Shown: positions 1 to 64,000 of the stretch, one piece after another
How positions within the stretch are numbered: the stretch's first letter is position 1
Layout of the letters: every line of letters starts with the position of its first letter
Source: Paraburkholderia megapolitana
GTDB lineage: Bacteria > Pseudomonadota > Gammaproteobacteria > Burkholderiales > Burkholderiaceae
Direction: 5' to 3'
NCBI RefSeq assembly: GCF_007556815.1
Contig: NZ_CP041743.1
Location: forward strand, 558,001-622,000
Length of the DNA stretch: 64,000 bases
Position numbers and translations under genes: made by a program
The notes under the pieces: model-generated
What the model was told of the DNA's origin: nothing
Database searches by the model: none
What the model saw: only the letters and a program-made list of their open reading frames with translations

Positions 1-436
1 GGAGATCGGCGGCGGTTACGTCGTTGACGATCGTGTAGCCGAAGATCGCGGCCGCGGCTTCATCGACGGTCGCATTGCGACAACGCCGGCCGATCACGAT
101 GCCGAGCTCGCCCTCGTAGACGATCTTTCCCGCGTAATGCGCGGGCCGACGAATCGCTGCGCCGGAACCGATCACCGAACCCGGCGGCTTCAGCAGAAAG
201 AGCGGGTGTGATGGCACCGGCTTGTCGAGTTTCGCGGCCAGCGCATGAAAGTTGTTCCACAACGCAACGACCTTGCCTGGCGCACACGGTGCAAGCGGCG
301 TAAGCGTGCGCAGCGAGAGCACAGCGCCGGTCGGCACCGGCTGATCGAGGCTGTCGTATTCGTGCAGATAACCATTCTCGACACGACCGAACACGACACC
401 GCCATCGTTCGACATGAAACGCATCCATGTATCCAC
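1..436 (-). CDS. FAH-family hydrolase, cut by left edge
   Basis: About 145 N-terminal residues are visible and the 3' end lies outside the window. The segment EGELGIVIGR and the following FGYTIVNDVTAAD match the metal-binding core of the fumarylacetoacetate hydrolase fold, whose members hydrolyse, hydrate or decarboxylate 2-oxo-acid ring-fission products. I chose the GTG at 436 because GAGGAGA sits 5 bases before it; ATG codons at 424 and 415 are alternatives. It lies 25 bases downstream of frc on the same strand, so co-transcription is likely. It is clearly more distant from the two FAH genes at 11.4 and 35.9 kb than they are from each other. The substrate is not predictable from what is visible. 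Confidence 0.8.
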   Translation of the reverse strand, partial: MDTWMRFMSNDGGVVFGRVENGYLHEYDSLDQPVPTGAVLSLRTLTPLAPCAPGKVVALWNNFHALAAKLDKPVPSHPLFLLKPPGSVIGSGAAIRRPAHYAGKIVYEGELGIVIGRRCRNATVDEAAAAIFGYTIVNDVTAADL

Positions 437-461
437 AGCATTCTCCTCGCGGCGTGGCCGC

Positions 462-1709
462 TCAAATCGCACCGGCCGCGCGCAATGCGCCGATCTGTTC
501 CGTCGAATAGCCCAGTTCGGCCATCACCTCATCCGTGTGTTCGCCGAGCAGCGGCGAACGTTTCACCTCGGTTGGGCTGTCGGACAGCTTGATCGGATTG
601 CCGACCGTCAGATACTTGCCGCGCACCGGATGATCGACTTCGACGATCGTGCCGGTCTTGCGCAGCGAAGGCTCTTCGGCAATCTCCTTCATCGACAGGA
701 TCGGGCCGCATGGAATGTCGTAGCGGTTGAGGATGTCCATCGCCTCGAACTTGGTTTTCGTCATCGTCCAGCGTTCGATCTCGGCGAAGATGTCCTTCAG
801 ATGCGGCAGACGCGCAGCGGGCGTCGCGTAGTCGGGATCGGTGGCCCATTCCTCCCTGCCGATCACGTTGGAGATCTTTGCCCACACCGGGGCTTGCGTG
901 ATGAAATAGATGTACGCGTTCGGATCGGCTTCCCAACCCTTGCACTTCAGGATCCAGCCGGGCTGACCGCCACCCGATGCATTGCCCGCGCGCGGCACCG
1001 CTTCGCCGAAGGTGCCGTTCGGATATTGCGGATACTCCTTCATCACGCCCGTGCGTTCGAGCCGCTGCTGATCGCGCAACTTCACGCGGCACAGGTTCAG
1101 CACACCGTCCTGCATCGCCGCGAGCACCTTCTGCCCACGCCCGGTCTGCACGCGTTGGTACAGTGCGGTGACGATGCCGAGCGCGAGATGCAGGCCCGTG
1201 CCGCTGTCGCCGATCTGCGCACCGGTGACGACCGGCGGACCATCGTCGAAACCCGTCGTCGAGGCCGCGCCGCCCGCGCACTGCGCAACGTTCTCGTAGA
1301 CCTTGCAGTCTTCGTACGGGCCGGGACCGAAGCCCTTCACCGAGGCCACGATCATGCGCGGGTTCAGTTCCTGGATGCGCTCCCAGGTGAAGCCCATCCG
1401 GTCGAGCGCGCCCGGCGCAAAGTTCTCGACCAGCACATCGCACTTCTGGATCAGCGTTTCGAGCACCTGCTTGCCTTCCGGGTTCTTCGTGTCGATCGTC
1501 ACCGAACGCTTGTTGTGATTGAGCATCGTGAAGTAAAGGCTGTCCGCGTCGGGGATGTCGCGCAACTGTTCGCGCGTGATATCGCCGGCGCCGGCCCGCT
1601 CCACCTTGATCACATCGGCGCCGAACCACGCCAGCAATTGCGTGCAGGTCGGCCCCGATTGCACATGCGTGAAATCGAGGATGCGCACACCGTCGAGTGC
1701 TTTGCTCAT
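462..1709 (-). CDS. frc: Formyl-CoA:oxalate CoA-transferase
   Basis: A 415-residue class III (CaiB/BaiF) CoA-transferase that moves CoA from formyl-CoA to oxalate in the cytoplasm, the activating step of oxalate decarboxylation. It tracks the Oxalobacter enzyme nearly end to end from memory: [10 protein letters not shown] at the start, [27 protein letters not shown], and GDSGTG with the catalytic aspartate at residue 168. The glycine-rich loop [11 protein letters not shown] is present. The ATG at 1709 has GGAGA at proper distance; an in-frame extension to 1799 lacks a site. The partner oxc (oxalyl-CoA decarboxylase) is not in the window. Upstream lie two TGATATATCA palindromes. Other CoA-transferase substrates are possible but the match is specific. 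Confidence 0.88.
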
Positions 1710-1813
1710 GTCGTCTCCTGGCCAATCGGTTGAATAACGGTTGTCGACGGACGTGCCCGCGTTAGCGACGCCCCGCCACTGGGCGGCTGGCCTGTCCAAG
1801 GCAATTCAGAATG

Positions 1814-1823
1814 TGATATATCA
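1814..1823. promoter_or_regulatory. Candidate operator TGATATATCA, copy 1
   Basis: Perfect 10-base palindrome about 105 bases upstream of the frc start. The same word recurs at 1970-1979, and a one-mismatch form lies at 3221-3230 ahead of the GntR operon. Binding by the GntR protein at 2214-2933 is inferred from this distribution only. Confidence 0.4.
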
Positions 1824-1969
1824 GCTGCGTTCAGGCTCGATCTCAGCCACCAGATGCCGTTGCAGATGGCGCCTCTGCCCGTCCTGCCTGGGTTTCGGCG
1901 GTTAATCACCAAATCCCGACGACCTGCCGTCGGGAAAAATATCGAGTATCTTCATGCATTCTGCGTCGT

Positions 1970-1979
1970 TGATATATCA
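1970..1979. promoter_or_regulatory. Candidate operator TGATATATCA, copy 2
   Basis: Second perfect copy, followed directly by CATACTACAT. The reverse complement of 3211-3230 reads TTGATATACTACATACGC, so both the dyad half and the flanking TACTACAT word are shared with the region ahead of the GntR operon. Confidence 0.4.
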
Positions 1980-2129
1980 CATACTACATTCCATTCTGCG
2001 TCAAGTGCAGGGTTTCCCGCAGTGCATGGCGCCGATTTACCAAGTGGGAAAAGACGGGATACCCGCGAATGTCGGGCGAGGGGCAACTGAAGGGGTACGG
2101 CGTCGACGTGACGAGTCGTTGCGCCACGC

Positions 2130-2161
2130 AAAAAAAGGCCGACGGTAATTTGCCGTCGGCC
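2130..2161 (-). terminator. Rho-independent terminator of the GntR operon
   Basis: Nine-base-pair GC-rich stem (GGCCGACGG at 2137-2145 with CCGTCGGCC at 2153-2161), seven-base loop. Read on the minus strand it is followed by seven U. It lies about 50 bases after the GntR stop and should insulate frc from the upstream operon. Confidence 0.85.
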
Positions 2162-2213
2162 TTCTGTTCTGATTCGCTGCTACACCCTGCACGGCACAAA
2201 GGCCGCCGGTTCT

Positions 2214-2933
2214 TCAATCCAGGAAGTCGCAGTTCGCTTCGACGAACGCTGCAAGATCGAGCGAGTGCTGGCGCACGAGCCGCTCGGCCAGTTCCGTGTC
2301 GCGCTGCTCCAGCGCTTCGATGATGCGCAGATGATCGACGATCGAACGCGATGCGCGGTCGCTCTGCGAAATGGTCATGCGGCGGATCGCGCGGACGTGA
2401 ATGAAGATGTTCTTGATCGTCTCGAGGATGATCTGCGACTTCGACAACTCGACGATCGCCTGGTGGAACGCAATATTCGCATCCGAATACTCGGCGATGT
2501 GTTCGGCCGGCGTCGCATCGCGGAAATTGTCGAACATGTGCCGCAGACGGGCGATTTCCTCGTCGGTGGCATGCAGCGTGGCAAGACGCGCCGCCATGCT
2601 TTCGAGCGCGGCCCACATCTGGATCATCTCGACGATTTCGCGCTTGCTCTTGCGCACGATATAGATGCCGCGACGCGGCACCATCCGCAGAAAACCTTCC
2701 TGCTCGAGCAGCGTCATCGCTTCGCGCACCGGCGTGCGACTCACGCCGAGCGTTTCGCTCAGCACGCGTTCGTCGAGGCGGATTTCATCGTGTGACTGAT
2801 AGATGTCTGCGTCGGCGATGGCCTGCCGCAGCATCACGTAGGCCTGATCGCGCAGGCTGACGCTTGCGTTGATCGGCTGGAGCGAGAGAGTCAGTGGACT
2901 CGCCACTGCTTCAGTTTGAAGTTCTGACGACAT
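2214..2933 (-). CDS. GntR-family (FCD) transcriptional regulator
   Basis: 239 residues. A winged helix-turn-helix occupies roughly residues 28-90 (DERVLSETLGVSRTPVREAM, then EGFLRMVPRRGIYI), and an all-helical FCD ligand domain follows at about 98-220 with the usual acidic and histidine metal-site residues. FCD regulators normally sense carboxylates. The start at 2933 is set by GAGG six bases upstream, which lies inside the 3' end of the small gene at 2911-3144, so the two are probably translationally coupled. It probably controls frc and itself through TGATATATCA-like sites (inference); the ligand could be oxalate or a related acid. Confidence 0.85.
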   Translation of the reverse strand: MSSELQTEAVASPLTLSLQPINASVSLRDQAYVMLRQAIADADIYQSHDEIRLDERVLSETLGVSRTPVREAMTLLEQEGFLRMVPRRGIYIVRKSKREIVEMIQMWAALESMAARLATLHATDEEIARLRHMFDNFRDATPAEHIAEYSDANIAFHQAIVELSKSQIILETIKNIFIHVRAIRRMTISQSDRASRSIVDHLRIIEALEQRDTELAERLVRQHSLDLAAFVEANCDFLD

Positions 2934-3144
2934 TCATCGCCTCTTGTTGAACATGCGCGCGATACGGCGCCGCTGCTGCTGCCGGTGCCTGCGTCGACAC
3001 CGTTTCGCCGAGGCCGACGAAGCGGCCATGCTCCGCCGCCAGTTCGGCGACCGGCTGCGGAACCCACTTCGTCAACAGAATCGTCGCGGCAGCGCCTAAC
3101 CCTACAACGGATACCCCAAGCAGCGAAAGAGAAAGCAGATCCAT
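2911..3144 (-). CDS. Small single-pass membrane protein
   Basis: 77 residues, family not recognised. Residues 3-26 form a strongly hydrophobic segment (LLSLSLLGVSVVGLGAAATILL), followed by a polar tail with an alanine run near residues 53-59. Its 3' end overlaps the GntR start by 23 bases and its own stop falls just after the GntR start codon, arguing for a real translated gene and coupling. It could be a small partner of a transporter or a leader of the regulator gene. No functional motif is visible. Confidence 0.55.
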   Translation of the reverse strand: MDLLSLSLLGVSVVGLGAAATILLTKWVPQPVAELAAEHGRFVGLGETVSTQAPAAAAAPYRAHVQQEAMNVVRTSN

Positions 3145-3220
3145 TTGCAGCCCCAGAAGATTGAGTGAACAAGTAACTCAATGATATGGTGCATTGCCGC
3201 AAAAATCAATATTGCGTATG

Positions 3221-3230
3221 TAGTATATCA
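3221..3230. promoter_or_regulatory. Candidate degenerate operator ahead of the GntR operon
   Basis: TAGTATATCA, one mismatch from the TGATATATCA palindrome seen twice upstream of frc, about 77 bases before the small membrane protein start. It fits autoregulation by the GntR protein. Confidence 0.3.
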
Positions 3231-3326
3231 ATGAGTCGTCATCCGGAGGTACTTCATCGCACAGCGAACACTCCAGCCAGGCGCACAATTCGCTGAAGCT
3301 ACCCGACTACGGTGGCGATGAGGACG

Positions 3327-4289
3327 CTAGAAGGCAATGACCGGCCGGCCGCGCAGCCCTCCGGCTTCGAGTGAGCGCTGCGCGTCAGCGATTTGCTCGA
3401 GCGGGTATTCCGCTGCGACGCGCAGCCTGATCTCTGCTGCTCTGACCATGTCACGGAGCTGTTCAAGCCACTCGGTACGCTCGAGCGCCTCGACCACGAA
3501 CACCGGCGCAATCCTGATTCCGCGCTCGGCCGGCTTGCCTCCCCAGCCGCGAACCGGGATATAGACGCCCCCATCACGAACGGCGCCAAAAGCACTTTCT
3601 GCAAGGACGGCCGTGTCGAGCAGGGCGTCAGCGCCTTCTGGTAACGCGTGACGAACGGCGTCTGCAAAGCGCGACCCACGCTCGATCACAACATCTGCGC
3701 CGTAACTGCGTACCAGTTCGGCTTCTTCCGGCTTCGCATCGGCAATGACCTTGATTCCTTGCCGTTTCGCGACCGCGATTGCGTAGTGCGCGAGAAGCCC
3801 GGCGCCGCCGCTCACGGCCAGGCATTGCCCTTTCCTCAAGGCAGCCAGTTCGAGCGCCCGGAATGCAGTCAACCCGTTCATCGGCAGGGTCGCGGCCTCC
3901 GCTATGGATACACCTTCAGGTATCCGAACAACTGAGGCGGCAGGCACCACGATGTACTGTGCCTGCGCTCCCCCTTCAGGGCGCCGCGGCATAACGGCCG
4001 CCATCACCTCCTCTCCGGGATGCAGGCGCGATACGACCGGCCCGACAGATTCGATGATCCCCGCAGCATCCATACCGGGCACAACAAACGACGTCTGATC
4101 GCCTGCGCCCGCGGCACGGAGAAGCAGGTCTGTCGGATTGACCGCGGCCGCCTTCACCTCGATACGAACCTCGTCATCCGCAGGTGGCCGGACCTGACGT
4201 TCCAGGATTTCGATGACCTCATAGCCGCCCGGGCCTTTGTATGTAACGGCCTTGGCGGTAAGCGGCTGATCCGTCGATTGATCGGTCAC
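3327..4289 (-). CDS. NAD(P)H-dependent quinone oxidoreductase-like MDR protein
   Basis: 320 residues of the zinc-free medium-chain dehydrogenase/reductase family (quinone oxidoreductase type). Visible are the N-terminal GroES-like domain (VRIEVKAAAVNPTDLLLR, PGMDAAGIIESVG), the conserved AATLPMNGLTAFRAL, and a Rossmann nucleotide segment AVSGGAGLLAHYAIAVAK near residue 160. No structural or catalytic zinc cysteines are seen. The start codon overlaps the stop of the upstream aldo-keto reductase by ATGA, so the two form an operon, presumably controlled by the divergent TetR. The likely role is reduction of quinones or enals; the true substrate is unknown. Confidence 0.82.
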   Translation of the reverse strand: MTDQSTDQPLTAKAVTYKGPGGYEVIEILERQVRPPADDEVRIEVKAAAVNPTDLLLRAAGAGDQTSFVVPGMDAAGIIESVGPVVSRLHPGEEVMAAVMPRRPEGGAQAQYIVVPAASVVRIPEGVSIAEAATLPMNGLTAFRALELAALRKGQCLAVSGGAGLLAHYAIAVAKRQGIKVIADAKPEEAELVRSYGADVVIERGSRFADAVRHALPEGADALLDTAVLAESAFGAVRDGGVYIPVRGWGGKPAERGIRIAPVFVVEALERTEWLEQLRDMVRAAEIRLRVAAEYPLEQIADAQRSLEAGGLRGRPVIAF

Positions 4290-5218
4290 AGTCTGACTCC
4301 GTGAGGTGCCTGAGCGGCTTTGGCGTCGTTGGCATCAAGCTCGGCAAGAACATCGCGGTCGAACGCTATCGACGCCGCAGCGACATTTTCTTCGAGATGC
4401 AAAAGGCTCGAGGTGCCTGGGATGAGCAGGATATTCGGCTTGTGAGCCAGCAACCAGGCGAGCCCGAGCTGGGATGGCTCGACGCCCATCCGCGCGGCAA
4501 TCTGGATAACCTTCGGCTGGTCGATCACCTTGGGCCACTCAGCAAAACCAGCGCCTCCCAGTGGAAAAAATGGCACCCATGCGATCTGGTGATCGGCGCA
4601 CAGGTCGAGCATGTCTTCGTATTGCCGGCTGATCATGCTGTAGGCGTTCTGAACACACACAATGCCTGCGGGGATGGCGCGCCTGAGTCCATTGAGATCG
4701 ACGGCGCTGAGTCCGATCGCCCCAATCTTGCCCTCGTGTCGCATGGCGATCATCACGGCGAGCTGGTCATCGAGGTCGACGATCTGGTCACCTTCGGCGG
4801 CGATGCCAGGGCCGACGTCCAGACGACGCAGATTGACGACCGCAAGCTGGTCTACGCCGAGGCTGCGGAGATTGTCCTCGACGCTGGCCCGTAATTGTTC
4901 CGGGCGCTGTGCCGGTCTGAGGTGGAATCTCCCTCCAGGATTGGGATCGGCCCCAACCTTGGTCGCCACCACAATCTGCGGCGCCTCGCGAAGCAGTTCA
5001 CCGATCGTCCTGTTGACGAAACCGTTGCCGTAGAACTGAGCGGTGTCTATGTGATTGACGCCGAGATCGATGGCATGCCGAAGAAGTTCGAGCGCCTCTG
5101 CCGGCGTGTCGGCACTTCGCTGGAGTTGCATGGCGCCGAAGCCGATCCGTGCGACCTCGTGGGCGCCCAGGGGATAGCTTCCCGCACGGGCAGCAGATCT
5201 CGAAGTATGCCGGGACAT
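4286..5218 (-). CDS. Aldo/keto reductase
   Basis: 310 residues with a TIM-barrel AKR pattern: IGFGAMQLQ at the N-terminus, DTAQFYGNGFVNR carrying the catalytic Asp and Tyr, VVATKVGADPN carrying the Lys, and IPGTSSLLHLEEN for NADPH binding near the C-terminus. The usual active-site His position reads VVNLRRLD, so the His is missing. ATG at 5218 follows AGGAGA; a GTG extension to 5239 lacks a site. First gene of a two-gene operon (ATGA overlap with the MDR gene), divergent from a TetR gene with two operators in between. The family reduces carbonyl compounds with NADPH; the substrate is not predictable. Confidence 0.85.
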   Translation of the reverse strand: MSRHTSRSAARAGSYPLGAHEVARIGFGAMQLQRSADTPAEALELLRHAIDLGVNHIDTAQFYGNGFVNRTIGELLREAPQIVVATKVGADPNPGGRFHLRPAQRPEQLRASVEDNLRSLGVDQLAVVNLRRLDVGPGIAAEGDQIVDLDDQLAVMIAMRHEGKIGAIGLSAVDLNGLRRAIPAGIVCVQNAYSMISRQYEDMLDLCADHQIAWVPFFPLGGAGFAEWPKVIDQPKVIQIAARMGVEPSQLGLAWLLAHKPNILLIPGTSSLLHLEENVAAASIAFDRDVLAELDANDAKAAQAPHGVRL

Positions 5219-5246
5219 CAAGGGTTCTCCTATAATCACACCTTGG

Positions 5247-5291
5247 CGGAGGGTCCTCCGTTTTCCATCACCTTAACCGGAGGATCCTCCG
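5247..5291. promoter_or_regulatory. Paired TetR operators, one overlapping the tetR RBS
   Basis: Two 14-base dyads lie between divergent genes: CGGAGGGTCCTCCG (5247-5260, one central mismatch) and CGGAGGATCCTCCG (5278-5291, perfect), centres 31 bases (about three helical turns) apart. The GGAGG of the second is also the only Shine-Dalgarno sequence before the TTG start at 5293. This indicates autorepression plus control of the divergent oxidoreductase operon. Confidence 0.75.
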
Positions 5292-5292
5292 C

Positions 5293-5904
5293 TTGTCAAT
5301 ACCATCTCGCCAACGCGCCGATGCAACCAAGAACCGCGAGCAGATCGTCGTCGAGGCGCGCAGGCTGTTCTCGACTGCTGCCAGCACGACTTCGCTGGAG
5401 GCCATCGCCCGGGCGGCGGGCGTGGGAATCGGCACGCTCTACCGTCATTTCCCCACGAAAGAGGCACTAGTCGAGGCGGTATACAGCTCTGAACTCGACG
5501 CGCTGGATCTCGAGGCCGACGAGCTTCTCGCGAGGCATCTGGGCGCCGACGCGATGCGCCAGTGGATGGACCGCTATGCAAAGTTCGTCGCGACCAAACA
5601 TGCCATGCACGATGCGCTAAGGATCGCAATGACGTTTCGCTCCGGGACCGTCTCCGAGACGCGCATCCGGATCAACGAGACCATCGAGAAGTTTCTGTCA
5701 GCGGGATCGCGCGACGGCAGCATCCGCAGTGGGATTCGAGCGGACGATCTCACCTTGAGCCTGGCCGGCTCGGTTGTCGCTGCGACAGCGTCGGCCGATG
5801 AAGAACAGGTCGGCCGCGTGCTCGATCTCGTGATGGCCGGACTGCGTTCGTCCGCTCCATCGGATAGCGACACCGATGGAACGAAAGCTCAAGCGACGCG
5901 TTAG
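5293..5904 (+). CDS. TetR-family repressor
   Basis: 203 residues. The N-terminal helix-turn-helix is typical: IVVEARRLFSTAASTTSLEAIARAAGVGIGTLYRHFPTKEALVEAVY, about residues 18-62, followed by a variable helical ligand domain. Translation appears to start at TTG 5293 because GGAGG sits nine bases before it inside the operator dyad; no in-frame ATG is near. It faces the aldo-keto reductase/MDR operon, so the likely role is to repress that pair until a toxic aldehyde, quinone or similar electrophile binds (inference from neighbours). Confidence 0.88.
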   Translation: MSIPSRQRADATKNREQIVVEARRLFSTAASTTSLEAIARAAGVGIGTLYRHFPTKEALVEAVYSSELDALDLEADELLARHLGADAMRQWMDRYAKFVATKHAMHDALRIAMTFRSGTVSETRIRINETIEKFLSAGSRDGSIRSGIRADDLTLSLAGSVVAATASADEEQVGRVLDLVMAGLRSSAPSDSDTDGTKAQATR

Positions 5905-5922
5905 CTGTGGGCCGACCAGATT

Positions 5923-8190
5923 TCAAGGTTGCGGCAACAGCGTGGCAGAAACGCTGCCCGCGTTTGCAATGAAGACGTTATTCGCGTCGTCCTGCAGCAG
6001 ATAGCCCTGACTGACGAGTGCATTCGCCGCGGCCGCGACCGCCGCCTGGTACTTCGATCGGCTGCCTCCATAGAGGGTCGCCAGCGTGGCACGCGTATCG
6101 GTGCCGCCCGCCTGCGCAGCGGCATTCACCGCAAGCGGAATCGCCGAGCCGTTGGAAATGCAGCCGTCGCCGATCGCATGGCCCGCGCCGCGGTAGTTCC
6201 AGCCGGTATAGGTCGCGAGCGGCACGCTGACGTCGGGCACCAGCACGCCGGACGTCTCATTTCCGTTCGAATCCACACTCGGCACAAGAATCGTATAAGC
6301 CTGCGCGGTGTTCACGACCGGCACCGCATTGCTGAAGTCGGTGACGAACAACTGGTTGTATTCGCCATTGAAAGTGAGTTGCAGCAGCGTGGGGGTAGCG
6401 GCCGCTCCGCTCGGCACCTTCACGTTGGTCAGCGACGGAAAGCCCACCGCGATCTGGGTCGGTTCGACCAGCGTGCCGGAGGCGACCGTGGGATATTGCG
6501 AGGCTGGCGGCGGCGTGCCCTGGCCGATCCAGTTGACAAGCGCAGGAATCAGCGCGCGCTCCACCGGCGTTTCCTCAACCGGCGATCCCGGCAACTGACA
6601 TTGACTCCCCGCTGCAGGCACAGTGAAATTGCCGGTCGTCACACCGCTGCCGCCGCCGTGCTGGGTCCCCGGCACCAGGTAGTAACGGACATTCTGCGGC
6701 AACTGGATATCGTTGCCACGCCCGTCGGTCACGACGAGCGACGCCGCACCGCCCCACCATTCGAACGCGCCATCGAGCTGCATGATCTTCGGACAGGTGT
6801 TGGTCGCCGTGCACTGCTTCAGGATGCCGTCGGTCGCCCCGCTCACAGGGTCGGTCGTGGTCGCGTAAGTGAACGGGAACTGGAAGCCGGGCATGAAGTG
6901 ATCCTCATGCTGCTTCGACCATCTCCCCGGCTGTGCGAAGTCCGCATTGGTCCACGTACGGCGAGCGGCCGAAATGATCGGGAACATGCCATCGAACACA
7001 ATCTTGCCGTTGCTGTCGACATTGAAGCCCTGATACAGAAAGTCCTTCATGAAACGGCCCGACTGCGAAATACCCTCGCCGATCGCGATATCGAAGTTCG
7101 TGCTGGTCGAGCACGACGATGCAACACATGCGGCGTTTTTCAGATCGTCGAGCGGATTGGGGACGCCTTGTGCATCGGTGGCGTCGTAACGCAGGAACGA
7201 CACCAGATCGCGCAACGCAGCGAAGCCGATCCCGTCGACCGTCGGTGCAGCGGCCCGATAAACAAAACTGTAGATGGTCCCGGCATCGGGTGAAACTTGC
7301 GTGCCGTTCGGGCCAGGCACGCTCGCGGGCGGCGTGAACGACACTGAATAGTTGCCTTCATAGACGTTGTCTGGCGTGCTGATGTAGCGCCACGTCGCCA
7401 CTGGCTGCGATGGCGCGGTATAGGTTTCGACGCCGCCCGGAATACTGCCGTAGGCAGTGAGCCACGACTGGCGCGCGGTGAACGTGACCGATGCCGTGTC
7501 GGACAGATTGGTCGGCGGGTAGGTCAGCGGAATGGTGGTCGGCGATCCGCCGGCGTAGTCCGGAATGAATTCCTCGCGGCTCATGGCGGTGATCGGTGTT
7601 CCGTCCGGGTTCGTCGCAACAGGAAAGGTGACGCCGAGCAAACCCGCGCCCGCTGTCGTGCTACTTCCGTTGAGCGGAATATCGCCTTGCCAGCCACTCC
7701 ACAGGATCGTATAGCCGTTTCTCAGCAGCGACGGGAAACTCGACGGCGGCGCCGCACCGGTGTCGAGCGCGCCGCCACCCACAAAAGACCCCACGCCAAG
7801 TTTGCTGCCGCGGTTCACCACGTCGTAGAACAGTACGCGTGTCGCGGTCGATGCGCTCTGCGGGCGCAGGATGACGACGTCGGTCGAATAGGCGACGTCA
7901 CCATCGCTGCCGACCGGCGCGTTCTTGATGTTCACAATGTCCGCATTGAGCGGATTGTTCGGATCGAGTTCGCCGTGTACGACGGCGGTGATCACCTGGT
8001 ACGGGCCTGCCGCACCGGCAGGCGTCGCGCCATTGAAAGCGGGCACGCTCGAAATGATCTGGAAACTCTTGATGAAGCCTGCGCCGCTCGAGACAGGGGG
8101 TGGCGAATGTCTGTCGCCGTGCCCGCATCCGCTCATCGACGCGATCGCTACACCGACACCCACCGATACCGCTATCGACTGCACCTTCAT
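5923..8190 (-). CDS. Exported alpha/beta-hydrolase-domain lipoprotein
   Basis: About 755 residues, resembling the large alpha/beta-hydrolase-domain family of exported proteins of mostly unknown substrate. The N-terminus has a hydrophobic signal ending SMSGC with Cys22 as probable lipidation site. A nucleophile-elbow-like GEGISQSGRF sits near residue 390, DGMFPIISAARRTW and QLDGAFEWWGG follow, and a possible catalytic His lies in GTQHGGGSG. ATG 8190 is preferred over GTG 8196 for its spacing from GGGGGG. It stands alone, convergent with the TetR gene 19 bases away. Esterase or lactonase activity at the envelope is a reasonable guess. Confidence 0.72.
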   Translation of the reverse strand: MKVQSIAVSVGVGVAIASMSGCGHGDRHSPPPVSSGAGFIKSFQIISSVPAFNGATPAGAAGPYQVITAVVHGELDPNNPLNADIVNIKNAPVGSDGDVAYSTDVVILRPQSASTATRVLFYDVVNRGSKLGVGSFVGGGALDTGAAPPSSFPSLLRNGYTILWSGWQGDIPLNGSSTTAGAGLLGVTFPVATNPDGTPITAMSREEFIPDYAGGSPTTIPLTYPPTNLSDTASVTFTARQSWLTAYGSIPGGVETYTAPSQPVATWRYISTPDNVYEGNYSVSFTPPASVPGPNGTQVSPDAGTIYSFVYRAAAPTVDGIGFAALRDLVSFLRYDATDAQGVPNPLDDLKNAACVASSCSTSTNFDIAIGEGISQSGRFMKDFLYQGFNVDSNGKIVFDGMFPIISAARRTWTNADFAQPGRWSKQHEDHFMPGFQFPFTYATTTDPVSGATDGILKQCTATNTCPKIMQLDGAFEWWGGAASLVVTDGRGNDIQLPQNVRYYLVPGTQHGGGSGVTTGNFTVPAAGSQCQLPGSPVEETPVERALIPALVNWIGQGTPPPASQYPTVASGTLVEPTQIAVGFPSLTNVKVPSGAAATPTLLQLTFNGEYNQLFVTDFSNAVPVVNTAQAYTILVPSVDSNGNETSGVLVPDVSVPLATYTGWNYRGAGHAIGDGCISNGSAIPLAVNAAAQAGGTDTRATLATLYGGSRSKYQAAVAAAANALVSQGYLLQDDANNVFIANAGSVSATLLPQP

Positions 8191-8389
8191 GGCCACGCCC
8201 CCCAGACACGGTAAAGGGAAAGGAACGCGCGTGTGGGATGGACGAACCGTCGTCGAGCGACCAACGACCCGTGCGCCCAGAAGTCCAGTCGTTATTTGTG
8301 GAAAGCAGTCGGTATATTAATAGACTATCGCGATGGCTGCGCAAGCCAGCACGGATCAGCAGCAAGGCGATCTCTCAACGCCGTCGAAC

Positions 8390-9394
8390 TCACGAAACAG
8401 CAGATCCGTTCCGTTCGCTGTCCAGATGTTCCAGCATTGCTTCGGGATATCGTGCCCCCTTCGCCGCACCCTTCGGGATGGCACGTTCGATGGAAACAAG
8501 ATCGTCCTCGGAGAGGGTTACATCGAGGCTGCCGAGCGCCTCGGCAAGACGCTCGCGTCGACGGGCGCCGACGATCGGAATGATGTCCTCGCCCTGCGCG
8601 AGCGCCCAGGCGATCGCTAACTGGGTGGTCGTCACGCCTTTCGTCGAAGCGACCCGAGCAAGTTGCTCGACCAGTTGCAGGTTTGCAGCGAGGTTGTCGC
8701 CCTGAAACCGCGGACTGATGGATCGAAAGTCAGTTGTCCCGTTTGGATGCCAGTGTCCGCTGAGCAAACCGCGGCACAGCACACCGTAGGCGGTAATCGC
8801 AATGCCGAGTTCGCGGCACGTCGGCAATATCCTGTCTTCGATCCCGCGCGACAACAGCGAGTATTCGATCTGTAAATCGGCAACAGGATGCACTGCTGCC
8901 GCACGACGGATCGTGTCCTCTCCGACTTCGGACAGTCCGATGTGCCTGATCCAGCCTTTCTGAACGCAGTCCGCCAGCGCGCCTATCGTGTCTTCGATCG
9001 GAACCGATCGGTCGAGGCCGCCCACCCGATAGATATCGATGTGATCCACGTTGAGACGACGAAGCGAATAGGCCAGATAATTCCGGACAACCTCGGGACG
9101 ACCGTCCATGGGACCCCATCCTCCAGCCGGATCGCGCACGCCGCCAAACTTGACCGAGAGTTGATAGCGGTCGCGCGCAATACCATTCAGCGCTTCTGCG
9201 ATAAGCAATTCGTTGAGCCCGGAGGCGTAGAAGTCACCGGTATCGATCAGCGTTACGCCGTCGTGGAGCGCGGCCTGTATTGTCGCGATACTTTCGGATC
9301 GGTCGGCCGGTCCGTATGCATCCGACATTCCCATACAACCCAGTCCGATAGCGGACACAGTGGGACCCGTAGATCCGAGCTTGCGATGTTTCAT
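8390..9394 (-). CDS. Aldo/keto reductase
   Basis: 334 residues: [24 protein letters not shown] at the N-terminus, DTGDFYASG with the catalytic Asp and Tyr, LSVKFGG with the Lys, and [16 protein letters not shown] near the C-terminus for the NADPH phosphate. The canonical active-site His is absent ([10 protein letters not shown]), as in some members of this subgroup. The ATG at 9394 was chosen because homology begins there; the frame stays open far upstream without family sequence. It is divergent from the LysR gene at 9491 with 96 bases between, so that LysR is the likely regulator. Substrate unknown. Confidence 0.85.
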
Positions 9395-9490
9395 CAGTGT
9401 TCCCGTTCGATAATGTGACTTCACTATGCGCCTGCAGCGCTCATTCGATAACCCGTCCTGAGAAGAACGAGCCGTACGGGAGAGAGAACA

Positions 9491-10393
9491 ATGGATATCT
9501 CCGATCTGACTGATATGAAGATGTTTGCGCTCGTCGCCGAGGCAGGCGGTTTCCGTTCCGCTGCGCTCAGGAACGGGCTGTCTGCGTCCTCGCTCAGCGA
9601 CGCCATTCAACGCCTCGAAAAACTCAAGGGCGTCCGTCTGATGAACCGGACAACGCGCAGCGTCACGCCCACTGAAGCCGGTCAGCAGTTGCTGGAGCGA
9701 TTGCGCCCGGCGCTTTCCGAACTCGACGCCGCGTTCGACAGTATTGCAATGGGTGACCAGGCGACAGGGACCCTGCGGCTCGACGTTCCGGGTATCGTCG
9801 CCCGGCATGTGCTTCCGCAAATTGCGTCAGCCTTCCTCGTCGCCCACCCGACGATCCGCATGGAAGTCACCGTCACCGAAGGGCTCGTAGATGTGTTTGC
9901 GGCCAACTGCGATGCCGGCGTGCGTTATGAAGAGCACCTCGCGCGCGACATGATCGCTGTCCCCATCGGGCCCGCGCGACAACGCCTGGTGGGAGTGGCG
10001 GCGCCGGATTACCTCGCCCGCCATGGGGTGCCCGCGCACCCACGCGATTTGAACGAGCATGCCTGTATTCGACACATGTTCGGTAGCGGGCGGAGAATCG
10101 TCTGGGAGCTCAAACGCAAGAAGGAGATCGTCCGCGTCGTGCCGGATGGTCGCCTCGCAAGCGAGTCGTCCGACGTGGAAGTGGCTGGCGCGGTGGCCGG
10201 CCTCGGCATCCTGTTCACCTTCGAGGAATTCGTCGCGGAGCCGCTCGCCGACGGCAGACTGGTGCGGGTCCTGAACGACTGGCAGGAGGAGTTCGCGGGC
10301 CCCAGGCTGTACTACAACAGCCGCCGCCAGATGCCGGCGGCACTTAGAGTTTTTGTGGACTTTATCAAGTCGCAATCACGGAGTGAGCGATGA
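9491..10393 (+). CDS. LysR-family transcriptional regulator
   Basis: 300 residues. The N-terminal winged helix ([47 protein letters not shown], about residues 12-60) is of the AaeR/PtxR-like group, followed by a substrate-binding domain from about residue 90. GGGAGAGAGAACA before the ATG gives a good ribosome site. Divergent from the aldo-keto reductase gene and presumably its regulator. Its 3' end overlaps the convergent VOC dioxygenase gene by 18 bases. Confidence 0.88.
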
Positions 10394-11344
10394 CGAGGAA
10401 TGCCGCACCGGTTCTTTCTCTTCTCCGCACTCGCTGTTCCTGACAAAATTCTCGGGCACAGCCGGCCCCCAGAGGTACAGCGAATCCTCCGGCGGGAAGT
10501 CCCCGGCATCCCACTGTTCGCCCGCCGAGATGTAGTCGATATCCGCGGAATACTCGCAGAACGATCCCCACGGATCTTCGACGTAGTGAAAATAATTTGA
10601 CCCCAGCACGTGCCGGCCGGTGCCCCATCCCTTCGTGTAACCTGCCGCGGCCATCTGCGCCGCGCCCTCGCCGACCCTGTTGATGTCGTCGACGTCCCAC
10701 GCGCAGTGATGCCAGCCGCGTGCGGCGCTTTTGGCGAACGCCACCAGATGATGATCGCTGCCGTGAGGCGCGTGCGTGAAGGCGATGATGTCGCGCGATC
10801 TGTCCGAGAGCCGCAATCCGAGCGCACGTTCGTAGAAGTCGAGCGCGGCGAGCACGTCCGCGCTGAACAGCAACACATGCGACAGCCTGCGCGGCCTGAC
10901 CGGCACCGACTCGGAGCGCGCGTGCGAGCCGCGCGCATTCGCCGGCACACCTGCGAGCAGCGAAGGCGTCTTGCCCGAGGGGCTGGTTTTCGGAGCCGGC
11001 TTCACCTGCACGGTATTGCCATCGGGATCGCGAAACCACAGCCCTTCTGCATCCGTCGATACTTCCACGCCTGTGCTCGCAATCTGTCGATGCAGCCGCT
11101 CAAGGTCGGCGGCGAAACAGCCGAACGACAGATACGCCAGCGATTTGCGCCCAGCCTGCAGGATGCGCGCCCAGCGATGCCCATCGGCGGCGTAAAGCTC
11201 GAACGCTTCCCCGGCATTCGCGGCATCGCGCGCGTCGAGGCCGAACGTCGTGTAGAAGCGGCGAGCTTCGTCGAGCGAGGGTACGTTGAGCGCGAAATGA
11301 TCGATTGAATGAACGGCAGCATGGTCGGCTACAGAGGCAGACAT
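10376..11344 (-). CDS. VOC-family extradiol-type ring-cleavage dioxygenase
   Basis: 322 residues with two vicinal-oxygen-chelate modules (about 10-110 and 145-275). The second module carries the type I extradiol iron triad: His in RRLSHVLLF, His in GWHHCAWDV and Glu in SFCEYSADIDY. The enzyme would cleave a catechol-like ring beside the hydroxyls (meta cleavage). A C-terminal tail PPEDSLYLWGPAVPENF is shared with the paralogue at 34861-35811. ATG 11344 follows GGGAGAACATC. It is last in a six-gene operon starting at 18213, 34 bases after the FAH gene, which suits conversion of its ring-fission product. The exact catechol is unknown. Confidence 0.83.
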   Translation of the reverse strand: MSASVADHAAVHSIDHFALNVPSLDEARRFYTTFGLDARDAANAGEAFELYAADGHRWARILQAGRKSLAYLSFGCFAADLERLHRQIASTGVEVSTDAEGLWFRDPDGNTVQVKPAPKTSPSGKTPSLLAGVPANARGSHARSESVPVRPRRLSHVLLFSADVLAALDFYERALGLRLSDRSRDIIAFTHAPHGSDHHLVAFAKSAARGWHHCAWDVDDINRVGEGAAQMAAAGYTKGWGTGRHVLGSNYFHYVEDPWGSFCEYSADIDYISAGEQWDAGDFPPEDSLYLWGPAVPENFVRNSECGEEKEPVRHSSSSLTP

Positions 11345-11378
11345 GATGTTCTCCCTGAACGATACGCAATGCGTGAGC

Positions 11379-12227
11379 TCACAAAACGACCTCATCGGCG
11401 ATCACGTTGCGCAGTGTGCCGATCTTTTCGACCGACACCTCGCATACGTCGCCCGCCTTCATCAGCAGCTTCGGCTGACGTGCCCAGCCGATCCCCGATG
11501 GCGTTCCGGAGACGATCACGTCGCCCGGCTCCAGCGTGATGGCTTCGCTAATGATGCTGATCAGGCTCGCGACGTTGAACACCATCTCGTCGGTGCTGGC
11601 CGACTGCACGACCTGACCGTTCAAGCGCGTCTCCAGACGCAACCCTTCGACACCAGGGGGCAGTTCGTCCGCGGTAACGAGATCGGGCCCGAACGCGCCG
11701 GTCGCATCGAAGTTCTTGCCCACGGTCCACTGCGGTGTCTTGAACTGGTATTCACGGATCGAACCGTCGTTGAACAGCGAGTAACCGACGACATGCGACA
11801 GCGCATCTTCAAGACGGATATGCCGGCCGCCGCGCCCGATCACGACCGCGATCTCGCCTTCGTAATCGACGCCGTCGCAATCCTCGACCGCCGGTCGAAC
11901 GATCGGCTGGCCATGCGCAACAAGACTCGTCGCGACGCGGAAGAACAGCGTCGGATAGTCGGGTTGCTGATAGTTGCTCTCGGACGTGTGGTCCGCGAAA
12001 TTCAGGCCGACACATATGATCTTCGACGGCCGCGAGAGCGGCGGCAACAGCTTCAGGCCATCGATCGCCAGCCGCTCGTCGCCGGCATGCGCACGCGCAT
12101 AGGCCGTCAGATCCACACCCTGCGTGAGCAGCGCTTCCAGCGATACCTCGCCGATCACCCGCACGTGCTCGCCCTCCCGAACGCCCAGCATCGACCGGCC
12201 ATTCTTCTCGAAACTGATGAAACGCAT
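11379..12227 (-). CDS. FAH-family hydrolase acting on ring-fission product
   Basis: 282 residues, full-length fumarylacetoacetate hydrolase-family protein. KIICVGLNFADHTSES, the metal-ligand Glu pair in DYEGEIAVVIG and Asp in SLFNDGSIREYQ, and SGTPSGIGWARQP are all present. Such enzymes hydrolyse or tautomerise 2-hydroxy-dienoates or acylpyruvates from meta cleavage. It sits between the secreted esterase and the VOC dioxygenase in the operon. It aligns without gaps over its whole length to the protein at 35895-36743, most positions being identical, so the two are paralogues from module duplication or parallel acquisition. Confidence 0.86.
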   Translation of the reverse strand: MRFISFEKNGRSMLGVREGEHVRVIGEVSLEALLTQGVDLTAYARAHAGDERLAIDGLKLLPPLSRPSKIICVGLNFADHTSESNYQQPDYPTLFFRVATSLVAHGQPIVRPAVEDCDGVDYEGEIAVVIGRGGRHIRLEDALSHVVGYSLFNDGSIREYQFKTPQWTVGKNFDATGAFGPDLVTADELPPGVEGLRLETRLNGQVVQSASTDEMVFNVASLISIISEAITLEPGDVIVSGTPSGIGWARQPKLLMKAGDVCEVSVEKIGTLRNVIADEVVL

Positions 12228-12254
12228 GTCCCTGCTCCTTCTTTCCCGATGAGG

Positions 12255-13853
12255 TTAAAAATGAAAACCCAGATTGCCCGGTGTCCGGAAGCTGTTCAAA
12301 AACGCAAAGCGCGCGGTGCCGACTTCGGCTTGCTGCTGCAACGGTGTCGCGAGACCCATCACCGTGCCACCGGCGCCGGTATACGTCGGCCAGCCGGGTA
12401 AGCCTGCGCCGTTCGGATTGCCGGTCTTCGCGAAGTTGGTCCAGTACGACGACATGGCATCGGACAGCGCCACGTCGCTTGCGCCTGGTGTGCCATGACC
12501 GTTCGGCACCAGATCGCCGAACACGTAGGGCACTTCGGAGACGTGGATCGGCAGCGGGTTATACGCCGACGTCTGGCTGAAGTAGTACGAATAGACCGGC
12601 GCGTGCAACGTCTTCAGATGCAGGTTGGCCATCTGCCAGGTTTGCGACGCTATCACCAGGTCGCCGGTGAGCAATACCTGCGACTGCTGCGCCTGCGCAT
12701 CGCTCGCGGCGGGATAAAGCTGCAGAAACCGATCGATGTTCGATGCGCCGAATGCCGTCGTTGCAGCCGCGATGAAATCCTGCGCCGAATTGCCGGGGAT
12801 GCCTGACGTCGCAGCGAAAATCGTGCCTTCGTCGGCGTTCTGGCCTTCGAGCAACGGCACGTCGCGTTGCAGTCCGCGCGCGAAGCGCGTCTCGGGATCC
12901 GTCGGCAGCACGAAACCATCGATGCTTGGGCTATACGCGGGCTCGGTCGGATCGGCCATCAATTGCGCGGCCGGTGCCGCGCGTAGCGCTGCGAGTGTCT
13001 GCGGACCACCCGACGCCGCACCGAGTTGCCCACCGATCTGCAACGCCGCCGCGTGGCTCGCCATCACACCTTTCGGACTTTCCCAGAATGCACCACTCTC
13101 GGCGATCGCTTTGGAAAACAACCCGCCCGTGATCGGCGACGCCATCAGGATGCCGACCGTATGCGCGCCCGCCGATTCGCCGAATACGGTCACGTTGCCC
13201 GGATCGCCACCGAAAGCCACTGCGTTCGCCTTGACCCACCGCAACGCCGCGATCATGTCCTCGATGCCGTACATCCCGGACGATTGGCCGGGCGCTTCAC
13301 TGTCGAGATCGGTTCGCGCGAGAAAGCCGAACACACCGAGCCGGTAGTTGATCGACACCACTACCACGCCTTTTTTCGCGAGACTGGCCCCTTCCCAACG
13401 CGGGTCGCCCGAGGTGCCAAACTGGAAGCCGCCACCATGCAGCCAGACCATCACGGGCCGTCGTTCGCCCGGTCCTTTCGCTGCGCTCCAGACATTGAGC
13501 GTCAGACAATCCTCGCTTGCCTGACTGTTATCGACCGGTCCGAACGCCGTGCCCTGCCAGCACGTGTGGCCGTATTGCTGCGCATTGCGCACGCCAGACC
13601 ACGGCTGGACCGGCTGCGGTGCGCGCCAGCGCAGCGGACCCACCGGCGGCGCCGCGTACGGAATGCCTTTGTAGCTCACCACACCCGACGCGTCCGGCGC
13701 GCCGCCCACGAGCACGCCCGATTCGACGATCGTCAGGCTGCCCGCGCCGGGGCCCGACGCCGACGCCGACATCGATGCATCGAGCGCGGCTAGCAGCAGC
13801 ACGCCCGTTGCAACCTTCGCGGCAACATATCGCCAGCTCATCTTGTTTGTCAT
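12255..13853 (-). CDS. Secreted type-B carboxylesterase
   Basis: 532 residues. An N-terminal signal peptide (VATGVLLLAALDASMSASAS) is followed by a type-B carboxylesterase domain. The oxyanion motif WLHGGGFQFG, the nucleophile elbow FGESAGA (Ser near 227), the acid in NADEGTIF and the His in HVSEVPYVF make a complete triad. GGGAG lies eight bases before the ATG. It would release phenolic acids or alcohols from esters in the periplasm before import by the MFS protein encoded upstream. A related esterase lies at 31402-33081 in the second catabolic block. Confidence 0.88.
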   Translation of the reverse strand: MTNKMSWRYVAAKVATGVLLLAALDASMSASASGPGAGSLTIVESGVLVGGAPDASGVVSYKGIPYAAPPVGPLRWRAPQPVQPWSGVRNAQQYGHTCWQGTAFGPVDNSQASEDCLTLNVWSAAKGPGERRPVMVWLHGGGFQFGTSGDPRWEGASLAKKGVVVVSINYRLGVFGFLARTDLDSEAPGQSSGMYGIEDMIAALRWVKANAVAFGGDPGNVTVFGESAGAHTVGILMASPITGGLFSKAIAESGAFWESPKGVMASHAAALQIGGQLGAASGGPQTLAALRAAPAAQLMADPTEPAYSPSIDGFVLPTDPETRFARGLQRDVPLLEGQNADEGTIFAATSGIPGNSAQDFIAAATTAFGASNIDRFLQLYPAASDAQAQQSQVLLTGDLVIASQTWQMANLHLKTLHAPVYSYYFSQTSAYNPLPIHVSEVPYVFGDLVPNGHGTPGASDVALSDAMSSYWTNFAKTGNPNGAGLPGWPTYTGAGGTVMGLATPLQQQAEVGTARFAFLNSFRTPGNLGFHF

Positions 13854-13877
13854 GACCGGTTCTCCCTATCGATGGAA

Positions 13878-15020
13878 TCAGAAGCTGTGTCGAATGCCTG
13901 CCATTACGCCGAGTTGTCCAATACCCGCCGCCGGTGTCGCGCCAGGACCGCCCTGGCTCAATGTGTACTTCGCTTTGGCGCTGTTGAAGAGATAGCCGCT
14001 CTGCAGATATACCGCCGTCGCTTTCGACAGCAGATAGGTGCCGCGCAGCGTCGCAATCGTGCCGCGCGTGTCCTGCTGCGAATCGATGGTCCGGTACGCG
14101 CCGCCGTCGATGATGGCGGCCGGCGTGACGAAGTAGCTCGCAGTCACGTACCAGATGTCGGTATGAACGACCGGCACAGCAGGCGATACGGTCTCGACGT
14201 GACGACCAAGCCAGCCCGCACCGACCTTGAACGAGCCAAGCTTGTAGTAGCCGTTGAGTTGCATCCGCACATCCTTGTCGCCGCTCGCCGTCAGCGGCAA
14301 CGGCGCAGCGCCGTTGAACAGGTTGGCCGCCGCGCCGGGGCCGCCGCGCTGCTCGTCATAGGCACTCGCCACGCCGAAGTTATCGCCGTCGTAGCGCAGC
14401 ATCACGGACCACTGGCGACAGGCCTGCGCATTGCCCGGCAACGAACCCGCGCAGGTGCCCTGCCCCGGCGAATTGCCCGTGCCCGCCGAATCGCGTCCAA
14501 ACGACCACGTCGCCCCGGCGGTCAATCCCGCGAACGTACCCTTGTACGCAATCGTGTTGTCGCTGCGAGCGTTGGGCACGTACGCATCGAGCGAACCGAC
14601 ACCACCGTAGATGTCGGGGCCGAGAATGTCGGAATCGACGATCGCCCAGTACGTCATCGTGTACTGACGCCCGAATGTCAGTGCACCGTACGGGCTCGAC
14701 AGACCGACCCACGCCTGACGACCGAACAGCCGTCCTCCCTGATTGATGTCGCCGGCCCGCGGGTTAAAGCCGTCTTCGAGGGTGAAAATCGCGGCCAGCC
14801 CGCCGCCGAGATCTTCTCTCCCGCGAAGTCCCCAGCGCGAAGGCATCGAGCCGGTGATGCCGGGCATGCGCACGATCCGGTCGCCTGCTGCGTCGGCGTG
14901 CGTGACCATCTCAATTCCTGTGTCCAGAATGCCGTACAGCGTGACGCTGCTTTGTGCCGAGGCGATGCCCAGATGCAGACCGGCGGCAAGCCCGGCCAAC
15001 GACAACATGCGTAGTTTCAT
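13878..15020 (-). CDS. Outer-membrane porin (OmpC-like, Burkholderia type)
   Basis: 380 residues: cleavable signal ending GIASAQ, then SSVTLYGILDTGIE, the standard opening of beta-proteobacterial trimeric porins, SRWGLRGREDLGGGLAAIFTLEDGF, FGRQAWVGLSSPYGALTFGRQY and a C-terminal aromatic strand GVMAGIRHSF ending in Phe. It should form a 16-stranded barrel. Encoded between the MFS importer and the esterase in the aromatic operon, it is probably the dedicated outer-membrane entry route for the substrate. Confidence 0.9.
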   Translation of the reverse strand: MKLRMLSLAGLAAGLHLGIASAQSSVTLYGILDTGIEMVTHADAAGDRIVRMPGITGSMPSRWGLRGREDLGGGLAAIFTLEDGFNPRAGDINQGGRLFGRQAWVGLSSPYGALTFGRQYTMTYWAIVDSDILGPDIYGGVGSLDAYVPNARSDNTIAYKGTFAGLTAGATWSFGRDSAGTGNSPGQGTCAGSLPGNAQACRQWSVMLRYDGDNFGVASAYDEQRGGPGAAANLFNGAAPLPLTASGDKDVRMQLNGYYKLGSFKVGAGWLGRHVETVSPAVPVVHTDIWYVTASYFVTPAAIIDGGAYRTIDSQQDTRGTIATLRGTYLLSKATAVYLQSGYLFNSAKAKYTLSQGGPGATPAAGIGQLGVMAGIRHSF

Positions 15021-15066
15021 GTCTCCCCTCCTTTTGTTTTTCGTGGTGAATCAACCGATCTGCGAA

Positions 15067-16449
15067 TCAATGACCCGATGACGTTGCTGGCGTTGCAGCC
15101 GGCGCGCGTTCATCGAGACTGCGCCGCGGATAGAGCCGACCGGCGATGACCATCGCTGCGCCGGCCAGCACGACAGGCACCGCGAACGCGATGAATGCCG
15201 GCTCCACCCGGCCGAACCACGCGAGAATCACGCCGCCCGTCATCGAGCCAAAGATCGATCCGATACGGCCGACGCCGAGTGCCCAGCTCACACCCGTGGC
15301 GCGCGCGGCCGTGGTGTAGAAGCCGGCGACTAGCACGTTCGCCGCGGTCTGCGCGCCGGACAGGCCATATCCGGCGACGAACACCGAGCAATAGATCAGC
15401 GACGGCAGATGGATCGACACGCCGATCGCAGCGATCGCCACGGCCGCGATCGCATACGACGCGGCGAGCACCAGAAACGGATTGCGACGGTCCATCAGAC
15501 GCGCATTGACGAGCGAGCCGATCGTGCCACCGAGCGGCATCATCGCGCCCACGCGGGCGGCGTGAACCGGGTCGATCCCGGCGCTAGTGATGACTAGCGG
15601 CAACCAGCTACTGATCTGGTAGTAGACCCACAGCGTGCAGAAGAACGCGAGCCATAGCAGCGCTGTGCCGGCGCGATATTGCGCGCTGAACAGCAGACCG
15701 ATGACACGCTCGCGAGGTGTATCGCCGGCCTCTGTGTGCGTGCCTTGCAGAAGCGCATGTGCCGCTTCACCGAGACGCTGCGCCACCCGTTGTGCTTCAC
15801 GCGCGTAGCGTGGCTTGCCCGCCATGAAGCGCAACGACTCAGGCAGCCAGAGCCAGATGCACGGCGCCAGCACCAGCGGAAACAGACCGCCGAATGCGAA
15901 CACCCCCTGCCAGCCAAACGACGGAATCAGCACCGACGCCACCGCACCGCCGAACGCGAGCCCGAGCGTAAAGCCGCAGAACATCAGCGTGACGAGCAGC
16001 GCGCGGTTTCGCGGCGGTGCGAATTCGGACGACAGCGTGATCGCGTTCGGCATCGCGCCGCCAAGTCCTGCACCGGTCAGGAAGCGCAGCACGATCAGCC
16101 AGCCCGCCGATGGCGCAGCCGCACACGCGAGACTGCCCGCACCGAATAGCAGCAGCGACAGCGCGATTACGCGCTTGCGTCCGATCTTGTCCGCGAGCGG
16201 ACCGAACACGAAACTGCCGACCGCGAGGCCAAACAGACCCGCGCCAAAGATCGGCCCCAACGCTGCCGGCGTCAGCGACCACATCTTCCTGAGCAGCGGC
16301 GCGACATAGCTAACGCTCGCGACATCGAAACCATCGGCGGCTACCACGAGGAAGCACAGTACGAGTGTCACGATCTGGATAGCCGTCGGCCGACCGGTGT
16401 CCGCCCGCGCGGCCTCCCCCGACGTTGCCGACGTTGCGTTCGCGTGCAT
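15067..16449 (-). CDS. MFS transporter, aromatic acid:H+ symporter type
   Basis: 460 residues with about 12 membrane helices. The DGFDVASVSYVAPLL motif in the first helix, GPLADKIGRKR between helices 2 and 3, and GAGLGGAMPNAITLSSEFAPPRNR are hallmarks of the aromatic acid:H+ symporter (AAHS) family, which includes PcaK, BenK and MhpT. It should carry an aromatic acid across the inner membrane in symport with protons. Second gene of the operon, after the FAD hydroxylase and before the porin. Confidence 0.87.
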   Translation of the reverse strand: MHANATSATSGEAARADTGRPTAIQIVTLVLCFLVVAADGFDVASVSYVAPLLRKMWSLTPAALGPIFGAGLFGLAVGSFVFGPLADKIGRKRVIALSLLLFGAGSLACAAAPSAGWLIVLRFLTGAGLGGAMPNAITLSSEFAPPRNRALLVTLMFCGFTLGLAFGGAVASVLIPSFGWQGVFAFGGLFPLVLAPCIWLWLPESLRFMAGKPRYAREAQRVAQRLGEAAHALLQGTHTEAGDTPRERVIGLLFSAQYRAGTALLWLAFFCTLWVYYQISSWLPLVITSAGIDPVHAARVGAMMPLGGTIGSLVNARLMDRRNPFLVLAASYAIAAVAIAAIGVSIHLPSLIYCSVFVAGYGLSGAQTAANVLVAGFYTTAARATGVSWALGVGRIGSIFGSMTGGVILAWFGRVEPAFIAFAVPVVLAGAAMVIAGRLYPRRSLDERAPAATPATSSGH

Positions 16450-16512
16450 GAATGTCTCCGATGATTGTTATGGGCGATACGTCCGGCACCGCCTGCTGCG
16501 ACGCATGCCTGT

Positions 16513-18213
16513 TCAGGCCGCGGGTCGTTGCGCGATCGACTGTGCGGTGTCAGCCGCGTGTTCGTTACGACCGAGCACACGATCCAGGGCGATTTGCAGA
16601 TGTTCTTCGAGCGCGTCGCCGCGCCATGCGATATGCAGGTCGGGCCTGATCAGCACGTAATTCGCGCTATAGAGCGCCTTCACCTGCGGATCGTCGGTGC
16701 ACACGACGCTCAGCGCGGCATGCGTCAGGCGCGCGGCATCGACCGTGCGCTGATCCTGTGCCGTCAGCGCGCGCGCGCCCGTGCACAGCAACGTGAAGCC
16801 GGCGCCGAAACAGTCGTAAAGCGACGTGTCGGCGATCCACACATGCGGCGCGCGATGTCCGGCACGCGCGCAGGGCGCGTACAGATTCGGATTGTCGGGA
16901 GGCGGCACGCCGTCTTCGGGTGTCGTCAGTGGCGAGCTTTCGTAGCGCGTGCCGAGGTGGACACCGGGAATCGCGAACTCGAAGCTCGCATGAAACTGCA
17001 GATAGTCGCCCAGTGCATCGCGCGATGCAGCGCCGGCGGCGTCGTCATCGAGCAGGTTTGCCGGCACCGACACGTGGCCGATACTGTCGGCGAACGCGCG
17101 TGCAAATGCAGTATTGCGCAACGCGACTGGCCGGCGCTCCGCGTCATAACTGTCGATCAACCTTTCGCCGCCTTCGCCGCGCATCGCAAGCTCGATTTTC
17201 CACGCGAGATTCGCCGCGTCGTCGATGCCGGTGTTGTAGCCGAGGCCGCCCGTCGGCGTGAACAGGTGCGCAGCATCGCCCGCGAGCAACGCATTGCCCG
17301 CTGCGAATCGATCGGCAACCAGCGTATAGCCCGCGGTCCAGCGCGACGTGCTGCGGATCTCGAACGGCACTTCCGCGCCGATCGCCTCGCGAATGCGCGA
17401 GCGAATCGCCTCGGCATCGGCACTCTCGCCCTCGCGCGCCTGAACGTTGATGATGAAATGACCTTTGCCGTCGACGGCGATCATCAGCGCACGCTGCTTC
17501 GGCGTGAAAGTCCAGTACTGCCATGCCGGCGCATGCGGCGACACGCGATACAGATCGGGGGCATAAAAGTAGACGGCGTCCATCAGGCCGCCCATGAACT
17601 CGCGCTTCTCACCGGCGACGCCGCTATAGCGGATGTCCAGCGTCTTGCGCACGAAGCTGCGCGGACCGTCGCAGCCCACCAGATAGCGGCCGCGTACCCG
17701 ACGCGGAGCGGCTTCGGCGCCGTCGATGGTGTCGACCACGGTCGCCGTCACCGAATCGGCGCCTTGTACGAAGTCGACGACGCGTGCGCTGAAATGCACC
17801 TTCACCGTCGAACAGGCGCGCGCCGCATCCAGCAGTACAGGCTCGACATACAGTTGCGAGCAGCGATGCGGCGGCTCGGGCGTCGGCCACGTGAACGCGT
17901 GCAATTGCGCCCAACGCTCGGCTTCGCCTGACGGCGGTTGATGCAGGCGCGCGAGTTCGTGACCGGTGATGCTGGTGAAGTAGGCGACATCGGGGGCGTA
18001 GTCCGTCGGCAAGCCGAGCGAGCGGATCCTCTTCGATACGCCGATGCGCCGGAAATGCTCCATCGTCCGCGCGCTATTTGCGTTGGCGGCCGGATGCCGG
18101 CTGGTTCCGTCACGCGCTTCGAAAAGTTCGACGCGCACGCCGCGCTGCCCGAGTGCAGCCGCGAGATACAGACCGACTGGGCCTCCGCCAACAATGATGA
18201 CATCGCAATCCAT
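16513..18213 (-). CDS. FAD-dependent aromatic hydroxylase (class A)
   Basis: 566 residues of the p-hydroxybenzoate-hydroxylase-like flavoprotein family. GGGPVG (residues 9-14) binds ADP, GCDGPRSFVRKTL is the DG motif, and LLAGDAAHLFTPTGGLGYNTGIDDAANLAWK the GD/ribityl motif; a thioredoxin-like C-terminal domain follows. It would hydroxylate a phenolic ring with NAD(P)H and O2, producing the catechol for the VOC dioxygenase encoded at the end of the operon. First gene of the operon and divergent from a LysR gene with 100 bases between. The sequence resembles resorcinol/halophenol hydroxylases as much as MhpA, so no symbol is given. Confidence 0.84.
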   Translation of the reverse strand: MDCDVIIVGGGPVGLYLAAALGQRGVRVELFEARDGTSRHPAANANSARTMEHFRRIGVSKRIRSLGLPTDYAPDVAYFTSITGHELARLHQPPSGEAERWAQLHAFTWPTPEPPHRCSQLYVEPVLLDAARACSTVKVHFSARVVDFVQGADSVTATVVDTIDGAEAAPRRVRGRYLVGCDGPRSFVRKTLDIRYSGVAGEKREFMGGLMDAVYFYAPDLYRVSPHAPAWQYWTFTPKQRALMIAVDGKGHFIINVQAREGESADAEAIRSRIREAIGAEVPFEIRSTSRWTAGYTLVADRFAAGNALLAGDAAHLFTPTGGLGYNTGIDDAANLAWKIELAMRGEGGERLIDSYDAERRPVALRNTAFARAFADSIGHVSVPANLLDDDAAGAASRDALGDYLQFHASFEFAIPGVHLGTRYESSPLTTPEDGVPPPDNPNLYAPCARAGHRAPHVWIADTSLYDCFGAGFTLLCTGARALTAQDQRTVDAARLTHAALSVVCTDDPQVKALYSANYVLIRPDLHIAWRGDALEEHLQIALDRVLGRNEHAADTAQSIAQRPAA

Positions 18214-18313
18214 CTGATTCCTGTCTCCTGGGTTTCATGCTTTTCGCCAAAGATAGTGCGGATACCTCTATAAATCCATACAATGAAATTCATATCGAAA
18301 ATGAATTGAGTTC

Positions 18314-19240
18314 ATGATGACGACCCGCGACCTTAACTTCCTTTTTGTGCTTCAGGCGCTGGGCAAGGAGCGCAGCGTGTCGCGCGCCGCGCAGCGGCTT
18401 GGCATTACGCAACCTGCTGTGAGTCACGCACTGGGGAAACTACGGACGACGTTCCAGGACGATCTGTTCGTCCGCGCCGGCAGCGAAATGGCGCCGACGC
18501 AGATCGGCGAACGTTTGATCGAGGGCGTGGACCGTGTGCTGGCCGTGGTGGAGGAAGAGATCTGGAGCAACGTCGCATTCGATCCAGCGACGACGCGTCG
18601 GACGTTCTCCGTCTGTCTCAGCGACATGGGTGTGATCGTGTTGCTGCCACGGCTGCTCGCCGCGATCAAGCAACAGGCGCCGCTCGCGACGCTCAAGCCG
18701 ATCCAGTTGCCATCGCTCGAACTGGCGGGCGCCTTGCAGGACGGCAAGATCGATCTGGCGATCGGCTACCTCGGCAGGCTGGGCGATAGCCTGCATCAGC
18801 AACCGTTGTTCGAGCGGTCGCTGGTCGGCATCGTGCGCGGTGGCAAGTCGCGGCGGCGCGTATCGTTGACGCTCCAGCAGTTCGTCGAAGCGGAGCATGT
18901 CGTCTCGGGCACGCTCGCGATCACGAACCAGTTGCTGGAGAAGGAATTACGCCGGCATGGCGCGCGGCTACACGTCGGTGTTGAGGTACCGTATCTGCTG
19001 GCGGTGCCGAGTCTTGTCGCGACGTCCGATCTGATTGCCGCGGTTCCGGACGAACTCGCGGAATTGTTCTCCAAAATGGCCGACGTCGACGTGTTCCAGT
19101 TGCCGATCAGCTTGCCCGACCTGACCGTGCAGCAATTCTGGCACGCACGACGACACAACGATGCGGGCCATCGATGGTTCAGGTCGCTGGTCGCGCAGAC
19201 CTTGCGACAGGAGAAGAAGCGGCCCGCGCATTCGCGATGA
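18314..19240 (+). CDS. LysR-family regulator of the aromatic operon
   Basis: 308 residues of the NahR/NodD-like LysR branch: RDLNFLFVLQALGKERSVSRAAQRLGITQPAVSHALGKLRTTFQDDLFVR is the DNA-binding domain, and RRTFSVCLSDMGVIVLLPRLLAAI opens the inducer domain. No strong Shine-Dalgarno is visible; two adjacent ATG codons (18314, 18317) are possible starts. Its divergent position from the six-gene operon makes it the probable activator responding to the aromatic substrate. Confidence 0.86.
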   Translation: MMTTRDLNFLFVLQALGKERSVSRAAQRLGITQPAVSHALGKLRTTFQDDLFVRAGSEMAPTQIGERLIEGVDRVLAVVEEEIWSNVAFDPATTRRTFSVCLSDMGVIVLLPRLLAAIKQQAPLATLKPIQLPSLELAGALQDGKIDLAIGYLGRLGDSLHQQPLFERSLVGIVRGGKSRRRVSLTLQQFVEAEHVVSGTLAITNQLLEKELRRHGARLHVGVEVPYLLAVPSLVATSDLIAAVPDELAELFSKMADVDVFQLPISLPDLTVQQFWHARRHNDAGHRWFRSLVAQTLRQEKKRPAHSR

Positions 19241-19333
19241 TCTTTGCGAAGACGCCGGGTGATTTGCAGCGACTTTCCCGCTGCGATGGCATGATATCGC
19301 CCTCACGTCCTCATTTCCCAGACCGTCCCCACC

Positions 19334-20635
19334 ATGTCCAATCTGATCGTCCACGGCGGCGCCCCGCTACGCGGGGAAATCACGCCATCCGCCAACAAGA
19401 ACGCTGTCCTGCCGATCCTTTGCGCCACGCTGCTCACCGATCAACCTGTGCGCCTGATCGGCGTACCCGATATCACCGATGTCAGAAAGATTCTCGACAT
19501 CTTCCGCACGCTCGGCAGCGCGGTATCGGTGGATTTTTCGAGCGGCATACTCGACCTGCATCACAGCGCGACCACCTTCGATCCGGCAACACACAGGCTG
19601 CCCGAAGAGATGCGCTCATCGATCATGCTGGTACCGCCACTGCTCGCGCGTTTCGGTGTAGCGCGGCTCGAAAGCGACGTGAAGGGCTGCACGCTCGGCG
19701 TGCGCGAGATCGACCCGCACGTCGAAGTGTTCGAACGATTCGGCGCGCGGGTGGAACGCACCGGTGATTCATTGCTCGTGCATAACGAACAGCGCATGGC
19801 AGCCAACGATCACTGGCTGGACTACGCATCGGTTACCACGACCGAAAACTTCGCACTGTGCGCGGCAGCCGCCGAAGGAACGTCGACGCTCGTCAACGCG
19901 GCATCGGAACCTCACGTGCAGGAGTTCTGCCGCTTTCTCGCCATGCTTGGCGTCGGCATTGAAGGCATCGGGACGTCGCGGCTCAGCGTGACGGGCGGTG
20001 GACAGTTCGGCGGCGGCGAATTCCGCTTCAGCGAGGACTTCCATGAGATCGCCACGTTTCTCGCGCTCGGTGCGATCACCGGCGGCGATATCGTGGTCAA
20101 AAACTCCGCCCCCGAGCAGTTCCCGCTGATCGATAGAACATTCGCGAAGTTCGGTGTCACCGTCGAGCACCGGGACGGCTGGTCGCGTGCGCTGAGCAAC
20201 GGTCCGCTGCGGGTACGCCGACCGTTCACGCAGAATATTCTCACCAAGGTCGAGGCGGCGCCGTGGCCTTATCTACCGGTCGACCTGCTGCCGATCTTCG
20301 TCGCGCTCGGCGTGAAGGCCGAAGGCAGCGCGATGTTCTGGAACAAGGTCTACGACGGAGCAATGGGCTGGACCAGCGAACTGTCGAAGTTCGGTGCGCA
20401 CGTGTTTCTATCTGATCCGCATCGGCTGATCACGTTCGGCGGCCTTGCTTTGAGCCCGGCGCGCGTGGAGAGCCCGTACATTATTCGCGTGGCGATTGCA
20501 TTGCTGATGGTCGCGGCAAGTATCGAAGGACGCTCCGAGATCATGAATGCGCTGCCGATCCGGCGCGCGCATCCGCGTTTTGTCGAGAACCTGCGCTCGA
20601 TCGGCGCAAATGTCGAATGGACTAGCAGCGAGTGA
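19334..20635 (+). CDS. Divergent MurA paralogue
   Basis: 433 residues of the EPSP synthase/MurA family. Lys22 and Asn23 (PSANKNAVLPIL), the PEP-attacking Cys (KGCTLG, Cys119, equivalent to E. coli Cys115), the following Arg and an Asp in LPVDLLP all match MurA active-site positions, so it should transfer enolpyruvate to UDP-GlcNAc or a similar acceptor. The rest is divergent: a C-terminal VESPYIIRVAIALLM replaces the usual DLRASASLVLA region. Its setting away from cell-wall genes, next to an MBL hydrolase, suggests a second specialised copy rather than the housekeeping murA. Confidence 0.8.
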   Translation: MSNLIVHGGAPLRGEITPSANKNAVLPILCATLLTDQPVRLIGVPDITDVRKILDIFRTLGSAVSVDFSSGILDLHHSATTFDPATHRLPEEMRSSIMLVPPLLARFGVARLESDVKGCTLGVREIDPHVEVFERFGARVERTGDSLLVHNEQRMAANDHWLDYASVTTTENFALCAAAAEGTSTLVNAASEPHVQEFCRFLAMLGVGIEGIGTSRLSVTGGGQFGGGEFRFSEDFHEIATFLALGAITGGDIVVKNSAPEQFPLIDRTFAKFGVTVEHRDGWSRALSNGPLRVRRPFTQNILTKVEAAPWPYLPVDLLPIFVALGVKAEGSAMFWNKVYDGAMGWTSELSKFGAHVFLSDPHRLITFGGLALSPARVESPYIIRVAIALLMVAASIEGRSEIMNALPIRRAHPRFVENLRSIGANVEWTSSE

Positions 20636-20685
20636 ATGTCGTGCGAGCTTGAATGGCACGGACTGGACATGAACCGGAGATACGC

Positions 20686-21576
20686 ATGCTAAGGAACGTA
20701 GTCGGTAAGGTCGGCAACATCGAGATCTGTCGAATTCTCGACAGTTATCTGCTTGGCGAAACCATGCAGTCATGGTTCCCGGACTTCAATCGCGAGGCAG
20801 TCAGGGCTCACGAACACTGGCTATGTCCGACGCACTACAACCCGGAGAGCGGTCACTTTGCCATGCCGGTGCATAGCTGGCTGCTCAGGGTGGGAAGCTA
20901 TAACGTCCTGATCGACACGTGTATGGGAAACCACAAGTCGCGGCCTGGCATTGGGGAAATGCACATGCTCGAGAATCGCTATCTCGAGCGCATGGCGGAT
21001 TGCGGTGTGAGCCCGGAAGATATCGATTTTGTGCTCTGTACGCATCTGCACGTGGATCACGTCGGCTGGAACACGCGGCTCGCCAACGGTCGTTGGGTAC
21101 CCACGTTTCCAAACGCGAAGTACGTCATTTCCCGGACCGAGTTCGAGGCTGCAAAAGAAGAAGCCGCTAATCCAGGCAGTCCCCCGTTTCTCAAAGCGGT
21201 ATTCGAGGATTCAATCTTCCCGATTGTCGAAGCGGGCAACGCTTACTTTGTCGACGATGTGCAGGAGTTTGTCGACTGCCTCACCTTACGTCCCGCGCCA
21301 GGTCACTCGCCTGGCCACGTGCGCATCGAGTTGAACTCTCAAGGCGAACGCGGCGTGTTCTCCGGCGACATCATGCATTCGCCGGTGCAGGTGCCGTTCT
21401 GGAACTGGAGCAGCAGAGTGTGCTGGGACAAGGCAATGTCGGCGAAATCGCGTCGCGAGCTGCTGGAGTTCTGTGCGTCCGAGAATGTGTTGCTGCTGCC
21501 GGCGCACTTTGAAACGCCCTATGTTGGGCGGATCAAACGCTCCGGGGAATCGTTTGCGATCGATTTTGGGTGGTGA
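20686..21576 (+). CDS. MBL-fold metallo-hydrolase
   Basis: 296 residues. The metallo-beta-lactamase metal motif HLHVDHVG lies near residue 115, further ligands in APGHSPGH and FSGDIMHSP, and a last His in LLPAHFETPYVG. The pattern fits lactonase/AttM-like or alkylsulfatase-type MBL hydrolases. GGAG seven bases before ATG 20686 decides the start; an ATG at 20653 has none. It follows the MurA paralogue by 50 bases on the same strand and may be co-transcribed. Possible roles include ester or lactone hydrolysis; the substrate is unknown. Confidence 0.83.
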   Translation: MLRNVVGKVGNIEICRILDSYLLGETMQSWFPDFNREAVRAHEHWLCPTHYNPESGHFAMPVHSWLLRVGSYNVLIDTCMGNHKSRPGIGEMHMLENRYLERMADCGVSPEDIDFVLCTHLHVDHVGWNTRLANGRWVPTFPNAKYVISRTEFEAAKEEAANPGSPPFLKAVFEDSIFPIVEAGNAYFVDDVQEFVDCLTLRPAPGHSPGHVRIELNSQGERGVFSGDIMHSPVQVPFWNWSSRVCWDKAMSAKSRRELLEFCASENVLLLPAHFETPYVGRIKRSGESFAIDFGW

Positions 21577-21903
21577 AATAAACCGTCGCCTCGCTCGAAC
21601 CAGACTCGCCTCACCATGCTTCACGCCCCACCGGCCTGGCGTCGCCCCATGCAGTCATGTCGCTCGGGAAAGGCGCTTTTGTGCTGCATTGGGCAACGAG
21701 GTCATCCAGCGAATACTTGCGACGGACCGTGGTCAGCAACACGCCATCCGGGCGTACGCTGACTCTCAGCGAACTGCCAGCTGCTGATGGCCGGCATCGA
21801 CACGTTGCATTACTCTACGCAACTGCGCCGCGACGCAGCGCGACCGGTGGCCTGAACAAAGGCACGGCGCGCTTGCTGGAACATCACATCAGGAGACCTC
21901 GCA
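21577..21903. other. Intergenic region with a decayed gene
   Basis: About 330 bases between the MBL and MFS genes. Apart from the MazE-like remnant on the minus strand (21611 to about 21810) and the MFS ribosome site AGGAG at 21891-21895, I see no gene or clear signal. Confidence 0.6.
21611..21810 (-). pseudogene. Remnant of a MazE/PemI-type antitoxin
   Basis: The minus strand reads VRRKYSLDDLVAQC, then APFPSDMTAW, then DARPVGREAW and a stop at 21611-21613. This is the typical C-terminal toxin-wrapping tail of MazE/PemI antitoxins. The intact frame reaches back to about 21769. Further upstream the antitoxin-like coding shifts frame (RVDAGHQQLAV then a stop), and the AbrB DNA-binding half is missing or unrecognisable. 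No mazF/pemK toxin is adjacent. I read it as a decayed toxin-antitoxin locus; a leaderless short peptide is less likely. Confidence 0.6.
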
Positions 21904-23238
21904 ATGCCCATCGCAGCTGGCCCTCAGCCTACGACAGACACCGCATCGGCAAGCACGGCCGGCACGCGCACTCGCAACGAGGCGCGCAAGGCTGCGCTCG
22001 GCAGCTTTGTCGGCGCGGTCGTCGACTGGTATGACTTCCTGCTGTACGGCATCGTTGCCGCGCTCGTGTTCAATACCGAGTTTTTCCCGAAGGTCAGCCC
22101 CGCGATGGGCACGCTTGCCGCATTCGCGACGTTCGGTGTCGGTTTTCTGTTTCGTCCGCTAGGCGGCTTCATCTTCGGTCACTATGGCGACCGGCTCGGC
22201 CGCAAGCGCATGCTGGTGGTGACGGTCGCGATGATGGGCCTGTCTACCGCCGCGATTGGGCTGTTACCGTCGTTTGCGAGCATCGGCTGGTGGGCGCCTG
22301 TGCTGCTCGTGACGCTGCGCGCGATCCAGGGCTTTGCCGTTGGCGGCGAATGGGGCGGCGCGGCGCTGATGGCCGTCGAAAGCGCGCCCGAGCGCAACAA
22401 GGCGTTTTACAGCAGCGGCGTGCAGGTCGGTTACGGCGTAGGGCTCGTGCTATCCACCGGCCTTGTGTCGTTGATCAGCCGGTCGATGGACAACGCGTCG
22501 TTTATCGCGTGGGGCTGGCGCCTGCCGTTCCTGTTCAGCGTGCTGCTCGTGCTGGTCGCACTATGGATCCGCTCGAGCATGGCGGAGTCGCGCGAGTTCG
22601 TCGAGAAGGTCGGCGAGCACGGTGAACGACGGCTGCGCGCGCCGATCGTCGAAGCGCTGCTGCGTCATCCAAAGGCGTTCCTGCTGATCATTGCGCTGCG
22701 TCTCGCGGAGCTGTTCACGATGTATATCGTCACCGCGTTCGCGCTGAACTATTCGACGGCGAATCTCGGCATGCGGCGCGAGTTCTTTCTTGGCATCGGA
22801 CTGCTGGTAGGCGCGCTCAGTTGTGTGACGATTCCGTGTTTTGCGTGGCTCGCGGACCGGTTCGGCCGCCGCCGCATCTATATGCTCGGCGCGACGCTCG
22901 GTGTGCTCGGCGCGGTGCCGTTCTTCGTCGCGCTCGATGCGCGCTCGACGGTCTGGATCGTCGTGTTTGCCGTGCTGCTGGCGAACGTCGCACACGATAT
23001 GGTCGTGAGCGTGCAGCAACCGATGTTCACCGAACTGTTCGGCACCGAGTATCGCTATAGCGGCGCGGGCGTCGGTTATCAGGTGGCGAGCGTGGTGGGC
23101 GGCGGATTTACGCCGTTTATCGCGGTCGCGCTAGTGAATATGGCAGGCGGATCGTGGCATCCGGTTGCGGCCTATCTTGGCGGGGGCTGTCTGATCTCGC
23201 TGCTTGTCGCGGCTCGGATGAAGACCGGGCGTACATAG
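21904..23238 (+). CDS. MFS transporter, metabolite:H+ symporter (MHS) family
   Basis: 444 residues, about 12 helices. ALGSFVGAVVDWYDFLLYGIVAALVF is the MHS first-helix motif, FGHYGDRLGRKRMLV the loop 2-3 motif, and LLVTLRAIQGFAVGGEWGGAALMAVE the fifth-helix motif; the ShiA/ProP/KgtP group shares these. It would import a dicarboxylate, betaine, shikimate-like or aromatic acid with H+. AGGAG nine bases before the ATG supports the start. It stands alone, so no substrate can be inferred from neighbours. Confidence 0.87.
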   Translation: MPIAAGPQPTTDTASASTAGTRTRNEARKAALGSFVGAVVDWYDFLLYGIVAALVFNTEFFPKVSPAMGTLAAFATFGVGFLFRPLGGFIFGHYGDRLGRKRMLVVTVAMMGLSTAAIGLLPSFASIGWWAPVLLVTLRAIQGFAVGGEWGGAALMAVESAPERNKAFYSSGVQVGYGVGLVLSTGLVSLISRSMDNASFIAWGWRLPFLFSVLLVLVALWIRSSMAESREFVEKVGEHGERRLRAPIVEALLRHPKAFLLIIALRLAELFTMYIVTAFALNYSTANLGMRREFFLGIGLLVGALSCVTIPCFAWLADRFGRRRIYMLGATLGVLGAVPFFVALDARSTVWIVVFAVLLANVAHDMVVSVQQPMFTELFGTEYRYSGAGVGYQVASVVGGGFTPFIAVALVNMAGGSWHPVAAYLGGGCLISLLVAARMKTGRT

Positions 23239-23802
23239 AGGTCTCCCGCTGCAACGCAGTCCGGGCGTAGCCCACCCATGGTGGCGTTGTACAGAGAAGC
23301 AATTTTTGCACTTTGTTCTTTCACCACCGCGCGAGAGAGAAACCGACAGCCGACGGGGCAGACGAGTGACACCTCACGCACCGGTGTGCCCAGATCGACC
23401 GGCCGGACAACCCGGCGCATGAAATCTGTCTACACATCGACACCCTATCAAAGTGTTTTCCCGTACATGAATTACGATTGAGATCACGAAATTCAACAGA
23501 ATTTCTTGCATAATTTCGGCAAAAACTCCGGTATTTTGTGGATATTTCATAAAAATCCACCCGAAAAAAGTGGAAACAAACCGCGACGGTGGACGACCCA
23601 TTTTTTCACTAAAGTGTTGACAGTTATATCAACCACGACTAATGTTGCGTTCGTCTGTCCACGCCATTCTCGGGTTAGACAGACCTCACACATACAACTA
23701 CCCATAAACGGGCGAACCCGCTGCCTTCTCCCATCACCGGCGAAGTTTGCGTCGCAGGAATCCTCGCGTCGCGCTCCATAGGCAGACGCAAGGAGACGAA
23801 GA
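23239..23802. other. AT-rich promoter region ahead of the second catabolic block
   Basis: About 560 bases without a credible gene. From about 23460 to 23640 it is much more AT-rich than its surroundings. It contains the inverted repeat GAAATTC-AACA-GAATTTC (23488-23505), a GTGGAT/ATCCAC hairpin around 23537-23560, and the operator-promoter at 23612-23645. The following 5' untranslated stretch is long, about 150 bases. Confidence 0.65.
23612..23645 (+). promoter_or_regulatory. Operator-promoter A for the MFS/SnoaL operon
   Basis: Dyad AAGTGTTGACAGTT (23612-23625) contains a perfect -35 TTGACA (23617-23622); 17 bases later comes TAATGT (23640-23645). The same dyad recurs at three other promoters of this block, each time over the -35. 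Confidence 0.7.
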
Positions 23803-25212
23803 TTGCCACGTACCCCCCATTACGCCGCGAATCGTGGCTACGACATCAACGGATCTGCGGCACCGAAGGCGGGCACCGTGTCGCCGTCACCAACCTCGGC
23901 AGACCACGTTCGCGCGGACCGAGACATGGCTGACATTACGAATCGGGCGACAAGGCGCAGCACGCTAATTGGCATCAACGTCGGTATGGCACTCGAAACT
24001 TTCGATTTCACTGCCTATGCCATCTTCGCGCCGTTTTTTGCGCGCAGCATCTTCAATCCGGCGGACCCAACCGCGGCCCTGCTCGCGACAATGGCCGTGT
24101 TTGGCGCAGCATTTCTGGTTCGGCCATTTGGAGCGGTAGCTTTCGGATGGCTAGCCGATCGCAAGGGCCGCAAATTCGCCCTGATCTCCGCTGTCATCTG
24201 CGCATCTTGCGGTCTATTACTCGTTGGGCTGGCGCCAAGCTATCAAACGGCCGGGCTCACTGGTGCCTGCGTGCTGCTGTTCGCGCGCCTCCTACAGGGA
24301 GTCGCCCATACGGGCGAGGTCGCCGCTGCCTACACCTATATTGCCGAGACAGCGCCGTCTCGCAGCAGGGGGTTATGGGCCAGTTCACTGTATGCATCGT
24401 CGTTGATAGCCGTCGTAATCGCGAATATTGTCGGATTGATTCTGTCGTCCGTCATGAATCAATCGCAGCTGACCAGCTGGGGGTGGCGCATTCCGTTCTT
24501 TATCGGCGCCTGCCTCGGTCTCCTCTCTCTCGTTCTCCGGCGAAACATGGTCGAGACAGAGGCATTCATGCGACAGGCAGCACGTGGGGTAATGCCACAA
24601 AAAAAGAATCCGATGTGGCGCGAGTTATGGAACAACAAAGCTGCCGGCGCGAGAGTATTTTTGCTGGCAGGTTCGAACGCTGTCTTTTTCTACGCGTGGG
24701 CGATAAGCGGCCCAAGCTGGGGCATTAGCATACTGAAACTGAGTCCCACGCACGCACTCTGGTCGGCAATCATCGCGCAACTGGTGTGCGTCATCGCACT
24801 GCCGTTTCTTGGAGCGCTCTCGGACAGGATCGGACGACGCGCAAGCTATTGCATCTACGGCGTTGCCGTAGCCGCTTTGTCGTTCCCTCTTCATCATCTT
24901 GCTCAAGGCGGCGGAACGTGGCAATTCGCACTGGCAATGAGCATCGCACTGTTCATCTTTGCGTTCAATGGCTCGATGTTCCCGGCACTCCTCGCCGAGC
25001 TGTTTCCAGCCGGCATCCGGGCTTCGGGAGTTGCACTTCCCTACTCGTTGTCGGCCATGGTGTTCGCCGGGACAGCACCGTTCCTCCAGCAGTGGCTTGG
25101 ACAGCAGGGCCTCGGCAATGTGTTCGTCATGTACACGGCAGCGATGGCGTTGCTCGGGGCCGTCGTGATGATCTTCACCAAAGAGACGAGCCGGGTAGAT
25201 TTGACGGATTGA
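23803..25212 (+). CDS. MFS transporter, MHS type
   Basis: 469 residues, about 12 helices. GMALETFDFTAYAIFAPFFA and FGWLADRKGRKFAL and LLQGVAHTGEVAAAYTYIAETAPSRSRG are MHS-family signatures. The start is TTG 23803, placed by AGGAG six bases upstream; an internal ATG (MADITN, residue 42) has no site. The N-terminal 45 residues are polar and not conserved. Together with the SnoaL-like gene 88 bases downstream it forms the plus-strand arm of a block whose promoters share one operator, so it probably imports that block's substrate or a product. Confidence 0.84.
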   Translation: MPRTPHYAANRGYDINGSAAPKAGTVSPSPTSADHVRADRDMADITNRATRRSTLIGINVGMALETFDFTAYAIFAPFFARSIFNPADPTAALLATMAVFGAAFLVRPFGAVAFGWLADRKGRKFALISAVICASCGLLLVGLAPSYQTAGLTGACVLLFARLLQGVAHTGEVAAAYTYIAETAPSRSRGLWASSLYASSLIAVVIANIVGLILSSVMNQSQLTSWGWRIPFFIGACLGLLSLVLRRNMVETEAFMRQAARGVMPQKKNPMWRELWNNKAAGARVFLLAGSNAVFFYAWAISGPSWGISILKLSPTHALWSAIIAQLVCVIALPFLGALSDRIGRRASYCIYGVAVAALSFPLHHLAQGGGTWQFALAMSIALFIFAFNGSMFPALLAELFPAGIRASGVALPYSLSAMVFAGTAPFLQQWLGQQGLGNVFVMYTAAMALLGAVVMIFTKETSRVDLTD

Positions 25213-25300
25213 TCTGCGCAGCGTCGTGCTTCCGTTAGCCCGGCACTTCACCTGACGCCCTCAGATGAGATTCACTTTTCAAGTTCAGCGGGAAGACATC

Positions 25301-25906
25301 ATGTCCGACATTACCGAAATCACTCAGCTCATTCTCAGGGAACGACAAGGGCGAGATCGCGGCTGGTGGGCGCAGATGGAAGAGTGCTATCACAGCGAAT
25401 CGGTGGTTTCGATCAGCTGGCTTAGGAGCAGTGGCGCCGACTTCGTCGCACGATCAAAAGAAATACACAGCAGAGGCATTCGCCCAGTCCACCGGCTCTC
25501 GCCGCCTGTCGTACATATCAATCGCGATCGCGCGGTTGTCGAGGTACCCACATCCATCAGCCTGCGAACGCTGATTCATGGTGTGGACGCCGATCTGGAA
25601 TCGTCGGTACGGAATCTTTATCAGGTGGAACGCCACGACTCGAACTGGAAAATCATGTTCCTCACATGCATCTACGAGCGCGACATGCTTACGCCCGCGA
25701 TGCCTGGAACATCGCTTGACCTCGATATCGAGCAGCTCGCCCGATTCCGAAAGTCCTACCGGTGTCTTGCCTACCACTTGTCGCTCGAAGGACACTCGGT
25801 TCCCGATAGCCTGTTCGGAGACGACATTCCTGAACCAGTCGATGCGCTTTACGCCAGCGCGTTTGACTGGATGCGCACGCAGGTGTCGCGCTCAGATCGG
25901 CTTTGA
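25301..25906 (+). CDS. SnoaL-like/NTF2-fold protein
   Basis: 201 residues; the first half resembles the NTF2-like SnoaL fold used by small hydratases, isomerases and ring-hydroxylating dioxygenase beta subunits (GRDRGWWAQMEECYHSESVVSISW, then VVHINRDRAVVEVPTSISLRT and WKIMFLTCIYERDML). ATG 25301 follows GGGAAG; an in-frame ATG at 25265 lacks a site. Downstream of the MFS gene in the same operon. Its 3' end overlaps the convergent GntR gene by 15 bases. It may be a dehydratase, isomerase or decarboxylase of the pathway; catalytic residues cannot be assigned. Confidence 0.68.
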   Translation: MSDITEITQLILRERQGRDRGWWAQMEECYHSESVVSISWLRSSGADFVARSKEIHSRGIRPVHRLSPPVVHINRDRAVVEVPTSISLRTLIHGVDADLESSVRNLYQVERHDSNWKIMFLTCIYERDMLTPAMPGTSLDLDIEQLARFRKSYRCLAYHLSLEGHSVPDSLFGDDIPEPVDALYASAFDWMRTQVSRSDRL

Positions 25907-26695
25907 CTGATCGTCGTCGCCCAGCAACGCGCTGGCGGTTGCCCTGAGGATGGAGGGATCGTAACGGGGAGCTACACCTGCCAGGATCAGCATGGCGAGC
26001 CGGCAGAAGTAGTTCGCATAGTGGCGCGATGCCAGTTCCGCATCTCTGGCCTTTACTGCCGCAAGAACATGCGACAGCTCCGAACCGTCGATGCGTATCA
26101 CGCTGGGGAATCGAGCGATCGCATGGGCGCGATACCGTTGCAGGTTGTCGATGAAACTGCCTATCAGGGAGCCCATGCGCTCGCCAGCAGGCGCAACGAT
26201 CGTTCGCGAGAACGTACGATAAGCGGCTTCCCATTCTTCTGGCGCATGTTCCAGCGAAGCGTTCATTTGCTCGACGCACTGGCGGAGTACCCGGATCTGG
26301 GCATCGGCGAGAAGCGGCACACACACCCGGATGGCAATCGTCATGTTGAGCAGCTTCAGGCTCAACAGGCTTTCGTAATCCGCTATCTCAAACGGCGCAA
26401 CGCTGTACCTCTGGTTAGCCTTGGCGATTACGAGCTGCTCTTGCTGCAGCCGTTGAAGCGCCTCTCGCACGGGGCCGCGGCTCGTGCCAAAATCGCGGGC
26501 AACCGAGGCCTGCAGCAGTTGCCCACCAGGCGGGATCTTGCCGTTCAGGATGTCTTCGCGGAGCGAGTTGAAGATGATGACGGACGTATCGCCCGCCCGT
26601 TTTTTCGATGGCACTTCACTCACTTCAGCATTCCTTCCCGCCGATGTTCGGACTACTGCTCGAGCCCCTGTCGTTCGCTGATTCGATTTTGGCAT
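25892..26695 (-). CDS. GntR-family (FCD) regulator of the catabolic block
   Basis: 267 residues from ATG 26695, which has GAGG about ten bases upstream. The winged helix spans about residues 35-100 (SLREDILNGKIPPGGQLLQASVARDFGTSRGPVREALQRLQQEQLV), the FCD ligand domain about 115-240. The promoter has an AACTGT-CA-ACAGTT dyad over its -35, and the same dyad controls the transporter, hydroxylase and porin promoters. I infer that this protein is the local repressor of all four transcription units, derepressed by a carboxylate of the pathway. Confidence 0.86.
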   Translation of the reverse strand: MPKSNQRTTGARAVVRTSAGRNAEVSEVPSKKRAGDTSVIIFNSLREDILNGKIPPGGQLLQASVARDFGTSRGPVREALQRLQQEQLVIAKANQRYSVAPFEIADYESLLSLKLLNMTIAIRVCVPLLADAQIRVLRQCVEQMNASLEHAPEEWEAAYRTFSRTIVAPAGERMGSLIGSFIDNLQRYRAHAIARFPSVIRIDGSELSHVLAAVKARDAELASRHYANYFCRLAMLILAGVAPRYDPSILRATASALLGDDDQSKPI

Positions 26696-26718
26696 TGAAG
26701 TCGTCCCTCGACGCTGCG

Positions 26719-26752
26719 TATAAAGGCCGGCTTGCACGAACTGTCAACAGTT
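26719..26752 (-). promoter_or_regulatory. Operator-promoter B of the GntR gene
   Basis: On the minus strand: AACTGTTGACAGTT (26752-26739) with -35 TTGACA, 17 bases, then TTTATA (26724-26719). The dyad extends to CGAACTGT-CA-ACAGTTCG with 8-base arms (26737-26754). It lies 24-57 bases from the start codon, the right place for autoregulation. Confidence 0.72.
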
Positions 26753-26940
26753 CGAGAACCGCAACCTGCAATACCCCGATTCTACCTCGCGGCGACCACT
26801 CGACAGTCAGAAACGAGGATTGAGAGAAAGCCACCACTTGTGACATTCTGGTAAGCGCAAGCCAGCAATTCAAACCAGTTCACCGCGTTTATTCGGCATG
26901 AGAAGAGTCGACACTTTCTTGTGTAAATCTCGAACCCGCT

Positions 26941-28050
26941 TCAGATCCCAGCGTCAGCTAAACGAGGGAAAAGGCTCTCCGCATTGCGCCTGGAAATGGA
27001 CATTCGTTGTGTGTCTGTGAGCGAATAGGCATCTAGCCGGAGCGTAAATTCGTGAGCGAGCTTAAGCGGTGCGTAGGGCCAGTCGGATCCATAGGTAAGT
27101 CGCAACGGATCAGCGAACGCGAGGAGTGAAGGCAGCGCGTAGGGGCCCGGTGTCAATGCCGTATCGAAATAGAACCGTCTTAGCTGCTCGAGTACCGCCT
27201 CCTCGCTGCGCTGCGGGGAAAGCATGCTCGCAATCCGCAATGCCGCGTAGGGGACGTATCCGCCACCGTGCGAGAGAATGATTCGAAGATTGGGGTATCT
27301 TGTCAGGCAATCGTGCTTTACGAGGTTGACTGCGGCACGCGTGGTATCCGCCAGGAAATCGGTGAGCGCGGCCGATATACCCGGGACAAGCGAAGACGGC
27401 AAAGCGGTTGGATGCACAAAGAGCACCGCTTTCCTTTCGTTCAGGAATTCAAGCAATGGATCCCATTCCGGCGCACCGACATACACCCCGCCTACATTGC
27501 TCATCAGTACCACGCCGTCAGCGTGCAAATGATCGAGTGCATACGCAGCTTCGTCAATGGCGGCGCCCAGATCTGGAAGTGTGAGCGTTGCAAAGAAACC
27601 GAACCTCCCGGGATCATCGGACACGACCTTCGCACAGAACTCGTTGACGTCGCGAGCCAGCGCCCGGCTTTGATTCATGTCCGTAGACGGGCCTAACCAG
27701 ACCCCGGGGGTCGAGACAGACAGAATGCCCGTTTCGATACCATTGAGCTCAAACGATTCCAGCGCCGCATCCTTGCTCCACGCCAGGAATGGGCCAGGAT
27801 ACGACGGTTGAGAATGAAGCCAGTCGCTGTATTCCGGAGGAATCACATGGCAGTGTGTGTCGATACGCCTCGGGTTTGCAGCGCCTTCCTGCAGCGAAGC
27901 CGATACAGCCGGTTCGCCGCGAGTGGCTGAAGGCGGAGCAGTCAGGGCGCTACACCCGAGAAAAAACGGCGCAGCAGCGCCGGCAGCCAACGCCGCCGAC
28001 GTCTGTTTTAGCATCTCACGCCGGCGTGGGCTGACAGGTCGGGTTTCCAT
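26941..28050 (-). CDS. Exported amidohydrolase (ACMSD-like)
   Basis: 369 residues. The N-terminus RRREMLKQTSAALAAGAAAPFF resembles a twin-arginine signal, with FLGC as a possible lipidation site. The metal-dependent hydrolase domain is related to ACMSD/gamma-resorcylate decarboxylases: DTHCHV (residues 64-69), His in VLFVHPTAL, His in ILSHGGGY, and the terminal metal Asp in YGSDWPYA. The likely reaction is hydrolysis or decarboxylation of an aromatic or lactone compound. Export is unusual, since characterised ACMSD-like decarboxylases are cytoplasmic. Downstream of the FAD hydroxylase by 39 bases, same operon. Confidence 0.78.
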   Translation of the reverse strand: METRPVSPRRREMLKQTSAALAAGAAAPFFLGCSALTAPPSATRGEPAVSASLQEGAANPRRIDTHCHVIPPEYSDWLHSQPSYPGPFLAWSKDAALESFELNGIETGILSVSTPGVWLGPSTDMNQSRALARDVNEFCAKVVSDDPGRFGFFATLTLPDLGAAIDEAAYALDHLHADGVVLMSNVGGVYVGAPEWDPLLEFLNERKAVLFVHPTALPSSLVPGISAALTDFLADTTRAAVNLVKHDCLTRYPNLRIILSHGGGYVPYAALRIASMLSPQRSEEAVLEQLRRFYFDTALTPGPYALPSLLAFADPLRLTYGSDWPYAPLKLAHEFTLRLDAYSLTDTQRMSISRRNAESLFPRLADAGI

Positions 28051-28089
28051 GCGACATCACTCTTTTCGTTGTGCGCAGCGGCGTGAAAG

Positions 28090-29745
28090 CTAGTGGACAG
28101 CGCGCGCGCCGGACAGATCGCGCGATCCCGTTTTTTTCAACGACTCCGCCAGTTCGTCCAGAAGCGACGGAAGATCGGTCACCGTCGCTACACTACCAAA
28201 CACGTAATTGTCCGGTCTCACCAGAAAGGCCTTACGCCCTGTAGTTCTAAACCACAAGTCGTACTCTGCGTCGATGTCGACGAAATAGTCTGGGCCCGGC
28301 CCTCTCGAAACGTGCGCAATCGATACGCCCAGTTGAGAAAGCAGCTTCTTCTGCCGGCTGTCGAAAATCTCTTCAGACACGGCGTGACGGGAAATGATGC
28401 GCCAGCCTGTGCCCACGAACAGGTCCAGCAGGTCTACACGACCGTCTAGAGCGACCCGCGCCTGAAGACCTGGCCTGCCATCGGCATCGATTGCCCTTTC
28501 GTCGCCCTGTGCTCGAACCACACCGTTTCCCAGCCGCGGAAACAGCGGGGGCGGATCGGCTCGCTTCGCCCGCAAGGCATCGTCACGCAATTTGCCCAGA
28601 ATCGGATCGGTCACCTGCACGCTGTCGCCGATCGCATTCGCCATCTTTATCACTTCATGGACATGCGGAGCGCGCTCGCTCTCATAGGTGTCGAGCAGAA
28701 CATCGTCCGCACGGCCGCCAAGTACCGCATCAAGCTTCCACGCAAGATTCAACGCGTCGCGGATTCCAGAGCACATGCCCTGGCCCATGAATGGAGGCGT
28801 GGTATGCGCGGAATCGCCTGCAAGGAGCACCCTGCCTGCACGCCAACGCTCAGCAAGCGTGCTTTCGAAAGTATGGATCGCCCTTCGAACGATTCTGCCA
28901 AGAGAAGGATTCAAACCGTAAGTCGACAGCAAGCGCCACGCCGTGCTTTCGCTTTCAAGGTACTCGCGGCTTTCCCCTTCGAGTCTGCGGAACTCCAGTC
29001 TCGACCACCGGTTGCCGCTCCAGCGGCCGACAAGCGTCGGGCGTCGCACGTCGAGAATCTGCCGCACCTCGCCGAGTTGCGGCACGTCCCGATCCGGATC
29101 GTTATGTTCGAAGTCAAGTACGAGGTTATCGATTGCAGGAAATCCGAGGTCACGACGTCCGATCCCAAGCGCCTGCCGCACGAAGCTGTTCGCGCCATCC
29201 GCACCGATGACATACGCGGCTTCGATCCTGCACCTGTCGGTCGTCTCGTTGTCCGTTTCCCGCACCGATAGCACGGCGCCGTCCGTGTCTTGCGCGACTT
29301 CTGTGGCCGTGTATCCCATGAAAACGCGGACACCAAGTTCGACGCCGCGAGCGTCAATAATGTCTTCGAGATCGGGTTGATAAAAGAGGTAGCTCTCTTT
29401 CCATCCTGATCCGCCTGTACCGAGCTTGACGCTCTGAAGCACTTCCTGCTCGGGCGTGACGAGTTCATACGAAAGCATCGGGCGCGCCATCAGCTCGACT
29501 GCCTTCGCGATTCCAAGGCGCTGGAACGCACCTCTCATCGTCTCCCCATCGAAATGCCCAGCGCGAGGGAGCGAGAAGCGCTTGCTATAGCGCTCCACCG
29601 CAATCACGTCGAGTCCGTATTGCGCCAGCAACGCCGCGAGCGTCATCCCCACGGGTCCATAGCCAACGATCGCCACGTCGCAAGTGGTATGCGCGGGAAG
29701 CTTGGCGCGGCCATCGTCTGACCGCGCAGGAAAGGAACTTGACAT
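28090..29745 (-). CDS. FAD-dependent aromatic hydroxylase (MhpA-like)
   Basis: 551 residues. VAIVGYGPVGMTLA near residue 28 binds FAD, VIGADGANSFVRQALGI is the DG motif, and LLAGDSAHTTPPFMGQGMCSGIRDALNLAWKLD the GD motif; the PPFMGQGMCSG form is that of MhpA-type 3-(3-hydroxyphenyl)propionate hydroxylases. Start uncertain: ATG 29745 or GTG 29754, the latter nearer to AGG. First gene of a minus-strand operon with the amidohydrolase, under the operator-promoter at 29815-29848. It is closer to the hydroxylase at 33164 than to the one at 16513. Confidence 0.82.
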   Translation of the reverse strand: MSSSFPARSDDGRAKLPAHTTCDVAIVGYGPVGMTLAALLAQYGLDVIAVERYSKRFSLPRAGHFDGETMRGAFQRLGIAKAVELMARPMLSYELVTPEQEVLQSVKLGTGGSGWKESYLFYQPDLEDIIDARGVELGVRVFMGYTATEVAQDTDGAVLSVRETDNETTDRCRIEAAYVIGADGANSFVRQALGIGRRDLGFPAIDNLVLDFEHNDPDRDVPQLGEVRQILDVRRPTLVGRWSGNRWSRLEFRRLEGESREYLESESTAWRLLSTYGLNPSLGRIVRRAIHTFESTLAERWRAGRVLLAGDSAHTTPPFMGQGMCSGIRDALNLAWKLDAVLGGRADDVLLDTYESERAPHVHEVIKMANAIGDSVQVTDPILGKLRDDALRAKRADPPPLFPRLGNGVVRAQGDERAIDADGRPGLQARVALDGRVDLLDLFVGTGWRIISRHAVSEEIFDSRQKKLLSQLGVSIAHVSRGPGPDYFVDIDAEYDLWFRTTGRKAFLVRPDNYVFGSVATVTDLPSLLDELAESLKKTGSRDLSGARAVH

Positions 29746-29814
29746 CACTCGCACTCTGCCTGTGTTTGGAAGTATTGATTAACGGCCCGTATCGGGCCTT
29801 CGACCACGGTGCTG

Positions 29815-29848
29815 AGACTACGATCCGTCAGACAAACTGTCAACACAT
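29815..29848 (-). promoter_or_regulatory. Operator-promoter C of the hydroxylase/amidohydrolase operon
   Basis: On the minus strand: ATGTGTTGACAGTT (29848-29835), with -35 TTGACA, 17 bases, then TAGTCT (29820-29815). Third copy of the shared dyad, with two arm mismatches. Confidence 0.6.
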
Positions 29849-29950
29849 TGGCCGATAACTCCGGGATAATTCTTACTCGATCTTGATAAAATATAGCGAT
29901 ATATGGCCTTTTTAACGATGATCGGCGTAAACCATAGGCTAATATCGAAT

Positions 29951-29988
29951 CTTAAGTGTTGACACTTAAGTCAAAATTTTCATATCTT
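29951..29988 (+). promoter_or_regulatory. Operator-promoter D of the porin gene
   Basis: CTTAAGTGTTGACACTTAAG (29951-29970) is a dyad with perfect 9-base arms around TG. Its TTGACA (29959-29964) can serve as -35, with TATCTT (29983-29988) 18 bases later. It is the most symmetrical of the four copies. The transcript would have a leader of about 180 bases. Confidence 0.72.
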
Positions 29989-30145
29989 GTTTGCATATGC
30001 CAACCGATGAAAAGCATGTCCGCGTGTCACATCGCGCTGCTTCGTATTGGCAGTCGGAAGGAGTTTGGACAGATGGTGAGGATCAGAAGCACCGGGTGAA
30101 GGGCGTTCGACACGTCAGCCCAGAACGATAAAAGACAAGAACTAT

Positions 30146-30162
30146 CGGTCGTCGAACGACCG
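30146..30162 (+). other. Hairpin in the porin mRNA leader
   Basis: CGGTCGT-CGA-ACGACCG: perfect 7-base arms around a 3-base loop, ending about 5 bases before the GGAG ribosome site of the porin gene. It could stabilise the leader or modulate translation; there is no U run, so it is not a terminator. Confidence 0.4.
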
Positions 30163-30178
30163 ACATGGAGACAGACAG

Positions 30179-31249
30179 ATGAGGTCGATAAGTGCAGCGT
30201 CCCTGGCGGGGGCAATCGCTGTCATTGCGCCGTTAAGCACGGCGTACGCCCAAAACAGCATCACCATGTACGGATTGCTGGATGCCGGGATGACTTACGT
30301 CAGCAACGTCTCGGGTCACCCGGTCATACGCGAGAACAGCGACGGCAGCGCTCCGTCCAGACTGGGATTTCGCGGTGTCGAGAGTCTGGGTGGCGGGACA
30401 AGCGTGCTGTTTGTTCTGGAGATGCGCCCTCAAATCAGCACTGGGACGATTCTTTCACCGTTCTGGGACCGCGCATCGTTTGTCGGGTTGAGCAACAACA
30501 AGTTTGGAACGGTGACGATCGGTCGACAATTCGATTTTTTCCTGGCTTCATTGCCACTCGATGCGACATCAATCATAGAAGGCGGCCTGGAAGCGGGTTA
30601 TCAGCAATTCACCGGCCCTAAAGGATCCACCGCCCCAGCTGTCGATAATCACTCGGGAACGGGTCTTTACGACAACTCTGTCAAGTATGAAAACACCATC
30701 GGCTCATGGTCCGGCGGTGTCATGTACAGCTTTGGCGATGTGTCTCGTCACGACAGCATGGGGTCGGCATACGTCAAATATGTGATGGGGAATCTGCAAC
30801 TGGGCGCCGGATGGACCAAAGACAATTTCTCGACAACCATTGCGAACGAGGTCTTTGCCGTTCGCGCTCTCTACACCATGGGCTCGTGGACCTTTCTGGC
30901 CAACTATTCGCAAGGGCGAGAGACCGTTGTTGAAGGCTCAAAAGCCGTAGCCAGGCCACTCGAAGTGGCCGTCAGCTACCGTCTCGGCCCGGCAATCAGT
31001 ATCGGTGCGGGAATTGGTTGGGCACGCGATACGAACCGCGCCGGCACAACGGCAACCATCACACAGCCGTTCATCGGCGCACGCTACTTTCTGAGCAAGC
31101 GAACGGCCCTGTACGCCATTGCCGCGCGCAATCACAGCAGCAATCCTTCAGCGATCCCCTCGACGGTCGGCATCCCAGGCGGAGCGACCGCGCCATCGAG
31201 CAACGCCAGCCAGACAGTCGTACGCATCGGTATGCAAACCCGCTTCTGA
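30179..31249 (+). CDS. Outer-membrane porin
   Basis: 356 residues. Signal peptide ending STAYAQ, then NSITMYGLLDAGMTYVSN, SRLGFRGVESLGGGTSVLFVLEM, FVGLSNNKFGTVTIGRQFDF and a C-terminal strand VVRIGMQTRF ending in Phe, all typical of Burkholderiaceae trimeric porins. GGAG lies eight bases before the ATG. It starts the plus-strand arm of the block, under the strongest copy of the shared operator, and is followed by the esterase. Probably the dedicated outer-membrane channel for the block's substrate. Confidence 0.9.
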   Translation: MRSISAASLAGAIAVIAPLSTAYAQNSITMYGLLDAGMTYVSNVSGHPVIRENSDGSAPSRLGFRGVESLGGGTSVLFVLEMRPQISTGTILSPFWDRASFVGLSNNKFGTVTIGRQFDFFLASLPLDATSIIEGGLEAGYQQFTGPKGSTAPAVDNHSGTGLYDNSVKYENTIGSWSGGVMYSFGDVSRHDSMGSAYVKYVMGNLQLGAGWTKDNFSTTIANEVFAVRALYTMGSWTFLANYSQGRETVVEGSKAVARPLEVAVSYRLGPAISIGAGIGWARDTNRAGTTATITQPFIGARYFLSKRTALYAIAARNHSSNPSAIPSTVGIPGGATAPSSNASQTVVRIGMQTRF

Positions 31250-31401
31250 TGCACCGAAAGCGTTGATCGCCACTCCACGCGATCACTCAAAGATGAATCA
31301 GATGCAACACCGCCTTTCCCCCGGGACACCGGATTCGAACCAGCCAAAAAAGGACATTGACCATGTTGATGAACTTGTTGTCGCCCGACGAAGGAAACTC
31401 G

Positions 31402-33081
31402 ATGAAGTCGACACCTGTCTCGCCGCAGTCTCACTCCAGGAGACGCGCGACAAGGAACATTGGGCGCAAACGCCCTTGCTTTGTGGTCACGCTCATCGCT
31501 ATGGTTGTCGCTTCCGGATGCAGTGCAGAGTCAGCGCATTCCCAATCGATCTCGTCGCAAGTGGTGTTGTTGAGCGGCACGGTTCAGGGAACGCAAAGAG
31601 ACGCCAACGGCGTCATGGCTTTCAAGGGGATACCGTATGCTGCGGCGCCAGTGGGGCAGTTGCGATGGCGCCCGCCCCAGCCCGCGCCAGGATGGCAAGG
31701 GATCCGCGACGCCACAGTCTTCGGCGCTCGCTGCGAAGGAGCCCCACTGCTGGGGCCAGCGCCGGCTGGCAACGTCCAGAGCGAAGATTGCCTCACCATC
31801 AACGTATGGAGCGCGGCGCAGACGACCGGTGAAAAACGACCGGTTATGGTATGGATTCACGGCGGCGGATTCCAGACGGGCGTGCCGACCCCTTCGTCGC
31901 CGACTACCGACGGTTCGAGCCTGGCCGCGGACGGCGTAGTCCTCGTCAGTCTCAACTATCGCCTCGGTGTATTCGGATTCCTCGCCCATCCTGCGCTGGA
32001 CAGTGAAGGCACGCCGTCTGGAAACTTCGGCTTGCAAGACCAGATAGCAGCTTTGAAGTGGGTCCGCTCGAACATCTCCCGGTTCGGTGGCGATCCGGAC
32101 AACGTCACGATTTTCGGACAATCGGCCGGCGCGATGGCTGTTGGAATGCTGATGAGTTCACCGCTTGCACATGGTCTGTTTCAAAAGGCCATCGGGGAAA
32201 GCGGTGCGTTCTGGGACAGCGAGCACGGCTCGCTGCAAACGCTGGCCGAGGCCAGAGCGCGGGGAGAGGCACTCGCAACGCAACTTGCAGGCGGAGACAT
32301 CAACGGGTTAAGGGCGCTCTCCGCGGACACGTTACTGGCCGCGGCACCCTGGAGCATTCAGAGCGACCCTGTGAGCGACGCCTTCTCCCCTAGCGTGGAT
32401 GGCTACGTTGTTCCTGACAGCCCAGCCGAGATATTCGCCCAAGGCAGGCAGAACAATGTTCCGCTACTCGCAGGACACAATGGGGCAGAGGGCGTCATTT
32501 TCATGTCGGGCGCACTGCCGCACGATAGCGCGGCTTCCTTCGAGGCGGCCGCGTCGGCGCAGTTTGGTCCCGGCCGGCTGGCGGAGTTTCTCGAGAATTA
32601 TCCTGCGAGCAACGACGCGGTGACAGTTGCCTCTGCGCAAACTCTCGTCGGGGACCTTCGGGTCAATGAGCAATCGTGGGAATGGGTCCAGTTGCAGCGA
32701 CAGACTGGCACTGCACCTGTCTACGCGTACCAGTTCAACTACAGTTCGCCTTATCTGCCGGCCCCGGTCCACGCGTCGGAAGTTCCATTCGTGTTCGGCA
32801 CGCTCACCCCGCAGCCGGCGGCCCCGACGGTGCCACCAGGCACTCAGGATCGTGCACTGTCGAACCAGATGATGAACTACTGGGTCAACTTCGCACGCAC
32901 CGGCAATCCTAACGGTCCAGGATTACCGTGTTGGCCGGCGTATGCCATCAACGGCTCTCAAGTCATGTTATTCGGCACGACAACTCAAGCGGTTCCCGAA
33001 TCTGGTACGAGCGGCCTGCGTTTTCTGCGCAGTTTCCGGTTCAACGGGCGGTTTCCGGATAGCTGGCGACAAACGGGATGA
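31402..33081 (+). CDS. Type-B carboxylesterase, probable lipoprotein
   Basis: 559 residues from ATG 31402, set by AAGGA at good spacing; an in-frame TTG/ATG extension to 31357 is less likely. The N-terminus has a basic stretch, a hydrophobic segment and VVASGC (Cys40), a good lipobox. The esterase domain shows WIHGGGFQTG, the nucleophile elbow FGQSAGA (Gln replacing the common Glu), acid in NGAEGVIF and His in HASEVPFVF. It would hydrolyse an ester at the envelope, paired with the porin 150 bases upstream. Related to the esterase at 12255 but clearly diverged. Confidence 0.85.
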   Translation: MKSTPVSPQSHSRRRATRNIGRKRPCFVVTLIAMVVASGCSAESAHSQSISSQVVLLSGTVQGTQRDANGVMAFKGIPYAAAPVGQLRWRPPQPAPGWQGIRDATVFGARCEGAPLLGPAPAGNVQSEDCLTINVWSAAQTTGEKRPVMVWIHGGGFQTGVPTPSSPTTDGSSLAADGVVLVSLNYRLGVFGFLAHPALDSEGTPSGNFGLQDQIAALKWVRSNISRFGGDPDNVTIFGQSAGAMAVGMLMSSPLAHGLFQKAIGESGAFWDSEHGSLQTLAEARARGEALATQLAGGDINGLRALSADTLLAAAPWSIQSDPVSDAFSPSVDGYVVPDSPAEIFAQGRQNNVPLLAGHNGAEGVIFMSGALPHDSAASFEAAASAQFGPGRLAEFLENYPASNDAVTVASAQTLVGDLRVNEQSWEWVQLQRQTGTAPVYAYQFNYSSPYLPAPVHASEVPFVFGTLTPQPAAPTVPPGTQDRALSNQMMNYWVNFARTGNPNGPGLPCWPAYAINGSQVMLFGTTTQAVPESGTSGLRFLRSFRFNGRFPDSWRQTG

Positions 33082-33093
33082 GGGTTCGCGCTT

Positions 33094-33124
33094 GCCAGTT
33101 GCTACGTTATCCGTGGCAACTGGC
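33094..33124. terminator. Hairpin between convergent genes
   Basis: GCCAGTTGC (33094-33102) pairs perfectly with GCAACTGGC (33116-33124) around a 13-base loop, between the esterase stop and the convergent hydroxylase stop. No U tract follows on either strand, so termination is only suggested by position. Confidence 0.35.
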
Positions 33125-33163
33125 CGTTCAATGCGTTGACGGGCAACAGGCTGGTTCGCGCAC

Positions 33164-34774
33164 TCAGTTCATCGCATGCCAATCGACGAGCGACAGCCGC
33201 GACGACAGAGCGTGAACGAGCGTCGGCAATTCCCCGAGCGACCGTACCGCGCCGAATACGTAGTAGTCCGGCCGCACGATGACCGCCCGTGCTCCGTGCT
33301 CGTCGAAGAATCGCCGGTATTTGCCGCTCGCATCGAACACGACGCGGCCAGGCACCATCTTGGCGCGATCCGTCGTGATGCCGATAGTCCGGGCGCCAAT
33401 GCGTGCGAGCGTGGCTCGCGCGTCCTCATCGAGGATCTGCTCGGGGTCTACGTCGAGTGTGATCACATGGAAGCCATTGGGAACCGCATCGTCGTAGCGC
33501 AACGTGTTCGCACCGTCGTCCAGCTGACCGTGTACGCTCAGCAAGCCCGCCATCCCGTTGCACGAAAAATCCGTATCCGCGCAGATCAGTCCGTCGGTCA
33601 GGCCGGGGAACGGTGGTAGTGGCGGCACCTGTCCCGACAGATACGCCCGATCGCGTTCCGCAGCCTTTTCGTGGTCCGAGATGCAGACCACCTGCCCCAT
33701 CGCAATCGACGCGTCGATCACGGCGCGAACCTGCGGCCGGCGCTCCGGCGTGTAGCCGTCGAGCAGCGTATCCGACGCGAGGCCCCTCAGAATCAGATCG
33801 AAGCGCCATGTGAGATTCCACACGTCGCGCAGCCCCGAGCACATGCCCTGCCCCATGAACGGCGGCATCTGATGTGCCGCATCGCCAGCCAGCACGGTGC
33901 GCCCGATACGCCACGCCCCAGCGATCAGCGAACGGAAGCGGTACACGGCGTAACGGACCAGCGTTGCGTTGTCAGGCCCGACCCACGGCGCCAACAGTTC
34001 CCAGACCTTCTCAGGTTTTTGCAGATCCTCGACAGTCTCGTGCGGCAGCCGCATGAACTCCCAGCGCCGGTAGCCGGGACCACCGGGCACCATCGTCGTC
34101 GGCCGCGCCGGATTGCACCACTGGCCGATGTCCGGCACGTCGAGCTTCACGCCTTCGTTCGGCTTCAGGTCGATCACGAGCCAGTCCTCCTGGAACCCAA
34201 GATCCTCGAAGTCGATACCGAGCGATCGGCGCACGAAACTGTTTGCACCGTCGGCACCGACCACGTAGCGTGCCCGCACTGTTTGCGTCTCGCCGGTCGG
34301 CGTCCATGTGCCGGCTCCGATCGTGCCACGGCGCAGCGTGAGTTCGCAGTGGTCCGCGAACTGCGTGAGTCCGGTGGCCTCCCAGCCCTGCTGAACCGAA
34401 ACTGTCGGCAGCGACCTGGCCTTGCGGTCGAGCAGCGCTTCGAGCGAAGGCTGGTTGAACAGATACCCGACCGGCCCGTCGCTGATCGACTCGGCTGACC
34501 AGTCGATCTCGACCAGCGTCTTCCAGTCGGCGTTGAACCACTGATACTTCGCCGACGGCTGCGAAATGGCCTCGACGTCCTTGCCGATGCCCATCGCGTG
34601 AAAGACCCGGCGGATCTCGTGATCGTGAAAAACCGCACGCGGCAGCGGATACAGTGATGGCCAGCGGTCGAACACCGCCACACGGTAGCCGCGCTCACCG
34701 AGCAGGATCGACATCGCCTGTCCCACAGGCCCATACCCCACCACGACAACATCGAACATGTTCTGGTCTGTCAT
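33164..34774 (-). CDS. FAD-dependent aromatic hydroxylase (MhpA-like)
   Basis: 536 residues from ATG 34774, which follows AGGGGAAACAG; the frame is open further upstream but that part overlaps the VOC gene in another frame. VVVVGYGPVGQAMSILL binds FAD, VVGADGANSFVRRSLGI is the DG motif, and LAGDAAHQMPPFMGQGMCSGLRDVWNLTW the GD motif, as in MhpA. It should ortho-hydroxylate a phenolic ring to give the catechol cleaved by the VOC dioxygenase encoded 86 bases upstream. Last gene of a three-gene operon (FAH, VOC, hydroxylase) controlled by the divergent TetR. Confidence 0.84.
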   Translation of the reverse strand: MTDQNMFDVVVVGYGPVGQAMSILLGERGYRVAVFDRWPSLYPLPRAVFHDHEIRRVFHAMGIGKDVEAISQPSAKYQWFNADWKTLVEIDWSAESISDGPVGYLFNQPSLEALLDRKARSLPTVSVQQGWEATGLTQFADHCELTLRRGTIGAGTWTPTGETQTVRARYVVGADGANSFVRRSLGIDFEDLGFQEDWLVIDLKPNEGVKLDVPDIGQWCNPARPTTMVPGGPGYRRWEFMRLPHETVEDLQKPEKVWELLAPWVGPDNATLVRYAVYRFRSLIAGAWRIGRTVLAGDAAHQMPPFMGQGMCSGLRDVWNLTWRFDLILRGLASDTLLDGYTPERRPQVRAVIDASIAMGQVVCISDHEKAAERDRAYLSGQVPPLPPFPGLTDGLICADTDFSCNGMAGLLSVHGQLDDGANTLRYDDAVPNGFHVITLDVDPEQILDEDARATLARIGARTIGITTDRAKMVPGRVVFDASGKYRRFFDEHGARAVIVRPDYYVFGAVRSLGELPTLVHALSSRLSLVDWHAMN

Positions 34775-34860
34775 CTGTTTCCCCTGCCGGAAAAAAGTGC
34801 GAGTCATCCCTGGGACCCGATACACCGGGTTCCCATCCCCTCGTTGCAACGATGAAGAAA

Positions 34861-35811
34861 TCAGCCTGCCGGAACGGAGTCGGGTGCTTCCGTGTTGCGA
34901 ATGAAGTTGTCCGGCACGGGCGGCCCCCACAGGTATAGCGAGTCTTCGGGAGGAAAATCCCCAGCTGGCCACGCGTGACCCGCCGATACGAAGTCGATGT
35001 CCGCCGAGTATTCGCAGAACGAACCCCATGGATCTTCGACGTAGTAGAAATAGTTCGAGCCGAGCACGTGCCGCCCGGTGCCCCACCCTTTGTCGAAGCC
35101 GGCCGCCGCCATTTGCGAAGCGCCCTCACCGACCATGTTGACGTCGTCGACGTCCCACGCGCAGTGATGCCAGCCGCGCGCGGTGCTTTTCGCGAAGGCG
35201 ACGAGGTGATGGTCGCAGCCGTGCGGCGCATGCGTGAACGCAATGATGTCGAGCGACTTGTCCGAAAGCCTGAGCCCCAGCGTCTTCTCGTAGAACGCTA
35301 GCGCACCGAGCACATCGGGCGTGAATAACAGCACGTGTGACAGCCGCCGCGGATGGACAGTCTTCGATTCGGAGCGTGCATGCGAGCCGCGCTGGTCGGC
35401 GACACTCCCGGCGACGACGTTCTGTCTTTTCGCCGACGGCGTCATCTTCGGACCCACCTTGACCTGGATCAGATTGCCATCGGGATCACGGAACCAGAAA
35501 CCTGCGCCGTCGCGCGCCGGTTCGATCGCAGTGCCGGTGGCACCGACCTGGGCCCGAAGCGCGCCGAGGTCCTGTTCGAAACAGTTGAAGCTCAGGTAGG
35601 CAAGCGACTTGCCAGTCGATGCAATGACGCGTGCCCAGCGATGGCCATCCGCGGCGCGCAAGTCGAGTTCCTGCCCTGCGTTGCCGGTTCGCGATACTGC
35701 AAGCCCGAACGCCTGGAAAAAGCGCTCGGCGTCATTGATGGACGGGACGTTCAGCGCGAAATGATCGATCGAATGCACACTCGCGCCGCCTGCGGCTGCC
35801 GTGTCTGCCAT
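34861..35811 (-). CDS. VOC-family extradiol-type ring-cleavage dioxygenase
   Basis: 316 residues, two VOC modules. The iron triad is visible in the second: His in RRLSHVLLF, His in GWHHCAWDV, Glu in SFCEYSADIDF. It aligns along its length with the protein at 10376-11344, including the C-terminal PPEDSLYLWGP, so the two are paralogues. GGAGACAGAGTC precedes the ATG. Position between an FAH hydrolase and an FAD hydroxylase gives a hydroxylation, meta-cleavage and hydrolysis sequence. Confidence 0.84.
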   Translation of the reverse strand: MADTAAAGGASVHSIDHFALNVPSINDAERFFQAFGLAVSRTGNAGQELDLRAADGHRWARVIASTGKSLAYLSFNCFEQDLGALRAQVGATGTAIEPARDGAGFWFRDPDGNLIQVKVGPKMTPSAKRQNVVAGSVADQRGSHARSESKTVHPRRLSHVLLFTPDVLGALAFYEKTLGLRLSDKSLDIIAFTHAPHGCDHHLVAFAKSTARGWHHCAWDVDDVNMVGEGASQMAAAGFDKGWGTGRHVLGSNYFYYVEDPWGSFCEYSADIDFVSAGHAWPAGDFPPEDSLYLWGPPVPDNFIRNTEAPDSVPAG

Positions 35812-35894
35812 GACTCTGTCTCCATCAGGTTGTGCATGCCCGCTCTATGGCCGGCTCCGTGCGTTTCCATGCGCCGGACGGCGCAGACCGCCGG

Positions 35895-36743
35895 TCACTC
35901 GCCCAACTCGTCCGCGATCACGTTGCGCAACGTGCCGATCTTTTCGACGGTGACTTCGCAGACGTCGCCCGCCTTCATCAGCAGCTTCGGGTTGCGCGCC
36001 CAGCCGATGCCCGCCGGCGTGCCGGACACGATGACGTCGCCGGGCTCGAGCGTGATGCCCACACTGATGATGCTGATGAGGCTCGCGACGTCGAACACCA
36101 TCTCGTCCGTACTCGCCGATTGCACGACTTCGCCGTTCAGGCGTGTCTCGAGCCGAAGGCCCTTGATGCCCGGCGGTAGTTCGTCGGGCGTCACGAGATC
36201 CGGGCCGAACGCGCCCGTCCCGTCGAAATTCTTGCCCATCGTCCATTGCGGTGTCTTGAACTGATATTCGCGCACCGACCCATCGTTGAAGACCGAGTAA
36301 CCCGCGACGTGCGACAGCGCCTGCTCCTTCGAAATATGGCGCCCACCCTTGCCGAGCACGACCGCGATCTCGCCTTCGAAATCGAGGCCTTCGCAATCGG
36401 TTACGCGCGGACGGATCATCGGTTCGTCGTGCGCAATGAGACTGGTATCGACGCGGAAAAACAGCGTTGGGTAGTCGGGCTGCTGATACTTGCTCTCGGA
36501 CGTGTGGTCCGCGAAGTTCAAACCCACACAGATGATTTTCGGCGGATGGCGCAACGGCGGCAGCAGCGTCAGTCCCGCAGCCGACACTTTGCCGAGGCCA
36601 CTCTCCAGCTTCGCGTAAGCGTGAAGATCCACGCCGCGCGCGAGTAGCGACTCGAGCGTCTCTTCCCCGAGCACGCGAACCTCGTCCCCTTCGCGCACGC
36701 CCAGCATCGCGTGGCCGTCATGCTGAAAACTGACGAAGCGCAT
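35895..36743 (-). CDS. FAH-family hydrolase acting on ring-fission product
   Basis: 282 residues, same length as and collinear with the protein at 11379-12227. KIICVGLNFADHTSES, metal ligands in DFEGEIAVVLG and SVFNDGSVREYQ, and SGTPAGIGWARNP are conserved. GGAGACAGGG before the ATG is a good ribosome site. First gene of the three-gene operon, divergent from the TetR gene with two operators between. It should act after the VOC dioxygenase on the ring-fission product. Confidence 0.86.
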   Translation of the reverse strand: MRFVSFQHDGHAMLGVREGDEVRVLGEETLESLLARGVDLHAYAKLESGLGKVSAAGLTLLPPLRHPPKIICVGLNFADHTSESKYQQPDYPTLFFRVDTSLIAHDEPMIRPRVTDCEGLDFEGEIAVVLGKGGRHISKEQALSHVAGYSVFNDGSVREYQFKTPQWTMGKNFDGTGAFGPDLVTPDELPPGIKGLRLETRLNGEVVQSASTDEMVFDVASLISIISVGITLEPGDVIVSGTPAGIGWARNPKLLMKAGDVCEVTVEKIGTLRNVIADELGE

Positions 36744-36791
36744 CCCTGTCTCCTTGAGTGCCGGCCCGACCCGGGGCGGCCTGAATTAGAA

Positions 36792-36840
36792 TTGACGAAT
36801 CTGTCATTCCAAATTCTATTTGATTTGACGAATTCGTCAA
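36792..36840. promoter_or_regulatory. Paired TetR operators
   Basis: TTGACGAATTCGTCAA (36825-36840) is a perfect 16-base palindrome; TTGACGAATCTGTCAT (36792-36807) is a degenerate copy, centres 33 bases apart. They lie between the divergent FAH operon and TetR gene, so one repressor can close both promoters. Their TTGACG could serve as a -35 hexamer. Confidence 0.72.
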
Positions 36841-36869
36841 CTATAAAATCTCCAGGAGAAACCCGTATC

Positions 36870-36893
36870 ATGAGTCGGGACAATTCCACATGA
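36870..36893 (+). CDS. Possible seven-residue leader peptide before tetR
   Basis: ATG 36870, after AGGAGA, opens a frame of seven codons (MSRDNST) whose TGA overlaps the next ATG at 36890 as ATGA. This would couple translation of the TetR gene, which has no site of its own. The spacing from AGGAG to the first ATG is 11 bases, somewhat long. Confidence 0.35.
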   Translation: MSRDNST

Positions 36894-37630
36894 ACTCACT
36901 TTGCACAGTCATGGCCGACACTCCAGCCAGCGAGAACTATCAAAGTCGCGTCGGCGCACTGCGACGCGAAAAAACGCGAAACCGTCTGATCGAAAGCGCG
37001 CTAGCGGTATTCGCCGCACAAGGTCCGGACGCCCCGTCAATCGACGACTTCATCGCGGCAGCAGGCGTCTCGCGCGGAACGTTCTACAACTACTTCAGCA
37101 CCACCGCCGAACTGCTTGCAGCAGTCGCAGGTGAAACCAGCGACGAGGTGCTCGGCGTGATAGATCCGCTCGTGCTGGAAATCGACGATCCGGCGCTACG
37201 TGTCATCACCGGTTCGCGGCTTTACATGGGAATGGCGTGCCGCTATCCGCTGTGGGGCGCGTTCATCACGCGAGTTGGCACGAGACGCGGTTCGCGCGGA
37301 CGTCTGCTCGACGAATACCTGACCCGCGACTTGCAACTGGCGGTCGACAACGGACGCTTTCACGTCGCGTCGGTGGTGATGGCACGGGATATCGCGCTCG
37401 GCGCGATCATGTACGGCATCGAGACACTGCTCTCCGGCGATGCCCCGGCCGACTACGCAGAGCAGATGATGCTTGCGTTGCTACAGGCATTCGGTATTCG
37501 CGGGAAGAACGCGCGGCAACTTGCCTATGCGCCGATCATCGAGTGTCCCGCGCCGCGAGGTCCGATCTATGACCTCGTCAAGGACAGGGAGGAGCAGATT
37601 TCGAGCGATTTAGAGGCGGATGCCACCTGA
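36890..37630 (+). CDS. TetR-family repressor of the third catabolic module
   Basis: 246 residues. The helix-turn-helix is at about residues 28-75: RLIESALAVFAAQGPDAPSIDDFIAAAGVSRGTFYNYFSTTAELLAAV. A helical ligand domain follows, and a charged tail ends DREEQISSDLEADAT. Start taken at ATG 36890, coupled to the short upstream frame; ATG 36911 is an alternative. Divergent from the FAH/VOC/hydroxylase operon with two shared dyads, so it probably represses that operon and itself until an aromatic inducer binds. Confidence 0.86.
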   Translation: MNSLCTVMADTPASENYQSRVGALRREKTRNRLIESALAVFAAQGPDAPSIDDFIAAAGVSRGTFYNYFSTTAELLAAVAGETSDEVLGVIDPLVLEIDDPALRVITGSRLYMGMACRYPLWGAFITRVGTRRGSRGRLLDEYLTRDLQLAVDNGRFHVASVVMARDIALGAIMYGIETLLSGDAPADYAEQMMLALLQAFGIRGKNARQLAYAPIIECPAPRGPIYDLVKDREEQISSDLEADAT

Positions 37631-37701
37631 GCCGCCCCACGACGACACATTGCCGGGGGCTACATCGAGCCACTCACCCCGCCTGCCAGCATAACCGTCG
37701 C

Positions 37702-38459
37702 TCAGGTCTTGAGCCGATAGCCCGTCTTGAAGATCCACGCGACGACCGCCATCAGCACCGCGAGAAACAACGCCGTCATACCGAGGCTCACACCGACATG
37801 CACGTCGGCCAGACCGTAGAAGCTCCAGCGAAATCCGCTGACCAGATAGACGATCGGATTGAACAGCGTGACGATGCGCCAAAACGGCGGCAACATGTCG
37901 ACGGAGTAGAAGCTGCCGCCGAGAAACGTCAGCGGCGTAATGATCAGGAGCGGCACCAGTTGCAGCTTCTCGAAGCCGTCCGCCCAGATCCCGATGATGA
38001 AACCGAACAGGCTGAACGTCACCGCCGTGAGGACGAGAAACAGGATCATCCAGAACGGATGCTGGATCTGCAGCGGCACGAAGAGTGCTGCCGTCGCGAG
38101 AATGATCAGGCCGAGGATGATCGATTTGGTTGCGGCCGCACCGACATAGCTGATGGCGATCTCCGCATACGACACCGGCGCGGACAGCAACTCGTAGATG
38201 GTGCCGGTGAAGCGCGGAAAGTAGATGCCGAATGACGCGTTCGAAATGCTCTGCGACAGCAGCGACAGCATGACGAGCCCTGGCACGATAAACGACCCGT
38301 AGCTGATGCCGCCCACCTGGCTGATACGCGAACCAATCGCCGAACCGAACACGACGAAATAAAGCGACGTCGAGATGACCGGCGCGATGATGCTCTGCAT
38401 CACCGTGCGCCAGGTGCGCGCCATTTCGAAGCGGTAAATCGCGCGCATTGCGTGGATGT

Positions 38460-38463
<4 letters not shown>
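37702..38463 (-). CDS. ABC-2 type transporter permease
   Basis: 253 residues with about six membrane segments. The ABC-2 permease signature is seen in [23 protein letters not shown] and [37 protein letters not shown]. The group includes drug exporters and NodJ-like polysaccharide exporters. The start overlaps the stop of the ATPase gene by ATGA, so the two are a translationally coupled pair. Substrate unknown; the direction is most likely export. Confidence 0.88.
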
Positions 38464-39500
<1,037 letters not shown>

Positions 39501-39671
39501 GCCCGCGACGATAGCAGAAAGTCGCCGTTTTAGTGGCGGAGCCTGGTGCAATCGCGGTGCGATGGCTGTCGTGGCGGAATTGGGAGTGCGATGCGGCCGT
39601 TCGACGTCGGCTTGAGGCCGTGGCCCGGGAGCCTGTTGGCCCATTGACCTATTGACCCGCGACGCACAATG

Positions 39672-40667
39672 TCAATCCGCCGCGTTCCCGCGCCTGCCTC
39701 CCGTCTTGCGTCCGCGCTTTGGCGGCGTGCCGTCGGGCGCCGCCAGCCGCTCCCGCGCCACCGCCCGCACCGCGTCGATCAGCGCACGGCCGGCCGGCGA
39801 CGGCTGCGAGTCCGAACGCAGGATCAGCCCGACCGGTTCGTCGGTGCCGGCGAATGGCAGCGGCAAGCGCACCAGCACGCCGTGCGCCAGTTCGTACTCG
39901 ACCGCGCCGATCGGAACGAACCAGACGGCGTCGTTGGCGAGCGCCAGCGCGCGCCCGACCGACACCGACAGCACCTCGACGAACGACGACAGCGGCGGCA
40001 TGCCCCACACCGTCAGCAGGCTTTCCGCGGACTGGCGGATGATCGTGCCGTACGGCGGCAGCACGACCGGGTAGTCGAGCAACGCGACCGCCGGCATCGC
40101 GCTCTTTGCCATCGGATGCCCAGCACGCACCACGGCGACCAGCGGTTCGCCGTATAACTGCTCGAAGCTCAGGCCGACCATCCGTTCCGGGTCGGCGAGC
40201 CGCCCCACGGCGAATTCGATGGCCCCTGCCTTCAACTGCTCCAGCAGATCGCCATTCGATGCGGTGGCAAGCTGCACGACGACGTGCGGCCACTGCGCCG
40301 CGAAGCGCCGCAGCACCGGCGGCACCAGCGAAGGCGCGACGGTCGGCAGCATGCCCACGGCGAGCGTTGCCGTCACGGCCCCCTGAGTGCCGGCCAGCAG
40401 GTCGACACCCTGCCGCAGCGCGCTCAGACACGCGCTGGCATGCGGCAGAAACAGCTGCGCTTCGCGGGTCGGCACGGCACCGTGCCGGCCGCGCTCGAAC
40501 AGCTTCACATCGAGAATCGCTTCGAGTTCGGCCACCGTCTTCGATACGGCGGGCTGCGTCACCGACAGGCTCTCGGCCGCCTTCTGCACGCTGCCGAACT
40601 GCGCGACGGCCAGAAAGCACTGCAGATGGCGGAATTTGACGCGGTTATCGGCGAGGCTACGTGACAT
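39672..40667 (-). CDS. pcaQ: LysR-type activator of protocatechuate catabolism
   Basis: 331 residues. The DNA-binding domain is VKFRHLQCFLAVAQFGSVQKAAESLSVTQPAVSKTVAELEAILDVKLFERGR, and GMLPTVAPSLVPPVLRRF opens the inducer domain; both match PcaQ proteins as I know them. Start at ATG 40667; a longer frame to 40715 would run across the operator. Divergent from pcaHG with an ATAAC-N5-GTTAT dyad between, resembling the known PcaQ box. Expected inducer is beta-carboxy-cis,cis-muconate or a related intermediate. Confidence 0.9.
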   Translation of the reverse strand: MSRSLADNRVKFRHLQCFLAVAQFGSVQKAAESLSVTQPAVSKTVAELEAILDVKLFERGRHGAVPTREAQLFLPHASACLSALRQGVDLLAGTQGAVTATLAVGMLPTVAPSLVPPVLRRFAAQWPHVVVQLATASNGDLLEQLKAGAIEFAVGRLADPERMVGLSFEQLYGEPLVAVVRAGHPMAKSAMPAVALLDYPVVLPPYGTIIRQSAESLLTVWGMPPLSSFVEVLSVSVGRALALANDAVWFVPIGAVEYELAHGVLVRLPLPFAGTDEPVGLILRSDSQPSPAGRALIDAVRAVARERLAAPDGTPPKRGRKTGGRRGNAAD

Positions 40668-40691
40668 AACTGAGCTACCTAACTGAGTTGC

Positions 40692-40706
40692 ATAACGAAT
40701 GGTTAT
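40692..40706. promoter_or_regulatory. Candidate PcaQ box
   Basis: ATAACGAATGGTTAT, a 5-5-5 dyad, similar to the ATAACC-N4-GGTTA element described for rhizobial PcaQ. It lies about 100 bases before pcaH and 25 before the pcaQ start, as expected for a divergent LysR site. Confidence 0.65.
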
Positions 40707-40803
40707 ACGAAACACTATAAAACGTCATTTTGCATAACTTCTCGGATTAGATAAAGTCGCGTCATACGCTGCGCCCCCACACGTCCCTTCACGGAGACCC
40801 CCG

Positions 40804-41508
40804 ATGGACGATTCCATCCTCACTCCACGCGACTTTGCCTCCCATCCCGCCTATATCGAACCCGGCTACCGCTCGTCGGTGAAACGCGGCCCGCTGCGCC
40901 CGTTGATCCCGCTGAAGGAGCGCCTGCGCGACCAGCACGTGCCGGTCTACGGCGCGGAAGATCTCGGCGCACTCGATCACGACCTGACACGCAACGCCGT
41001 TGTGAACGGTGCGCCGCTCGGCGAGCGCATCATCGTGACCGGCCGCGTGCTCGACGAAGACGCACGGCCGGTGCGCAACACACTGGTCGAGGTCTGGCAG
41101 GCGAATGCGACGGGCCGCTACGTGCACAAGTCCGACCAGCACGACGCCCCGCTCGATCCGAACTTTCTCGGCGCGGGTCGCTGCCTGACCGACAACGAAG
41201 GCCGCTATCGCTTCCTGACGATCAAGCCGGGCGCGTACCCGTGGGGCAATCATCCGAACGCATGGCGGCCGAACCACATCCACTTTTCGCTGTTCGGCGA
41301 CTACTTCGGCTCGCGCCTCGTCACGCAAATGTATTTCCCCGGCGACCCGCTGCTCGCGTTCGATCCGATCTACCAGGGCACCCCCGCCGATGCGCGCGAG
41401 CGCCTCATCTCGCGCTTCTCGCTCGACGTGACCGAAGAAGGTTTTGCGCTCGGTTATGAGTTCGACATCGTGCTGCGCGGCCGCAACGACACACCGATGG
41501 AGCGCTGA
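40804..41508 (+). CDS. pcaH: Protocatechuate 3,4-dioxygenase beta subunit
   Basis: 234 residues. The catalytic subunit of the non-haem Fe(III) intradiol dioxygenase that opens protocatechuate to beta-carboxymuconate. Iron ligands are visible: Tyr in NATGRYVHKSD, Tyr in KPGAYPWGNHP, and the two His in RPNHIHFSLFG. HDLTRN and IVTGRVLDEDARPVRNTLVEVWQAN are family hallmarks. GGAG lies before the ATG. Two bases separate it from pcaG. The rest of the beta-ketoadipate pathway (pcaBCDIJF) is not in the window. Confidence 0.95.
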   Translation: MDDSILTPRDFASHPAYIEPGYRSSVKRGPLRPLIPLKERLRDQHVPVYGAEDLGALDHDLTRNAVVNGAPLGERIIVTGRVLDEDARPVRNTLVEVWQANATGRYVHKSDQHDAPLDPNFLGAGRCLTDNEGRYRFLTIKPGAYPWGNHPNAWRPNHIHFSLFGDYFGSRLVTQMYFPGDPLLAFDPIYQGTPADARERLISRFSLDVTEEGFALGYEFDIVLRGRNDTPMER

Positions 41509-41510
41509 AC

Positions 41511-42101
41511 ATGACGACGCTCAAGCAAACACCGTCGCAGACAGTCGGTCCCTACTTCGCCTACGGACTGTGCCCGCAGCAATACGATTTCGACTTCGGG
41601 AGCCTGTTCACCGCGACACTCGCCGATCGCGAAGCGAAGGGCGAGCACATCACGATCGTGGGTCAAGTGTTCGATGGCAATGGCGAGGCGATCTTCGATG
41701 CGATGCTCGAAATTTCGCAGGTGGATAGCGAAGGCCGCTATCCGGCGTCGCGGAAGGAATGTGCAGAGAGCGGGTTTCGTGGCTTTGCGCGCGTGGGTAC
41801 CGGGACCGATCTGCAGCGGCGTTTTATCGTTGACACCGTGAAGCCGGGCCGTGTGTCGGCCGATGAAGCGCCGCATCTGAATGTGGTTGTGACAATGCGC
41901 GGCATGTTGCTGCACACGTTCACGCGTCTCTATTTCGACGACGAGGCCGCGGCCAATGAACGCGACGCGGTGCTACTGGCGGTACCGGCTGAACGTCGCG
42001 CCACACTCATCGCGCGACGTGAATCTGGAACGGGCAATGCCGTCTATCGCTTCGACATCCATATGCAAGGCGAAAACGAAACCGTGTTTTTCGATCTCTG
42101 A
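41511..42101 (+). CDS. pcaG: Protocatechuate 3,4-dioxygenase alpha subunit
   Basis: 196 residues, the non-catalytic partner of PcaH in the (alpha-beta)n complex. TPSQTVGPYFAYGL at the N-terminus, ITIVGQVFDGNGEAIFDAMLEISQVDSEGRY, GFRGFARVGT and a C-terminal YRFDIHMQGENETVFFDL are typical. Starts two bases after pcaH, so translation is coupled, and is followed by a strong terminator at 42203-42227. Confidence 0.95.
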   Translation: MTTLKQTPSQTVGPYFAYGLCPQQYDFDFGSLFTATLADREAKGEHITIVGQVFDGNGEAIFDAMLEISQVDSEGRYPASRKECAESGFRGFARVGTGTDLQRRFIVDTVKPGRVSADEAPHLNVVVTMRGMLLHTFTRLYFDDEAAANERDAVLLAVPAERRATLIARRESGTGNAVYRFDIHMQGENETVFFDL

Positions 42102-42202
42102 AGGCAGCGGCGCCGTATTGACGCGCTCGCTTTCACGAGGCTTTCACACGGACGGACTAAGATCCGTCCTACGATCAACTCGCAAAACTCCGGTAACAGT
42201 TC

Positions 42203-42227
42203 GGCCCGCTTTATGCGGGCCTTTTTT
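42203..42227 (+). terminator. Terminator of pcaHG
   Basis: GGCCCGC (42203-42209) pairs with GCGGGCC (42215-42221), loop TTTAT, followed by six T. Seventeen of its bases lie inside the last codons of the convergent DUF971 gene. Confidence 0.88.
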
Positions 42228-42528
42228 CGCTTGTATCAACGCGTTGGTTCGTAACAAGCGTCTCCAGATATGCCCACGGGAAAATGCCCTGCGCGTGGCC
42301 GTCGCTGAATACGAGCTGTACGCCATAGCCCATCGGTTGGACGTCGACGATGGCGATATCTTTGGTCGCGGGTACCACAGCGCCCGCAAGACGCACGCGC
42401 CGGCAGGTCGAACACGGGCACGCCGTTCGCAACGCCGCATGAGCGAGCGTCTGTACGCGTGCAGTGTCCCACTGCAACGTTAGCGTGCGCGCGGCCGCAT
42501 CGACGGCCATGTGTTGCGGCACGTTCAC
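42211..42528 (-). CDS. DUF971 (GBBH-like N-terminal) domain protein
   Basis: 105 residues, a single DUF971 domain: LTLQWDTARVQTLAHAALRTACPCSTCRR, then DIAIVDVQPMGYGVQLVFSDGHAQGIFPWAYLETL. The CPCSTC triplet suggests a metal site, zinc or Fe-S. The same domain occurs as the N-terminal module of gamma-butyrobetaine hydroxylase and in small proteins linked to Fe-S assembly. Last gene of a five-gene operon; its start overlaps the HEAT gene stop by ATGA. It may help assemble or hold a cluster of the ferredoxin or flavoprotein partner (inference). Confidence 0.75.
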   Translation of the reverse strand: MNVPQHMAVDAAARTLTLQWDTARVQTLAHAALRTACPCSTCRRVRLAGAVVPATKDIAIVDVQPMGYGVQLVFSDGHAQGIFPWAYLETLVTNQRVDTSEKRPA

Positions 42529-43523
42529 CGCCCCGCCCCATCGATTTGCGCAAGCGCAATCCGCGCCGCCTTGCGTACCTCGGGGTCGGCATCGGCCGCG
42601 GCCACTTCAAGCGCTGGCCGTGCCTGCGCGTCACCGAGTTCACCGAGTGCCAGCGCCGCCTCCTTGCGCAGATTGCTGATCGCGTGCGTCAGCAATCCGG
42701 CGACCGGCGCGACTGCACGAACGTCGCTCAGCCTGCCGAGCGCACGCACTGCCTGCAAACGCACTTGCCAGTACGCATCGTCCAGCGCGGCAAGCAGTGC
42801 GTCGCATGCTTGCGCTGCGGCCAGCTTGCCGAGCGTGGTCGCTGCTGCTTCGCGCACCTGCCATGCGTCGTCGCGTAACGCGCTGAGCAAAGCATCGACC
42901 GTTTGTGCATCCGCGGCGCTTGCCAGACCGAGCGCGCCGGTTGCCGCGCGTCGCACTTCTGCATGCGAATCGCAGGTGACGAGCGCGGTGAGCGGTCCGA
43001 GCGCACTGCGGTCTTTCAACCAACCGAGCACGCTGACAGCTTCGAGACGTACAGCAGCTTCAGGTGCGTGCAGCGCGGCAAGCGCTGGTTCGCGCGCGCC
43101 TGCATAGCGCAACTCGCGCAGTGCACGAAGCACTGCCGCACGCACGAATGGCTCCGCATGTCCGCTCCAGCGCGCGAGAATCGGCCCGGAGCGCACGTTC
43201 TTCAACTGCGAGAGACTCAGCGCCGTCGCGTCGCGCACGGCAGTGTCACCATCGACCAACGCGGAGCACAGCGCCTCGACTACGGCGTCGCGTTCCCACG
43301 CACCAAGCACACGTGCAGCTTCCGCACGAACCTCGGACGCCGCGTCGTCGCGCAGGATGGCGACGATCGGCGGCAATACGGCTTCGTCTTCGAGATCGGC
43401 GAGCGCGAGCAACGCGATGCGCCGCACAGCCGCATCCGGCGAAGCGAGACGCGGCAGCAGTTGCGCCGCTTCGGGATCGAGCGTGGCGGGATCGAAGGTT
43501 AGTGGCAGCGAAGAGTCGGTCAT
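42525..43523 (-). CDS. HEAT-repeat protein
   Basis: 332 residues made almost entirely of about nine HEAT/PBS-lyase-type repeats of about 31 residues, each with the pattern D..VR..A..ALG.L (for example DPEVRKAARIALAQI, DAWQVREAAATTLGKL, DSHAEVRRAATGALGL). No catalytic motif or signal is seen. Such solenoids act as scaffolds or cofactor-insertion chaperones. It starts one base after the ferredoxin stop and overlaps the DUF971 start, so it is an obligate part of the operon. A role in assembling the flavoprotein-ferredoxin complex is inference. Confidence 0.82.
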   Translation of the reverse strand: MTDSSLPLTFDPATLDPEAAQLLPRLASPDAAVRRIALLALADLEDEAVLPPIVAILRDDAASEVRAEAARVLGAWERDAVVEALCSALVDGDTAVRDATALSLSQLKNVRSGPILARWSGHAEPFVRAAVLRALRELRYAGAREPALAALHAPEAAVRLEAVSVLGWLKDRSALGPLTALVTCDSHAEVRRAATGALGLASAADAQTVDALLSALRDDAWQVREAAATTLGKLAAAQACDALLAALDDAYWQVRLQAVRALGRLSDVRAVAPVAGLLTHAISNLRKEAALALGELGDAQARPALEVAAADADPEVRKAARIALAQIDGAGR

Positions 43524-43524
43524 G

Positions 43525-43770
43525 TCAGCGCAACAGATAGGGAATCTCGACTTTCACCGCATTCGTCGGGCAGTCCTTCTCGCACGGCATGCAGTACCAG
43601 CATTCGTCGAACTTCATGTAAGCCTTGCCTTTGGTCATATCGATCGCGAGCAGATCGAGCGGGCATACATCGACACAGACTGTGCAACCCTTGTCCGCGA
43701 TGCAGAGGTCTTCGTCGATCGTGACAGGGGCGGTGCTGCGCTGAAAGATATCGTGGGGTGTGGTGGACAT
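43525..43770 (-). CDS. Two-[4Fe-4S] ferredoxin (AprB-like)
   Basis: 81 residues. Two cluster motifs are visible: C-x5-C-x2-C-x3-CP (CIADKGCTVCVDVCP) and C-x2-C-x2-C-x3-CP (CWYCMPCEKDCP), followed by AVKVEIPYLLR. The widened first spacing recalls the beta subunit of adenylylsulfate reductase. Start at ATG 43770, 13 bases after the flavoprotein stop. It should pass electrons to or from the flavoprotein encoded just upstream. Confidence 0.86.
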   Translation of the reverse strand: MSTTPHDIFQRSTAPVTIDEDLCIADKGCTVCVDVCPLDLLAIDMTKGKAYMKFDECWYCMPCEKDCPTNAVKVEIPYLLR

Positions 43771-43783
43771 GGCTAGGATCATC

Positions 43784-45517
43784 TCAGGCTGGCACAGCTG
43801 CGGGCACGCCGATGCGCAGGTTGCGATAGACGTCGCTGTCACGCGCATCGAGCGGCACGATGTACGGCTCCACCGCGCGCTTCGCGCTCGTCATGCGATC
43901 GAACTCGTCCTTACGCAAATGCGTGTGGCAGAACCATTCAGCGTCGTCGCGCTGCGGATAATCGACGCGATGGTGGTACAGCCCCCACCGGCTCTCCGTG
44001 CGAAACAGCGACGCGTGCGCAGCCATTTCCGCGCAGTCGCGGATCGCGCGTACTTCGGCGGCGCGCATCAGTTCGTGTGGGTTGTCCGCCTTGATTGCAT
44101 CGATGTCTTCGGCAATTTCCGCGAAACGCTGCAAACCAATTTCCATCTTGCGCGTCACCTTCGGAGGTTGCAGGTAGTCGTTCACCATGCGTCGCAGCTT
44201 GTATTCGACCTGCGCAGGCGCGAGCCCTGTCTCGCGTTCGAGCGGCGCGTAGATACGCGCGCGTTCGGCAGCGATCTGCGCTTCGTCGAGCGGCGCGTGC
44301 TCGCGGCCTGCTACGTATTGCGCGGCGTTAGTGCCGGCAAACCAGCCATACGTGAACGCACCGAGCATGTAATTGTGCGGCACCGCGGCCATATCGCCGG
44401 CTGCGTACAGGCCGGGCACCGTCGTCTCCGCGCGCGCGTTCACGTACACGCCCGATGCACTGTGCCCGCTGCAGAAACCGATCTCCGAGATATGCATCTC
44501 GACCATCTGCTGCCGGTAGTCGGTACCGCGTCCCGCGTGAAAGCGGCCGCGACTCGGACGTTCGTTGGTGTGCAGGATCTGCTCGATCGTCTGGATGGTT
44601 TCTTCGGCGAGATGGTCGAGCTTCAGGAACACAGGGCCGTTGCCGCTCTGCAGTTCCTGATAGAACTCCCACATCATCTGGCCGCTCCAGTAATCGCATT
44701 CGATAAAACGTTCGCCCTTGCCGTTCGCCGTAAAACCGCCGAGCGGCCCCGTGACGTACGCACACGCGGGACCGTTGTAGTCCTTGATCAACGGATTGAT
44801 CTGGAAGCATTCGAGGTTCGCAAGCGCAGCGCCCGCGTGATATGCCATCGCGTAACCATCGCCGGCGTTGGTCGGGTTTTCGTAGGTGCCCATCAGATAG
44901 CCCGAAGACGGCAAGCCGAGCCGGCCGGCCGCGCCGCAGCAGAGAATCACGGCCTTCGCGCGGATCACATGAAATTCTGCGGTACGGCAATCGAAGCCGA
45001 GCACACCGCATACATTGCCCTGCGCATCCTTCAGCAGACGCGTTGCGACAACCCGATTCGTGATCGCAATGCGTGCACGCTTCAGTTGCCGGTACAGCAC
45101 CTTCTTGATGTCGTGACCTTCGGGCATCGGCAGAACGTACGAGCCCATGTGATGCACTTTCTTCACCGCGTAGTCACCGGTGCCGTCCTTCTCGAACTTC
45201 ACGCCCCAGCGGTCGAGTTCCTCGATCGTCGCGAAGCTGTGCTGCGCGTAGGCGTGAACGGCGGACTGGTCGACGATGCCATCGTTGGCGATCGTGATTT
45301 CCCTTGTGTACTGCTCCGGTGTTGCATGACCGGGAATCACCGCATTGTTCAACCCGTCCATGCCCATCGAGATCGCGCCGCTACGCTTGACGTTCGCCTT
45401 CTCCAGCAGCAGCACCTTCAGCGACGGGTCGCGCTCTTTCGCCTTGATAGCCGCCATCGGGCCGGCCGTGCCGCCGCCCACGACGACCACATCGTATTCG
45501 CTCACCAGCGTATTCAT
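43784..45517 (-). CDS. AprA-like FAD flavoprotein (fumarate reductase family)
   Basis: 577 residues. GGGTAGPMAAIKAK (from residue 14) binds FAD, EKANVKRSGAISMGMDGLNNA and the substrate-loop segment SEIGFCSGHSASGVYVN, then GLYAAGDMAAVPHNYMLGAFTYGW, match the fumarate reductase/adenylylsulfate reductase flavoprotein superfamily. A helical C-terminal domain follows from about 430. The ferredoxin partner next door has AprB-like spacing, but there are no sat, apr accessory or dsr genes here, so sulfate metabolism is unlikely and the substrate is unknown. Overlaps the GntR gene by ATGA and has AAGGGGGCACG before its start. Confidence 0.8.
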   Translation of the reverse strand: MNTLVSEYDVVVVGGGTAGPMAAIKAKERDPSLKVLLLEKANVKRSGAISMGMDGLNNAVIPGHATPEQYTREITIANDGIVDQSAVHAYAQHSFATIEELDRWGVKFEKDGTGDYAVKKVHHMGSYVLPMPEGHDIKKVLYRQLKRARIAITNRVVATRLLKDAQGNVCGVLGFDCRTAEFHVIRAKAVILCCGAAGRLGLPSSGYLMGTYENPTNAGDGYAMAYHAGAALANLECFQINPLIKDYNGPACAYVTGPLGGFTANGKGERFIECDYWSGQMMWEFYQELQSGNGPVFLKLDHLAEETIQTIEQILHTNERPSRGRFHAGRGTDYRQQMVEMHISEIGFCSGHSASGVYVNARAETTVPGLYAAGDMAAVPHNYMLGAFTYGWFAGTNAAQYVAGREHAPLDEAQIAAERARIYAPLERETGLAPAQVEYKLRRMVNDYLQPPKVTRKMEIGLQRFAEIAEDIDAIKADNPHELMRAAEVRAIRDCAEMAAHASLFRTESRWGLYHHRVDYPQRDDAEWFCHTHLRKDEFDRMTSAKRAVEPYIVPLDARDSDVYRNLRIGVPAAVPA

Positions 45518-46290
45518 CGTGCCCCCTTCGCGGTTCGTTTCGCTTTCTGCCGGTCGACGCGGAACCGGTACTGGAACGCATCGCCGCGAAAATAAAGATG
45601 CTCGTAATCGATCGGCGCGCCGTCCGCGTCGTGTGTCAACCGTTCGATGCGCAACACCGGCGCGCCCTCCTCGACCTGCAGCGCGTCGACGAGTTCGTCG
45701 TCGGCGAGGATCGCGTCGATCGACACGTCCGCGTGGCCGAGCGCGATACCGCAATCGTTCTCGATGATCAGGAAAATGTCGCGCGTGATGAGGTCTGCGT
45801 TGGAGAGACGCTTGCCCAGTTCCTCGGGCACCCACGTCACTTCGAGCGACACGGGCTCGCGGTTCAGCAACCGCACGCGATGAATCTCCGCGACGCGCGC
45901 GCCCTCCGGCAACGCAAGCTTCTCCGCAACATGCGCGTTCGCCTGCACGAAGCGCAGCACGCGCAACTGGTTGACGATCTCGTAGCCCATCGACGACATC
46001 GCCTCCGCAAAGCCCTGCAACGCGGTGACGTTCTGAAACGCCTTCGGCTTCGAGACGAAGGTGCCTTTGCCATGCAGGCGAAACACCAGTCCCTCCTTCT
46101 GCAGATCGCCGAGCGCCTGGCGCACGGTGATGCGGCTCACGTCGAAGGTCGCGCACAGTTCGCTTTCCGACGGCATCTGGCTATGCGGCGGGTACGTACC
46201 GTCGAGAATGCTCGCGCGCAACGCCGCCTTGATCTGCTCGTAAAGCGGCGCGGGGGACAGCTGGATCAGGTTTCCCGAGGACTTCGGCAC
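45514..46290 (-). CDS. GntR-family (UTRA/HutC) regulator
   Basis: 258 residues. The winged helix (LYEQIKAALRASILDGTYPPHSQMPSESELCATFDVSRITVRQALGDLQKEGLVFRLHGKGTFV, about 16-80) is followed by a UTRA ligand domain (about 95-240) with RVRLLNREPVSLEVTWVPEEL and IDYEHLYFRGDAFQYRFRV. First gene of the flavoprotein operon, so it is autoregulatory and ligand-responsive. The dyad CTTGTTATGACAAG at 46302-46315 is placed to be its operator. Confidence 0.88.
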   Translation of the reverse strand: MPKSSGNLIQLSPAPLYEQIKAALRASILDGTYPPHSQMPSESELCATFDVSRITVRQALGDLQKEGLVFRLHGKGTFVSKPKAFQNVTALQGFAEAMSSMGYEIVNQLRVLRFVQANAHVAEKLALPEGARVAEIHRVRLLNREPVSLEVTWVPEELGKRLSNADLITRDIFLIIENDCGIALGHADVSIDAILADDELVDALQVEEGAPVLRIERLTHDADGAPIDYEHLYFRGDAFQYRFRVDRQKAKRTAKGAR

Positions 46291-46301
46291 AGTGAACTCA
46301 A

Positions 46302-46315
46302 CTTGTTATGACAAG
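46302..46315. promoter_or_regulatory. Candidate GntR operator ahead of the flavoprotein operon
   Basis: CTTGT-TATG-ACAAG, perfect 5-base arms, 12-25 bases upstream of the GntR start. The GT-N4-AC core resembles HutC-type sites. Confidence 0.55.
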
Positions 46316-46462
46316 ATGGACTAGAGTGTAGAGACCGGGCGCGCAGCGGTCAATCAAGTTTTTATGCTTTCTATTTCTGCGGTCCAGCGATTGACGAAGA
46401 GCGGGCGACGTTTTCCCGTGCAATCGAGCTGCCCTATAATTTCCGCCTCCGACAGGAATACG

Positions 46463-47671
46463 GTGACGAACATGCGCGTCGCACGACCGACCTTGCTAGC
46501 CTTACTGTTCTTGTGCAGCACCGCGGCGCGATCCGCGACGACTGCGGACTCGCCGCACAGCGCCATTCTTCCGCTCTCGATCATCGATAACCGTCCGTTT
46601 GTCGGCGTAACGGTCGATGCAAAGGGACCCTTTCAGTTCATACTCGACACCGGTTCGTCGAGTTCCACCGTCAGCGCCGCGCTCGCAGAAAGTTTGAAGC
46701 TGTCTGCGGTAAACACCGGCACGGGAACCGGCGCCGGTGAGCACGCATTGTCGTTCCCGGTGGTTCATCTGGACGATCTAAGCGTCGGCCCGTTCTCAAT
46801 CGGCGCGCTGGACGCTCCCGCGATGGACACGAACGCACTAAGCCAGGCGCTGGGATTCCAGCACTTCGAAGGTGTGCTTGGCGTCGAGATATTCCAGCAG
46901 CACGTGTTGACCCTCGATGCTGCCCGCCAGCAACTCGTCATCGAGAACGAAGCGCAGTTCAAGCCACCCGCTGACGCGATCAAGGTGCCGTTCTCACTGG
47001 ATGAGAACCAGATGCCCTTGGTCGAAGCGACGGTTGCGGGCACAACGGGCCTGTTTCAGATCGATACCGGCGACCGGTTCAGCCTGACGCTGTTCAATGC
47101 GTTCTGGCAGGCACATGCCTTGAATGAAAAGATGGGGCACACGGTCGAGGCCATGACCGGATATGGCGGTGGCGGGCCGATTCGCGGACTGGTCGGGCGG
47201 CCGACTGCGTTTTCGATCGGCGGTCTTGCGCTGCCTGCTCCGGTCACCCGCCTGTCGCTGCAGAAGTCCGGTGCTTTTACCCAGACAGATCGCGCCGGCA
47301 ACATAGGGATGGGTGTGCTCAAACGGTTTCGCGTGTCGTTCGACTACGGCCGTCACGTGATGTGGCTTTCGAAAGGCCCAGAATTCGCTGCATCGGATCG
47401 GTACGACCGAAGCGGTATGTGGCTGGGGTTATCGGCAAAGGATGGACTTCAGGTGCTTGATGTCGTGGCGGATAGCCCGGCTTCTGCAGCGGGAGTTCGC
47501 TCAGGCGATTTGATAGAAAGAGTCGGCCCGCTTAAGGCCGACGCTTCCACGTTATCGAAGATCAGGGCAATGCTTCAGGCGCCCAATGTGCCGAGCGTCG
47601 CGGTCGTCTACAGGCATGCAGATGCAGTAACTGAAACGCACGTCGCGCTTACGGATCTGATTTCGCCTTGA
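46463..47671 (+). CDS. Exported retropepsin-like aspartic protease with PDZ domain
   Basis: 402 residues. A signal peptide (LLALLFLCSTAARSA) is followed by two aspartic-protease half-domains, FILDTGSSSSTV (Asp62) and FQIDTGDRFSL (Asp201), and a C-terminal PDZ domain (GLSAKDGLQVLDVVADSPASAAGVRSGDLIERV). GTG 46463 is preferred for AGGA five bases upstream; ATG 46472 is the alternative. The two-DTG plus PDZ architecture is found in periplasmic proteins of unknown substrate. It is convergent with the next exported protein, 8 bases apart. Confidence 0.8.
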   Translation: MTNMRVARPTLLALLFLCSTAARSATTADSPHSAILPLSIIDNRPFVGVTVDAKGPFQFILDTGSSSSTVSAALAESLKLSAVNTGTGTGAGEHALSFPVVHLDDLSVGPFSIGALDAPAMDTNALSQALGFQHFEGVLGVEIFQQHVLTLDAARQQLVIENEAQFKPPADAIKVPFSLDENQMPLVEATVAGTTGLFQIDTGDRFSLTLFNAFWQAHALNEKMGHTVEAMTGYGGGGPIRGLVGRPTAFSIGGLALPAPVTRLSLQKSGAFTQTDRAGNIGMGVLKRFRVSFDYGRHVMWLSKGPEFAASDRYDRSGMWLGLSAKDGLQVLDVVADSPASAAGVRSGDLIERVGPLKADASTLSKIRAMLQAPNVPSVAVVYRHADAVTETHVALTDLISP

Positions 47672-47679
47672 GCGTGTGA

Positions 47680-48732
47680 TCAGTAGTACAACCAGTTATC
47701 GGTCGCAGTCGCCGACGACGTGTAGTTGCACGCCGGGCTCGTAACGTAGCCGATCCCATTGGCATCGGACGACCACGTGGGAGTGATCACGTGGTTGTTG
47801 GCGTCATGCGCCGAGATCGACGAGAAATGCACACTGCCGTCGGCCGGGAACTGATTGCAGGCGGTCACCCCGTAAGCCTCCAGCACTGCGCCATCGAGCC
47901 AGTTGTAGACTTGACCGCTAGACCCCGTGTTATTGCCACCGGTCTTCAACGTCGTGCTCTGACCGGTCGTCTGATCCGCACTCACGATGTTCCAGCTCGC
48001 GCAACTGCTCGACCCGACCGCACAGGTTTGCGTCATCGATCCAGCCAGTTGATCGCCCACAGCGACATCGATAGGCGTGCTGTAGTTGATCGTGCCCGAG
48101 CCATCGGCACCACAGCAATTCCAGCTCGAGAACTGCCACGAGTTGTTACCAAACTCGTTCCATTGCAATACCGGCTGCAGGATCGTGCCGGAATAATTTG
48201 ACTGTGTGAGGCCCGGGAAGAAGAACACGACCTGCCCGTTCTCGACCGACGGTGCGGACGGCACGATCCAGTTGGCGGACAACTGGCGCGTACCTGTGCT
48301 GCCGTTCACGTACGTCAACGCCTCATACCAACCACCGCTGCTATCGGGCTTCGTGCCCGACGCGGTATCGCGACGAATCCCCGCTGCGGTATCGACACGC
48401 TGTCCCTGCTTCGTGTAGTGCGGCCGCTCGCAGGTCGCCTCTTGTCGCACCGTCTTGCCATCCGCGCTCAAGACACGCAACTGGCTCAACAACGTTTCAC
48501 CTCGCTTGATTTCGTGCACACACTCCGACGGGAAAAACCCGTTCGGTGTGACGACATAATCGCGCGGCACCGTGGTCGGCGCGGTATTGGCCGGCAAATC
48601 GCTCACGCGCCGCAACTGCGCGTTGCTCACGTTCGTCGAGCCCGCATTTGCAGACGCCATCCCTAGCAGACCCACCGAGACTACGGTCACCGCCATCAGC
48701 CGTTTCAACAGAAAACTGGAAACGCGATTCAT
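47680..48732 (-). CDS. Secreted beta-rich protein, possibly G1-peptidase-like
   Basis: 350 residues with a signal peptide (MAVTVVSVGLLGMASANA). After a 100-residue N-terminal region comes a beta-sandwich-like domain: RQLSANWIVPSAPSVENGQVVFFFPGLTQ, ILQPVLQWNEFGNNSWQFSSWNCC and GQVYNWLDGAVLEAYGV. The Gln/Glu placing recalls eqolisin (G1) glutamic peptidases but I cannot confirm the catalytic pair; a carbohydrate-binding role is equally possible. Several paired cysteines suit a secreted protein. No operon partner. Confidence 0.6.
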   Translation of the reverse strand: MNRVSSFLLKRLMAVTVVSVGLLGMASANAGSTNVSNAQLRRVSDLPANTAPTTVPRDYVVTPNGFFPSECVHEIKRGETLLSQLRVLSADGKTVRQEATCERPHYTKQGQRVDTAAGIRRDTASGTKPDSSGGWYEALTYVNGSTGTRQLSANWIVPSAPSVENGQVVFFFPGLTQSNYSGTILQPVLQWNEFGNNSWQFSSWNCCGADGSGTINYSTPIDVAVGDQLAGSMTQTCAVGSSSCASWNIVSADQTTGQSTTLKTGGNNTGSSGQVYNWLDGAVLEAYGVTACNQFPADGSVHFSSISAHDANNHVITPTWSSDANGIGYVTSPACNYTSSATATDNWLYY

Positions 48733-49018
48733 GGTTGATTCTCCATAGAAGGGTTTTTACATGCTCATTCCGGGAGTTGTTGTTCTGCACGGGTAACGAC
48801 CGATACACGATCCATCTGGAATAACGATGTAAATGGAATTTCTTTTGCTTCGGTCATCGAATGGCACGCCGGACTGAGCATAGGCGACGTGCACACCGAT
48901 TCCAATTCAAGGAGAGGAAATTTGAGGATGTCGGTTTGAAGCAGAAATGCTTGATGAATCAATGTCAGCGCGGTGTAATCGCTGCACTCGACTTAAGCGA
49001 AGTGGCTATAGGTATTTA

Positions 49019-49903
49019 TCAAACGTCCGCAAGCGCAAGCGAGCCGTCCACACACGTGACACAAGCACCACCGATGCGCACCTTGCCCTCCGCATCCACA
49101 CTCACCTCCACTCGCCCATCCCGACCGACACAGCGCCCTTGCGCAGCCACGTAGTCCGCTCCATCGCGCGGCAACAGGCCACGTTCCCACTGAAAGACAG
49201 CCACGCTACCGTTGCCGCTTCCACACACGGGATCCTCTTCGACTCCGCAGGACGGTGCAAAAGTCCGTACTTCTATGGCTGCATCTCCATGCACGTGCGC
49301 GCCAAACACGGTCAAACCCGTAACGCCGAGGCGCCGTTCGAACTCGGCGAGCCGGGCAAGATCGGGCCGCAGATCGATGACAGAAGCGGCATCGTTCAAC
49401 TGCGCAATAACCCATTTGGGCCCAACATTCACGATGGCGGGTACGGTCCTCGCAGTCACGTTGCGACTAAGGACGCGCTCCAGATCCGCGATATCGGCGG
49501 CGTGCAGCGATGTCATCTTCGCAGGCGGCAGGTTAAACGTCAGTTCGCGACTGTCGCCTTGCCCTTCGACAGTCAATTCGACAAGGCCGATCTCGCATTG
49601 CTGAATCAACCGACCGTCTGCACGAGGCAACACGCGTCCGGTCTCAAGAATGGCATGGGCACTGCCAAGTGTCGGATGTCCGGCAAACGGAAGCTCGTTT
49701 CGTGGCGTGAAAATTCGCAGGCGGTAATCGGCCCCGGCTATCGTGGGCGAAAGAACAAAAGTCGTTTCGGAAAGATTCGTCCAGCGCGCAACTGCCTGCA
49801 TCGCGTCGGTGCTTAAATCGTCTGCGTCCAGTATCACGGCTACTGGATTACCCAGAAGCGGTCGAGACGTAAAGACATCGACTACCTTGTAGGAACGCTG
49901 CAT
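49019..49903 (-). CDS. PhzF-family isomerase
   Basis: 294 residues, the two-lobed diaminopimelate-epimerase-like PhzF fold. VVDVFTSRPLLGNPVAVIL opens it, the catalytic Glu is in NLSETTFV (Glu46), RIFTPRNELPFAGHPTLGSAH and GVEEDPVCGSGNGSVAVF are hallmark segments. PhzF itself isomerises a dihydro-anthranilate; most homologues are uncharacterised. Last gene of an operon with an aminotransferase and a solute-binding-fold protein, so an amino acid-derived substrate is likely rather than phenazine (no phz genes here). Confidence 0.86.
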   Translation of the reverse strand: MQRSYKVVDVFTSRPLLGNPVAVILDADDLSTDAMQAVARWTNLSETTFVLSPTIAGADYRLRIFTPRNELPFAGHPTLGSAHAILETGRVLPRADGRLIQQCEIGLVELTVEGQGDSRELTFNLPPAKMTSLHAADIADLERVLSRNVTARTVPAIVNVGPKWVIAQLNDAASVIDLRPDLARLAEFERRLGVTGLTVFGAHVHGDAAIEVRTFAPSCGVEEDPVCGSGNGSVAVFQWERGLLPRDGADYVAAQGRCVGRDGRVEVSVDAEGKVRIGGACVTCVDGSLALADV

Positions 49904-49946
49904 CGTGGCCTCCGTTCTGAATATTCCCGTCTTCCCGCGAAGCGGA

Positions 49947-50675
49947 CTACTTCGCGTCCTTACCCGCTACTACGCCATCGATCTCGGTGTGCGTGATTCC
50001 ATACTTCGCCATCCGCGCGCGATGATCGGCCGAACCCAGATACTCGCGAAGCTGTGTATTGACCGCCTGCAAAAGGCTCTGATTGCTCCTGCTGAACGAG
50101 AACGCACCGACAGGCGATTTGCCGTCCCGGCTACTTTCGTGAGCGACTGCCTCCAGTTCCGGACTGGCATCGACAATCGCATGGTTGCCTACCGCGGTGG
50201 CTGCGAATACATCGATTTTTCCCGCCAGCAATGCGGCGACCGCTTCAGCCTGATTCTTGAACGCGACGATCTGGCTATCGCTCACACCAGCCGACTTTGC
50301 GGCGTCGAACTGCACCTGACCAGGAATGACCCCAAGCCGTGCGTCGCTGCGAGCCGCTACGTTCTCGTAGCTCGTCAGTGCTTTCGGATTGCCCCGATGC
50401 ACCACGAAGCCATCGCCAAGCTTCCAGACCGGTACGCTGAACGCCACGTCCTTTGCGCGTTCGGCCGTTGCGAAAATCGGCACGTTCATATCCCAGCGGC
50501 CTGCCTGTACACCCGGTAGTAACTCCGGAAACGTGGTCAGTTCATATTCGATAGACGATGCACCGATCGCCCGAAGTACCACTTCCGCGAGTTCGATGTC
50601 GGAGCCCGTCGGGGTGCGATCTTCACCGGTCCAGTAGAACGGCGGTTCCTCGATATAGGCGATTCGTACTTTCAT
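49947..50675 (-). CDS. Solute-binding-fold protein without signal peptide
   Basis: 242 residues of the amino-acid ABC binding-protein family (family 3): IAYIEEPPFYWTGEDRTPTGSDIELAEVVLRAIG, MNVPIFATAERAKDVAFSVPVW, KIDVFAATAVGNHAIVDA. The start is firm (GGAGTAAAAGC before the ATG) and lies directly at the folded domain, with no signal peptide and no permease or ATPase nearby. It is therefore probably cytoplasmic, acting as a ligand sensor or, like PheC-type dehydratases that share the fold, as an enzyme. Middle gene of the aminotransferase/PhzF operon. Confidence 0.78.
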   Translation of the reverse strand: MKVRIAYIEEPPFYWTGEDRTPTGSDIELAEVVLRAIGASSIEYELTTFPELLPGVQAGRWDMNVPIFATAERAKDVAFSVPVWKLGDGFVVHRGNPKALTSYENVAARSDARLGVIPGQVQFDAAKSAGVSDSQIVAFKNQAEAVAALLAGKIDVFAATAVGNHAIVDASPELEAVAHESSRDGKSPVGAFSFSRSNQSLLQAVNTQLREYLGSADHRARMAKYGITHTEIDGVVAGKDAK

Positions 50676-50736
50676 GCTTTTACTCCATGTGTTTAGAGGT
50701 CGACGTTCTAGCCACCGGCCACTTAATCTCGAGTCT

Positions 50737-51930
50737 TCACGACCGATACGAGGTAGCGGCGTTCATGACAACCGAAATCGCCGACAACGCAGGCGCAAGA
50801 CGTTCGAGTGGCAGATACCCGAAGCCCAGCCGAAACACGCGACTGCTTTCACCAAACCACGCACCGGACGCCAGTTGCAGATCGTGTTGCGGCAACAGAT
50901 CCCAGAAGCGCGAAACCGCCGCATCGTCGAACGCGTCGGAGCGCAGGCGCACGCAACACAACGCACCCGCATCGGGCCGCACCCACTCGACGCGAGCGCG
51001 TTCGCTTTCGCACCAGGTCGCCAGTTCATCGAGTGCAGCGGCGAGCAACCGTCGGCGCGGCGCGAGCACGTCCTCCTTATTGCGCAACAGGACCGTGGCC
51101 AGCGCCTCATCGAGCACCGAACCCGAGATGACAGTATTCATCTTCGCGACAACGAGACGTGCACGCAAGTCATCGTCCGCCACCGTGAGCCAGCCGGTCC
51201 GCAAACCCGGCGCACCGAGCGCCTTCGATACCGACCCACCGGTGACGATGCGCGGGTCGAGTCCCGCAAAACTCTCGATCACGGCCTTGTCGCCATAGCT
51301 GGCTTCCCGATAAGTCTCGTCGACAAAAAGTATCGCCTGCGGCGAGCGCTTTTCCATCAGCACCAGCAGCTTCTCGATCTCCGCGCGCGATGTCTGCACG
51401 CCGCTTGGGTTTTGCGGCGAAGCAATGCTCACGAGGCGCGTCTTCGGCGATAGCTTCGCCTCGATCTGCTCCAGATCCAGCCGATAGCCGTTCTCAAACG
51501 AAAGCGTCACTTCGCGAACCTCGACGCCGACACCGAGCAGGCTGTCGCGGCTCGGCGGAAAACACGGTGTCGCGAGAACCGCTTCGTCGCCGGCGCGGCA
51601 TACCTCGAACGCGAGAAGAAAGAGTCCGAGCGCGGTACCTTGCGTCGTGACGATCTGCTCGGCGGGCACCTTGCAGGCATCTGCAATGGCCGTGCGAAGC
51701 GCGATCCCGCCGGCGGATGTACCGTAGCCGAGCTTCAGATCGCGAATGCGCTCCAGCCCCGCGAGATCCATCAACTCGCCAACCGTCAGATCCTGCGATG
51801 TGCTCTCGGCGAGGTTGAACGGTCGATTCACATCGAGCAGCGAAATGATCTCGTTGTACGGAAATCTTCCGCGCCACGCATGGGCGTCCGATCCGTTCAA
51901 GCCACGTGTTTGTTGTGCGTCGGAATTCAT
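50737..51930 (-). CDS. PLP-dependent aminotransferase, class I/II
   Basis: 397 residues. LGYGTSAGGIALRTAIADA, TTQGTALGLFLLAFEVCRAGDEAVLATPCFPP, SPQNPSGVQTS, FVDETYREASYG and the PLP-lysine motif GGSVSKALGAPGLRTGW are all seen. Fold type I transaminase; the amino acid substrate is not predictable. First gene of a three-gene operon (then binding-fold protein and PhzF) and divergent from a MocR regulator, the classical arrangement for MocR control of an amine or amino acid pathway. Confidence 0.86.
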   Translation of the reverse strand: MNSDAQQTRGLNGSDAHAWRGRFPYNEIISLLDVNRPFNLAESTSQDLTVGELMDLAGLERIRDLKLGYGTSAGGIALRTAIADACKVPAEQIVTTQGTALGLFLLAFEVCRAGDEAVLATPCFPPSRDSLLGVGVEVREVTLSFENGYRLDLEQIEAKLSPKTRLVSIASPQNPSGVQTSRAEIEKLLVLMEKRSPQAILFVDETYREASYGDKAVIESFAGLDPRIVTGGSVSKALGAPGLRTGWLTVADDDLRARLVVAKMNTVISGSVLDEALATVLLRNKEDVLAPRRRLLAAALDELATWCESERARVEWVRPDAGALCCVRLRSDAFDDAAVSRFWDLLPQHDLQLASGAWFGESSRVFRLGFGYLPLERLAPALSAISVVMNAATSYRS

Positions 51931-51990
51931 CTGGAAAGTCTCGGCGTTGGAACCCAGCCATCGTAGCCTTCATGGACCGACCATAACAGT

Positions 51991-52024
51991 CACAGTTTTC
52001 AACTGATTGAACCAGCACAGTTTT
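51991..52024. promoter_or_regulatory. Direct repeats, candidate MocR operator
   Basis: CACAGTTTT occurs at 51991-51999 and 52016-52024, 25 bases apart, between the divergent aminotransferase and MocR genes. Direct repeats rather than dyads are usual for MocR/PdxR/GabR binding. Confidence 0.45.
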
Positions 52025-52054
52025 GCTTGCCGATTGCCGATTTGCGGCTCGATA

Positions 52055-53518
52055 ATGGCGCATTCTTCCGTGACGGGCGCTACCGTGGACACGCACGCTT
52101 CGTACCTCTACGAACAACTGGCCGAGCTCATCGTCGGCATGATCGAGAATGGCGCGCTCGAGCCAGGCATGCGGCTACCCTCGGTGCGGGCAGTCAGCGA
52201 GGAACATCGCATCAGCATCGCCACGGCGCTGCAGGCGTACCGTCTGCTCGAAGATCGCGGCGTCCTCGTCGCGCGGCCGCAGTCCGGCTTTTACGTCGCC
52301 GCGAAGCACCGTGGCACGCTCGCATTGCCGTCTACATCGCGCCCGCGCACCAAGGCCTCGACCGTATCGATCAGCGGAGCGGTCGCGACACTGCTCGAAC
52401 ACGCCTCGAATTCCAGGCTCGTTCCGCTAGGCTGTTCGGTACCCGACGGGGCATTATTGCAATCGAAGCGGCTCGATCTCGCGCTCGCGCGGGCTGCGCG
52501 ACAGCACGGCGCGCGCTACAACGTTTATTGCCCACCACACGGCGAGCCGCATCTGCGCCAGGAAATCGCGAAGCGCGCGATGCGCTTCGGACACGCGCTC
52601 TCTCCCGACGATGTGCTCGTCACCAACGGTTGCACCGAAGCACTGGTGCTCGCGCTGTCTACGGTTGCGCAACGCGGCGATACGATCGCGGTCGAATCGC
52701 CCACCTACTTCGGATTTTTGCATACGCTGGAAATGCTGGGCCTGAAGGCATTCGAATTGCCCACTGATGCCGTGCGCGGCGTCGATATCGTGGCACTCGC
52801 TCGCCTGCTGGAGACGGAAACGGTAGCAGCTTGCCTGCTCTCGTCGAATTTCAACAATCCGCTTGGCTCGATAATGGCCGAAGCCGACAAGCGCGCGCTC
52901 CTTGCACTACTCGCACGACATGCCGTGCCATTGATCGAAGACGATGTCTACGGCGATATCCACTTCGCTCGCGAGCGGCCAAAACCGTTTATCGCGCTCG
53001 ACGGTGGCGCCAATACGATCTACTGCAGTTCGTTCTCGAAGAGCCTTGCGCCCGGATACCGGATCGGCTGGATCGCGGCGGGCGCCTACACGCAGCAGGT
53101 CATGGAACGCAAACTCGCGTTTAGTCTGTGTGGTCCTATGTTGCCGCAGGTCGCGCTGGCGGACTTCCTCGCGAGCGGTGCTTACGATGCGCATTTGCGG
53201 CGTATCCGTCCAGCCTTCGAAGAGAACCTTTCGCGCATGACATGCACGATCGAAGCGAGCTTTCCCGACGATACGAAAGTGAGTCGGCCAGCCGGCGGTT
53301 TTGTGCTCTGGCTCGAACTGCCAAAGCGATTCGATTCACGCGCGCTTTTCGACGAAGCGCTCGAGCAAGGCATCTGCTTTGCCCCTGGCGATGTCTTTTC
53401 CGCCGGTCGGCGCTTCCGGAACTGTCTGCGCCTGAGCGCCGGATATGAATGGAGCGAGCGCATCGAAAGCGGCGTCCGCAAGCTGGGACGACTCGCCCGT
53501 GCCCGGCTTGCGCATTGA
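52055..53518 (+). CDS. MocR-type GntR/aminotransferase regulator
   Basis: 487 residues: N-terminal GntR winged helix (LYEQLAELIVGMIENGALEPGMRLPSVRAVSEEHRISIATALQAYRLLEDRGVL) joined by a linker to an aminotransferase-like domain with TNGCTEALVLALSTVAQRGDTIAVESPTYFGF, DDVYGDIHF and the PLP lysine in CSSFSKSLAPGYRIGW. ATG 52055 is taken because family homology starts shortly after; an in-frame TTG at 52007 would read through the repeat region. It likely uses PLP bound to an amino compound as signal to control the divergent operon. Confidence 0.88.
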   Translation: MAHSSVTGATVDTHASYLYEQLAELIVGMIENGALEPGMRLPSVRAVSEEHRISIATALQAYRLLEDRGVLVARPQSGFYVAAKHRGTLALPSTSRPRTKASTVSISGAVATLLEHASNSRLVPLGCSVPDGALLQSKRLDLALARAARQHGARYNVYCPPHGEPHLRQEIAKRAMRFGHALSPDDVLVTNGCTEALVLALSTVAQRGDTIAVESPTYFGFLHTLEMLGLKAFELPTDAVRGVDIVALARLLETETVAACLLSSNFNNPLGSIMAEADKRALLALLARHAVPLIEDDVYGDIHFARERPKPFIALDGGANTIYCSSFSKSLAPGYRIGWIAAGAYTQQVMERKLAFSLCGPMLPQVALADFLASGAYDAHLRRIRPAFEENLSRMTCTIEASFPDDTKVSRPAGGFVLWLELPKRFDSRALFDEALEQGICFAPGDVFSAGRRFRNCLRLSAGYEWSERIESGVRKLGRLARARLAH

Positions 53519-53574
53519 GCGTGTCCGACAGCACCACCCGATCACGCACACCGGAGCATCGGGACAAGGGAAGA

Positions 53575-54465
53575 TCACGGCCTTGCAGACTGCGCCATCG
53601 CGACCTGTCCAAATTCACCGTTCTGAAACGCCCTGACGCGGTCTTCGAGTTGCTCGCGCGTATTCATGACAAACGGACCGTGCTTCGCAATCGGTTCATC
53701 CAGCGTCGGACCGGAGAGCACCACGAAGTGGCTGCCCTCAGTAGAAGCAAACTGAATGGCCGCAGTGCTCTGTGCAGCGTCTTCATCCAGAGCCACGCCA
53801 ATGGCTTCTCCCGCCTTCAGTTGCCGCGCCTCGCCCCCAACCTCGATCTGCAACGCGCCCGAAACGGCGTAGATCATCGCACTCCATCCACGCAATAACT
53901 CGTGGCGGAATGCAGACGAACGCGAGAGGAAAGCATCCAGCAGAGTAAACGGTTCAGGTAACCGCAACGTGTGGTCGGCGCTCACGCCGTTGCTACTACC
54001 GGAAACCACACGCACGCGAACGCCGGGAGTCTCGATCTCGGGGATCTCGTGCGGTTCCACATGCACGGCATAAGGTGCGTCGAATTTCTTGCTGGCCGGC
54101 AGATTCACGAAGATCTGCAGCGCGTGGACGTGCTGCTCGTCGCCCTCGGGCTGCTCGGTGTGGACCGCGCCGCGCCCGGCCGCAAACCAGTGCAACGCCC
54201 CCGGATTGATCGGGCCTTGATTGCCGAGCGAATCGTAATTGACATGCGGCCCGGTCGCGTCCTCGAACACGTAGGTCACCGCCGAAATGCCCGCATGCGG
54301 ATGCACCGCAAAGGTTGGACGCGTCATGTGGAAATGATCGAGCATGACAACGGGGTCCACCAGGCCGCCAAACGATTCCTCACTGAAGTGCTTTGCGCAA
54401 AAAGCCGTGCAGATGGTCATATCGTGACCGGCGACGACAGGCGACACACGCACGAACTTGTCCAT
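53575..54465 (-). CDS. Pirin-family bicupin
   Basis: 296 residues. The pirin metal ligands are visible: HPHAGIS gives two His, and GAVHTEQP the third His and the Glu. The second cupin follows with LQIEVGGEARQLKAGEAIGV. Bacterial pirins such as YhhW show quercetin 2,3-dioxygenase activity or modulate metabolic enzymes. GAAGGAG before ATG 54465 fixes the start. Downstream of the YcaC-like hydrolase on the same strand by 125 bases, within a LysR-led cluster. Confidence 0.86.
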   Translation of the reverse strand: MDKFVRVSPVVAGHDMTICTAFCAKHFSEESFGGLVDPVVMLDHFHMTRPTFAVHPHAGISAVTYVFEDATGPHVNYDSLGNQGPINPGALHWFAAGRGAVHTEQPEGDEQHVHALQIFVNLPASKKFDAPYAVHVEPHEIPEIETPGVRVRVVSGSSNGVSADHTLRLPEPFTLLDAFLSRSSAFRHELLRGWSAMIYAVSGALQIEVGGEARQLKAGEAIGVALDEDAAQSTAAIQFASTEGSHFVVLSGPTLDEPIAKHGPFVMNTREQLEDRVRAFQNGEFGQVAMAQSARP

Positions 54466-54590
54466 GGCGATACTCCTTCTCACTGTAGCGTTAAGCCCGA
54501 AACCGTCCGGGCACGTGGGCGCGGACGGCTTCGAGGTTGTCCGGACGAAGACGCTGCGGGTCCTCGCCGAATCGGGTCATTGCATCGAAA

Positions 54591-55319
54591 TCACTTGGCC
54601 TTGACGTTCTTGAATTGCCACACCAGGTTGGCGAACGGCATGTCGAGATCGGCGTACACCTGCTGGGCTTTCGGATCGTCGTTGCCGTGGAGCATTTCCA
54701 CGCCGGCCGTCGCGTAGTCGGTCACCGGAATGCCGGCACCCGCGAGGCGTTGCAATCCAACCGTGCGCTTGGCATCGCTGAACGTACCGGACGCGTCGAG
54801 CACGACACGCGGATCGTAGCCGGCGGCCTTCAGCGACAGCGCCGGGAACGTGGCACAAACTTCCAGCGAAACACCGGCGATCAACACCTGTTTGCGACCC
54901 GTCTTCTCGATGGCGGCGCGGACGTTCGGATCGTCCCAGGCGTTGATCGAGGTCCGGGCGATCACCGGGACGCCAGGAAGCGCAGCGGTCAACTCGGGGA
55001 TCGTCGGACCCCACATGCCGTCGGGCACCGTCGCCGTGACGATGATCGGGATGCCGAGCGTCTTCGCGGCCTTGGCGAGCGCCACCACGTTGTGCTTGAG
55101 TTCGCCGACATCGATGTCGCGCACGCCGGTGAAGAGACCGATCTGATGATCGACCAGCACCAGCACGGTGTTGTCACGCGACAGCAGCGAGTACGGCGCG
55201 CCCGAAGGTGCAACCGCGCTCGTCGCGGGCGCCGCGCTGGCGGTCTGAACCGTGGCAGCGGAGGTGGCAACGATAGCCAGGGGAAGAACGACAGCTTTCA
55301 GAAGATTGGAGAGTTTCAT
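54591..55319 (-). CDS. Exported isochorismatase-family (YcaC-like) hydrolase
   Basis: 242 residues. A Sec signal peptide (KAVVLPLAIVATSAATVQTASA) precedes a cysteine-hydrolase domain of the YcaC type: VLVLVDHQIGLFTG with catalytic Asp57, ARTSINAWDDPNVRAAI, and GVSLEVCATFPALS with Cys155. Catalytic Asp and Cys are kept; the Lys position is not obvious. Family members hydrolyse amides or vinyl ethers. Periplasmic location is unusual for the family. Divergent from the LysR gene at 55512. Confidence 0.84.
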   Translation of the reverse strand: MKLSNLLKAVVLPLAIVATSAATVQTASAAPATSAVAPSGAPYSLLSRDNTVLVLVDHQIGLFTGVRDIDVGELKHNVVALAKAAKTLGIPIIVTATVPDGMWGPTIPELTAALPGVPVIARTSINAWDDPNVRAAIEKTGRKQVLIAGVSLEVCATFPALSLKAAGYDPRVVLDASGTFSDAKRTVGLQRLAGAGIPVTDYATAGVEMLHGNDDPKAQQVYADLDMPFANLVWQFKNVKAK

Positions 55320-55420
55320 GATGTTTGTACCAGTGACATTTGGATGCGGCATCGGCGTATCGACGCTTTGCCGGACTGTCCGGTTCGTATCTGTTCCGGT
55401 TGAGATGAATCATATGGAGG

Positions 55421-55462
55421 CAACGATTGGCGATAAATAGGGTATTTATCAACCTATCGTTG
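55421..55462. promoter_or_regulatory. Nested dyad between hydrolase and lysR
   Basis: GATAAATA-GGG-TATTTATC (55432-55450) has perfect 8-base arms and is enclosed by CAACGAT (55421-55427) and ATCGTTG (55456-55462), nearly concentric. It lies 50-90 bases before the LysR gene and about 100 before the divergent hydrolase start, suiting a LysR binding site. Confidence 0.6.
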
Positions 55463-55511
55463 CTCACAGGAAACGATAGAATGGATTCTCCCAAGGCGAC
55501 CTGGACGTCGA

Positions 55512-56429
55512 ATGAACTCCACCTCTCTCGATCTGAACGACCTCTACCTGTTTGCTCAGGTCATCGAGCAGCGCGGGTTTACCGCTGCGGGCGAGGCGCT
55601 CGGCATCAGCAAATCCCACATCTCCCGGCGCGTCACGCATCTCGAAGCGAGTCTCGGCGTTCGACTGTTGCAGCGAACCTCGCGCAGACTGAGCCTGACC
55701 GATGCGGGCGAAGAGCTGTACGCGCACTGCCGGGCCATGATTGCGGAAGCGCAAGCCGGCGAAGAAGCAGTCCGGCGCCGGACAGCCGAGCCGGCGGGGC
55801 TAGTGCGCGTCAGCATGTCGGTGGCGATCACCGACGTCCTGCTGGCCAGACTGCTGCCCCGCTTCATGCTGCGTTACCCGAAGGTGCGGCTCGCGATCGA
55901 GGCAAGCAACCGGCAGGTCGATCTCGTCGAAGAACACATCGATGTGGTGGTGCGCGGGTTGAGTTTCGACGTGGAGCTTTCGAGCCTGGTTCAGGCGCCG
56001 CTCGGTACGGCGCGTTGGGGGCTCGTGGCGAGCCCTGTGTACCTCGCAGGTACCGGGATGATCGATGAGCCGGACGCGCTGCCTCAGGGGGATCTGCTGA
56101 TCTACGAATCGATCAACAAACCGGTGACCACACTGCGCCTGATCGATGCACACGGCGAGGCGCTCGTGCGAACGATTCAACCGCGACTGCAGAGCGACAA
56201 TCTCGCGGCATTGCGGGAAGCGGCGCTCGCAGGAATGGGCATCGCAAGCCTGCCGCTCTATGCCTGCGCGCGCGAGCTCGAAACCGGGACCCTGTGCGTG
56301 GTGTTGCCGGAGTTTCGCTCACGAGAGGGACGACTTGCCGCGCTGTTTCCGACGCGCCGCGGAATGATGCCGGCGGTGCGCGCGTTCGTCGATTTTCTGA
56401 AGGAGGAGTTGCCGCCGTTGCTGGGGTAG
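55512..56429 (+). CDS. LysR-family transcriptional regulator
   Basis: 305 residues. DNA-binding domain LNDLYLFAQVIEQRGFTAAGEALGISKSHISRRVTHLEASLGVRLLQRTSRRLSLT (about 8-62), effector domain from about 90 (LVRVSMSVAITDVLLARLLPRFMLRYP). Divergent from the exported hydrolase and pirin genes, with a nested dyad between. This LysR/YcaC-like hydrolase/pirin grouping recurs in proteobacteria as far as I recall, with unclear inducer. Confidence 0.88.
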   Translation: MNSTSLDLNDLYLFAQVIEQRGFTAAGEALGISKSHISRRVTHLEASLGVRLLQRTSRRLSLTDAGEELYAHCRAMIAEAQAGEEAVRRRTAEPAGLVRVSMSVAITDVLLARLLPRFMLRYPKVRLAIEASNRQVDLVEEHIDVVVRGLSFDVELSSLVQAPLGTARWGLVASPVYLAGTGMIDEPDALPQGDLLIYESINKPVTTLRLIDAHGEALVRTIQPRLQSDNLAALREAALAGMGIASLPLYACARELETGTLCVVLPEFRSREGRLAALFPTRRGMMPAVRAFVDFLKEELPPLLG

Positions 56430-56484
56430 TGTCGAAGCGGCACTGGCTCTTACGAGATGTGGCGCTCGTATTCCGGAGCAGCCC

Positions 56485-56973
56485 TCAGCGTTGCTGAGGC
56501 GCCCGGGACCTGGGCTGACGACCTTCGTGTCCTGGTTCAGAAGGAATCAAATACGGTTCGAGTTCGATCAGGATTTCATGGAACCTGATGCGTAGCTCCC
56601 GAGGCACCTGCGCTATTAGTTCGGCATATGCGTCGGTCGTGACCTGGCGCATGGCCTCGATCCTTTTCAAGCCATCGGGTGTGAGTTCGACACACTTCTG
56701 TCTGCGATCCTCCGCCGACTCCCGACGATCCACCACTCCCTCACGGTATAACCCATCGACCATACGACTCGCCGCGGCCTGACTCAAACCAGTTACACCG
56801 GCAATTTCCGCAATGGTTTGCGTATCGTGACGATGGAGGTGGAACAGGGATATCACCCGCGCGAAGGTCACTTCACCACTCAACATCGTCGACGCGTGGT
56901 GAAACACCCGCGAAGCGACCAACCCGAATAGCGGTTCGAGTTTGACTGCAATGCTGATTGCCCTTCCTTTCAT
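56485..56973 (-). CDS. MarR-family transcriptional regulator
   Basis: 162 residues. The winged helix is TIAEIAGVTGLSQAAASRMVDGLYREGVVDRRESAEDRRQKCVELTPDG (about 52-100), flanked by dimerisation helices. ATG 56973 is chosen since homology starts there. A longer open frame upstream lacks family sequence. It is convergent with the LysR gene and has no obvious target besides itself. Confidence 0.84.
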   Translation of the reverse strand: MKGRAISIAVKLEPLFGLVASRVFHHASTMLSGEVTFARVISLFHLHRHDTQTIAEIAGVTGLSQAAASRMVDGLYREGVVDRRESAEDRRQKCVELTPDGLKRIEAMRQVTTDAYAELIAQVPRELRIRFHEILIELEPYLIPSEPGHEGRQPRSRAPQQR

Positions 56974-57291
56974 GCTTGCACCTATCTCCGACAAATCGTT
57001 GCGACGGCGCCATCGGTTCCGCCCAATCAGGTTCACTGCCGCAGCCTGCAGTGTGAAGGCACTGGATGCGGTTCGCATATTGACCCTCTTCGATATGCGA
57101 TGAAACCGGTCTGCGTGGATTTTCGCAGATATTCCCATCTATGACGCCCGTTGAATGCACCTACCCATCTAGTACTCACGGGCTGTGCGCGGAGGGATCG
57201 GCGCTACTCGATCGATCGTGGCTAATGAGAGAGGGCGCCCTCATGCGCGTCCACCGAGCGGTGGTCGGCTTAAGCGGGCTGACGCGATGAA

Positions 57292-58128
57292 TCAGATCTC
57301 ACACGGCTGAAACAGAGTCTGTCGCGCCTGCTCCCAGCTGTCCTTGTCGGGCGCGCAGATCAACCCGCCTGTCAGGTGATCGGGCCGATAGGCGCTCCCG
57401 TCGAAATGCGCGCTATAGCCGCCTGCTTCACGATGAAGCAACCAGCCGGCAGCGTGGTCCCAAGGCATCAGCTTGTTATAGAAGAGTAGATGGCAGTGTC
57501 CCGCGGCGACCATTCTGTACTCGTGCGCGGCGCATCGAAGCCAGGAACTCATCCCTAGTCTGGAGAGGTTGCCGTTGACCGTGGTTCGCAGCGGTTCGGG
57601 AAGGAAGTTGGTGCCGATGATTGCGTTCATCTCCGACACGGGTACTGCAGGTGCAACGCGGAGTTCGATGCGAGTGTGGCCATCGCCTTCAAGCCACGCA
57701 CCTTCGCCGCGCACTGCCAGTGCTGTGTCGCCGCAGACGGGATCATGAATCGCAGCGAGTGCGATCTCTCCGCGGATGGTCGCCGCGACCATGATGCCGA
57801 ATAGCGGCAGCCCCGACACGAAGTTCTTCGTACCGTCGATGGGATCGACAATAAAAGCGAGTTCCGCTGATGCAAGCCCTTCGAGTACGGTCGCATCGCG
57901 CGCAGCCTTTTCTTCACCGATAATCGCGGCGCCTGGAAAGAGGCGACTAAGGGACTCCGATATCGCGCGCTCCGCTGCGAGGTCTGCATCGGTCACCACA
58001 TCGAAACTCGATGTCTTCTCGCGCACTTCGAGTTCACGAACTTTCCGGAACCGCGGCATCACTTCGCGCTGTGCGACATCGGCAAGCATTCCGGCAATGG
58101 TGACAGCGTCCTTGGACGAAAGCTTCAT
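57292..58128 (-). CDS. Inositol monophosphatase-family phosphatase
   Basis: 278 residues. Mg-binding residues are intact: IIGEEKAA (Glu72), FIVDPIDGTKNFVSG (Asp95, Asp98) and MPWDHAAGWLLHREAGG near the C-terminus. The family dephosphorylates inositol phosphates, histidinol phosphate or other sugar phosphates. It follows the sugar ABC importer operon on the same strand by 109 bases, so a role in sugar phosphate metabolism is possible but unproven. Confidence 0.87.
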   Translation of the reverse strand: MKLSSKDAVTIAGMLADVAQREVMPRFRKVRELEVREKTSSFDVVTDADLAAERAISESLSRLFPGAAIIGEEKAARDATVLEGLASAELAFIVDPIDGTKNFVSGLPLFGIMVAATIRGEIALAAIHDPVCGDTALAVRGEGAWLEGDGHTRIELRVAPAVPVSEMNAIIGTNFLPEPLRTTVNGNLSRLGMSSWLRCAAHEYRMVAAGHCHLLFYNKLMPWDHAAGWLLHREAGGYSAHFDGSAYRPDHLTGGLICAPDKDSWEQARQTLFQPCEI

Positions 58129-58237
58129 GGTCTGCTATCCGTATGGGGTTGCGCAGTCAGGCGAAAAATCCGACTGAGTGACGAGCATACTATCCCCTAC
58201 TCTCACCTGTCGCCACCGTCCGCCACCAACGCACGCA

Positions 58238-59089
58238 CTACCCCTTCGTCGCCCCAAACGTCAGCCCAGCCACGAAATGCCGCTGCATCGCAAAGAACAT
58301 CATCACTGACGGTAGCGCTGCGAGTATCGACCCAGCCGACACCAGATTCCACGCAGTCACCCACTGCCCCTTGAGCGCGGCCACGCCGACCGTAATCGGT
58401 GCTGCATCGTCACCGGTCGTCAGACACAGTGCCCAGAAGTAGTCGTTCCACACGAAGGTAAACACGAGAATCGCGAGCGCCGCAAGCGCGGGCCGGATCA
58501 GCGGCAATACGATGCGAAAGAACACCGTCCATTCGTTCGCACCTTCGATGCGCGCCGCCTCGACCAGTTCGAACGGCAGTTGCTTGATGAAATTACGTAG
58601 AAACAGCGCGCAAAAGCCGGTCTGAAAAGCCACATGAAACAGAATCAACGCGCCAACCGTATTGAAGATACCCAATTCCAGCGACAGGTTACGCACCGGA
58701 ATCATCAGGATCTGGATCGGCACGAAATTACCCGCGACGAACGTCGCAAACAGCGTCGTGTTGCCGCGGAACGAATAGATCGCGAGCGCAAAACCCGCCA
58801 TCGAAGCGAGCACGATCGAACCCACCACCGCCGGCACCGTAATCAGAACGCTGTTCCAGAGGTAATGCAGCATCGGCGACGTGGTCAACGCGTCGCTGTA
58901 GTTGGCAATCAGCGAGAAGTGCTTCGGCCAGCCCCAGTAGTTACCCTCGACAAGCTCGTCGGATGAGCGGATCGACGTCACCATCACAGCAAGAAGCGGC
59001 AGCAGCCAGATGAAAAGCGCAACAGGTAACGACAGCTTATACAGCGTCCGGTTGACGGGCTTCCATCTGGCGATCGGTGTCGGAAACAT
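58238..59089 (-). CDS. Sugar ABC importer permease (MalG/LacG type)
   Basis: 283 residues, six helices. The EAA loop ELVEAARIEGANEWTVFFRIVLPLIRPALAALAI is the ATPase-docking motif. ATG 59089 follows AAAGGAG; the open frame extends further upstream but that part is the other permease gene read in another frame. Last gene of the importer set, 11 bases after the partner permease. Confidence 0.92.
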   Translation of the reverse strand: MFPTPIARWKPVNRTLYKLSLPVALFIWLLPLLAVMVTSIRSSDELVEGNYWGWPKHFSLIANYSDALTTSPMLHYLWNSVLITVPAVVGSIVLASMAGFALAIYSFRGNTTLFATFVAGNFVPIQILMIPVRNLSLELGIFNTVGALILFHVAFQTGFCALFLRNFIKQLPFELVEAARIEGANEWTVFFRIVLPLIRPALAALAILVFTFVWNDYFWALCLTTGDDAAPITVGVAALKGQWVTAWNLVSAGSILAALPSVMMFFAMQRHFVAGLTFGATKG

Positions 59090-59100
59090 CGCGCGCTCCT

Positions 59101-60009
59101 TTATGACTCGGTGCGCAGCATACGGCGCAGGTGATAGACGATGTACACCATCATGATCGCGAACAGCACTACGGCAATCGCGGCGGAATAGCCGATGCGG
59201 TAGTACTTGATCGCCTGGTCGTACATGTAATACGCGAGCACGGTCGAACTTTCGAACGGGCCGCCGCCGCTCATCACAGCGATCAGATCGAAGCTGCGCA
59301 ACGCACCGATGATCGTCACGACGATCGCCATGAACGTCGTCGGCCGCAGTTGCGGCAGTACGACGTGTCGCAGCATCGCCCAGCCTTTCGCACCCTCCAT
59401 CCGCGCCGCTTCGAGCTGCTCCGCGTTGAGCGTAGTCAGCCCGGTGAGGTACAGGATCATGCAATAGGCAGTTTGCGGCCACAGCGCGGCGAAGATGATG
59501 CCGAAGCTCACGTAACGCGGATCGCCTAGCACGGGTATGCCGTGGCCGAGGATCAGTTTGAGAAGACCAAACGTCGGATCGTAGAACCAGCTGAACATCA
59601 ACCCGACCACGACGCCTGACAGCACGAACGGTGCGAAGAACAGCGACTTCACCACACGAATGCCACTGACCGCCTGGTTCAGATACAGCGCAACCGCGAG
59701 ACCCATCGGCGGTGCGAGAAGGAACATGACGAGCCACAGCAGGTTGTTCTTGAGCGCGGTGTAGAACGTCGGCGCGTGAAACAGCTCCACGTAGTTGGCG
59801 AAACCGACAAAGGTTTTCTCCGTCATTCCGTCCCAGCTGTAAAAGCTGAGTGCAATGCTCGACAGGATCGGCCACGCCACGTAGATCGCCACCATCGCAC
59901 AGGCCGGTGCGAGAAACAGGAACGCGGCGACGCGCTGCTGACGCGCCGTAGCCGACAGCTTCCTGCGACGCTTCGCGCGAGCGACCGGCGCGCGGAGGGT
60001 TTCGGACAT
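59101..60009 (-). CDS. Sugar ABC importer permease (MalF/LacF type)
   Basis: 302 residues, six helices after a basic N-terminus. EAA loop: EQLEAARMEGAKGWAMLRHVVLPQLRPTTFMAIVV. AGGAGAGCACG precedes ATG 60009. Works as heterodimer with the downstream permease; the binding protein gene is 54 bases upstream. Confidence 0.92.
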   Translation of the reverse strand: MSETLRAPVARAKRRRKLSATARQQRVAAFLFLAPACAMVAIYVAWPILSSIALSFYSWDGMTEKTFVGFANYVELFHAPTFYTALKNNLLWLVMFLLAPPMGLAVALYLNQAVSGIRVVKSLFFAPFVLSGVVVGLMFSWFYDPTFGLLKLILGHGIPVLGDPRYVSFGIIFAALWPQTAYCMILYLTGLTTLNAEQLEAARMEGAKGWAMLRHVVLPQLRPTTFMAIVVTIIGALRSFDLIAVMSGGGPFESSTVLAYYMYDQAIKYYRIGYSAAIAVVLFAIMMVYIVYHLRRMLRTES

Positions 60010-60063
60010 CGTGCTCTCCTCATCGGTTATGCGGCTCGCCGATGTGGCGAGCCGCATAACGCG

Positions 60064-61308
60064 TCACTTCTTGTAGATGCGCTTACGCGTCGCTTCGAGC
60101 TGCGCGAGTACGTCGTCGAGCTTCGACGGATCGGAGACGAACTGCTGCATCCCCTTCATGCCTTCGTCGGCCATTTCCTTCGTCATGTCGCGATCGTAGA
60201 ACTGCGCGATACCACCCGTCGTCTGCGAGAGAATCTGGAAGCCGGTTTTCGAAATCGCATCGTCCGGTTCCGGCGACTGGCTATTGGTCGGCAACGAACC
60301 CATGCCCTTCGCCAGTTGCGCGCTGATCGCAGGCGTCTCGGCAAATGCGAGGAACGTGTGCGCATCGGCCTTGTTCTTCGCCTTCGTCGGAATGTGCAGC
60401 GACTCCACCGGGCCGTCTTCAGCAGTCGGCACCTTGCTGTCGATGATCGGGAACTGGAAGAAGCCCATCTGCGGCTTGATGTTCTCCGGGAAACCCGCCG
60501 TAATGAACGTGCCCATCAGCATCATCGCCGCCTTGCCCTGGAACAGGAACGGCTGCACGGCGTCGAGATCGTAGGACAGCGAGTTGTCGATGAATATCTT
60601 GTCGTCGATCAGCTGCTTCCACGCGGTGTACACCTTCTTCACGCGTGCATCGGTGTACGGTACTTCGCCCGCCATCAGTTGCTGGTGGAACGCGTTACCG
60701 TTGATACGCAGATCAAGATAGTCGAACCAGCCGGCCAGCGTCCATGCATCGCGGCCCGCCACCGCGACAGGCACGATGCCCGCGGCCTTCAGCTTCTTGC
60801 AGGCGTCGAGAAATTCCGGCCACGTCTTCGGTTCACCGGCAATGCCCGCTTTCTGGAACAGATCCTTGCGATAGAACATGCCCCACGCGTAGTACACGGT
60901 CGGCGCGGAATACTGCTTGCCGTTGTACGTCGACGATTGTTTCGTCGATGCGTACATCGCATTCCAGTTGTTGCGGTTCCAGTCGGGCGTGAGGTCTTCG
61001 AGCAGACCGCGCTTCGCGTAATACGCCATCCGCTCGCCGTTGTGCCAGTTGATGATATCGGGCGGGGCAGTCGTGAGCCAGCCCGGCAGCTGCACCTTGT
61101 AGGCTTCCTCGTCGACGAACGAAACCTTCACGTCGATGTCGGGATGCGCCTTGTGGAACGCATCGAAGGTCTGCTGCCAGACTGCGCGCTGGCTTGCGCC
61201 CTTGAAGGCGATGTTGGCGGTGAGCGTACCGGCCTGCGCTGCGCCCGTCGCGGCAAATGCAACGGCCAGCGCAACGCCGGTCAGTGCCGTGCGAATCGAA
61301 GTTTTCAT
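60064..61308 (-). CDS. Sugar ABC importer substrate-binding protein
   Basis: 414 residues, family 1 extracellular binding protein. Signal peptide ALTGVALAVAFAATGAAQA, then NIAFKGASQRAVWQQTFDAFHKAHPDIDVKV and FLFQGKAAMMLMGTFITAGFPENIKPQMGFFQFP. GAGGAGACGCGC before the ATG. Its operon with a GH42 beta-galactosidase points to a beta-galactoside or galacto-oligosaccharide ligand (inference). Confidence 0.9.
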   Translation of the reverse strand: MKTSIRTALTGVALAVAFAATGAAQAGTLTANIAFKGASQRAVWQQTFDAFHKAHPDIDVKVSFVDEEAYKVQLPGWLTTAPPDIINWHNGERMAYYAKRGLLEDLTPDWNRNNWNAMYASTKQSSTYNGKQYSAPTVYYAWGMFYRKDLFQKAGIAGEPKTWPEFLDACKKLKAAGIVPVAVAGRDAWTLAGWFDYLDLRINGNAFHQQLMAGEVPYTDARVKKVYTAWKQLIDDKIFIDNSLSYDLDAVQPFLFQGKAAMMLMGTFITAGFPENIKPQMGFFQFPIIDSKVPTAEDGPVESLHIPTKAKNKADAHTFLAFAETPAISAQLAKGMGSLPTNSQSPEPDDAISKTGFQILSQTTGGIAQFYDRDMTKEMADEGMKGMQQFVSDPSKLDDVLAQLEATRKRIYKK

Positions 61309-61353
61309 GCGCGTCTCCTCATGGATGAGTGTTGTGTACTTCGCCTGCTGTCT

Positions 61354-63300
61354 TCAACTGCGATAGATCGCGACGCCCTGCGGCTCGACCTTCTGCTTCC
61401 CGACGACAAAGTTGCCGGGCGCCTCGATCCGGTATGGCGCATCGCCGTAATTGAACACGTAGGTCAGCGCGCCGCGCCGGCTGATGCGCACACCGTCCGG
61501 CAGCGCCTGCGCAGGCAGCCCTGCCTGACGTGCAACGTCGCCGAGTAGCGTTCGTGTCAGCGTTTCATCGAAGGGTGCCGCCAGATAGCGAATCGACCCA
61601 CGACGCACGATGGCCGGATGACCGTCGGCAAAGCGCGCATCGATCTGTACGCCTTCGCCTGTTTCCACAAAATCGCGCCAGTGGTACGCATCGCCTGTGA
61701 CCGCTCCGTTGACCTTCACCGCAATGCCGGGCCGCATCGATTCGACGCGCCACACGCGAATCGGCATGATGCTCGCGAGATCGGCGCCCGGCGGCAACGT
61801 GCCGGGAATCGTCAGGCTTTCGGTCTTCGATCCGCTGCGTGGCCCAAGCACCACCTGCGCGCCGCTCGCGGCCAGCCTCGCGGCGAAGCCCGCAGGCACA
61901 ACTGGCAGCGGAGGCACGACGATCATGCTGTAGCCATCAAGCGGCGCACTCAATGGAATCACATCGACGTCGAGCCCGAGGCTACGCAACGCGCTGTAGT
62001 ACTCGAACGCGAAGCGTGGATAGTGAAAGTCCGCGCCCTGCGGATGAATCTCGAACAGCCACTTCGCTTCGTAATCCCAGATCAGTGCGACCTTCGCGAC
62101 GACCGGCATGACGCCATCGGCCTTGAGCACCGCATCGATTTCCTGCGCGACCGTCGACGCTTCCAGCCCACCGATGTCGAGCCGGTTGTCCGGTGTGTTC
62201 AATCCTGCATGCATCTGTTCCTGCGCGAACGGCGCCTGGCGCCAGCGGAAATACGACACGCAACCGGCACCGTGCGCAAACGCTTCCCAGCTCCACAGCC
62301 GCACCATCCCCGGCAATGGCGCGGGATTCCATTGCGCCCAGTTCACCGGTCCCGGTTGCTGCTCCATCACCCAGAACGGCAGTGCCGACATGCCGCGATA
62401 GATGTCGTGATTGAACGATGCAAAATCCGGATGCCCGGTGCGCAACCACTTCGCCTTGATTTCTGGCGCGAACCACTGCTCTTCGAGCGCGCCGAGCGGA
62501 TAGCTGTCCCACGCGGCGATCTCGAGGTCGGCCGCGACCTTGTAGTGATCGAACTCGGTGAAGAGCTGCATGAAGTTATGCGCAACCGGTCGACCCGGTG
62601 AGTGCGCGCGAATGATGTCGACCTGCATGCGGTTAAAACGCACGACTTCGTCGGAGGCGAAGCGTCGATAGTCGAGCCGGTGCGACGGATGCGCTTCGGT
62701 CACCGTGCCAATGGGCGGATCGATTTCTTCGAAGCTACGATATTCCATGCTCCAGAACACCGTGCCCCATGCGGTATTGAGCGCATCGATATTGCCGTAG
62801 TGCTCTCTTAGCCAGCTGCGAAAACGCGCGGCCGCAGCAGGCGAATAACTGACCACCGTATGGTGACAACCGAATTCGTTATCGGTTTGCCAGAACGCGA
62901 CCGCTGGATGCCGACCATAGCGTGTAGCGACTGCCCTGCAGATCGTGCGCGCGGCTTCGAAGTACGACGGCGACGAAAAATCGTAGTGCCGCCGCGAGCC
63001 GAAGCCACGCACGCGGCCATCCGCACCGACCGGCAGGATGTCCGGGTGACGATCGATCAGCCACTTCGGCGGCGTCGCCGTCGGCGTGCACATGACAACC
63101 TTCAGGCCGGCATCGCCGAGCACGTCGACCGCACGATCGAGCCAGTCCCATTGATACTCGCCCGGCGACGGTTCGATGCGGCTCCACGCGAACTCGGCAA
63201 TCCGCACGTAGTCGATACCGAGCGCTCTCATGCGCGCGGCGTCGTCCTTCCACATCGTCTCCGGCCAATGCTCCGGGTAATAACAGACTCCAAGACGCAT
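61354..63300 (-). CDS. GH42 beta-galactosidase
   Basis: 648 residues. Glycoside hydrolase family 42: [10 protein letters not shown] at the N-terminus, acid/base Glu142 in [11 protein letters not shown], nucleophile Glu313 in [13 protein letters not shown], a trimerisation domain from about 390 and a small C-terminal beta domain. No signal peptide, so it cleaves imported beta-galactosides in the cytoplasm. Placed between the ATPase gene (16 bases) and the binding-protein gene (45 bases) in the importer operon. Confidence 0.93.
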
Positions 63301-63316
63301 ACGGTGCGCTCCTACG

Positions 63317-64000
63317 CTAGTGATTGATAGCCGCCGGTGGGACGGCGAAACCGTCTTCGGTAAACAGATGGCACGATGCCGGCGGCACGTTGAATGCGAC
63401 GGTTTCGCCGCTGCCGGGCGTGTGGTCGCCTGGCGCTTTGGCGATCAGCGCCGCATGCGATGTCGTGCTGTCAGGTTGATCGAGATGCAGATAGCTGTGC
63501 TCGCCGAGACGCTCGACGAGCGACACCGTGCGGCGGATCTGCTGAACGCCGTTGTGCGCGGCGGCGGGTTCGAGATGTTCGGGGCGAATGCCGAGCGTGA
63601 CGTTCTGGTTTGGCTGCAGCGCGGTACCGTCGAGCAGCGTGTCGAGACGTTCGCCGGTTCCGTCGAGCGCGATCTGAACACTGCCAGCGCCGCACGAAAC
63701 CACGCGAGCAGGCAGAAAATTCATTCTCGGCGAACCGATAAAGCCCGCGACGAAGCGGCTCTTAGGCCGGTGATACAACTCAAGCGGCGCACCGATCTGC
63801 GCGATGCTGCCGTACTTCGCGGTATCGGCGCCCGCATGTAGCAGCACGATCTTGTCGGCGAGCGTCATCGCTTCGATCTGATCGTGCGTGACATAGACAA
63901 CGCTCGCCTTGTCGAACTGCTTATGCAGACGCGCAATCTCCACGCGCGTCTGGCCACGCAGCGTCGCATCGAGATTGGACAGCGGCTCGTCGAACAAAAA
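63317..64000 (-). CDS. Sugar ABC importer ATPase, 5' end outside window
   Basis: 228 C-terminal residues of a MsmK/UgpC/MalK-type ATPase. Walker [13 protein letters not shown] sits right at the edge, then switch His in [16 protein letters not shown], and a TOBE regulatory domain with [14 protein letters not shown] and GIRPEHLEP. Walker A and signature lie beyond 64000. First visible gene of the galactoside importer operon. Confidence 0.93.

Follow-up and report, generated by a model that had tools for sequence, protein, structure and literature searches.

The FCD-GntR protein Atu1419 of Agrobacterium fabrum is VanR-type and a proven repressor of hydroxycinnamate genes, acting on its own gene as well as on aromatic-acid catabolic genes (PMC7797058). 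Its operator ATGTATACAT has the core TGTNNACA, and its palindromes form pairs 190 and 109 bp apart (PMC7797058). For the FadR subfamily, even-spaced palindromes with a GT..AC core have been described, the GT-N2-AC spacing being found in several groups, and double sites and divergons are common (PMC4494728). In biphenyl degraders, the GntR-family protein BphS has an operator that overlaps the promoter of an aromatic catabolic operon, which it represses until a pathway intermediate releases it; in contrast, BphR1, another GntR-family member, is an activator of its bph genes (PMC10282184).

The locus described here, a rare gene cluster of a soil bacterium, lies within a stretch of 64,000 nucleotides (the window) and apparently serves the breakdown of an aromatic compound. 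It contains an FCD-GntR gene surrounded by dyads which, judged by their sequence, are GT-N2-AC sites of the kind standard for FCD-type GntR proteins and resemble the Atu1419 operator in their build.

Gene cluster, dyads and promoters

The dyad scores below refer to a model built from the four main window sites, whose high scores are hence by construction. The features of the cluster are:

23424..23437, no strand assigned: weaker dyad ATCTGTCTACACAT, 188 bp upstream of the dyad at 23612, score 14.4
23612..23625, plus strand: main dyad AAGTGTTGACAGTT, TTGACA toward the MFS/SnoaL operon
23803..25212, plus strand: MFS transporter, nearest model the metabolite/H+ symporter TIGR00883, under its cut-off
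25265..25906, plus strand: SnoaL_4 protein
25892..26695, minus strand: FCD-GntR regulator (profile domains)
26739..26752, minus strand: main dyad AACTGTTGACAGTT, ahead of the GntR gene, centre ~50 bp from the likely ATG at 26695
26903..26916, no strand assigned: weaker dyad AAGAGTCGACACTT, 164 bp from the GntR dyad, score 17.9, one mismatch
26941..28050, minus strand: amidohydrolase 2, export-signal-like N-terminus (read by eye)
28090..29754, minus strand: FAD aromatic hydroxylase, MhpA-like (NF004829, over its cut-off)
29835..29848, minus strand: main dyad ATGTGTTGACAGTT, ahead of hydroxylase/amidohydrolase, score 21.4
29954..29967, plus strand: main dyad AAGTGTTGACACTT, ahead of porin/esterase
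30179..31249, plus strand: porin, 56% to the porin of locus L007 in genome G754 (see below)
31357..33081, plus strand: type-B carboxylesterase, lipoprotein-like N-terminus (read by eye)

The dyad symmetry spans 14 bp, and two sites are present in each of the window's regulatory regions (3/3), at spacings of 188, 164 and 119 bp. The dyad at 23612-23625 scores 24.0 of 24.7, by construction of the model, while sites scoring as high as those at 23424-23437 and 26903-26916 are expected only 0.012 and 0.0012 times in their respective regions, the former intergenic. The centre is TG in the four main sites and CG or CT in the two weaker ones, which read GTCTAC and GTCGAC and both fit GTMKAC. The initial annotation had reported four TGTTGACA dyads directed toward these genes; all are present and oriented as described, the fourth starting at 29954 rather than 29955, and the count of four operators proved too low, the two weaker dyads having been missed.

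The hexamer TTGACA faces the gene in 4/4 main dyads. The best -10 hexamers at 17-18 bp are TAATGT (3/6), TTTATA (3/6), TAGTCT (3/6) and TATCTT (4/6), and the promoter with TTTATA has an alternative -10, TATACG (4/6), at 19 bp. A promoter scan returned six promoter-like sites against a shuffle mean of 3.7, with the dyad at 29954 (TTGACA-18-TATCTT) as the only main dyad included. The earlier annotation of a plausible -10 at 17-18 bp is borne out only roughly, three of the four -10 boxes being weak. The porin dyad is followed by the ATG after ~218 bp in the window and ~187 bp in L007. An RNA leader at the porin was considered and dropped, as positions 23200-33200 gave no Rfam match and pairwise alignment of the window and L007 leaders showed little similarity beyond the dyad.

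Downstream, monooxygenase, extradiol-dioxygenase-like and FAH genes (33164-36743) adjoin a TetR gene (36890). No dyad with up to three mismatches was found at these genes or the TetR operon, apart from a single three-mismatch place (33455) inside a coding ORF. The cluster had been called a complete uptake-to-catabolism regulon; this completeness is not supported, as the adjoining ring-cleavage-type genes lack a dyad and come with a TetR gene of their own.

Clustering of the dyads and their recurrence in a second genome

The 8-mer TGTTGACA occurs 55 times across the 7.63-Mb own genome, and four occurrences fall in the 6.39-kb cluster against 0.046 expected (Poisson P ~2e-7, for an 8-mer picked after the sites were seen). 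The 64-kb window holds only these four, all at the main dyads. Whole-window shuffles gave a mean of 1.39, and since 5/100 of them reached four, the count over the window has little power; what stands out is how the sites cluster. All exact genome-wide matches to AASTGTYRACASTT (3/3) and two of the three one-mismatch places belong to the cluster, while up to two mismatches gave 75 places versus 74 for the reversed-pattern control, i.e. no excess.

Four remote near-matches were inspected: the only remote places with a single mismatch in the own genome (C1:1027517) and in G754 (C51:49852), and two of the own genome's remote two-mismatch places (C2:103952 and C2:67887). Their contexts are the inside of an alpha/beta-hydrolase gene, a DUF6492 gene at its 3' end, the space separating a plasmid Rep gene from a ParA-like one, and the region upstream of a ThiF/rhodanese gene. 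Remote regulon members were rejected among these four based on such positions in or beside unrelated genes.

Locus L007 of G754 carries a related GntR gene (41% identity) together with the porin (56%) and two SnoaL genes. The search of this 8.1-Mb genome with the window-derived pattern showed a single exact match, ahead of the porin that neighbours the related GntR gene. Moreover, 5/51 places with up to two mismatches lie within 2.5 kb around that gene versus 0.016 expected (P ~8e-12), the genome-wide count being without excess (51 vs 63 in the reversed control). One TG-centred L007 dyad (16649) does not point toward the porin gene but away from it, and TTGACA is missing from two others; two G754 dyads with the centres CG and CC keep GT..AC without TTGACA. 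When 18 window proteins, TetR included, were compared with L007, GntR was the only regulator with a match, and it matched the gene among the dyads, not the second FCD-GntR gene of L007 (3706-4707, ~10 kb from the first). The related L007 protein scores 21.4 bits against the FCD profile, just under the cut-off of 24.3. At L008 and L013, two loci whose GntR is more distant (~29% in either case), there were no such dyads, with best scores of 7.0 and 9.4 vs 13-24. Absence of the dyads near relatives of the GntR gene would have counted against the initial annotation; they are present in G754, the one independent genome with a close enough relative in which this was checked.

The regulator and its fit to described operators

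The GntR ORF opens at GTG 26737; the ATG at 26695, preceded by GAGGGA, agrees with the start of the relative P0001 from Paraburkholderia sediminicola (92%); a further relative, P0002, stands at 59%. The protein consists of an N-terminal winged HTH (PF00392, 48.9 bits, cut-off 27) and a C-terminal FCD domain (PF07729, 35.3 bits, cut-off 24.3). The best fold matches of the predicted model (mean pLDDT 75.8, pTM 0.59) are GntR/FCD proteins; the top ones are mostly VanR-type, and the nearest folds include Atu1419. The VanR and FadR branches of FCD are told apart by the number of C-terminal helices, six or seven, and the model has seven after the wing, the last one short. The metal-binding FCD subclass (TM0439, Atu1419) has a site of three His plus Asp/Asn. 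Among 15 aligned relatives of the window GntR, no C-terminal column has His throughout; the zinc site of Atu1419 is Asn plus three His (PMC7797058).

Like the Atu1419 operator, the window dyads share the TGTNNACA core, and their spacings of 188, 164 and 119 bp stand beside its 190 and 109 bp. Unlike the Atu1419 palindromes, which overlap the -10 or sit between the -10 and the -35, they cover the -35; the proteins share ~20% identity over the fold alignment, and Atu1419 is a tetramer (PMC7797058). A looping repressor of the Atu1419 type would bridge two palindromes as a tetramer, and sites are paired in 3/3 window regions. The earlier view of an operator unlike typical FCD sites finds no support: TGTTGACA is GT-N2-AC with the core of the proven Atu1419 site (PMC7797058), and the four main dyads, with GT-N2-AC, agree with the FCD-group palindrome NyGTM-N0-1-KACNy. 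The TG-centred sites fit GT..AC, yet not MK on either strand, which is the centre of the FadR-subfamily consensus; likewise, the window dyads have G/C two positions outside GT, not T as in TKGT/ACMA (PMC4494728).

According to the residue-base correlations of PMC4494728, a G/C pair immediately outside GT accompanies Arg at position 28, G/C is disfavoured with Pro at position 40, and Asn at position 59 tends toward A/T, a tendency short of significance in that study. The 15-member alignment has no Arg at position 28 but A/L/P in 15/15, together with Pro at position 40 in 15/15 and Asn at position 59 in 14/15; the stretch SRGPVRE is invariant, the L007 protein included. The predicted DNA-contact residues fit the TGT..ACA core of the dyads. 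The likeness to BphS concerns the scheme; pathway and gene set are different.

Proposed circuit, alternative readings and occurrence

We propose, with a probability of about 85%, that the dyads are the operators of the cluster's own FCD-GntR, a putative ligand-released repressor of itself and of three catabolic operons. Computation shows that the dyads are present, that they cluster and that they reappear around a related GntR gene, whereas binding, repression, cooperation of the paired sites and the effector are inferred; the compact regulon under FCD-GntR that had been annotated is sustained by the clustering and the recurrence in G754. A GntR dimer would bind AASTGTNNACASTT. The central TG of the strong sites would make the operator centre a gene-facing -35 hexamer, TTGACA, and because this centre doubles as the -35, bound repressor and RNA polymerase should compete, so that the polymerase would be blocked. 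In each regulatory region, repression is probably reinforced by the second dyad at a distance of 119-188 bp, possibly through cooperation. A compound of the aromatic pathway would release GntR, as in the BphS scheme, and repression of its own gene and catabolic genes would follow that of Atu1419. The circuit is convincing yet ordinary, of a known kind, and leaves the picture of such regulators unchanged. Tentatively, each regulatory region might be a two-operator looping switch with an operator doubling as the -35 box, where the centre would be TG (gene-facing) if the polymerase is also served and CG, CC or CT if the site is a loop anchor only; in that case, repressor binding and promoter strength would both be written into a single short palindrome.

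Proximity by itself is no proof that GntR and the dyads belong together, and a TetR gene (36890) and the second FCD-GntR of L007 are at hand, so another regulator encoded elsewhere might own the dyads, with the GntR gene as bystander or target. We consider this unlikely: GntR alone among the regulators of the 18 proteins is matched in L007, at the gene among the dyads, the TetR operon lacks a dyad, the four remote near-matches lie in or beside unrelated genes, and the HTH residues of GntR fit the dyad core. It is also quite improbable that GntR binds the dyads and activates at least one promoter, as BphR1 does; with the strong sites lying over the -35, a bound regulator should keep the polymerase out, and the promoter-overlapping BphS operator, in contrast to BphR1, serves repression (PMC10282184).

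The dyads could also be merely good -35 boxes with flanks symmetric by chance and no regulator, given that TTGACA faces the gene in all four main dyads and that the whole-window count of four TGTTGACA is a mild excess. This is very improbable, as the symmetry extends over 14 bp, GT..AC is kept without TTGACA in both weaker window dyads and in two of G754, and chance falls far short of explaining why the dyads recur around the related GntR gene.

The repressor reading assigns a candidate operator and target set to an uncharacterised branch that is rare among FCD-GntR proteins. It predicts co-induction of importer, porin, esterase and hydroxylase. Reporter assays would then allow effector and substrate to be found, and the regulator-operator pair could be used as a switch that senses aromatics. 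Among the papers listed by the literature search, none was recognised as describing the TGTTGACA/GTTGAC dyad as such a GntR operator, and nothing came up on GntR with MhpA in Paraburkholderia.

In the family, order, class and phylum samples, GntR was found in the own genome only (1/299 at E 1e-30; 1/399, 1/349, 1/175 and 1/190 at E 1e-40), and in the genus sample in 3/144 at E 1e-30 (the own genome, G754 and a weak one in G753); 6-18 candidates out of up to ~90 were scored per genome, and some carriers may have been missed. At E 1e-150, the hydroxylase turned up in 1/399 order genomes (own), with three candidates scored per genome. Genome contigs scanned with the GntR protein yielded a single match of 41%, confined to the HTH, and viral contigs gave none. 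On plasmids, no GntR match exceeded 33-36% among the matches listed, and there was no DNA match. Among the 10 plasmid matches listed of each, the amidohydrolase reached at best 58% and the hydroxylase ~40%, and 1/843 plasmid hydroxylase records fell in the 60-80% band.

Dyads before four transcription units

The genome holding the window (C1:558001-622000) measures 7.63 Mb in three contigs. In the cluster under study, one 14-bp dyad with the core TGTTGACA stands before each of four transcription units (n = 4), and, as the initial annotation had claimed for the four promoters, each contains TTGACA directed toward the gene (4/4).

Transcription units, dyads and matrix matches (window positions)
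within 23.2-33.2 kb, + strand: MFS and SnoaL genes, first transcription unit
within 23.2-33.2 kb, - strand: FCD-GntR gene (GntR), own transcription unit
within 23.2-33.2 kb, - strand: hydroxylase and amidohydrolase genes, third transcription unit
within 23.2-33.2 kb, + strand: porin and esterase genes, fourth transcription unit
23612-23625 (+), 26739-26752 (-), 29835-29848 (-), 29954-29967 (+): main dyads
26903-26916: weaker dyad AAGAGTCGACACTT, matrix score 17.9, next after the four main sites
20733: matrix match inside coding sequence, score 14.8
23424-23437: weaker dyad ATCTGTCTACACAT, matrix score 14.4

Genome-wide there are 55 copies of the word TGTTGACA, giving 0.046 expected per 6.39 kb and a Poisson P of ~1.8e-7 for a word chosen once the sites had been seen. 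The contrast was weaker in shuffles of the whole 64 kb, where the mean was 1.39 and four was reached in 5/100. All three exact matches of the symmetric pattern AASTGTYRACASTT in the genome, and two of its three one-mismatch places, fall inside the cluster. With up to two mismatches the genome total was 75 versus 74 for the reversed control; the signal is thus the clustering of sites and not the genome-wide total.

The weight matrix was built from the four main sites, which rank at the top of the window by construction. While all four sites stand, their count does not, as 26903-26916 and 23424-23437 are further dyads (expected number at those scores 0.0012 and 0.012 in the respective regions). 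Consequently, each of three regulatory regions holds two dyads, with spacings of 188, 164 and 119 bp.

Promoters, gene starts and scope of the putative regulon

A promoter scan recovered only the 29954 promoter of the four. The -10 candidates of the other three match at 3/6 positions at 17 bp, so these promoter positions are provisional, and the plausible -10 at 17-18 bases proposed for all is only loosely borne out. The GntR reading frame opens at GTG 26737, and a 92% identical protein named Paraburkholderia sediminicola starts at ATG 26695. With a start at the GTG, a promoter could not be accommodated; the ATG fits better as the predicted start, and with it the dyad centre lies ~50 bp upstream. 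The 92% identity also makes a Paraburkholderia-like host likely. The porin dyad lies ~218 bp before the porin ATG, and its equivalent in L007, the locus of a second genome of the genus (G754), ~187 bp. Within the porin leader (29968-30178), an open frame of 44 codons begins at 29997 and a hairpin of 10 pairs spans 30143-30165; no Rfam match was found there.

Intergenic gaps are ~50 bp (MFS-SnoaL), ~40 bp (hydroxylase-amidohydrolase) and ~110 bp (porin-esterase), and in the two of these gaps that lie on the + strand the scan found nothing resembling a + strand terminator. If these three pairs are operons, the putative regulon comprises the seven genes originally suggested. It was also called complete from uptake to catabolism, which does not hold: the window pattern search found no dyad at the ring-cleavage-type genes of a second aromatic cluster at 33164-36743 (-), encoding an MhpA-like monooxygenase, an extradiol-dioxygenase-like protein and FAH and adjoining a TetR gene (36890-37630, +). 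Since these genes lack a dyad and the four remote near-matches inspected look like chance, the predicted dyad set spans uptake, esterase, an amidohydrolase-superfamily enzyme and hydroxylase, with ring cleavage outside. The SnoaL and GntR genes overlap tail to tail by 15 bp at their 3' ends (25892-25906). Read by eye, the N-termini of the amidohydrolase (26941-28050, twin-arginine-like) and esterase (31357-33081, lipobox-like) resemble export signals, which suggests substrate processing outside the cytoplasm.

Relatives of GntR and its proposed link to the dyads

An alignment of GntR and 14 relatives, searched against 144 genomes of the genus (E 1e-30), matched three: its own, G754 and, weakly, G753. 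The L007 relative is 41% identical to GntR over 229 residues and neighbours a porin (56% identity) and two SnoaL genes; the locus also contains a flavoprotein of the acyl-CoA-dehydrogenase type and, within its dyad cluster, an FAH gene 41% identical to the window FAH at 35895, a member of the 33164-36743 cluster. The window-derived pattern has a single exact match in G754 (8.1 Mb), before the L007 porin. With up to two mismatches, 5 of the 51 matches fall in a 2.5-kb stretch surrounding the GntR gene, against an expectation of 0.016 (P ~8e-12); the total is below the reversed control (63), so here too the evidence is clustering only. Dyads near relatives of the GntR gene, the check put forward in the initial annotation, were therefore present in G754. 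Such dyads were absent at the GntR loci of G753 (L008) and a Rhodococcus plasmid (L013), both ~29% identical (best scores 7.0 and 9.4), so the operator seems confined to the GntR branch of the window and G754. At strict cut-offs, the GntR and hydroxylase of the cluster (23239-33200) are rare, the sampled genomes beyond its own giving only the GntR relatives in G754 and G753 (weak), which suggests horizontal transfer of the cluster.

GntR, the candidate regulator from the outset, was the sole regulator matching when 18 window proteins were compared with L007; a second FCD-GntR gene there (3706-4707, ~10 kb off) has no match to it. According to PMC4494728, in FadR-subfamily HTHs, Arg at position 28 favours a G/C pair just outside GT/AC, Pro at 40 avoids it, and Asn at 59 leans, not significantly, to A/T. 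Among 15 aligned proteins, position 28 is A, L or P (15/15), 40 is Pro (15/15) and 59 is Asn (14/15). These residues would fit the T/A pair found just outside GT/AC in the dyads. The stretch SRGPVRE is invariant in the aligned proteins and the L007 relative.

Comparison with known systems and proposed mechanism

The operator had been described as unlike typical FCD sites, a view contradicted by two papers: PMC4494728 lists GT-N2-AC among the patterns of several FadR-subfamily groups, and the core of the window dyads recurs in the proven Atu1419 site, ATGTATACAT (PMC7797058). According to PMC7797058, the Atu1419 repressor likewise controls aromatic-acid genes and was observed to loop DNA between palindromes 190 bp apart. 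The nearest folds to the GntR model, which is of moderate quality (mean pLDDT 75.8, pTM 0.59), include Atu1419, McbR and AlkR. The zinc site of Atu1419 has no evident counterpart in GntR.

TTGACA is present in exactly the TG-centred sites, four in the window and three in L007, of which 14132 and 16564 face their gene and 16649 faces away. Where it is absent, the centres are CG, CT or CC. The centre thus appears to be free for the repressor and set for polymerase, a pattern of seven TG sites with one exception and not a proof. A GntR dimer on the TG-centred dyads would cover the -35 and exclude RNA polymerase, and the second dyads may permit cooperation. The exception, at L007 16649-16662, lies upstream of the porin and is directed the opposite way; downstream of this dyad, no + strand gene was recognised. 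It may be an auxiliary operator, the main operator being 85 bp away.
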